DNA of 28,224 nt. Source: a virus. The stretch is from positions 1 to 28,224 of IMG/VR virus record IMGVR_UViG_3300028559_002381, one strand, 5' to 3'. The first letter of the stretch is position 1, and each line of letters starts with the position of its first letter. The translations under genes were made by a program, and so were the position numbers. Under the pieces are notes generated by a model. The model was not told the DNA's origin and ran no database searches. It saw only the letters and a program-made list of their open reading frames with translations. Shown here one piece after another: positions 1 through 28,224 of the stretch.

Positions 1-1
1 A

Positions 2-640
2 GGTATAAATTTAGCATCCACAGTTGCGTGGACAAGTGCAATAAATATTCCCGCCAACATTAACGAGCTTACAGGAGGAGGTGCCTGTCTTACTACCGAT
101 ATTGCCTGTATAATAAAAAGCAGAACTTTAAATCCATCAAACATTGGTACAACGGGTGTTCTATTTAGCACTCCTCCTAGTTTTGGATTTGAAGACACAT
201 CGGGAAATAGTCACGCGTCCTCCCTGAGTATTGGAGCAAACCCACTATCTGGCAACTATAGCAGAACAAGTAACGGAGTGGGGGTTGGCAATTCAAACGG
301 AAAATTCACATATAATGGCGGAGCGGCTCGGATAGTGAGCAGTACGCTTCCTGTTTTCCTCACTGCAAATCTTTCCCTAAGCGTAAACAATATTACAACA
401 AGTTTGTCCTTGACTTCTGCTAATACTAATTTTAGTGGGAATGATTTCCATGTTAAAGTGGATGATGAAATTATGTATGTAAGCTCAGGCGGATCCAGCT
501 CCACGATGACTGTTGCACGGGGTCAGCTTGGCACAACTGCAGCAGAACATTTGTCAGGGGCACTAGTAACAACCAACGTTGGTTTGTCAAACATGCTTTT
601 GATAGATGCGTGTTTTACTATGAAACGATTTGAAAGCTAA
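2..640 (+). CDS. Phage virion/fibre-type protein, 5'-truncated
   Basis: The frame is open from base 2 to the TAA at 638-640, so the gene begins outside the window and at least 212 residues are present. The translated part is rich in Ser, Thr, Asn and Gly with few charged residues, as in beta-rich tail and fibre proteins. Near the C-terminus the stretch DDEIMYVSS...MTVARGQLGTTAAEH matches a pattern common in phage structural proteins (a D/G-E-I-M-x-V turn, then T-V-x-R-G-Q-x-G-T and a following H). A GTG at 278 is available but unlikely to be the start, because the same composition continues upstream without a stop. The exact role, fibre or baseplate-associated, cannot be told. Confidence 0.7.
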   Translation, partial: GINLASTVAWTSAINIPANINELTGGGACLTTDIACIIKSRTLNPSNIGTTGVLFSTPPSFGFEDTSGNSHASSLSIGANPLSGNYSRTSNGVGVGNSNGKFTYNGGAARIVSSTLPVFLTANLSLSVNNITTSLSLTSANTNFSGNDFHVKVDDEIMYVSSGGSSSTMTVARGQLGTTAAEHLSGALVTTNVGLSNMLLIDACFTMKRFES

Positions 641-686
641 AATACAATTAAATTGTGTAATTCTTGAATTGATAACAGATCAATAG

Positions 687-869
687 ATGATGAAAAATTC
701 TTTAGTTTCTCTGGATATTATAACAATACTTCCCAATGGGGGAGTTCATGCTGATTTATATATTCAAGGAAACAATGTGGGACGGCTTTTTTTGAATAAA
801 GAAGAAAAACAAATTTTACAGGAAACTTTTACGCTTGAAGAGAAATTTTTGGAAGATTTGGACACATAA
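687..869 (+). CDS. Small hypothetical protein (60 aa)
   Basis: Two in-frame ATG codons open the frame (687 and 690). No clear Shine-Dalgarno site lies upstream. The protein has a beta-like first half (SLDIITILPNGG) and a charged, helical, Glu-rich second half. It resembles no family I can name. Its stop codon (867-869) directly abuts the stop of the minus-strand gene that follows, so the two genes converge with no spacer. Confidence 0.55.
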   Translation: MMKNSLVSLDIITILPNGGVHADLYIQGNNVGRLFLNKEEKQILQETFTLEEKFLEDLDT

Positions 870-1076
870 TCAAATATAAACCATTACAGCACCTGTTTCA
901 GTTTCTTCATAATATATGCTTTGATTTCCGTGTTTTTCGAACATTTTTTGAAAAATTTCAATTGATTCGTGTGGACATACTATTAGCACCGTATCATTTT
1001 CATCATCATAACCAATATATGAAGCATCGTTCAGTTTTTTCTGATTCTCTGTTAGTATTTTGGCCACAGACTTCAT
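870..1076 (-). CDS. Small hypothetical protein (68 aa), minus strand
   Basis: The protein starts MKSVAKILTENQKKL and is predicted to be alpha/beta, acidic in the middle (DDENDT) and free of membrane segments. No family is recognised. Support for a real gene comes from the clean junction with its convergent neighbour and from a TCTAAATA motif exactly 5 bases before its ATG on the minus strand (1089-1082), the same arrangement seen before structural genes in this window. Confidence 0.55.
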   Translation of the reverse strand: MKSVAKILTENQKKLNDASYIGYDDENDTVLIVCPHESIEIFQKMFEKHGNQSIYYEETETGAVMVYI

Positions 1077-1081
1077 GATAA

Positions 1082-1089
1082 TATTTAGA
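1082..1089 (-). promoter_or_regulatory. T4-late-like promoter motif TCTAAATA (minus strand)
   Basis: Read on the minus strand the sequence is TCTAAATA, then 5 bases, then the ATG of the 68-aa gene. T4-type late promoters carry TATAAATA (CTAAATA variants occur in cyanophages) centred near -10, so transcription would begin next to the start codon. Confidence 0.45.
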
Positions 1090-1107
1090 TAATTTTACAG
1101 GGAAATG

Positions 1108-1134
1108 TTGAATATATAGTTCCCATGATATAAT
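1108..1134 (+). promoter_or_regulatory. Possible sigma70-type promoter
   Basis: TTGAAT (1108-1113) and a perfect TATAAT (1129-1134) are separated by 15 bases and lie just before the deaminase gene at 1140. The spacing is slightly short and the region is AT-rich, so this could be chance. Confidence 0.3.
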
Positions 1135-1139
1135 CGAAT

Positions 1140-1556
1140 ATGCGAATTAGTTGGAATAAATATGCTCTGAATCTTGCAATTGAAGCATCAAAAAGAAGCG
1201 AAGATCCATACAGAAAAGTAGGAGCATGTGCTTTAAGTTTTGACAACAGAGTTCTTGGTGTTTCTTACAACGGATTAGTTTCTGGAAAAAATGTAGTTAA
1301 AAATTTTTGGAATGACCGAAATCATCGTAGAAAATACATGATTCATGCAGAAACTAATTTACTAAGTCTTTTTGAACGGGGAGAATGCCGATTAATTGCA
1401 TCTACACTTCTTCCGTGTAGTTACTGCGCCCGAATGATATGTGCATGGGGAATTCCTGAAGTAATATATCAAGAAGAATATGATAATGACACTGAAGGAT
1501 TGGAAATATTTAAATTTTATGGTGTAAAAGTAAAAAAATCAGACAATTTTATTTAA
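1140..1556 (+). CDS. dCMP/cytidine deaminase family protein
   Basis: A zinc-dependent deaminase of the dCMP deaminase (ComEB-like) type, about 138 residues, close to the usual size. The zinc and proton-shuttle motif HAE is at residues 69-71 and the second zinc motif PCSYC at 92-96. The N-terminal DPYRKVGAC stretch matches the family's substrate-side segment. In phages these enzymes convert dCMP to dUMP and feed dTMP synthesis in the cytoplasm; whether the substrate here is a free nucleotide or something else is not proven. It starts with ATG behind a possible TATAAT box. Its 3' end overlaps the convergent minus-strand gene by 8 bases. Confidence 0.85.
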   Translation: MRISWNKYALNLAIEASKRSEDPYRKVGACALSFDNRVLGVSYNGLVSGKNVVKNFWNDRNHRRKYMIHAETNLLSLFERGECRLIASTLLPCSYCARMICAWGIPEVIYQEEYDNDTEGLEIFKFYGVKVKKSDNFI

Positions 1557-1875
1557 TTTTATTTTGCAGGCATATAATTGCCATTATTGCACGTATTGCA
1601 GCGCCTTTTGCATGATCAAGGGCATTTTCATTATCAAAGTCTTTTTCCAATTTCTCTGCCAACATTAATGAGTTTGTTGCATGCCTGATTGATCGTGTTA
1701 GGTGCCATTTGTATCCTTCGGCGTACCATTCCCCAGAATAATGCTTTTCTGAATCCAGACACGCAGTCATGACATTCTTCACCAAGGAGTAGGCGAGTTT
1801 TGATACTTGTTCTGTTGAAGGTGCCGATTTTGCAACCTTTAAATTTTTGGATGTTTTTGATATGCGATGTGCCAT
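1549..1875 (-). CDS. Hypothetical helical protein (108 aa), minus strand
   Basis: A basic N-terminus (MAHRISKTSKNLK) is followed by what looks like an all-helical domain rich in Ala, Lys and His, with a Trp-containing patch (GEWYAEGYKWHL). No family is recognised. A nearby alternative ATG at 1882 opens a shorter frame (82 aa) that also begins Met-Ala-His, because the 5' end carries ATGGCACAT twice; the 108-aa frame is preferred for its length and protein-like composition. It converges with the deaminase gene and overlaps it by 8 bases. Confidence 0.5.
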   Translation of the reverse strand: MAHRISKTSKNLKVAKSAPSTEQVSKLAYSLVKNVMTACLDSEKHYSGEWYAEGYKWHLTRSIRHATNSLMLAEKLEKDFDNENALDHAKGAAIRAIMAIICLQNKIK

Positions 1876-1915
1876 GTGCCATTGAATTTTAGTTATCTTA
1901 TGTTATAACAATTGA

Positions 1916-2653
1916 ATGTCAAATTCTTGCCCAATTATTTTCGATTCAGAAAAACATTCATATACAAGAATTTCCGATGGTCAGATTTTTAAAAGTGTAA
2001 CAACTTTTATAGGCGAATTCAAACCCAAAACAGATTTCGAAAAAATAGCAGAACGTATTGCTGGAAACCGGGGAGTAGACAAACAAGATGTTCTTAACGA
2101 ATGGGAAGAAATTAAAAATAAAGGAACAGGTTTTGGAACAAGAATACATCATGATATTCAAAATTATCTGGAAGGAAATGATTGTGATTCTTCTTTGAAA
2201 CCATTTCTTGAAAAAATGAATGCGGATCATCGATTGCACAATAAAAAAGTTTTGAGCGAAACCATGATATATGATCATGATTATCATATTGCAGGCACTG
2301 CCGATTTGATTGCAGAGTATATGGATAATAATTTTTTTGAAATTATCGATTATAAAACAAATAAAAAGTTCACTTTTGGAACAAGTCGATGGGAAAACAG
2401 TTATTTTTCACACCCCATAAGCCATTTGCCTTGTAATGAATATTTTACATATGCTCTTCAATTGAGTCTTTATGCATATGTGTTTTCTAAAATGACAGGA
2501 AAAAAACCTTCTCGTTTAACTGTATATTGGCTTAAAAGAAAAAATATAAAAAATTATGAAAGCTTTGAAGGAATTTGGAAAAAAATAGGCATGCCATATC
2601 TTGAGGATGAAGTAATTTCTTTGCTAAATAGTATTGATGGCAAAAAGATTTAA
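1916..2653 (+). CDS. PD-(D/E)XK exonuclease (RecB/Cas4-like)
   Basis: A 245-aa nuclease of the PD-(D/E)XK superfamily, of the short type common in phages. Visible landmarks are an N-terminal segment of the HSYTRI...SVTTFI type, a conserved His in GTRIHH (about 75-79), GTADLI with Asp130, the core IIDYKT with Asp145 and Lys147, and a QLSLYAY helix with Gln182 and Tyr186. Together these form the metal-binding and catalytic set of RecB/lambda-exonuclease-like enzymes. It probably processes DNA ends during recombination or replication, or degrades host DNA. No helicase or Cas genes are nearby, so a CRISPR adaptation role is unlikely. The downstream membrane-protein gene overlaps its 3' end. Confidence 0.85.
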   Translation: MSNSCPIIFDSEKHSYTRISDGQIFKSVTTFIGEFKPKTDFEKIAERIAGNRGVDKQDVLNEWEEIKNKGTGFGTRIHHDIQNYLEGNDCDSSLKPFLEKMNADHRLHNKKVLSETMIYDHDYHIAGTADLIAEYMDNNFFEIIDYKTNKKFTFGTSRWENSYFSHPISHLPCNEYFTYALQLSLYAYVFSKMTGKKPSRLTVYWLKRKNIKNYESFEGIWKKIGMPYLEDEVISLLNSIDGKKI

Positions 2654-2903
2654 ATTAAAAAAATACGTTTTAAGAGGATTTCTTTATATCAGTATAGCGT
2701 CTCTGACTGCCCTGATGTCAGACTTGAGTGGATACAAGCTTTTTTCTGAAATCGGACCCGTGCAAACCACCATTATTTTTATAAACTTTTTTTTACAAGG
2801 ATTCATAGCTTGGCGAGCTTTTCTGGATCAAAGCATAAGTGATAGTAAAAAAGAAGAACAGGATTATCAATCTATTGATATACCAAAAGTTTCAGATAAG
2901 TAA
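2637..2903 (+). CDS. Small two-helix membrane protein (possible holin)
   Basis: An 88-aa protein with a basic N-terminus (MAKRFKLKKYVLRG), a hydrophobic helix at about 16-32, a short loop and a second helix at about 41-60 ending in WRAFLDQS, then a charged, acidic tail. The pattern of an RG-type start, two helices and a W-R-A-F/Y-L-D-Q ending is one I associate with small phage membrane proteins sometimes annotated as holins; the lysis role is inference. ATG at 2637 is preferred over TTG at 2634. The gene overlaps the exonuclease end by 17 bases. Confidence 0.6.
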   Translation: MAKRFKLKKYVLRGFLYISIASLTALMSDLSGYKLFSEIGPVQTTIIFINFFLQGFIAWRAFLDQSISDSKKEEQDYQSIDIPKVSDK

Positions 2904-2907
2904 TTTT

Positions 2908-3129
2908 ATGGACATTGTTGAAGAATATGGAATTATTACGCAGTTTTTTCAAATGGATCAACCCTGTCCAATTCAGATTAAAAATTGTCAAAATTTAAGA
3001 AATTCATATGTGCAAAGCAATGCAACACTAAAACGTCAAGGTGGATGCTATCCATGTGCCCATAACAATTTAAGAACACAAACCATTCAAAACATAAAAA
3101 AGAATCTGGTTTTGCAAAATGCTGATTGA
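2908..3129 (+). CDS. Small four-cysteine protein (73 aa)
   Basis: The frame could open at 2839, but that would lie deep inside the preceding gene; the ATG at 2908, four bases after its stop, is preferred. The four cysteines sit at 20, 27, 47 and 50 (CX6C...CX2C, the last pair in GGCYPC), a spacing that could bind one zinc ion. The function is unknown. Its end overlaps the next gene by 11 bases, and that neighbour also carries a paired-Cys motif, so the two may be translated as a pair. Confidence 0.55.
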   Translation: MDIVEEYGIITQFFQMDQPCPIQIKNCQNLRNSYVQSNATLKRQGGCYPCAHNNLRTQTIQNIKKNLVLQNAD

Positions 3130-3397
3130 ATCGTTATTTCTTTGTTCTGCAATTGTAGAAACACTTTTGGTTATTTGGTTTAAAAGTCCAATTCAGGACG
3201 ATTTAACAATTTTTACTAAACTTCCGTTTCAGGATTATCTGAGTTTAAAATTTCCACTTGTGGCAAAGTTAAGCGGATGCCACATATGCATTTCATTTTG
3301 GCTTTCTTTGTTTATTGGCATTTTCTTTTTTGATTTGGGAATATTTTTTCTTTGTATTCCTGGATTTTTATATTTGATCAACCATAAAGTTTTCTGA
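3119..3397 (+). CDS. DUF1360-like small membrane protein
   Basis: A 92-aa membrane protein with an N-terminal hydrophobic helix (about 3-21), a polar loop and two further hydrophobic segments (about 55-70 and 73-88). The signature is SGCHICISFW at about 52-61: a C-x-x-C pair followed by a Trp at the entry to a helix, as in DUF1360 and related phage proteins of unknown function. The Cys pair could bind metal or be redox active. It overlaps the preceding gene by 11 bases and converges with the metallopeptidase-like gene, overlapping it by 20 bases. Confidence 0.6.
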   Translation: MLIESLFLCSAIVETLLVIWFKSPIQDDLTIFTKLPFQDYLSLKFPLVAKLSGCHICISFWLSLFIGIFFFDLGIFFLCIPGFLYLINHKVF

Positions 3398-3824
3398 CTT
3401 CCTGATAAAGTTTTAACGAACGTTTCTCGTATTTTCTGGCATCAATTTCTATTTTACTTTTATAATATCTACTATTTCCTTCATCAATATCTTTTAAGGT
3501 ATATTCATTCATATTCCATTTATAAATTCTGTTCTGTTGAAAATGTCTAAGTTCATGTAAAAGATCCCGCAAAAAGTTTTTTCTCTTAATATTTAATTTA
3601 GTATTTTCTATCGAATAAGTTACAATTCCTATTAAAGGAATCGTTTCTTCATATTTGGATATTTTTAGATTTCCATGTGTATCAAAATATAATCGTTTTC
3701 CTTTTATTTTCTTTTTTGTTGCTTTTAAATAACCATATATTTTTTGTTTCAGAAAACTCGTGGGTATTTCAAGTTTATCACATAAACGAACAAATCTGCT
3801 GGTAAAACAAATGTTAAAAGACAT
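3378..3824 (-). CDS. HExxH metallopeptidase-like protein
   Basis: A 148-aa basic protein on the minus strand. It carries HELRH at residues 90-94, the HExxH zinc motif, and about 30 residues later EIDAR (126-130), whose Glu126 or Asp128 would suit a third zinc ligand. Small phage proteins with HELRH and a downstream E-I-D-A are seen, but their substrates are not known. There is no signal peptide, so it would act in the infected cell or be packaged. It shares a 33-bp divergent promoter region (3825-3857) with the gene at 3858; AATAAATA lies 9 bases before its ATG. Confidence 0.6.
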   Translation of the reverse strand: MSFNICFTSRFVRLCDKLEIPTSFLKQKIYGYLKATKKKIKGKRLYFDTHGNLKISKYEETIPLIGIVTYSIENTKLNIKRKNFLRDLLHELRHFQQNRIYKWNMNEYTLKDIDEGNSRYYKSKIEIDARKYEKRSLKLYQEVRKLYG

Positions 3825-3843
3825 TTTATATATTATTTATTTT

Positions 3844-3851
3844 GCTAAATA
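3844..3851 (+). promoter_or_regulatory. Late-like promoter motif GCTAAATA
   Basis: GCTAAATA is followed by exactly 6 bases and then the ATG at 3858. The intergenic stretch also holds AATAAATA on the minus strand (3841-3834) facing the metallopeptidase-like gene, so this looks like a compact divergent promoter. Confidence 0.5.
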
Positions 3852-3857
3852 TAAAAG

Positions 3858-4217
3858 ATGAAGCTTGCACAGGATTATAAAAATATAGCATCACTATATT
3901 GTCAAAATACATCAAGTCAACAAAATTCTGCAAAAATAACAGAGTATTTGCGTATTTTTTGTGAAAATAACCCCAATTTGATTTTGAAGAAGGTTTATGG
4001 TAACCAGTATCTTTATGAATGGAAAAGCCCTTCATTGTTCATGAACGGTTTTAGTCCGTGCCTTATAATAGAAGTGAGAACATGTAAAAACTTGGGCAGA
4101 ATGATCAATTTAAAAAATCCAAATATTTTAGAAAAAATAGCTTACAGCAACTTTGTTTTAACTGAAGACAATATTTTAAATAAAATGTCACAAGTTCAAT
4201 TGCTTGGTAATTTTTAA
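3858..4217 (+). CDS. Hypothetical protein (119 aa)
   Basis: A soluble protein, helical at the N-terminus (MKLAQDYKNIASLYCQ) and then predicted alpha/beta, with a YLYEWKSPS strand-turn and CLIIEVRTCKN. No family is recognised. It has a late-like motif 6 bases before its ATG, and its stop overlaps the next start by 1 base (TAATG), which suggests coupled translation. Confidence 0.55.
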   Translation: MKLAQDYKNIASLYCQNTSSQQNSAKITEYLRIFCENNPNLILKKVYGNQYLYEWKSPSLFMNGFSPCLIIEVRTCKNLGRMINLKNPNILEKIAYSNFVLTEDNILNKMSQVQLLGNF

Positions 4218-4429
4218 TGAATCAAAGACTATTGCAATTGGACCCTCCTATCTGGGTCGTTGCTAAAGATCATGGAGAAGGACGAGCAGTAGTTGTTATT
4301 GATTATGGATTGGATCATAGTTGCATGTTTTTGGTACAATTAAATGATGGAAGATTCAGAGTTTTTAATGTAGAAGATTGTGTGGGTTGTGAAAACTTTA
4401 CTTTGGGCATAGATAAGACCAAACTTTAA
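4217..4429 (+). CDS. Conserved small phage protein (LDPPI...DYG...LG type)
   Basis: A 70-aa protein whose layout (LQLDPPIWVVAKDHGEGRAV, then VIDYGLDHS, then a beta strand and a final NFTLGI) matches a small protein that recurs in many tailed phages, usually as L-x-P-P-I-P-V-x-T-P-K-G-x-G-x-A...IDYG...E-x-R...NIT-x-G. Its function is not established. The predicted fold is a small beta-barrel-like unit. It starts at the TAATG junction with the upstream gene. Confidence 0.65.
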   Translation: MNQRLLQLDPPIWVVAKDHGEGRAVVVIDYGLDHSCMFLVQLNDGRFRVFNVEDCVGCENFTLGIDKTKL

Positions 4430-4443
4430 AAAAGCATAACCCT

Positions 4444-4451
4444 TGTAAATA
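4444..4451 (+). promoter_or_regulatory. Late-like promoter motif TGTAAATA
   Basis: TGTAAATA is followed by exactly 5 bases and then the ATG at 4457, the same geometry as at other genes in the window. Confidence 0.4.
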
Positions 4452-4456
4452 GGTTT

Positions 4457-4654
4457 ATGAATCAAAAATACACTGTAAAAGTCATTAATAATGAGAAAAA
4501 AGAAATCCGTACAGTTGATGCATCTGCCATAGATGCTTATGAGGCACATAAAAGTATTTTTGAAAAAATTAATAGCTATAGTGAAGATATTTTGGAAATT
4601 ATAGATACAGATGGAAACTGTGTGTATAATTTAAAAAATGGTTTTATTAATTAA
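4457..4654 (+). CDS. Small hypothetical protein (65 aa)
   Basis: A small acidic protein with an alternating strand (YTVKVINNEKKEIRTVDA), a helix with DAYEAHKSIFEKI, then two strands; this could be a compact beta-alpha-beta fold. No membrane segment is present and no family is recognised. It has its own TGTAAATA motif. Confidence 0.5.
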   Translation: MNQKYTVKVINNEKKEIRTVDASAIDAYEAHKSIFEKINSYSEDILEIIDTDGNCVYNLKNGFIN

Positions 4655-4665
4655 TATGCATTTTT

Positions 4666-4673
4666 ACTAAATA
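4666..4673 (+). promoter_or_regulatory. Late-like promoter motif ACTAAATA
   Basis: ACTAAATA is followed by 5 bases and then the ATG at 4679 of a virion-type gene. Confidence 0.5.
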
Positions 4674-4678
4674 TTTTA

Positions 4679-5122
4679 ATGGCAATATTAGCATCTCAAA
4701 CTGTAAGATATTTTCAAACATTCGAAGAAGGAAAATTTAAAGAACTTTCCTATAGCACTGCCTTTCCACCTGTAACCACTTTTAATTCCACTGTTCTAGA
4801 TTCTACGTTAAATCCTTCAGTTTGCGCCAATCCTGCCTATGGCGATACTCAACCCTTAATTTATAACCGTTATGCTGTTATAACCACTCCGGCAGGTTTT
4901 ACCAAAGCCATACCAGTTCAAACAAACACTGTTTTGGGAACAGCATCTGCAGCTGCTAGTGTTTTTGTAGGGGCTAGTAAAGCATATGATTTTTATGTCG
5001 GCGGACAATGGGTAAGTTTTGGAACTGTGCCTGTAGGCGTTCTCCCTATTAATGCACAAGGAGCAAGAGTAACATCAGGAGGGGCTGCACCTAGTTCTGG
5101 TGATATAACATTCCTTTCGTGA
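4679..5122 (+). CDS. Putative virion protein (147 aa)
   Basis: The composition (Ser, Thr, Ala, Pro and Gly rich, few Lys) and beta-type pattern suggest a structural protein. The N-terminus MAILASQTVRYFQTFEEG and the Gly/Ala/Ser-rich C-terminus (GARVTSGGAAPSSGD) resemble small head-decoration or tail-fibre accessory proteins, but no family match can be claimed. It has a late-like motif 5 bases before its ATG, in line with late expression. The next gene starts with GTG inside its stop (GTGA overlap). Confidence 0.5.
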   Translation: MAILASQTVRYFQTFEEGKFKELSYSTAFPPVTTFNSTVLDSTLNPSVCANPAYGDTQPLIYNRYAVITTPAGFTKAIPVQTNTVLGTASAAASVFVGASKAYDFYVGGQWVSFGTVPVGVLPINAQGARVTSGGAAPSSGDITFLS

Positions 5123-6030
5123 AGTTAGATTTGTACAAATATTCTCTTTTAGCAAGCATTTTCGTACTAGCCGGAAGTGCCGCGTTCTTTTCTGTATATG
5201 GGCTGGCCCATCTTTTCAAAAGCCAATTCATTCCTATCATTATTCTTGGATTGGCATTAGAAGCTGCAAAATTTTCAGCCACTATTGGACTTCATGATCT
5301 TTGGAACAAGCTTAACAAAATGCTGACCAGTTATCTTGTTGCAGGTGTAATTGCACTTTCTCTGATCACAAGTCTTGGAATTTACGGATTTTTAAGTTCT
5401 GCGTATACTATTAGTAAAGCGGAATATTCAATTGATGAAGGAAAAATAAACAATTTGGAAAGCATCAAAGCCAAGAAAAAAGAAATTCTTGTGCAATATG
5501 ATGATCGTTTAAAAAAATTAAATGAAAGCAAAAAAGAACAAGAACAACGTCTTAATGATGCTGTGAAAAGTACGACCATGGTGGAAGGCAAAGACAAAGA
5601 AGGGGATAAAATTGTTTATAATGACAAAAGGGCACAACAAACCAAAGACAGAATGATAGATGTTTCATCAAAAGCCATAGAATCTGCCAATACAGAATAT
5701 ACAAATTTAATGCAAGAATATGATCAAACTCAAAGGGAAATACTTGAGTTGGAAACACAGATTCTTTCAAACAGACAAATTCAGGTGAAAAAGAGTGATA
5801 TTTTGACATTTAAGTTTATTTCTGAAGGATTGGGCTTGGATTTGGATCGCACTGTTCGATACTTTATTTTGGTATTAATCTTTGTTTTTGATCCAATGGC
5901 GCTTGCTTTGGTTCTTTTATATCAACATTTACGCAAAATTAAGGTAAATAATGTGGAAACCCACGTTATAGAAAAAGAAAAGGAAAAAATAATATACAAG
6001 GAGCCAACCGTAAGAGGTATAGGAATGTAA
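5119..6030 (+). CDS. Four-helix membrane protein with long coiled coil
   Basis: A 303-aa protein starting at GTG 5119 (4-bp overlap). Hydrophobic helices lie at about 9-31, 36-57 and 71-94; residues 100-220 are highly charged (Glu, Lys, Gln) and predicted coiled coil; a fourth helix at about 246-269 holds FVFDPMALALVLL; a basic and Glu/Lys-rich tail follows. This topology would put a long helical hairpin on one side of the inner membrane. The function is unknown: a role at the host membrane, such as signalling, exclusion or lysis timing, is only possible. It sits between virion-type genes, so late expression is likely. Confidence 0.6.
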   Translation: MKLDLYKYSLLASIFVLAGSAAFFSVYGLAHLFKSQFIPIIILGLALEAAKFSATIGLHDLWNKLNKMLTSYLVAGVIALSLITSLGIYGFLSSAYTISKAEYSIDEGKINNLESIKAKKKEILVQYDDRLKKLNESKKEQEQRLNDAVKSTTMVEGKDKEGDKIVYNDKRAQQTKDRMIDVSSKAIESANTEYTNLMQEYDQTQREILELETQILSNRQIQVKKSDILTFKFISEGLGLDLDRTVRYFILVLIFVFDPMALALVLLYQHLRKIKVNNVETHVIEKEKEKIIYKEPTVRGIGM

Positions 6031-6031
6031 T

Positions 6032-6829
6032 ATGGCTGATAGTACTTTTGCAACATTTGATTCATTGTCAAGCTTGACCTTTCAAGATTATTTGGTGGGT
6101 TATCGAGGTATTCGGGAAACTCAAATAAATTACACAGATTTTATAAACAATTCTATAAACAATTCTATACGTTCATCATTATCTTCAGAAAGATGGGATA
6201 GTGTTTACAGCACTGTAAAATCTTTGAGCGATACTTGGGAAGAAAGCGTTTATATCACACCATTACAAGTTGCCAGTGCCAGTTGGGATAGTGTTTACAG
6301 CAATGTAAGAACCAACAGTGCCAGTTGGGATAGTGTTTACAGCACTGTAAATTCTATTTCTAGTATTATACCAGACCCAGCTACAACTATATGCACTCAA
6401 ATAGGCGTAGGTACTACAGCTTTAAGTTCTATAGATTTTCTTAATACATCATCTGCTCAGTTACTATACACTGTTCCAGCTGGTAAAGTGTTTTTAGCTA
6501 CAGATTTTTCCATTATTATTGATGCAGTAGCAGGCGGTAATGTGGGTGATACTAGCTTACCTGCCTTTAGATTATATAGAAGTGATACATTAACAAACGC
6601 AGCTAATCAAGTTACAAATCAACTAAGCTTAACCACACCTGGCACTTTAATTACTATAAACAGATATTATAGAATTGGTGGATCTGTAACTGCATCAAAT
6701 GGAACAGCATTAGTTTCTGGTAATGATGCATCTCCGCAAAATAGAATATGGTTTAGAGTAGATAGCACAGGGACAAACACATATACAGCATTATCAGGTA
6801 GAGTTTTAGTTACAGGTAATCTTATATAA
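6032..6829 (+). CDS. Fibre-like virion protein with WDSVYS repeats
   Basis: A 265-aa protein. Residues 1-48 are polar (GYRGIRETQINYTDF, then INNS twice), a segment typical of fibre proteins that attach to the tail. Residues 51-110 contain four copies of a roughly 14-residue repeat built on W-D-S-V-Y-S (55-60, a degenerate copy at 69-75, then 85-90 and 99-104), probably a trimeric stalk. From about 120 the protein is a beta-rich Ser/Thr/Gly domain ending in SGRVLVTGNLI, likely the head or tip domain. The target ligand is unknown. It starts two bases after the upstream stop. Confidence 0.65.
   Translation: MADSTFATFDSLSSLTFQDYLVGYRGIRETQINYTDFINNSINNSIRSSLSSERWDSVYSTVKSLSDTWEESVYITPLQVASASWDSVYSNVRTNSASWDSVYSTVNSISSIIPDPATTICTQIGVGTTALSSIDFLNTSSAQLLYTVPAGKVFLATDFSIIIDAVAGGNVGDTSLPAFRLYRSDTLTNAANQVTNQLSLTTPGTLITINRYYRIGGSVTASNGTALVSGNDASPQNRIWFRVDSTGTNTYTALSGRVLVTGNLI
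6182..6361 (+). repeat. Tandem coding repeat (WDSVYS units)
   Basis: Nucleotide copies of TGGGATAGTGTTTACAGC occur at 6194, 6284 and 6326. The last two are 42 bases apart (14 codons) and the first pair is 90 bases apart with a diverged copy between. The near identity of the DNA suggests recent expansion or homogenisation. Confidence 0.8.
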
Positions 6830-6858
6830 ATATAATTTAGCTTTATTAATTATAATAT

Positions 6859-7461
6859 TTAAACCGAATAAGGTTTTAAGATTCTGTATCGAATACTTAT
6901 GCTGCTTGTTTGAACAATATTGGTTGTTCTCACGTAAAAATTAACAACATTTCCAATATTGGTAACATCATTATCATTCATATAAATAAATGGATTTCCA
7001 CTTGCACTAGAACCTAAAACCAGGGTCAAATCATTTGCAGATACATTCAGGTCGGAAGATGATTTTACGACTGAAACTAAATTACTGACGTTATATCCAG
7101 TGCTTATGATTACTGTTCCTGTTGTGTAATAAATTGCAGATACATTTAAAAGTCTAGTGTCTACTGTGCTGGAAAGTGATTGTATTTCAGCATTTGTTGT
7201 GGCACATAAGCTATTAATAAGACTTGTGGTTGTGGCACTTAAGCTATTAATAAGACTGGTGGTTGTTGCACTTAAAGAAACCACGGCAGCAGATAAATTT
7301 GTAATTTGATTAAAAAAACTGGTGTTATTCGGACCAATAACAAAATTAACAAAATCAAGCGTATTTGTGCCTTGTTCGTTTTCCACTATTAAAAGATTAC
7401 CATTAACAATTTCCTCAATGCGAGGTAGTCCTTTGATATTAACTACATTCGGATCAGCCAT
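6859..7461 (-). CDS. Fibre-like virion protein, minus strand, with 11-residue repeats
   Basis: A 200-aa protein beginning MADPNVVNIKGLPRIEEI. It shows a short N-terminal domain, then a repeat zone (about 58-100) with the unit SLSATTTSLIN twice and a diverged third copy, and a C-terminal beta-rich domain ending SIRYRILKPYSV. The pattern is that of a trimeric fibre or tail-spike accessory protein. It converges with the 265-aa fibre-like gene and has TATAAATA exactly 6 bases before its ATG on the minus strand (7475-7468), so it appears to have its own late promoter. Receptor binding is inference. Confidence 0.65.
   Translation of the reverse strand: MADPNVVNIKGLPRIEEIVNGNLLIVENEQGTNTLDFVNFVIGPNNTSFFNQITNLSAAVVSLSATTTSLINSLSATTTSLINSLCATTNAEIQSLSSTVDTRLLNVSAIYYTTGTVIISTGYNVSNLVSVVKSSSDLNVSANDLTLVLGSSASGNPFIYMNDNDVTNIGNVVNFYVRTTNIVQTSSISIRYRILKPYSV
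7208..7273 (-). repeat. 33-bp tandem repeat in fibre-like gene
   Basis: Two adjacent 33-base units (7208-7240 and 7241-7273) differ at only two positions, and a partial third copy precedes them (about 7190-7207). Each encodes 11 residues. Unit gain or loss keeps the frame and would change stalk length. Confidence 0.85.
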
Positions 7462-7467
7462 TGATAT

Positions 7468-7475
7468 TATTTATA
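7468..7475 (-). promoter_or_regulatory. T4-late-like promoter TATAAATA (minus strand)
   Basis: A perfect TATAAATA reads on the minus strand, 6 bases before the ATG of the fibre-like gene. The spacing is identical to that at the portal gene (24501-24508). Confidence 0.6.
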
Positions 7476-7494
7476 TTAAAGTAAATCAATACAA

Positions 7495-8307
7495 GTGAAA
7501 AACATTGGTATAGGAATAGTAACTTGCAATAGGCAGGATTTTTACAATAAATGCCTTGCAAGCATTCCAGAAGACTATTTTGCTGTTACAATCAATGATG
7601 GTGAACCAATTAAAGAACCAATCCGTAAAAATCATGTTTTTATACAAAATAAACAAAATCAGGGTGTAGGTAAAAGTAAAAATATATTATTTAAAAACTT
7701 ATTGGAAAGGGGATTTGAGCATATTTTCATAATTGAAGATGACATGATTATTAAAAATACTGATGTTTTCAACAAATATATAAAAGCCAGGGAAGCTACA
7801 GGAATTCAACATTTTATGTTTGCTTATCATGGGCCTGCCAATAAAAATGGCTTATCTGGAGGTCCGGCATGTCCCCGGTTTGTGGTGGAATATCCAGACA
7901 ATCTAAAAATTGCAATTGTTCTAGGATGTGTAGGGTCTTTTTGTTATTATACCAGGGAAGTATTACAAAAGGTTGGTCTTATTGATGAACAATTTCTTAA
8001 CGCTTTTGAACATGTAGAGCATAGTTATCGAATAGCCAAAGCAGGTTATACCACTCCTTATTGGAATTGGGCAGACCTTGCTGATAGTATGGATCTTATT
8101 GGTGAACAAATGTGTTCAGAACACAGCAGTTCGATCCGACCTCGTAATGATTGGCGGGAAAATATTATTAAAGGTGCCGGTCTATTTTCAAAAAAACATG
8201 GTTATAATCCGGCATGGCAAAATTGTGTTCCAGATTCAAGCAGAGAACAAGTAATAAAAATACTAAAAGAAATAAAGAAAAATGGTATCTATAATAACAG
8301 CTTATAA
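7495..8307 (+). CDS. Glycosyltransferase, GT-A fold (family 2-like)
   Basis: A 270-aa protein starting at GTG 7495. It begins IGIGIVTCNRQDFYNKCL, the usual N-terminal strand-turn of GT2-type transferases. IIEDDMI (79-85) with Asp82 and Asp83 fits the D-x-D type metal and nucleotide-sugar site, and a later NAFEHVEHSYR motif (about 175-185) fits the acceptor/base region. It would move a sugar from a nucleotide donor onto a glycan or protein in the cytoplasm; donor and acceptor are unknown. It opens the sugar island and overlaps the next transferase by 26 bases. Confidence 0.75.
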   Translation: MKNIGIGIVTCNRQDFYNKCLASIPEDYFAVTINDGEPIKEPIRKNHVFIQNKQNQGVGKSKNILFKNLLERGFEHIFIIEDDMIIKNTDVFNKYIKAREATGIQHFMFAYHGPANKNGLSGGPACPRFVVEYPDNLKIAIVLGCVGSFCYYTREVLQKVGLIDEQFLNAFEHVEHSYRIAKAGYTTPYWNWADLADSMDLIGEQMCSEHSSSIRPRNDWRENIIKGAGLFSKKHGYNPAWQNCVPDSSREQVIKILKEIKKNGIYNNSL

Positions 8308-9133
8308 TAATCGGTGGAATCTTTTTGAATTTACTTTAAGAACTATTCAAAAAAGTAAATATACCGATTTTGAATTGGTTGTTGTTGATGATTGTAGTTC
8401 AGAAGAACATCGTCTTGAGGAAAAACTTAAACAATACGATTTTCCAATAACATTAGTTCGATTGGAAAAAGAAAATAAATTTTATACCAATCCGTGTATT
8501 CCATTCAACATAGGTTTTAGTTATGCCAAAGGAGATGTGGTTCTGCTTCAAAACCCTGAATGTTTTCATATGGGTCAGGTACTGCAAAAAGCTTCGGCTA
8601 TATCTGATAACGATTATTTGGTTTTTAGTTGTTATAACCTAGATAAGGAATTGTCTGAAAAAATAAGAAATGAAAATGCAAAGGATATTGATTTTTCAGC
8701 TATCAATCAGTCAATCAATCCAGTAGTCAATCGTCCAGTTAGCCATTGCGAAGAAACTGCATGGTATAATCATCCAGTTTATAGAGACACAAAAATGCAT
8801 TTCGCATGTGCCATAAATAAAAAGGATTTGGATGATCTTGGTGGTTTTGATGAAAATTATAGTTTTGCTGTTGCTTATGACGATAATGATTTGGTCAAAC
8901 GAATTTTAAATAAAAAAATGAATGTAGAATACAGCAATGTTCCTATTGTGATACATCAATGGCATGGTTTGGGGAATTATACAGAACATCACCCTATTCT
9001 TTCTCAATTATTTCAAGATTTTAACCGTATATTATTTGAAAAATATACATGTAAAATAACAAGTTATAGGGTTGAAAACACAAAAGGTCTGGGTAAGATG
9101 GTTCCTCGTAAAGTAACCCAGTACAATCAATGA
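8282..9133 (+). CDS. Glycosyltransferase family 2
   Basis: A 283-aa GT-A enzyme. The N-terminus MVSIITAYNNR, the nucleotide-binding VVVDDCSSEE (33-42), LLQNPECFH (88-96) in the D-x-D position, and GGFDE...AYDDNDLVKRI further on are all typical of GT2. The QNPE form in place of D-x-D is used by some GT2 members that build surface glycans. The start overlaps the previous gene by 26 bases and the stop overlaps the epimerase start (ATGA at 9130). The likely task is elongation of a surface or virion glycan; the sugar is not predictable. Confidence 0.8.
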   Translation: MVSIITAYNNRWNLFEFTLRTIQKSKYTDFELVVVDDCSSEEHRLEEKLKQYDFPITLVRLEKENKFYTNPCIPFNIGFSYAKGDVVLLQNPECFHMGQVLQKASAISDNDYLVFSCYNLDKELSEKIRNENAKDIDFSAINQSINPVVNRPVSHCEETAWYNHPVYRDTKMHFACAINKKDLDDLGGFDENYSFAVAYDDNDLVKRILNKKMNVEYSNVPIVIHQWHGLGNYTEHHPILSQLFQDFNRILFEKYTCKITSYRVENTKGLGKMVPRKVTQYNQ

Positions 9134-10200
9134 AAAAAACATTTGTTACAGTCATAGGTATACGCCCAGATTTTGTCCGTATGTCTGAAATTTTTAAAAA
9201 ACTTGATGATAATTTTAATCATGTCATGGTTCATACTGGACAGCATTTTGATGCTATGCTTTCTGATGTTTTTTTTAAAAGTCTTTCCATTAGAAATCCA
9301 GATCATAATCTTCATATTGGAGGCGAGGGTAAGGAACATTTTCATCAAACTGCAGAAGCTTCAGTAAAACTTATTGAACTTTTACGTACAATAAAAAATG
9401 TAGATGGGGTTATCTTTTTAGGAGATTCTAATTCGGTTGCATGTTCAGTTGCCGTTAAAAAAGAAGGATATCGTGTAATTCATATCGAAGCAGGAATGAG
9501 ATCAGGTGACCGAAGAATGCTTGAGGAAATCAATCGGGTTGTTTGTGATAGTGTATCGGATATTCATTTTGTTTATCATGAAAACTACAAAGATAAATTA
9601 TTGAAGGAAAACATTCCTTCTCAAAACATTCACGTGGTAGGAAATACTATAGTGGAAGTTATAAAACAAAAGACGTTTGCTCCTAGAACATATGAACATG
9701 TTTTAGTTGATATCCATCGTCCTGAAAATTTTCTGTATAAAAACCGAACGCAAATCCTGTTGGAGTATATAAAATATTTTAAAAAGAATTATGGTTACGC
9801 ATTCATATTTTTAAACTTTCCAAGAACAATAAAAAAACTTGATGAATATGGATTATACGAAGAATATAAAAATAATTGTATCTGCATACCGCTTCAAAGT
9901 TTTGATGAATATCTGAAATTATGCAATCGTTCCATTTTTATTATAAGTGATTCGGGAACAGGGCAAGAAGAACCTGCATTGTTAAATGTTCCTGTGATTG
10001 TTCCTCGTGATTATACTGAACGTCCTGAAAGCATACAAAACCACTGTTCGATTATGTTAAAAATAAATGATCATGTTTGTCGTTATGAAATAGATAATAT
10101 AAATAATTTTGTTAAAAAATTTGAAGAAAATAAAAATATTGACTGGTTGGGTAATGGAACTACATCTGAAAAAATAATTGAGGTATTAAAAAAAATATGA
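9130..10200 (+). CDS. wecB: UDP-N-acetylglucosamine 2-epimerase
   Basis: A 356-aa, full-length non-hydrolysing UDP-GlcNAc 2-epimerase, GT-B fold. It shows GIRPD (10-14; family GTRPE), HTGQHFDAM (35-43), GDS at 98-100, the strong IEAGMRSGDRRMLEEINR region (119-136) with the catalytic acidic residues, VGNTIVEV, HRPEN (196-200; family HR-x-EN), and a DSGTGQEEPALL segment with a later TERPE. It converts UDP-GlcNAc to UDP-ManNAc, the precursor of ManNAc and ManNAcA residues in surface polymers. It overlaps both neighbours by 4 bases, so it lies in a tight operon with the glycosyltransferases. ATG at 9130 gives the complete N-terminal strand. Confidence 0.9.
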   Translation: MKKTFVTVIGIRPDFVRMSEIFKKLDDNFNHVMVHTGQHFDAMLSDVFFKSLSIRNPDHNLHIGGEGKEHFHQTAEASVKLIELLRTIKNVDGVIFLGDSNSVACSVAVKKEGYRVIHIEAGMRSGDRRMLEEINRVVCDSVSDIHFVYHENYKDKLLKENIPSQNIHVVGNTIVEVIKQKTFAPRTYEHVLVDIHRPENFLYKNRTQILLEYIKYFKKNYGYAFIFLNFPRTIKKLDEYGLYEEYKNNCICIPLQSFDEYLKLCNRSIFIISDSGTGQEEPALLNVPVIVPRDYTERPESIQNHCSIMLKINDHVCRYEIDNINNFVKKFEENKNIDWLGNGTTSEKIIEVLKKI

Positions 10201-10427
10201 ATATGGATTGTGTCGCAATAGGAACAAATTTTAAAAATTTAGAATTTAAATATACTAATGACTCCAGTTTTATGTCTCAAAAAGATATTGAATATTTCGG
10301 ATCGAATCTAAATAAGTTTTTACAAAACCGTGCAATCACAAAAGAAATAAATGAAAGTCATATTTTTGTAAAAACACTTGAAAAAGATTGGGGAACAAAT
10401 AGCATACAAGGAGGAAAAATCTGTTAA
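10197..10427 (+). CDS. Small hypothetical protein (76 aa), possibly a remnant
   Basis: The ATG overlaps the epimerase stop by 4 bases, as with other genes of this operon. The product is polar, Asn- and Lys-rich, without recognisable motif. It may be a real small protein or the leftover of a larger gene replaced by the following glycosyltransferase. Its last codons hold the strong ribosome binding site of that next gene. Confidence 0.4.
   Translation: MNMDCVAIGTNFKNLEFKYTNDSSFMSQKDIEYFGSNLNKFLQNRAITKEINESHIFVKTLEKDWGTNSIQGGKIC
10408..10414 (+). promoter_or_regulatory. Strong ribosome binding site AAGGAGG
   Basis: AAGGAGG lies 14 bases before the ATG at 10429 and inside the upstream small frame. 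It favours 10429 over 10378 as the start. Such strong sites are rare in this window. Confidence 0.55.
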
Positions 10428-10428
10428 T

Positions 10429-11211
10429 ATGAAAATTATAGGATTCGGTCAACTAAGAAACGAAGCGTCCCGAGGAAACTTGGAAAATTGGTTCCGATGC
10501 ATGGAACCGTGTAACCACATTTACATATGGGATCACGCCAGCACGGACAATAGTCGTGAGATATATGAAAAGTATAAGCATAAAACCACAGTTTTATACA
10601 GTCCTACTAACCGTTTTAATGAAGAATTAATATGCAAAGGAGAACTTTACAGACTTCTATTAAAAGAACACCCGGATGTGAATTGGATTTTGTGGCTGGA
10701 CGGAGATCTTATACTGGATGGAAGACTTCTGATTGACGACAATCTGCGGCGTTTGTGCAAAAAATTAGATGACAAAGGTATAGATCTTCCTTGCTTCGGA
10801 CACTATAATTTGTGGAGATCTGATGTGTGGTATCGAGTCGATCAGGGATATCACAATTTGCATATGCATTGGTTTCCATTGTGGGGTCAGCCTCAAAGAC
10901 TTTGGTTTCCCGATACGAAGGGATTGCATCATGGTCAAGTTCCTCAAGGAACCATAAAGGGGTGCCCAGTAGATGTGAGTGTAATTCATAAGGGGTTTAG
11001 TAATGACGATAACATTGTTGAAAAGTATTTGAATTATCGCTCTTTGGGACAAAAAGGCTGGGAATTGGATCGTTTGATAGATGAAGAAACGCTCACTGTG
11101 GAAAAATTGCCAGAAAACATAATTCCTGCATGGTATGAATTGAAAAATTTGTCAAATCCAAAAGAAAAAAAAGTATTGATAGAATTATATGCCGAAAAGC
11201 TTAAGAAATAA
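10429..11211 (+). CDS. Glycosyltransferase, GT-A fold
   Basis: A 260-aa protein. The start at 10429 follows the AAGGAGG and gives the expected N-terminal strand MKIIGFGQLRNEA. WDHASTDNS (34-42) is the GT2-like nucleotide site, and ILWLDGDLIL (87-96) carries Asp91-Gly-Asp93, a clean D-x-D metal motif. A Trp/His-rich central part (MHWFPLWGQPQRLWF) and GLHHGQVP probably form the acceptor pocket; similar Trp- and His-rich transferases act on protein- or lipid-linked glycans. The sugar specificity is unknown. The 3' end is free-standing, with 25 bases before the methyltransferase. Confidence 0.7.
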   Translation: MKIIGFGQLRNEASRGNLENWFRCMEPCNHIYIWDHASTDNSREIYEKYKHKTTVLYSPTNRFNEELICKGELYRLLLKEHPDVNWILWLDGDLILDGRLLIDDNLRRLCKKLDDKGIDLPCFGHYNLWRSDVWYRVDQGYHNLHMHWFPLWGQPQRLWFPDTKGLHHGQVPQGTIKGCPVDVSVIHKGFSNDDNIVEKYLNYRSLGQKGWELDRLIDEETLTVEKLPENIIPAWYELKNLSNPKEKKVLIELYAEKLKK

Positions 11212-11236
11212 AATTCTTAAACCTGAGTAAATTTAT

Positions 11237-11839
11237 ATGACAAAAACATACAAAGAAAATCAATGGGACGATTTTCATATCAGAACAGATGATAAAAACT
11301 TTGTAACATCTTCTGGACTGGGTGAAATTCTGAATTATCACAAATTAGATTTGCCTGAAAATAAAATAATTTTAGAAATTGGTGTGGGACGAGGAGAGGC
11401 AATCAAAGAATTATCAAAAAACAATAAAGTAATAGGTTGTGATGTTTCGGAAATTGCTCTTAAAAATGTGGAATCTCTATGCTTAAAAACAGTTATATCA
11501 AAAAATTTAAAACAAATTGAACCGGTAGACTTTGCAATTAGCCATCTTACCTTTCAACATTGTCACGAACAAGAAGTTTTGAGAATTATTAATGAGGTTA
11601 ATCTGAAAGAAGGTGCTTGGTTTAGTTTTCAGTTTGCTTCGCTAAATCCGGAAAAAACAAAACTATCAAGTTTAATTTTAAGTGATTTGAATCAAGCTAT
11701 GATTTATTTTTATTCTTATGAAAAAATGATGGAAATAGTTAAAATGAGCAATAAAAAAATGGCAAGAGCCGTCGGACCTTATTGGTTCGGGGATCCTTTT
11801 TCGTTTGAATGGAATATTTTTCAGGTAAAAAACAAATGA
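11237..11839 (+). CDS. SAM-dependent methyltransferase (class I)
   Basis: A 200-aa methyltransferase. Motif I is IILEIGVGRGEAI (44-56) with the G-x-G-x-G loop, and the acidic end of strand 2 is GCDVSE (67-72). A DFAISH strand 4 follows. There is no DNA- or protein-methylase target motif, and its place in a sugar operon suggests O- or N-methylation of a sugar or capping of a glycan chain; this is inference. The next gene overlaps it by 4 bases (ATGA at 11836). Confidence 0.75.
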   Translation: MTKTYKENQWDDFHIRTDDKNFVTSSGLGEILNYHKLDLPENKIILEIGVGRGEAIKELSKNNKVIGCDVSEIALKNVESLCLKTVISKNLKQIEPVDFAISHLTFQHCHEQEVLRIINEVNLKEGAWFSFQFASLNPEKTKLSSLILSDLNQAMIYFYSYEKMMEIVKMSNKKMARAVGPYWFGDPFSFEWNIFQVKNK

Positions 11840-12588
11840 AAAAAAATATTGAGTTAGTTTGTTTAATTTTTAAATCAAAAAAATATTTAAATTTTATTTA
11901 CAATCAGTTGAACAGTGATTTGTGTAAATCCAAAGATTGGGATGTAAGCTATCGGATAGTTGCAAATGATCCTACTCCGGAAATAGAAATCACGCTTACG
12001 GAAATGCAAATACCCCATACAATTTACAGGGATAAATCTCCGAATGATTTTTATCTTAACCGGGTTTACCGGTGTTGGAATTTTGGCGCAACCAGTAGCA
12101 AATATGACAACATTTGTTTTGTAAATTCGGATATGGGATTTTCACCAAATTGGCTGGACAATTTATTAAAATATCATGACGGAATTAATATTCCCTGTAG
12201 CAGACTGGTGGAAAGTGGGCGAATTAATGTAGCGACAGAACGGCATGGAATTCCAAAAAACTTTGGAATGACTCCAGAAAGTTTCAATCGTGCTGAATTT
12301 GAAAAATATACCAAAACAATATCCAAAGACGAAATAAAGCCTTGGGGTCTTCTTATGCCGTGTGTTTTTGAAAAACAAAGATTTATAGAAGCGGGATTGT
12401 ATCCGCCCGGAAATGTATTTAAAATTGACGGAATCAAATACGCCGGATATCCAAACGACAGACCTGTATATAAACCGGGAGATGTTTATTTCTTCGAGGA
12501 CATTTTAGAAAAAAAATATGGAATGAAGCATGTCACAGTGATGAATTCGATTGTGTATCATGTTCAAGAAGGGGAAAAGAGCGAATAA
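11836..12588 (+). CDS. Glycosyltransferase, GT-A fold (family 2-like)
   Basis: A 250-aa protein. The ATG at 11836 (ATGA overlap) is preferred over 11809. The N-terminus IELVCLIFKSKKYL, a central RCWNFG helix, and CFVNSDMGFSPNWLDNLL (94-111) with Ser-Asp in the D-x-D position indicate a GT2-like enzyme. SRLVESG and PWGLLMPCVFEKQRF follow in the acceptor domain. The last 28 residues (EKKYGMKHVTVMNSIV...QEGEKSE) recur almost unchanged in a short fragment at 17059-17136, which shows that this gene, or a relative, was once present there too. Confidence 0.7.
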   Translation: MKKNIELVCLIFKSKKYLNFIYNQLNSDLCKSKDWDVSYRIVANDPTPEIEITLTEMQIPHTIYRDKSPNDFYLNRVYRCWNFGATSSKYDNICFVNSDMGFSPNWLDNLLKYHDGINIPCSRLVESGRINVATERHGIPKNFGMTPESFNRAEFEKYTKTISKDEIKPWGLLMPCVFEKQRFIEAGLYPPGNVFKIDGIKYAGYPNDRPVYKPGDVYFFEDILEKKYGMKHVTVMNSIVYHVQEGEKSE

Positions 12589-12611
12589 TATATAAAAACA
12601 AATTATTTATT

Positions 12612-13025
12612 ATGGAAAAAATATACTCTAAAATTAACGGTAAGCTTCTTCATCAAATTGTAAGAAGTAGTGACATTGTATCCAAGCGCCTAGATTTAAG
12701 TTCGGAAGAAGCATACTTGCAATGTGCTGCATTAAAGCTGCCTAAAGGACAAACATTCAAGCCGCACAAGCATATTATCAATCCAAGACATGATGAAAAT
12801 TATATACCACAAGAAAGTTGGTGTGTTATAAAAGGAAAAGTACAATGTATTTTTTATGATATAGATGATATTATAATTGCGGAGCCGATATTATCAGCTG
12901 GAGATGCTAGTTTTACATTTGCAGGCGGGCATAATTATTTAATATTAGAAGATGATACATTTGTTTATGAATATAAAACTGGTCCGTATTATGGTCAAAA
13001 AATTGATAAAAGATTTATTTTGTGA
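12612..13025 (+). CDS. Cupin-fold protein, WbuC-like
   Basis: A 137-aa single-domain cupin. The metal site is suggested by FKPHKH (about 51-56) and the following QESWCVIKGKVQ, where family members have a Glu or Gln. The end GGHNYLILEDDTFVYEYKTGPYYG matches the WbuC type (H-x-L-x-A-L-x-P-x-T...E-x-K-x-G-P-Y). WbuC-like proteins sit in O-antigen clusters and their exact reaction is unsettled. Its end overlaps the GTG start of the acetyltransferase by 4 bases. Confidence 0.7.
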   Translation: MEKIYSKINGKLLHQIVRSSDIVSKRLDLSSEEAYLQCAALKLPKGQTFKPHKHIINPRHDENYIPQESWCVIKGKVQCIFYDIDDIIIAEPILSAGDASFTFAGGHNYLILEDDTFVYEYKTGPYYGQKIDKRFIL

Positions 13026-13546
13026 AAATTGGCGAGGATGTAATTTTAGATTTGGATATTGTAATAAAACAAAAAGATAATTGTATCATATATAATCATG
13101 TTGCTATAGATAAAGGGTTTTATTGTACAACACAAATATCAATTGGTAATTATGTACACATCAGTCCTTATGTAACTATTTTAGGAGGTAAAACTGCTAA
13201 CTTTATTGCTAAAGGATTTAACAACATAATGGCAGGAGCTAGAATAATATGCGGATCTGACAGATTTGACGATAGCGGTTTGTTTGGAGCAATGATACCG
13301 CATGAACTAAAAGGCAAGCAAATTATAGAACCTGTAATTATGGATGAATTTTCTAATATAGGAACAAATTCAATCGTACTACCAGGTTCCAGATTAAGAA
13401 AAGGTGTATTATTGGCTGCCGGAAGTTTATTATTAGGTGATACCGAAGAATGGGGTGTATATAAAGGAAATCCTGCAGTATTAACTAAAAAAATTGATGG
13501 CACCAAAGCTATTTCTAATGCAAAAAAATTAAGTTATAATAACTAA
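13022..13546 (+). CDS. Hexapeptide-repeat acetyltransferase (left-handed beta-helix)
   Basis: A 174-aa protein starting at GTG 13022. Repeated I-x-G-x-x-V hexapeptide turns (ISIGNYVHISPYVTILGG, then VIMDEFSNIGTNSIVLPG) and the C-terminal VYKGNPAVLTKK are diagnostic of the LbetaH acyltransferases that acetylate sugars. It probably transfers acetyl from acetyl-CoA to a sugar O or N. It is followed at once by a DegT-type aminotransferase and Gmd, so an amino sugar such as perosamine is a plausible acceptor; this is inference. Confidence 0.8.
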   Translation: MKIGEDVILDLDIVIKQKDNCIIYNHVAIDKGFYCTTQISIGNYVHISPYVTILGGKTANFIAKGFNNIMAGARIICGSDRFDDSGLFGAMIPHELKGKQIIEPVIMDEFSNIGTNSIVLPGSRLRKGVLLAAGSLLLGDTEEWGVYKGNPAVLTKKIDGTKAISNAKKLSYNN

Positions 13547-13547
13547 A

Positions 13548-14156
13548 ATGTTTAACACAGTAACAAAATTTGAAAATGAAATTGCGCTTTTTTTTAATGC
13601 GCCTTATGCAGTGGCTATTGATAGTTGTACGCATGGTATTGAATTATGTTTAAGATTAAACAATATAACAAAAATTAGTGTTCCGGTACGTACATATTTG
13701 TCCATACCCATGTTGGCCAATAAATTAAAAATAAAATTAAATTGGAGAGATGAACAATGGGATAATTTTTATAATTTAAATTATGATGATAAAAAAATAA
13801 TTGATGCTGCAGTATTATGGGAAAAAAATAGCTATATCCCAAATACTTATATGTGTCTAAGTTTTCAATTCCAAAAACATTTAAGCTTGGGTCGTGGAGG
13901 AATGATATTACTGGATAATAAAGAAGATGCAGTTATACTCAAAAAAATGAGTTATGATGGACGTTTACCTGATATACCTTGGAGAGAACAAAATATTCAG
14001 ATAATGGGATACCATTACTATATGACACCAGAGACAGCGCAGTTAGGACTTAATAAGTTAACACAAGCGATTGAAACAAAACCAAGAAAATGGAAATACC
14101 AAGATTGGCCAGATTTAACAAAAATGTCAGTGTTTTCTGGTCATGGGACATTTTAA
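13548..14156 (+). CDS. DegT/DnrJ/EryC1-type aminotransferase, minimal length
   Basis: A PLP-dependent sugar aminotransferase core of only 202 residues, against about 370 in the family. Kept are the N-terminal FNAPYAVAIDSCTHGIELCL (16-35), VPVRTY (46-51), the Asp of DAAVLW (86), the SFQFQKHLSLGRGG segment (105-118) whose Lys110 matches the Schiff-base lysine, and GYHYYMTPETAQLG (154-167). The C-terminal small domain is absent, and no frameshifted remainder appears before the next gene. The substrate would be a keto sugar such as the product of the downstream Gmd, giving GDP-perosamine; this is inference. Confidence 0.75.
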   Translation: MFNTVTKFENEIALFFNAPYAVAIDSCTHGIELCLRLNNITKISVPVRTYLSIPMLANKLKIKLNWRDEQWDNFYNLNYDDKKIIDAAVLWEKNSYIPNTYMCLSFQFQKHLSLGRGGMILLDNKEDAVILKKMSYDGRLPDIPWREQNIQIMGYHYYMTPETAQLGLNKLTQAIETKPRKWKYQDWPDLTKMSVFSGHGTF

Positions 14157-14188
14157 AAAGTAATAACTATTGCAATATTTATTGCGAT

Positions 14189-14196
14189 TATAAATA
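14189..14196 (+). promoter_or_regulatory. TATAAATA motif before gmd
   Basis: A perfect TATAAATA lies 11 bases before the gmd ATG in the 51-bp gap after the aminotransferase gene. It may allow separate late expression of gmd. The spacing differs from the common 5-6 bases, so it is less sure. Confidence 0.35.
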
Positions 14197-14207
14197 CGAC
14201 TATAAAC

Positions 14208-15185
14208 ATGAAAAAAGCATTTATTACAGGTATAAATGGACAAGATGGAAGCTATTTGACCGAACATCTGATTTCGTTAGGATATGAAATATATGGAATT
14301 GTGCGCAGAAATTCTATGCCTGAACATCAACAAACAAGATTGGACTCGGTAAGAGATAAAATACATGTGCATTATGGTGATTTGTTAGATCAAGGAGTAA
14401 TGGAAAGGTTGTTGCGGGAAATACAACCAGATGAAATTTACAATCTAGCCGCTCAATCTCATGTCAGAATAAGTTTTGATATTCCACAATTTACAGTACA
14501 AACAAATGCATTGGGTGTTATTAATATATTGGAGGCATATAAACATGCATGCCCAAATGCTAAATTGTATCAAGCAAGTAGTTCAGAAATGTTTGGTTTA
14601 TCCGTAGAAGAAGATGGTTCTCAAAAGGAAACAACAGTTATGAACCCTGTTAGTCCTTATGGTTGTTCAAAGGTATTTGGATACAATATAGTTCGTAATT
14701 ATAGAAGAGCATATAAATTATTTGCGAGTAATGGTATTTTATTTAATCACGAATCACCAAGACGTGGCAGTAACTTTGTAACAAACAAAGTGGTTAAAAC
14801 CGCAATAGAAATTAAATTAGGTATGAAAGACAAATTAGTGATGGGTAATTTGGACTCTAAAAGAGATTGGGGTCATTCAAAAGATTATGTACGGGCAATG
14901 CATTTAATATTACAACATAATAAACCTGATGATTGGGTAGTGGCAACAGGAGAAACACGTTCTGTTAGAGATATGTGTAACTATGTTTTTGATAAATTAC
15001 AATTAAATTACAAAGATTATATTGTGCAAGATCCGAAATTTTTAAGACCTGAAGAATTGCCATACCTAAGAGGTGATTGTACCAAAATTACAACCGAATT
15101 AGGGTGGAAACCTGATTATACGTTTGAACAATTAATGGACGAGATGATTGAATATTGGTTAGATTTTTATAAAAAAACGACATAA
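14208..15185 (+). CDS. gmd: GDP-mannose 4,6-dehydratase
   Basis: A 325-aa extended SDR, full length. GINGQDGSYLTEHL (8-21) is the Rossmann and Gmd signature; GDLLD (57-61); NLAAQSHVRISF (79-90); the active-site SSSEMFG (124-130); Y151-x-x-x-K155 in SPYGCSKVF; NHESPRRGSNFVTNK (180-194); and DWGHSKDYV. It converts GDP-D-mannose to GDP-4-keto-6-deoxy-mannose, the branch point to GDP-fucose, -rhamnose, -perosamine and -colitose. No GMER (fucose synthase) is recognised in the window, which together with the nearby aminotransferase argues for perosamine rather than fucose, unless host enzymes help. Confidence 0.93.
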   Translation: MKKAFITGINGQDGSYLTEHLISLGYEIYGIVRRNSMPEHQQTRLDSVRDKIHVHYGDLLDQGVMERLLREIQPDEIYNLAAQSHVRISFDIPQFTVQTNALGVINILEAYKHACPNAKLYQASSSEMFGLSVEEDGSQKETTVMNPVSPYGCSKVFGYNIVRNYRRAYKLFASNGILFNHESPRRGSNFVTNKVVKTAIEIKLGMKDKLVMGNLDSKRDWGHSKDYVRAMHLILQHNKPDDWVVATGETRSVRDMCNYVFDKLQLNYKDYIVQDPKFLRPEELPYLRGDCTKITTELGWKPDYTFEQLMDEMIEYWLDFYKKTT

Positions 15186-15186
15186 C

Positions 15187-16140
15187 ATGAATAACATAGT
15201 AGATAAATCCAAATGGGGACAATCTAAAAATGGGTGGCTGGTAAATGATTGCTTGACCTGTATACCTAATACAAGAACGTTTTGGCATGATTTATTGGAT
15301 TGGTTTCCCAATCTTCAAGATAAATGCAATGGATATACAGATTATTCAATACTTGCAAATGTAATAGAGTCCATCAAACCTTATCCTGATTATATTATCA
15401 GGAACGGTTCTTATTTCCGCAAACTTAATATCGATGTACCTACGTTTTGTTTAATTCAAGATATGATGAACGAACCCATGCAAACAGAGGTTATAAACAC
15501 ATCTACTTGTGTAGTTTTCGCTTCAAAGCAAACATATAATTTTTATAAAGATAGAATCAACCCTAAAAATGTGCGGGTTATTGAACAATCATCCGATTTT
15601 AATTTTTTTAAACCCATCCCCGAAAGACACCCAGATGTGTTACCCAATTCAATCCTTTTTATAGGAGATTCCTCGTATCATAAAAAAGGTTTTCATAGAG
15701 TTTTAAATCTCATAGAAGTAATGCCGGATTTTAATTTTTGCTTGGTGATGAAAGATAACACCACTTTGGATGTAATTCCCCATCAAAGTAGAAATCGTGT
15801 ACGCATATTTAACAGAGTTAATACTAATACAGTCAGACTTTTAATTAATTCATCAGTATGTGGCATTTGTACTTCAGGAAATGAAGAAGGACATTTTGCT
15901 GGGATAGAAATTGGGGCGTGTGATATACCAATGGTGGCAAGACCCATGGGTTGTTATTTGGATAGAAAAGACGATAAGACTTGGGGATTAATAGCCAATG
16001 ACGAAGATTTTACTCAGACAATAAGATACGTTATCAATAATCGTAAATTATTTAGTCCCCGTAAATTTTATTCAAAAGAATACACACTTGAACGGTGTCG
16101 GGAAAAATGGACAAGCATGATAAACGAGTTCGTCAAATAA
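15187..16140 (+). CDS. Glycosyltransferase, GT-B fold (family 4-like)
   Basis: A 317-aa protein whose C-terminal half has the GT4 layout: SILFIGDSSYHKKGFHRVLNL (a strand, then a K-K-G-F helix), VRIFNRVN, and SGNEEGHFAGIEIGACDIPMVA, which matches the E-x7-E donor-binding region with Glu near GH and IEIGA. The N-terminal half would be the acceptor domain. The likely donor is a GDP- or UDP-sugar; the gmd just upstream makes a GDP-deoxysugar attractive. It begins one base after the gmd stop. Confidence 0.7.
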   Translation: MNNIVDKSKWGQSKNGWLVNDCLTCIPNTRTFWHDLLDWFPNLQDKCNGYTDYSILANVIESIKPYPDYIIRNGSYFRKLNIDVPTFCLIQDMMNEPMQTEVINTSTCVVFASKQTYNFYKDRINPKNVRVIEQSSDFNFFKPIPERHPDVLPNSILFIGDSSYHKKGFHRVLNLIEVMPDFNFCLVMKDNTTLDVIPHQSRNRVRIFNRVNTNTVRLLINSSVCGICTSGNEEGHFAGIEIGACDIPMVARPMGCYLDRKDDKTWGLIANDEDFTQTIRYVINNRKLFSPRKFYSKEYTLERCREKWTSMINEFVK

Positions 16141-16152
16141 TATCTAATTTAT

Positions 16153-17046
16153 ATGAAATTTACAGTTCAAATAGAATCTGGTTTATGTAATTTTCTTAAG
16201 TCGTTTGTTACAGCTTTAAGCATAGGAGAAACCAATATATTACCAAGAGTTAATGATTTTTTAATTAGATACAGTCCATATGAATTTGGAGAATCTTTTG
16301 TATTACCGACAGTTAGATATTGGTTTGAGTTTGTTGCTGATTGTAGAGAAATTTTTGATGATTCTTTAATTTGCCATGGTCCTCATGAATTCGGAGAATC
16401 TGTCATTTCAGCAAGACTTCTTATTTTAAAATCAGAAGAGACAGAACAACCTGATTTAATAAATGATGCGAAAGTACTGGGGGATCATCCTAATATAGTA
16501 AATAAAAAGCTTGCATATTTGTTTTCAACACATTCTATTGATTGGTTTTTTGACAGAAATCTTATATGTGATACAGTATATAATCGAATCCAGAGCGGAA
16601 TTAAAAAGATTAAATGGAAAAATGAAGTATTATCCGAAGTAGATAGAGTTTCTAAACAATTTGAATATCCATTACTAACAATACAAATAAGAACCTGGAA
16701 GCATGAGCTTGATCCTCCTAATTGTACTCAAATACGTGATGGCGTTATAAGAGATTATAATTTTGAAACATATAAAAATGCAATTGATAAATTTTTACCA
16801 AAAGCAAAAACTATTTTTCTTACATGTGATAAAGACAGTGTTTTACCAGAATATTTTGATTATTTGAAAGATTATAATGTCGTGACATATATCAAACCAG
16901 ATCATATTACACAAATGCAGTATTCGGCAGCAACCATGTTATTGGGTGCAAAAAGTGATATGTTGGTCTGCAGTCGTCTTAGTACATTTGCGGAATGTAT
17001 GTGGTGGTTTGGTGGATGTAAAGCCGAAACGATACCAGTTTTTTAA
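16153..17046 (+). CDS. Fucosyltransferase/NodZ-like protein
   Basis: A 297-aa protein with features of GT-B fucosyltransferase-type enzymes: LLTIQIRTWKHE (174-185) resembles the H-x-R-x-x-D/E peptide that binds the GDP part, IFLTCDKDSV (221-230) the following strand and aspartate, and AKSDMLVCSRLSTFAECM (266-283) the S-x-F/S-T-F motif. The link to GDP-6-deoxysugars fits the neighbouring gmd. The N-terminal region contains EFGES twice (44-48 and 79-83), an internal repeat of unknown meaning. The exact family is uncertain. Confidence 0.5.
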   Translation: MKFTVQIESGLCNFLKSFVTALSIGETNILPRVNDFLIRYSPYEFGESFVLPTVRYWFEFVADCREIFDDSLICHGPHEFGESVISARLLILKSEETEQPDLINDAKVLGDHPNIVNKKLAYLFSTHSIDWFFDRNLICDTVYNRIQSGIKKIKWKNEVLSEVDRVSKQFEYPLLTIQIRTWKHELDPPNCTQIRDGVIRDYNFETYKNAIDKFLPKAKTIFLTCDKDSVLPEYFDYLKDYNVVTYIKPDHITQMQYSAATMLLGAKSDMLVCSRLSTFAECMWWFGGCKAETIPVF

Positions 17047-17058
17047 AAAAAATTAAAT

Positions 17059-17136
17059 AAAAAATACGATATGAAACATGTAACAGTTTTCGATTCGCTA
17101 GTATATCGCATACAAGAAGGGGAAAAAAGTGAATAA
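17059..17136 (+). pseudogene. Leftover C-terminus of a glycosyltransferase
   Basis: The 25 codons from 17059 (KKYDMKHVTVFDSLVY...QEGEKSE, then TAA) match the last residues of the glycosyltransferase ending at 12588 (KKYGMKHVTVMNSIVY...QEGEKSE), with 19 of 25 residues identical by eye. No upstream part of that gene exists here: the preceding gene stops at 17046 in the same frame. It therefore looks like the 3' scar of a replaced or deleted paralogue. The segment also supplies an AAGGGG-like ribosome site and the GTG start of the next gene. Confidence 0.75.
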
Positions 17137-17782
17137 AAATTATACGATAATAGTACCAAGCAATAGGGACGCTTTGAAAGATGAATTAATCAGTCATTTG
17201 AAAAACATAGGTGAAGAATCAATTTGGAAAAATGGTCATGGTTATCCATCATTTTCAAAACTAATAAACGATTGTGTTGTTGAGTCACCTACAGAAATTA
17301 TTATTATTTGTAGTGATAAAGCTAGACCAAAAAAAGAACACATAGAAAAAGTACTTGATCTTTTAGAACAAGGATATGGATTTGCTGGGTTATATGCATG
17401 GGGATTTTTTGGATTTAAAAAAGAATTATTTAGACGTATTGGATTTATGGATGAAAGATTCATTGGTGGTAATTATGAAGATTGTGATTATTTAAGAAGA
17501 ATGATGGAGGGTAATATTGCCATGTATAATTCATTTGAAATAGATTATATACTTATGAGTTCAGGATGGAACATATCAAATACAAAAACTCATTTTGATA
17601 AAAAATGGGAGCATGGTGATTTACCAGAGGATAAATATGTAAAACGATTATTGCCGGAAGAAACTTACGACTATAACATAGGTGAAAAAACAAATATAAA
17701 ATTTCTACCATGGTCTGAATCATTTTTTAGTATTGACGTAGGTAAATCAGAAACATTCATGGATTACAAAATAAAATTATAA
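17129..17782 (+). CDS. Glycosyltransferase, GT-A fold, short
   Basis: A 217-aa protein. The GTG start at 17129 overlaps the remnant's end. YTIIVPSNRD begins the fold, IIIICSDKARP (57-67) is in the nucleotide/D-x-D position, and GFMDERFIGGNYEDCDYLRRM (105-125) matches the GT2 G-F-D-E/E-D-x-D acceptor region. A C-terminal tail of about 60 residues rich in Trp and Lys follows. Donor and acceptor are unknown. It ends the first half of the sugar island; a 70-base AT-rich gap with a weak hairpin follows. Confidence 0.65.
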   Translation: MNKNYTIIVPSNRDALKDELISHLKNIGEESIWKNGHGYPSFSKLINDCVVESPTEIIIICSDKARPKKEHIEKVLDLLEQGYGFAGLYAWGFFGFKKELFRRIGFMDERFIGGNYEDCDYLRRMMEGNIAMYNSFEIDYILMSSGWNISNTKTHFDKKWEHGDLPEDKYVKRLLPEETYDYNIGEKTNIKFLPWSESFFSIDVGKSETFMDYKIKL

Positions 17783-17812
17783 AAATTATAATTTAAATAT
17801 AAAAATTTTTTA

Positions 17813-17837
17813 AACTTATTGAAATTTTTTATAAGTT
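17813..17837 (+). other. Weak AT-rich inverted repeat
   Basis: AACTTAT (17813-17819) and ATAAGTT (17831-17837) flank an 11-base loop in the gap before the epimerase gene. The 7-bp stem holds one G-C pair and lacks a following U-run, so it is a poor terminator; it may mark a unit boundary. Confidence 0.25.
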
Positions 17838-17852
17838 GGTATATAAAAATAT

Positions 17853-18818
17853 ATGAATAAAATACTAATCATTGGTGGATCAGGATATATTGGAGGTTAT
17901 TTGACTGATCTTATAACGAAGTCACCATCAACAAAAAATTATAATCTGTTAAAGCCTGCAGTTTTAGACAATTTGATTTATGAAGATCGTTTCTTAAAAG
18001 AAGTAGATTTTTATAATATTGATGTTCGAGATGTGAAAGAATTGGATAAGGTAATTCATAATTATAAAGTTGTTGTATTGCTTGCAGCATTGGTTGGAGA
18101 TCCTGCATGTGCTGTAGACAAACAATTATCTTATGATATTAACGTTACTCCTGTTAAATGGATAACAGACAATTATAAGGGGAAAATAATTTTCACTTCA
18201 ACATGTTCAGTTTATGGAAAAAACGATGATCTTATCGATGAAAATGCAACACCCAATCCTCTTTCCATTTATGCTGAAACAAAACTTGAAGCAGAACAGT
18301 ATCTTTTTTCTAAAAGACCGGATAGTTTGATTTTCAGACTGGGAACTCTTTATGGAGTAGGTGATAGTCATAGTCGGCTACGTTTGGATCTGGTTGTAAA
18401 TGTATTAACACTCAAGGCATCTTTGGGTGAGACATTAAAGGTATTTGGTGGAGAACAATGGCGACCTCTTTTGCATGTAAAAGATGTGGCGAATGCAACA
18501 TTGTTTGCAATTTCAAATAATATTTCAGGAATTTATAATCTTTCTGAAAGAAATGCCACAATGCGTGAAATTGCTGAAACCATAAAAGAAGAAATTCCAT
18601 CTGCAAAAATTGAATATAGCGAAATACCATTTGAAGATCTTAGGAACTATAAGGTTAAAAATGAAAAGATTATGCAAACAGGATGGAATCCTCAATATTC
18701 ATTGGTTTATGGAATAAAAGAAATGAACGATGTTTTTAAACAAAAACGTGTGAAGCAACTCACCGATGATGTTTATCACAACGGAAATTATATAAGGAGA
18801 CTTTATGGAAAAAAATGA
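17853..18818 (+). CDS. NAD-dependent sugar epimerase/dehydratase (SDR)
   Basis: A 321-aa extended SDR. GGSGYIGGYL (8-17) is the Rossmann loop, LLAALVGDP (76-84) the next NAD contact, STCSVYG (116-122) the serine/threonine, and Y140-x-x-x-K144 (YAETK) the catalytic pair. RPLLHVKDVA matches the substrate-site strand. It acts on a nucleotide sugar; whether it epimerises, dehydrates or reduces is not clear. The RmlC-like gene overlaps its end by 14 bases and the RmlD-like gene follows, so the three form a deoxysugar trio. Confidence 0.85.
   Translation: MNKILIIGGSGYIGGYLTDLITKSPSTKNYNLLKPAVLDNLIYEDRFLKEVDFYNIDVRDVKELDKVIHNYKVVVLLAALVGDPACAVDKQLSYDINVTPVKWITDNYKGKIIFTSTCSVYGKNDDLIDENATPNPLSIYAETKLEAEQYLFSKRPDSLIFRLGTLYGVGDSHSRLRLDLVVNVLTLKASLGETLKVFGGEQWRPLLHVKDVANATLFAISNNISGIYNLSERNATMREIAETIKEEIPSAKIEYSEIPFEDLRNYKVKNEKIMQTGWNPQYSLVYGIKEMNDVFKQKRVKQLTDDVYHNGNYIRRLYGKK
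18794..18799 (+). promoter_or_regulatory. Ribosome binding site AAGGAG
   Basis: AAGGAG lies 5 bases before the ATG at 18805, inside the end of the preceding gene. It supports that start. Confidence 0.6.
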
Positions 18819-19284
18819 AATTAAAACATTGAATGGTGGTTTGGCAACAGATGATCGTGGATCTGTTCGTTTTGTAAATGATTTCAATTTTGAAGGAGTT
18901 AAAAGATTTTATCAGGTACAAAATCATAGGGAAGGATTCATCCGGGCTTGGCATGCTCACCAGAAAGAAGCCAAGTATGTTTATGTTGCAAAAGGAACAG
19001 CTTTGATTGGTGCAGTTCCTTTTGATATTATGCTGGATTTGAAAAGCAAAAAGCATAAAAACGAAAACATTGAATTGGATAATTCAAATATTTTTAAAAC
19101 TGTTTTATCCGCAAACAATCCTAAAATTGTGTATATTCCATCTGGTTATGCGAATGGATTTAAATCATTAGAGAAGGATACTATAATTCAATTCTTCAGC
19201 ACAAGCACACTTCAGGAATCATTGGGAGATGATTTCCGATTTGACTATGATCTTGTGGATATTTGGAAGGAGGATTACCGATGA
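18805..19284 (+). CDS. RmlC-like sugar epimerase/ketoisomerase (cupin)
   Basis: A 159-aa protein of the dTDP-4-dehydrorhamnose 3,5-epimerase-like cupin group. DDRGSVRFVND (16-26), RAWHAHQKEAKYVYV (48-61) with His50/His52, IPSGYANGF (111-119; family P-x-G-x-A-H-G-F) and GDDFRFDYD follow the RmlC order. Two expected details differ: the AHGF histidine is Asn, and the tyrosines expected near 131-136 are Phe and Leu. It may be a ketoisomerase or an epimerase with altered chemistry. A strong Shine-Dalgarno site sets the start, and its stop overlaps the next ATG by 4 bases. Confidence 0.75.
   Translation: MEKNEIKTLNGGLATDDRGSVRFVNDFNFEGVKRFYQVQNHREGFIRAWHAHQKEAKYVYVAKGTALIGAVPFDIMLDLKSKKHKNENIELDNSNIFKTVLSANNPKIVYIPSGYANGFKSLEKDTIIQFFSTSTLQESLGDDFRFDYDLVDIWKEDYR
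19267..19273 (+). promoter_or_regulatory. Strong ribosome binding site AAGGAGG
   Basis: AAGGAGG with 7 bases to the ATG at 19281; this settles the start at 19281 rather than the TTG at 19263. Confidence 0.7.
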
Positions 19285-20108
19285 AAATAATTGTATTGGG
19301 TAAGAATGGAATGCTTGGAAAATATATTTTTAAATATCTTGGAAAGAATTTCGTTGTCAAAGGAATTACACGTGAGGATTTGGACGTCTCAGATACTGAT
19401 AATTTAAAAAATAATTTTAATAAATTATATGATCTTGGTGTAAATGATATTGTTGTTAATTGCGTAGGAACCATCAAACCAAGATGTGATGAGCTGGGAG
19501 AAATTAATGCAATTAAAGTAAATTCTATTGTTCCCAGGATTTTGGCAGATCTTTCTAAAGAAAAGGGTTTCAAACTTTTACATCCGACAACTGACTGCAT
19601 TTATTCTGGAAATACAGGTGCATATACAGAAAAGGAGGATTTGGATGTAGGTGATGTATATGGTGTCACCAAGTATTTGGGTGAAACAAAGCATGCCACT
19701 AATTTAAGAGTAAGCATTATTGGTGAGGAAACAGTCAATAAAAGAAGCCTTGTGGAGTGGTGTAAAACCTTAGATGGAAAAGAAGCAAAAGGATTTACAG
19801 ATCACTTATGGAATGGAGTAACTTGTTTGACTTATGCAAAAATAATTGAAACCATGATAGAGAAGAACATATGGTGGACAGGAACACGTCATGCCCTTTC
19901 ACCAAGATCATTGAACAAATATGAATTAGTTAAACTCATCACTGATGTTTATAAAATAAAAGTAAACTTGAAGGAAGCAGAATCTGGAAAGAAATGTGAT
20001 CGTACATTACAAACAATTTACAAAGAAAATTCACTTTTTAATATTCCAGATTTAAATATTCAAATTAGAGAAATGAATGAATTTAGTTCACAACTTTATT
20101 TATTTTAA
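19281..20108 (+). CDS. RmlD-like NAD(P)-dependent sugar reductase
   Basis: A 275-aa SDR of the RmlD substrate-binding type. The N-terminal GKNGMLGKYI (7-16) is the G-x-x-G-x-x-G loop, NCVGTIKP (60-67) the next NAD contact, and TTDCIYSGNTGAY (103-115) with Y127-x-x-x-K131 (YGVTK) is the RmlD signature. It would reduce a 4-keto-sugar nucleotide. With the RmlC-like gene (4-bp overlap) it suggests a deoxysugar. RmlA and RmlB homologues are not in the window, so the host, another region or a non-rhamnose route must supply the keto-sugar. Confidence 0.85.
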   Translation: MKIIVLGKNGMLGKYIFKYLGKNFVVKGITREDLDVSDTDNLKNNFNKLYDLGVNDIVVNCVGTIKPRCDELGEINAIKVNSIVPRILADLSKEKGFKLLHPTTDCIYSGNTGAYTEKEDLDVGDVYGVTKYLGETKHATNLRVSIIGEETVNKRSLVEWCKTLDGKEAKGFTDHLWNGVTCLTYAKIIETMIEKNIWWTGTRHALSPRSLNKYELVKLITDVYKIKVNLKEAESGKKCDRTLQTIYKENSLFNIPDLNIQIREMNEFSSQLYLF

Positions 20109-20130
20109 ATAATTGCGATAAGATTTTTAT

Positions 20131-21123
20131 ATGAATAAGGCATTAGGGTTTGAAGACATTGTTCTTATTCCAAAATACAGCTGTCTTGTGTCACGAAAGC
20201 ATGCTAATACTTCTGTAAATTTGGCTGGTAAGAAATTCAAGCTACCAATTTGCCCGTCCAATATGGTATGCACGATTAATGAATCTTTGGCTAAATTTTT
20301 ATCAGAATCTGGTTATTTTTATGTGATGCATCGTTTTTGTGATGTGATAGATTTTATACAAAAAGCAAACGATGAAAATTGGAAATTCATCAGTGCTTCA
20401 GTTGGTGTTGGACCAAATTGCTGGTCTGTAGTAGAAGAAGTTAAAAAAAGAAATCTAAGGATAGATTGTTTGACAATCGATGTTGCTCATGGTCATCATG
20501 AATTGGTAAAAGAAGCCATAAAAAAGATTAAGAGTAATTTTTCTGATACATTTGTTATTGCAGGAAATGTTACTACCAAACAAGGAACACAAGATTTGAA
20601 GGATTGGGGCGCAGACATGGTCAAGGTGGCAATAGGCACAGGCAAAGCATGTATAACCAAAGATAAGACGGGGTTTACACTTCCAGTGTTTACATGCATT
20701 CAGGAGTGTGCAGAAGTGGATGTGCCTATAATGACTGATGGCGGTGTTCGTTGTCATGGAGACATAGCCAAGAGCATTGTTGCAGGTTCCGCTATCAATA
20801 TGGTTGGAAGTATGTTTGCAGCATGCTTAGATAGTCCTGCAGATAGAATTATAGAATATCCTGTAACAGATTCAAAAAGTCATGATGAATTTAAGAAACC
20901 AAAATTATATAAAAAATATTTTGGATCTGCTAGTTATGAAAATAAAATCATAAACAATCTTTCTGTTGAAAATATTGAAGGGACAACTGTTTTGGTTGAA
21001 GAGAATGACAAAACATATGCAGAAATGCTTTTGGAAATAGAACAGGATTTACAGAGTAGCATTTCTTATTCGGGAGGATATAATATTACTGATCTGTCCC
21101 ATACAAATTATAGAATCATATGA
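20131..21123 (+). CDS. guaC: GMP reductase (IMPDH/GMPR family)
   Basis: A 330-aa TIM-barrel enzyme, close to GMP reductase in length and without the CBS pair of IMP dehydrogenase. Landmarks are LGFEDIVLIPKYS (5-17), VMHRF (65-69), DVAHGHHE (117-124), IAGNVTT (143-149), the catalytic-loop ADMVKVAIGTGKACITK (161-177) with Cys174, and TDGGVRCHGDIAKSI (202-216). It would convert GMP to IMP with NADPH and so rebalance purine pools. The catalytic loop G-T-G-K-A-C differs from the common G-P-G-S-x-C, so a shifted substrate is possible. It overlaps the next gene by 4 bases (ATGA). Confidence 0.8.
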   Translation: MNKALGFEDIVLIPKYSCLVSRKHANTSVNLAGKKFKLPICPSNMVCTINESLAKFLSESGYFYVMHRFCDVIDFIQKANDENWKFISASVGVGPNCWSVVEEVKKRNLRIDCLTIDVAHGHHELVKEAIKKIKSNFSDTFVIAGNVTTKQGTQDLKDWGADMVKVAIGTGKACITKDKTGFTLPVFTCIQECAEVDVPIMTDGGVRCHGDIAKSIVAGSAINMVGSMFAACLDSPADRIIEYPVTDSKSHDEFKKPKLYKKYFGSASYENKIINNLSVENIEGTTVLVEENDKTYAEMLLEIEQDLQSSISYSGGYNITDLSHTNYRII

Positions 21124-21686
21124 TACTACCAAAACAAAAATATAATCTGGAAATCATCAATAAAAGGTTTGCTCATGCCTATTTTAAAGATAAGGCACTT
21201 CCAAGTGGAAACGTTATTGTTTTTGCTGGAGAATTGGATCCGGGAAAAGGTTATGACTTTTCTCAATTTTCTATCGATCAAATGCAGGAAGCAATTCACA
21301 TTGTTTATGAAAATCCTCTTGTTCAGGACGCTGTATCGGGGGCACTGTTCTCACATTTTCTTGTAAGTTCAATTGCCAATATTCTTTCTCAAGAATTTCT
21401 TAAAATGCCAATTGCAGTAAACATGGATAATATGATTGTTACGAAAGAATTCCAAAGAAAAAGCATTATACAGAATCAAGGAATATTGAATATTGCCAAA
21501 TACAGAATAATCAATTCTTGTAGCATAGGTCATATTGCAATATGCAATAAAGCTGGTGATAATGCACCTATATATACATATGAAATGGGATTGAATGAAG
21601 AACAGGTTCATAAGTTTTCTCAAACCATAGTGGATATGTTTTATAAAGTTTCCGATGCAATTTTTTTAAGATCTACGGCATGTTAA
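21120..21686 (+). CDS. Hypothetical protein (188 aa)
   Basis: A soluble alpha/beta protein beginning MILPKQKYNLEIINKRFAHA. Notable pieces are VIVFAGELDPGKGYD, an ALFSHFLVSSIANIL helix, QNQGILNIAKYRIINS and SIGHIAICN. Internal His residues and the G-H-x-A-I motif hint at an enzyme, but no family can be named with confidence. It shares a 4-bp overlap with the GMP reductase and a 7-bp overlap with the next gene, so it belongs to the same transcript. Confidence 0.6.
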   Translation: MILPKQKYNLEIINKRFAHAYFKDKALPSGNVIVFAGELDPGKGYDFSQFSIDQMQEAIHIVYENPLVQDAVSGALFSHFLVSSIANILSQEFLKMPIAVNMDNMIVTKEFQRKSIIQNQGILNIAKYRIINSCSIGHIAICNKAGDNAPIYTYEMGLNEEQVHKFSQTIVDMFYKVSDAIFLRSTAC

Positions 21687-22078
21687 ATTTTTTTCAGTAT
21701 ATAAACAATTTGCTTTTCAGTAAAAAGCCAAAGCTGGCAGGAACAGATAGTTGTAGTGAAAATATAAGCGGATTCATGCTTAACCGGTGGATTAGTTTTT
21801 ATGATAAACAAACATGTTCAAATGTTAACACTTTTTGCAATAAACCTCATTTGACAGAAGATCCTGATTTATTGTCAAAATTTATATTTGTTTTTATTCC
21901 ACAGAAAAGTTATAAAAAAATAAATTATATTAATAAAAATAAGAACAAAAAACAAGAAGATCCCACTGATATTATTTGCAAAATAATGCAGGTTGGTAAA
22001 AGAGATGCCGAAATGATTGTTAAAACAACTGATGAAAAAGATTTAAAAAACTTCTTGAAAATTTACGAACCGTTGTAA
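21680..22078 (+). CDS. Hypothetical phage protein (132 aa)
   Basis: Contains a Cys-bearing N-terminal half, FMLNRWISFYDKQT, then FIFVFIPQKSYKKINYINK and a lysine-rich linker. The N-R-W-I-S-F-Y and Q-K-x-Y-K-K-I-x-Y-I peptides look like a conserved small phage protein, with possible distant likeness to replication accessory subunits; this is weak. There is no membrane segment. It is followed by 8 bases before the co-chaperonin GTG. Confidence 0.5.
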   Translation: MLNFFQYINNLLFSKKPKLAGTDSCSENISGFMLNRWISFYDKQTCSNVNTFCNKPHLTEDPDLLSKFIFVFIPQKSYKKINYINKNKNKKQEDPTDIICKIMQVGKRDAEMIVKTTDEKDLKNFLKIYEPL

Positions 22079-22086
22079 CTACTTAT

Positions 22087-22533
22087 GTGAATATAGACCG
22101 TGTACCCGTAACAAAAAGCATCATTGACCTTGCTGGATTCAGCGGAAATTCTTTTGATAGTGTGTTTTTAGGATATGATCTGGATCAAATTCTGGATGAC
22201 GTAATCCTCGCTGAATTTGTAGATACCACAACAGATAAGGATGAAATTGTAAGAAATGGTATTATTGTAAAAACAAATGCTATGACAAATGCTTGGCGTT
22301 TGGCAAAAGTAATTCTGATGGGTCCAAATTGCAAGCTTGTTAAAAAAGGAGACGTTATCATGTTTCCAAACAATATGGGTGTTTTGATTGGAAAAATTGA
22401 AGTTACCAATCACGGACTTGTTAAGAACGGAATTTTTATCAACGAACAAAGAATATTCGGTGTTTGCTGCCCAAGAAAAAATGAAAACAAGCCTGCAAGC
22501 TCTAAAAACAATTCTAGAAACAAACGTCGCTGA
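22087..22533 (+). CDS. GroES/gp31-like co-chaperonin
   Basis: A 148-aa protein. GTG at 22087 is the only reasonable start (an ATG at 22085 leads directly to a stop). The order of elements fits the Cpn10 fold: DDVILAEFVD, the NGIIVKTNAMTNA segment where the mobile loop would be, KVILMGPNCKLVKKGDVIMFP and NGIFINEQRIFGVC at the end. T4 gp31 replaces GroES on the host GroEL to fold the major capsid protein, and the head genes nearby fit the same job here. The basic C-terminal tail (SSKNNSRNKRR) is extra. The next gene overlaps it by 53 bases in another frame. Confidence 0.65.
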   Translation: MNIDRVPVTKSIIDLAGFSGNSFDSVFLGYDLDQILDDVILAEFVDTTTDKDEIVRNGIIVKTNAMTNAWRLAKVILMGPNCKLVKKGDVIMFPNNMGVLIGKIEVTNHGLVKNGIFINEQRIFGVCCPRKNENKPASSKNNSRNKRR

Positions 22534-22864
22534 AATTCGTTTTGCCAGACGAAGACCAAAAGCAGGTCATCCAGCACAGCGCCATATGATTTGCAGCAAC
22601 GATAAACGTTTTCTTAGTACTGCTGCTGGTCGAATCACTTTAAATTTTCGTCCGGTAACAAACACAAAACCAGTTCCTTATTTCAACCGAAATGCAAAAA
22701 ACGTTTTGAATGTTTGGGATATCATCATGCAAGATTATCGTAACATAAGCATGGACAATTGTGATTTGGTGCAAATCATTCCTTCTGATAAGTTCTGGAA
22801 TTTCTTTGAAAAAAACCTTGCCATCCTTTCTCCTGGCGAAAAAATGAGGTACATGGACAGTTGA
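22481..22864 (+). CDS. SH3-like/WYL_2-type small phage protein
   Basis: A 127-aa protein starting at ATG 22481, inside the end of the co-chaperonin gene; a longer frame from 22388 would overlap that gene too far. VAEIRFARRRPKAGH and RHMICSNDKRFL are followed by NVWDIIMQDYRNISMDNCDLV. This last V-W-D-x...R-x-x-x-x-D pattern is seen in small phage SH3-like (WYL_2/Sm-like) proteins related to the T4 set. The function is unknown, possibly nucleic-acid binding. The next gene starts TTG within its stop. Confidence 0.6.
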   Translation: MKTSLQALKTILETNVAEIRFARRRPKAGHPAQRHMICSNDKRFLSTAAGRITLNFRPVTNTKPVPYFNRNAKNVLNVWDIIMQDYRNISMDNCDLVQIIPSDKFWNFFEKNLAILSPGEKMRYMDS

Positions 22865-23205
22865 AACTTCCTGAAGACATAGAGAAAAACATTTTAAGCT
22901 ATCTTCAAAAAAAGGTAGTTTTTGTAAATGAAAATAAAAAATATAAAGAGGGAATTCTTCTTCTTTTTTCAGTAAAGGATTTTTATTTGAATTTCACAAT
23001 CAGTTGTGATCGAAAAGAAAGAAAGATTTTAGAGATTCCTTTTCCTTTTGATTGTCGTTTTAAAAAACATCATATAGAATTTGATTATCATATAAGCAAT
23101 CTATCTAAAGGAATGCACAATATATCTTCCAGTCTTAAATTAATGCCCATACCCAGAAAGAAAAAATTTTATAATACAAATATGGTTCTAAGTGCTTTGT
23201 CCTGA
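22861..23205 (+). CDS. Hypothetical protein (114 aa)
   Basis: It starts at TTG 22861, overlapping the previous stop by 4 bases (TTGA). The product is basic and likely beta-rich (GILLLFSVKDFYLNFTISC, then IPFPFDCRFKKHHIEF), ending in a Ser-rich, Lys-rich tail. No family is recognised. Its stop codon lies inside the left arm of the strong stem-loop before the tail gene. Confidence 0.5.
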   Translation: MKLPEDIEKNILSYLQKKVVFVNENKKYKEGILLLFSVKDFYLNFTISCDRKERKILEIPFPFDCRFKKHHIEFDYHISNLSKGMHNISSSLKLMPIPRKKKFYNTNMVLSALS

Positions 23206-23226
23206 AGTAAATACTTTAGGACAAAG
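23195..23226 (+). promoter_or_regulatory. 14-bp stem-loop containing an AGTAAATA motif
   Basis: CTTTGTCCT (23195-23203) pairs with AGGACAAAG (23218-23226), G23204 can pair with U23217, and AAGT (23205-23208) pairs with ACTT (23213-23216), leaving the tetraloop AAAT. The hairpin spans the stop of the preceding gene (23203-23205) and ends 2 bases before the next ATG. AGTAAATA (23206-23213) sits across the loop, and the right arm holds the AGGA ribosome site. There is no U-run, so a simple terminator is not proven; attenuation, RNA processing or a promoter/operator site are all possible. Confidence 0.75.
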
Positions 23227-23228
23227 AT

Positions 23229-24047
23229 ATGCTGCAACAATCGTATCATTTTGAAATAAAGGATCTTATAGCATCTTTCATAGATGCTTTTGACGGCACA
23301 GTTATACGCCGATTCAATAAAAATAGAAGTTCTGAAAGTCAAATAAAGGTTCGTTACCTTTATGCGCCTAAACAACGAGTTCTTTTTGATATTGTAACTC
23401 CTGGTCAAAATCTCACTCTTCCTGTTGTTGCCATAACCATTACAGGATTGAATAGGGACGAAAATCGAGTTTTTAACAAAATTGCAGGATTCTATGTGAA
23501 TCAAGCAACTCGAATAGAAGACTCTTCTGCCCAAACAACATATTTCAGAACACCCACACCTGTTGATATAGGAATCAACATGAGCATATTGACTCGCTAT
23601 CAAACTGATATGGATCAGATTCTTAGCAATTTCATTCCTTTCAACAATCCTTATATTATCATTTCCTGGCAAATTCCAACAGCATATAATCTGGCAGTTC
23701 CTCAAGAAATAAGAAGCGAAGTGCTTTGGAACGGAACTGTTAACCTGAATTATCCAGTGGATCAGGATCCCAACAACAAATCTCTTATTGTGGCAGATAC
23801 CAGTTTTACAATAAAAGGTTGGATATTCCCTGCTGAAAGTCCAGATGTTAAAAATATATTTTATATTAATACAGATCTTAATGCAGCGGGTCCAGGTGTT
23901 TCATTGAATTACGATAATTATGCAAATCTTGAAGCTCAATCATTCACAAGCAATTCTCCCAATAGTGCATTTCAAAATACAGATACCATTTCTATCAGTG
24001 CAAATCCTCAATTTATTGGTCCAACCGAATTACAGGTGGAGGTATAA
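23229..24047 (+). CDS. Tail sheath stabiliser/terminator (T4 gp15-like)
   Basis: A 272-aa protein whose layout follows T4 gp15: FIDAFDGTVIRRF, then IKVRYLYAPKQRVLF, a central LPVVAITITGLNRDENR, and the diagnostic VDIGINMSILTRYQTDMDQIL followed by FIPFNNPYIIISWQIP (gp15 has a similar L-S-I-F-T-R-Y-x-x-D-M-x-Q-I stretch), then FTIKGWIFPAE. gp15 caps the contractile tail and joins it to the head. This is strong evidence for a myovirus-type tail. It sits downstream of the stem-loop with its AGTAAATA motif and weak AGGA site. Confidence 0.78.
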   Translation: MLQQSYHFEIKDLIASFIDAFDGTVIRRFNKNRSSESQIKVRYLYAPKQRVLFDIVTPGQNLTLPVVAITITGLNRDENRVFNKIAGFYVNQATRIEDSSAQTTYFRTPTPVDIGINMSILTRYQTDMDQILSNFIPFNNPYIIISWQIPTAYNLAVPQEIRSEVLWNGTVNLNYPVDQDPNNKSLIVADTSFTIKGWIFPAESPDVKNIFYINTDLNAAGPGVSLNYDNYANLEAQSFTSNSPNSAFQNTDTISISANPQFIGPTELQVEV

Positions 24048-24049
24048 TT

Positions 24050-24457
24050 ATGGGCAGCAGATACTTAAAATTAGGAGACGGCAGTTTTATTCCTCGTGGT
24101 AAAATTGTACCAACAGTTACTATAACACCCGGATTTACTGGACTTAAACTCAGATTTCAAGGAAATAATTTTGGATATTATGTTCGGGGATTATATCTTT
24201 CAGCAAATACAAATAATGCAATGCTTTCTTGTTTTGATTTTTATTCGCATATTAAAAGCATAAGCAGCAAATTTCATGCATTTTCAGGATATCCTATAGA
24301 AGATTATACAGTTATAGATAATAATACATTGAGTATACAATTTCCAAAAATTAATCTAAGTGCTGTTAATATTGATTTTATTTTCACAAATCCTGCTGGT
24401 TATGTCAAAGCTTCACAATCAAGCAGATTCACACATATTAAAATATTAAGCAGTTAA
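24050..24457 (+). CDS. Putative virion protein (135 aa)
   Basis: Starts two bases after the gp15-like gene. MGSRYLKLGDGSFIPRG, TVTITPGFTGLKLRFQGNNF and a beta-rich remainder ending VDFIFTNPAGYV-like turns suggest an Ig-like or TIG-like beta sandwich, common in neck and decoration proteins. No exact family is recognised. It probably belongs with the neck or tail completion proteins. Confidence 0.5.
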   Translation: MGSRYLKLGDGSFIPRGKIVPTVTITPGFTGLKLRFQGNNFGYYVRGLYLSANTNNAMLSCFDFYSHIKSISSKFHAFSGYPIEDYTVIDNNTLSIQFPKINLSAVNIDFIFTNPAGYVKASQSSRFTHIKILSS

Positions 24458-24500
24458 TTATTTTTAAAATAATAATGCACATTGAAAATTTGTTGCATTT

Positions 24501-24508
24501 TATAAATA
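24501..24508 (+). promoter_or_regulatory. T4-late-like promoter TATAAATA before portal
   Basis: A perfect TATAAATA lies exactly 6 bases before the portal ATG at 24515, in a 57-base gap without a Shine-Dalgarno site. Transcription from a late promoter of this type would start about at the ATG, giving a leaderless or near-leaderless message. Confidence 0.65.
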
Positions 24509-24514
24509 AATAGT

Positions 24515-26311
24515 ATGGCTCAAGCTGATTATTCCTCTACAAATGACCGAGGATCTAATACTTTTGGAAGAAGTTTACAAAAGTTTATAAATGAACGTCT
24601 TCCATACAACAACTATGCTGTTGTTGATGTTCTTTCTCAGCTGAATCCAAAATTTGCACTTTTTCAAGATACAGGAAGTCGTAGAACTGAAGCAATTGCA
24701 AAACACAGTGTAAGCAGCAGCACAGGAATTAATGAAACCAGTATAGGTGCGATTGCCAGTGATAATAGTGTTACCAATTATCTTTATGCGAACATACAAG
24801 CTGATAAAGCTGCACGTATCCGGGATTATCGGACCATGGCTGCTTTTTCAGAAGTAGCAGATGCTTTAGATGAAATATGTGATGAAGTTGTGAATGTGGA
24901 TGAAGAAGGTAAAATTGTAAAAATTCGTTTTCATGATGATGATTTGTCGGAAATTCAAAAAGAAGAATTGCAAAAAGAGTTTCATCGTTATATTAATCTT
25001 TTTGAATTGGAAAATCGTGGTTGGGAATATTTCAGGCATATGCTTGTGGATGCTGAAATTTATTTCGAGCATATTATTCATAGAGATTATCCACAGGAAG
25101 GTATTTTAGGAGTTGTTAGCATTCCTCCAGAATTGGTTGATCCTGTTTTTGGAAATGTTCAGAACTTGATGGTCAAAGGTTTTGTTTTGAGAAAGCCACT
25201 TTTTGACAAAACCAATCCAACAAAGGTAGTAGACTATCAAATTGTTCCATTGGATAAAAATCAGGTCACTTATATTAATAGTGGAATATGGAATGAAAAT
25301 AAAACAGTTCGTCTTCCTTTCCTTGAAAATGCTCGTCGTGCTTATCGTCAACTTTCTCTTATTGAAGATAGTATTGTAATTTATCGTCTTGTTCGTGCCC
25401 CAGAAAAATTGGTTTTCAAAGTTGATGTAGGAAATATGAGTCCGGCCAAAGCCGAGGGTTATATGCGCCGTCTTATGAGCCAATATTGGAGTCGTAAAAC
25501 ATTTGATAATAATCAGGATGCGACTGTTCAAAAGTTCAACCCACAAAGCATGTTGGACAGTTTTTGGTTTGCTAAACGTACAGGTCAGGATGGAACCACT
25601 GTGGAACAACTTCAAGGTGGAGCAAATCTTGGAGAATTGACAGATTTGATGTATTTCATGAAGAAGTTGTATCGCAGTCTCAAGGTACCTTCTTCTCGTC
25701 TTAATCCTGAAGACACATATAAAGATGGAACAGAAATTCTTCGGGAAGAATTAAAGTTTTCAAAATTTATTATTCGACAACAACAAAGATTTGCAGAAGG
25801 TCTTAAGAATGGTTTTATAACAAATCTTAAACTCAAGAAAATGTGGTCTGAATACGGATTAAAAGAAAATCATTTTGATTTGGCATTTAATGTACCAAGC
25901 AATTTCTATGAAATGCGTGAATTGCAAAAAATGCAGATGCGCACAGAAGGATTCAACAATATTACTAATAATGAAAGCATCAGCAAGATTTATATGCAAA
26001 AGAAGATTCTGGGATGGACAGATCGTATGGTATTGGCAAACCGTGAATTCCTTCGTAAAGATGCTGAAATGAAATGGGAATTGGATCAGATTAGTGGGGC
26101 CGGTCCGGATTGGCGTAAGCAATTTGAAAGTGGCGGGAAAACTCCAAAAGCTGGTGGGGGTGGAGAAACTCCTCCTGAATTCGGACCTTCTCCGGCTGGA
26201 GGAACAACCGCACCTACTGGAGGATCTGCAGATGAAGAAACCCCGGAAGCCCCGGAAGTTCCTGAAGCAGATGAAACACCTGAAACTCCTCAAACTCCTG
26301 AAGCGACTTAA
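24515..26311 (+). CDS. Portal vertex protein (T4 gp20 family)
   Basis: A 598-aa protein, near the family length. The central clip/stem region shows LDEICDEVVNVDEEGKIV, EYFRHMLVDAEIYFEH-type helices, EDSIVIYRLVRAPEKLVFKVDVG (R-x-P-E-x-L/D...V-D-x-G, the gp20 hallmark), AEGYMRRLMSQY, and PSSRLNPEDTYKDGTEILREELKF. The C-terminal 60 residues are Pro/Glu/Thr/Gly-rich and disordered. The portal forms the dodecameric ring through which DNA enters the prohead. It follows a TATAAATA box. Confidence 0.92.
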   Translation: MAQADYSSTNDRGSNTFGRSLQKFINERLPYNNYAVVDVLSQLNPKFALFQDTGSRRTEAIAKHSVSSSTGINETSIGAIASDNSVTNYLYANIQADKAARIRDYRTMAAFSEVADALDEICDEVVNVDEEGKIVKIRFHDDDLSEIQKEELQKEFHRYINLFELENRGWEYFRHMLVDAEIYFEHIIHRDYPQEGILGVVSIPPELVDPVFGNVQNLMVKGFVLRKPLFDKTNPTKVVDYQIVPLDKNQVTYINSGIWNENKTVRLPFLENARRAYRQLSLIEDSIVIYRLVRAPEKLVFKVDVGNMSPAKAEGYMRRLMSQYWSRKTFDNNQDATVQKFNPQSMLDSFWFAKRTGQDGTTVEQLQGGANLGELTDLMYFMKKLYRSLKVPSSRLNPEDTYKDGTEILREELKFSKFIIRQQQRFAEGLKNGFITNLKLKKMWSEYGLKENHFDLAFNVPSNFYEMRELQKMQMRTEGFNNITNNESISKIYMQKKILGWTDRMVLANREFLRKDAEMKWELDQISGAGPDWRKQFESGGKTPKAGGGGETPPEFGPSPAGGTTAPTGGSADEETPEAPEVPEADETPETPQTPEAT

Positions 26312-26312
26312 A

Positions 26313-26320
26313 GATAAATA
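26313..26320 (+). promoter_or_regulatory. Late-like promoter motif GATAAATA
   Basis: GATAAATA starts just after the portal stop codon (26309-26311) and lies 5 bases before the ATG at 26326; no Shine-Dalgarno site is present. Confidence 0.55.
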
Positions 26321-26325
26321 ATATT

Positions 26326-27411
26326 ATGTCAATTGTAAGCAAACAAGCACTATATGATGCATTTTCAGCAGGTAATACACCTTCTAGTAATGATTTTAAA
26401 AATTTAATTGATAGCACATTTGGTTTTCCTACAAGTGCTTCTAACTATACGACGGGCTTAACTCTTAGCCAAGGTTCTACTGGACTTCCTATTTTAGTAA
26501 ACGGAGCAACCTATTATCTTGCTTTGTTTAATACTACAACATCACCCGCAATTACTGCAGATCAAAGCGCTTATACAAATACTGTAAGACTTACATATCC
26601 TAATGCTGTTTTGGCTGAAACATTTGGAAGCAGATGTGCCACATTTATTCAAACTCTTTGTGGTTATACACCAGATGATGTTATTTCAGCAGCTTGTATA
26701 TGTTCTGATGATAAAAATGCTCCTATCTTCCCGAATAATACATTCGGTCAATATCCAGTATCTCTGCAACAATTTAGCGGTCCTTTCTTTGCTGGAGGAA
26801 TAGGTGGATATCCTTTCCCTGGAATTGTTGGTCTTTTTGCTTGGATGAGTCACGTAACAGAAACTGGTGCGTTATTCATATATGTGCATCCTCATATTGG
26901 AATCACCAAGAGCGGTCAAGTAGGTTTCATGAAACGTCGGGGTCAAGGCGGAAACCTAAGCCAAACATGTGGAGCCGTTAATGCAGCCCAAGCCCGAATC
27001 GTTGGTCCATTGAGTGCAACAGCACCAACATTCCCTAGCGCTGAATTTACAATTAATGATTTTCAACAATATACACTTGTTAATACATTATTTTCGAATA
27101 CAACCACAAGAAATGCTTTGACTGCAGCTTCTCCCACTCAAGGTGGTACATATGCTCAAAGAATGAAAATAGCTACAGATGCTATCCTTGTAGCTGCTTT
27201 AAGCGCTGTAGAAACCATATTGCCAATTTCATATAATGCATTTTTCCAAGGAGAAAACAGTAAAGACGTATTTGTACATGCTGGTACATTCATTAATGTT
27301 GATGATGGATTTAGTGCTTATGTGGACACGATTGCGTTTAAAAAATACAATCCTGTAACACAAACATTTACAACTCTTACAAGTGCGTTTTCAGCAGCCT
27401 TTGGTTTATAA
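26326..27411 (+). CDS. LCIB-like (theta/beta-type) carbonic anhydrase domain protein
   Basis: A 361-aa protein. Residues 1-35 (VSKQALYDAFSAG...DFKNLIDSTFG) resemble the start of phage fibre/decoration proteins (a K-x-x-L-x-x-x-F-x-x-G...F-x-x-L-I-D pattern). Residues about 84-335 follow the limiting-CO2-inducible protein B/C domain: YPNAVLAETF, CSDD (126-129), FAGGIGGYPFPG (155-166), HPHIGITKSGQVG (188-200), a KRRGQ (203-207), TCGAVNA (214-220) and a late GTFINVDDG. The likely zinc set is Cys126, His190 and Cys215, with Asp128 and an Arg as the catalytic dyad, as in LCIB proteins. It would interconvert CO2 and bicarbonate if active. Its place beside the portal and the promoter motif point to late, perhaps virion-bound expression. 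Confidence 0.7.
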   Translation: MSIVSKQALYDAFSAGNTPSSNDFKNLIDSTFGFPTSASNYTTGLTLSQGSTGLPILVNGATYYLALFNTTTSPAITADQSAYTNTVRLTYPNAVLAETFGSRCATFIQTLCGYTPDDVISAACICSDDKNAPIFPNNTFGQYPVSLQQFSGPFFAGGIGGYPFPGIVGLFAWMSHVTETGALFIYVHPHIGITKSGQVGFMKRRGQGGNLSQTCGAVNAAQARIVGPLSATAPTFPSAEFTINDFQQYTLVNTLFSNTTTRNALTAASPTQGGTYAQRMKIATDAILVAALSAVETILPISYNAFFQGENSKDVFVHAGTFINVDDGFSAYVDTIAFKKYNPVTQTFTTLTSAFSAAFGL

Positions 27412-27449
27412 AATAAATATATTATATAAAATAAGTGATAAGTAGTAGT

Positions 27450-27650
27450 ATGCCAACAAACATAGTAACTGCAGTACTCACCGCCATAACTCAAATATTT
27501 GGGGCTATAAACAACTTGTTTAACGCCAAGAACACACCAGAGATGAAAGATCGTCAGGAAAAACAAAAAGAAGTGGATCACACAAGCAGAGCAGAACAAG
27601 CTGTAAAGGAGAAAGATGTTAAAAAGATTCGCGATATTCTCGCTGAGTAG
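27450..27650 (+). CDS. Small helical protein, possible inner-membrane spanin
   Basis: A 66-aa protein; ATG 27450 is preferred over GTG 27435. Residues 3-25 (TNIVTAVLTAITQIFGAINNLF) form a moderately hydrophobic helix, followed by a charged helix (EMKDRQEKQKEVDH...KDVKKIRDILAE). Its end overlaps a lipoprotein gene by 35 bases in another frame, the typical layout of Rz/Rz1-type spanin pairs. The N-terminal helix is weak for a membrane anchor, so a structural role remains possible. AATAAATA occurs 30 bases upstream (27412-27419). Confidence 0.5.
   Translation: MPTNIVTAVLTAITQIFGAINNLFNAKNTPEMKDRQEKQKEVDHTSRAEQAVKEKDVKKIRDILAE
27605..27611 (+). promoter_or_regulatory. Ribosome binding site AAAGGAG for the lipoprotein
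   Basis: AAAGGAG lies 4 bases before the ATG at 27616, within the coding region of the upstream small gene, and fixes the start of the overlapping lipoprotein frame. Confidence 0.65.
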
Positions 27651-28035
27651 TTTATTGATTGCAGGCTGCACCACAGTTACGCCTGATAAAATCAAAGACG
27701 AAGTGGCTAGTTATGATGCCAGCACACCCACAGGGTATGATGTGCAGAATAGCGGTTTTATAGGGTTTACTGATGACGGTAAAGGTCTAATAACAGCGTT
27801 TGGTGTTTTAAGGTATAATACCCTTGTAAAAGCATATAAGGTCAAATTTAAAGGTTATAAGGGGGTAGAACTTAATGAAAATGACGGAATAACTGAATAT
27901 GCAGATAAACTTGGAAATAAACTTTATATTATTGATCAACAGCACCTTGTTTATTATGCAATTCTTAATAGTTGGCGTAAAGAGGGCAAGCCTACCGATA
28001 GCATTGTAGATAAGGTAATAGACAAAGTTAATTAA
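27616..28035 (+). CDS. Lipoprotein (possible outer-membrane spanin)
   Basis: A 139-aa protein with a lipoprotein signal: MLKRFAIFSLSSLLIAGC, a basic start, a hydrophobic core and the lipobox I-A-G-C with Cys18 as the lipidation site. The mature part (TTVTPDKIKDEV...) is polar and mixed alpha/beta, ending with a VDKVIDKVN helix. It overlaps the preceding small helical protein gene, as Rz1 does with Rz. At about 120 mature residues it is long for an Rz1, so an unrelated phage lipoprotein, for example a superinfection-exclusion factor, is also possible. It implies a Gram-negative host. Confidence 0.65.
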   Translation: MLKRFAIFSLSSLLIAGCTTVTPDKIKDEVASYDASTPTGYDVQNSGFIGFTDDGKGLITAFGVLRYNTLVKAYKVKFKGYKGVELNENDGITEYADKLGNKLYIIDQQHLVYYAILNSWRKEGKPTDSIVDKVIDKVN

Positions 28036-28044
28036 TATATAAAG

Positions 28045-28052
28045 ATTAAATA
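28045..28052 (+). promoter_or_regulatory. Late-like promoter motif ATTAAATA
   Basis: ATTAAATA lies exactly 6 bases before the ATG at 28059, the same geometry as at the portal gene. Confidence 0.45.
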
Positions 28053-28058
28053 ATAATA

Positions 28059-28224
28059 ATGAAAAATTTTAAGGATTTATTTACAAAATATCTCACTGAA
28101 CAACCTGCTCCGGCTGCACCTCCCAAGGAAAAACCAGATGTGAAGCCAGATACTGAAAAGCCCAGTACTGAACCCAAATCTCCACCTCGTCGCAATCCTC
28201 TTGAACCTCGTCCTGGTTTTCAAC
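28059..28224 (+). CDS. Proline-rich protein, 3'-truncated by window end
   Basis: The first 55 codons are visible: MKNFKDLFTKYLTEQ, then a Pro/Glu/Lys/Ala-rich disordered segment (EKPDVKPDTEKPSTEP) and PRRNPLEPRPGFQ at the window edge. The short amphipathic N-terminal helix followed by a disordered acidic/Pro stretch is seen in phage core, scaffold or head-assembly proteins, and its place after the portal supports a head role; the identity is unknown. Confidence 0.6.
   Translation, partial: MKNFKDLFTKYLTEQPAPAAPPKEKPDVKPDTEKPSTEPKSPPRRNPLEPRPGFQ

Follow-up and report, generated by a model that had tools for sequence, protein, structure and literature searches.

Proteins of the LCIB family are already known as enzymes, carbonic anhydrases of the kind with which algae concentrate CO2. 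According to two papers, the cleft between subunits bears on the active site, Chlamydomonas LCIB is inactive as purified, and the diatom proteins PtLCIB3 and PtLCIB4 appear to be constitutively active (PMC5876011, PMC9614477). The Pfam family PF18599 (LCIB_C_CA) has been used for theta-type carbonic anhydrases (PMC8119650). For a carbonic anhydrase fold on a virus particle, the closest published idea that we found is vaccinia D8, from an unrelated virus, whose carbonic-anhydrase-fold domain is described as lying on the particle and as a probable adhesin for chondroitin sulfate (PMC4256255). Carbonic anhydrases are also encoded by Pandoravirus, one of which (A0A4D6EJK2) was the top match of our structural model in the BFVD viral model library; at E=0.023 and a TM score of only 0.28-0.33 it does not represent an LCIB-like match, and the library contained no match below E=0.001. 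What appears to be new is a phage family of LCIB proteins, the fusion of its members to phage modules, and its presence on about a hundred viral contigs, none of which we found described in the open-access literature among the matches listed. Papers pairing carbonic anhydrase with phage terms dealt, in the portions available, with plasmid genes, community metagenomes or size markers instead.

The LCIB gene of the window and its probable enzyme domain

The window, the whole stretch of viral DNA that was analysed (28,224 bases, record IMGVR_UViG_3300028559_002381), carries the LCIB gene near its end (Table 1). An earlier note, made from the sequence alone, had placed an LCIB-like protein directly after a gp20-type portal, and this arrangement stands: the reading frame is present, starting after a gap of 14 nt from the portal stop, and the portal assignment is secure by its PHROG match. 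The best named relatives of this portal come from T4-like phages and share about 28-33% identity with it (tblastn; best 15 of 2,492 rows), and the region around the LCIB gene is, by its gene families, a T4-like structural cluster. The motifs that had been read in the protein are present in the order given: CSDD (126-129), FAGGIGGYPFPG (155-166), HPHIGITKSGQVG (188-200), KRRGQ (203-207) and TCGA (214-217).

Table 1. Coordinates of genes, protein parts and putative active-site codons in the window
Feature	Position	Strand	Basis
Glycosyltransferase	8282-9133		within glycan gene run
UDP-GlcNAc 2-epimerase	9130-10200		E=6.7e-66
GDP-mannose dehydratase-like	14208-15185		E=6e-115
Tail sheath stabiliser-like gene	23229-24047	+	phrog_227 E=7.1e-18
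gp20-type portal gene, 598 aa, directly upstream of LCIB gene	24515-26311	+	phrog_213 E=2.6e-107; tblastn: T4-like portals
LCIB gene (N-terminal module + LCIB/theta-type carbonic anhydrase domain), 361 aa, ATG start	26326-27411	+	ORF; Pfam PF18599 E=6.7e-25
N-terminal module, aa 1-69	26326-26532	+	stand-alone 91-95 aa protein near portal in enzyme-less relatives
Variable linker, aa 70-80	26533-26565	+	alignment; residues 66-74 pLDDT <50
LCIB/theta-type carbonic anhydrase domain, aa 81-356	26566-27393	+	VIA-align vs 5b5y_B; Foldseek E 1.8e-14
Cys126, putative zinc ligand	26701-26703	+	invariant in 66 rows; 102/104 viral proteins, 2 gaps
Asp128, putative Asp of Asp-Arg dyad	26707-26709	+	invariant in 66 rows; 102/104, 2 gaps
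His176, aligned with PtLCIB4 His88	26851-26853	+	invariant in 66 rows; 103/104, 1 gap
His190, putative zinc ligand	26893-26895	+	invariant in 66 rows; 103/104, 1 gap
Arg204, putative Arg of dyad	26935-26937	+	invariant in 66 rows; 103/104, 1 gap
Cys215, putative zinc ligand	26968-26970	+	invariant in 66 rows; 102/104, 2 gaps

Searches of sequence and structure databases agree on the family of the C-terminal domain. The match of the window protein to PF18599, which the note had proposed seeking, lies far beyond chance (E=6.7e-25; score 88.1 bits, cut-off 25); the same model scored above its cut-off in 12 of 12 other viral proteins given to hmmscan, and the family was found in all 11 viral records searched and in none of 14 control genomes. 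A phmmer search of PDB sequences returned 6kfs (E=2.8e-13), two more LCIB-domain entries (1e-10) and PtLCIB4 (4.9e-10), followed by LCIC and LCIB. Neither PHROGs (11 members tested) nor NCBIfam (10 members tested) yielded an LCIB model. An AlphaFold2 model built on a 66-row alignment of viral and cellular sequences has a mean pLDDT of 82.6, with most ten-residue blocks of residues 81-361 averaging above 88. The active-site region is the less sure part of the domain (residues 121-130 average 81 and 131-140 average 60), and the fold of the N-terminal module is poorly modelled, with residues 1-4, 28-52 and 66-74 below 50. An earlier model from the 16 closest viral rows was discarded at pLDDT 51.4, a value raised to 82.6 by the distant viral and cellular rows. 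The first seven Foldseek matches of the retained model in the PDB are all LCIB-family crystals (E 1.8e-14 to 9.1e-9), and the proposed overlay on such crystals bears this out: residues 81-356 superpose on PtLCIB4 (5b5y_B) with Z 28.4 and an rmsd of 2.1 A over 240 aligned residues (VIA-align), LCIB and LCIC score Z of about 22, and ordinary beta-carbonic anhydrases about 11-13. The domain therefore almost certainly belongs to the LCIB/theta carbonic anhydrase family. The note was right to see such a domain, the limits of which are about 81-356 by structural alignment rather than 84-335, and likewise right about a separate phage N-terminus, which by alignment measures about 69 residues and not about 35. 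The window protein resembles LCIB, LCIC and PtLCIB4 in its fold, its Cys-His-Cys set, its Asp-Arg pair and the histidine removed in PtLCIB4 H88A; unlike these solved proteins it is phage-encoded, bears an N-terminal module, shares 16-21% identity with them in the structural alignments, and shows no link to photosynthesis that we could see.

Conservation was read across a wider set of viral proteins. Profile scans of IMG/VR gave 19 loci at first, 32 with a mixed alignment and 131 relatives with a distant one (best 80 of 131); merging these overlapping scans with the window left 98 loci and 104 viral proteins (L numbers here and below name loci, among them portal relatives and cellular ones). 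Loci L084-L090, L094, L106-L109, L172 and L176 were dropped as duplicates, some of those kept are near-identical (e.g., L124-L131, or L165 with L166), and L020, a 107-aa fragment below the profile threshold, is outside the 104. Six active-site positions show zero substitutions among the 104 proteins, with gaps confined to four proteins cut by contig ends. The Cys, His and Cys and the Asp and Arg of LCIB enzymes that the note had named are thus all invariant by alignment; the conserved arginine is Arg204 and not Arg205, which varies (R in 67 proteins, K in 29, Q in seven, gap in one), and His176 joins the conserved set in the 66-row alignment. In alignments to PDB entries, window S127 falls on the PtLCIB4 position mutated in the S47R crystal, and counting along them puts H176 on His88, the residue replaced in the H88A crystal. 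Cys126, His190 and Cys215 are putative equivalents of the residues that we take to be the zinc ligands of the family, and since the fold matches LCIB crystals the three are predicted to lie close in space. Comparison of the window gene with those of L005 and L007, the two least divergent pairs and the only ones close enough for a simple NG86 count, gave a dN/dS of 0.08 in the domain, against 0.22-0.24 in the N-terminal module. Purifying selection, the predicted fold and the invariant positions all speak for a functional zinc enzyme, and we consider it rather likely that the window protein is an active carbonic anhydrase. A decoration protein merely derived from the fold is less likely because the active site is invariant.

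N-terminal modules shared with other phage proteins

The module of the window protein, the clearest case, also exists without the enzyme. Among the best 80 of 165 portal relatives of the window, an LCIB gene follows the portal gene in nine (contigs of L002-L008, L188 and L191, where L188 is the contig of L020 and L191 that of L016), so that the portal-adjacent position remarked on in the note recurs in other phage genomes. In ten of the 80, the protein encoded near the portal is 91-95 aa long and consists of the module with no carbonic anhydrase domain. Its gene begins exactly 8 nt after the portal stop, directly behind the portal like the LCIB gene of the window, in L185, L186, L189, L190 and L192 (95-aa protein; L185 and L186 share their first 40 residues and may be near-copies), 11 nt after it in L213, and 227-272 nt after it in L193, L220, L232 and L236. 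The window module matches all ten, with iE values of 3.7e-11 to 7e-4 by phmmer and 1.2e-11 to 2.9e-6 by a module HMM. Both enzyme and module were absent after the portal in 61 of the 80 relatives (61 of the 73 further ones), with less than 360 nt left in 12. Where portal identity is at least 83% (15 relatives), nine have module and enzyme, five have the module alone and one (L187) has neither. In alignment, the last stretch of the small protein (VTLNGSAVKIPFFN in L189) coincides with that of the window module (LVNGATYYLALFN), and for this reason the window gene looks like the whole small protein followed by a linker and the enzyme. No separate gene for the small protein was found in 12 LCIB-bearing records, in six of which it was found within the LCIB gene itself. 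The 22 viral records first searched contained no window module outside LCIB genes; it appeared alone among the portal relatives. Against phages, the 95-aa protein matched one hypothetical protein at E=0.004 and Acinetobacter proteins at E 5-10, these partly tail fibre or spike, and among named families the window module matched nothing but phrog_22781 (E=0.046), of unknown function.

When 20 chosen portal-relative records with no LCIB gene after the portal were searched in full, 19 contained none elsewhere, many such records being fragments, and one, of 217 kb, held a tandem pair. The record of L225, outside those 20, is the contig of L093 and carries LCIB elsewhere. LCIB is thus an accessory gene, since it is present in some portal relatives and missing from 19 of these 20 records.

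The N-termini of the 104 viral LCIB proteins fall into ten multi-member classes and two singletons at a phmmer threshold of 1e-3, which may separate distant relatives such as classes 4 and 6. Another six copies have almost nothing before the domain, and contig ends truncate five more. Four classes, comprising 70 of the 104 proteins, have an N-terminus in common with phage proteins that lack the LCIB domain and are encoded on the same contigs or on related ones, and the remaining classes had no such partner among the viral loci compared. One of the four is the class of the window, with the small portal-adjacent proteins as partners. The N-terminus of the 47-member class, for which six members were used as queries, also occurs in L116_1, L117_9, L145_11 and L135_1. 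In L097-L100 and L103, the gene immediately before LCIB encodes a 306-307 aa protein with the N-terminus of L102 and L104 (E 1e-26 to 1e-29). In the class of L018, L019, L091, L093 and L105 the partners are fibre-like genes: the N-terminus of L093 recurs in two of its neighbours (E 4e-14 and 6e-10), and that of L018 matches L019_4 (E 2.4e-7), the one sharing partner with a virion annotation, a tail-category PHROG (phrog_677, E 3.1e-13). Most partners lack any; L100_7 has no Pfam or PHROG family, and the one match of L093_16 is to a family of unknown function. A virion-attached enzyme gains support from the module that stands alone next to the portal and from the other modules common to phage proteins, some of them fibre-like. 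As fusions and gene contexts both argue for it, attachment of phage LCIB to the particle seems to us quite probable on this genomic evidence.

Spread among viruses, gene contexts and origin

Viral contigs bearing LCIB reach 272 kb (best 80 of 131 relatives), and the carriers are many uncultured phages, several of them clearly T4-like. Five diverse members (P0001, L102, the first L096 copy, L138 and L169) had no credible match to named phages in 50,697 INPHARED records. Matches of the L169 protein to cyanophage genes called 'structural protein' and 'VrlC' (E 0.3-0.4) were rejected as chance, two of these scoring at most 0.5 bits by family profiles. A plasmid collection gave no LCIB match.

Outside the portal-adjacent group the gene occupies several structural contexts. 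In L009-L015 it comes after the gene for the major capsid protein (in L013, Pfam Gp23 at E=3.6e-88), and in L097-L104 it lies upstream of the tail sheath gene and, where the contig reaches, downstream of a head-tail adaptor gene (families read for L100). In L169, whose portal and capsid genes belong to another lineage, both are nearby, and the capsid gene lies four called genes (60 aa or more) before it. For the 47-member class the structural context is less clear than for the others: its genes adjoin glycosyltransferase genes, genes for proteins that by eye resemble proline-threonine-linked fibres and, often, a DNA polymerase gene (first 25 of 89 neighbour families). Six loci (L095, L096, L162, L164, L165 and L166) carry tandem pairs, in which a module-bearing copy comes first and the domain of the second is preceded by just 6-7 residues; a further tandem pair occupies 194480-195747 of the 217-kb record of L208.

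Some neighbours and variants are worth recording beside these contexts. At L111:7647-9977 and L112:7647-9977 the LCIB domain is found inside a larger protein of 776 aa with an extra C-terminal part of 390 aa, a part that the cut L167 also has. In fibre-like clusters, a subtilase (L093:10011-11969, Pfam E=9.9e-31) and a protease-like gene (L019:6477-7808, phrog_20754 E=3.2e-12) are found near LCIB, a hint that particle enzymes are grouped in cassettes. RCC1-like repeats occur in fibre-like proteins encoded at L019:3991-6534 (Pfam RCC1-like, E=1.5e-58) and at L013:781-2910 (repeats by eye).

In cellular genomes, a scan of GTDB contigs with the mixed alignment found 63 LCIB loci, mainly on contigs titled as Balneolota or Bacteroidota groups, with a minority from a few Planctomycetota, one Spirochaetales, one Anaerolineales and one contig labelled archaeal; phage-specific patterns by themselves found no relative in GTDB. 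These stand-alone proteins (about 225-265 aa where complete) have the same domain and residues as phage LCIB; unlike the phage proteins they lack an N-terminal module, and neither of two trees places them within the viral clade. The viral sequences group as a single clade (SH-aLRT 99) when 39 of them are placed in a tree with 28 cellular and three PDB rows, and an earlier tree of 23 viral and 59 cellular rows agrees. Both trees are quick searches with long branches flagged, and the later one drew on part of each set (39 of 104 viral proteins, 28 of 63 cellular loci). The simplest reading of one viral clade is a single entry into phages. Labels for the N-terminus, of which there are 12, change 12 times along the tree with 39 viral rows. 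The cellular row nearest to the viral clade, L021, is on a contig titled Chitinophagaceae that looks bacterial by eye, and the donor was perhaps a Bacteroidota-like bacterium. Relatives of the carriers would fit hosts of that kind: the tail sheath of L100 is 54% identical to that of Flavobacterium phage immuto, and the capsid protein of L169 matches uncultured cr-named phages, which we take to be crAss-related, and Cellulophaga phages, though its best match is a Leptolyngbya phage.

A proposed particle-docked enzyme and its alternatives

We lean towards reading the window protein as a zinc enzyme that is appended to a portal-adjacent protein, docked on the particle and able to control local pH and bicarbonate. 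The catalytic domain would follow a small phage protein whose gene neighbours the portal gene, and this module (residues 1-69) would most likely attach the whole to the particle, at its head, neck or fibre region. In the C-terminal domain, Zn2+ would most likely be bound by Cys126, His190 and Cys215, the active site would further contain His176 and the Asp128-Arg204 pair, and the reaction catalysed is most likely the conversion between CO2 and bicarbonate. Should the protein dimerise as LCIB does, active sites on the particle would be shared between paired subunits, and in the six tandem loci the anchored, module-bearing subunit may be partnered by the free, nearly bare copy. Such an enzyme could control pH and bicarbonate at the interface of particle and host during attachment or DNA entry; of the benefits considered we favour this control at the host surface, tentatively and with considerable doubt.

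An unlikely alternative, the best placed of those considered, is an auxiliary metabolic enzyme made late and acting within the infected cell, where it would supply bicarbonate for nucleotide or fatty-acid synthesis or buffer pH, the module serving solubility or assembly only. The intact active site under strong purifying selection would suit it, as would the accessory presence of the gene (19 of the 20 chosen LCIB-less portal-relative records are without it), the sugar and nucleotide metabolism genes in the same window, and the cellular LCIBs, which stand alone without such a module. Ten or more N-terminal modules, four of them common to other phage proteins, would not be expected of a free cytosolic enzyme, however, and neither would the repeated place of the gene in head, neck or fibre-like clusters.

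It is more improbable that the fold serves as a binding domain for a receptor or glycan, with catalysis irrelevant. Zero substitutions at six active-site positions in 104 proteins speak against this, and receptor surfaces usually diverge, whereas the domain here is slow (dN/dS 0.08 against 0.22-0.24). Vaccinia D8 itself has an alpha-carbonic anhydrase fold, unlike that of phage LCIB. The idea draws on modules common to fibre-like proteins and on the precedent of D8 (PMC4256255). Very improbable is a beta-carbonic-anhydrase-fold enzyme acting on another small molecule such as COS or CS2, members of which superfamily do appear in the fold list, at insignificant values (3vqj, a COS hydrolase, E 0.43; 3teo, a CS2 hydrolase, E 4.8), but LCIB proteins are closest by a wide margin (Z 22-28 against 13 for the next group) and all six active-site residues shared with PtLCIB4 are kept.

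The broadest form of the particle-docked reading, that widespread phage particles carry an active zinc carbonic anhydrase, acquired once and re-anchored many times on different particle parts, that alters CO2, bicarbonate and pH where particle and host meet, falls a little short of an even chance in our judgement. If it is true, these phages bear on their particles an enzyme whose reaction is among the commonest in biology, an idea that we did not meet in the open-access papers listed, and CO2/bicarbonate chemistry would be added to the virion enzymes, which to our knowledge are otherwise mostly cutters of wall, glycan and protein. Phage LCIB would then show how a single catalytic domain can pass between numerous anchoring modules, and this makes the anchors, including the unnamed 95-aa portal-adjacent protein, open to testing.

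Several other genes of the window deserve mention in their own right. A phage-encoded run of glycan genes occupies 8282-20108 and includes further epimerase-like genes besides those in Table 1; these may modify sugars of the virion or host surface. An IMP dehydrogenase/GMP reductase-like gene (20131-21123; Pfam E=4.5e-51, phrog_9582 dehydrogenase) is unusual so near tail genes. Downstream of the LCIB gene are a 66-aa reading frame (27450-27650, ATG at 27450) and a lipoprotein-like one of 139 aa (27616-28035), possibly a lysis pair. Counterparts of both also lie downstream of LCIB in L005-L007. In L018, L091 and L105, which have LCIB genes of another type, the two clusters are again neighbours near LCIB, there on the opposite strand.
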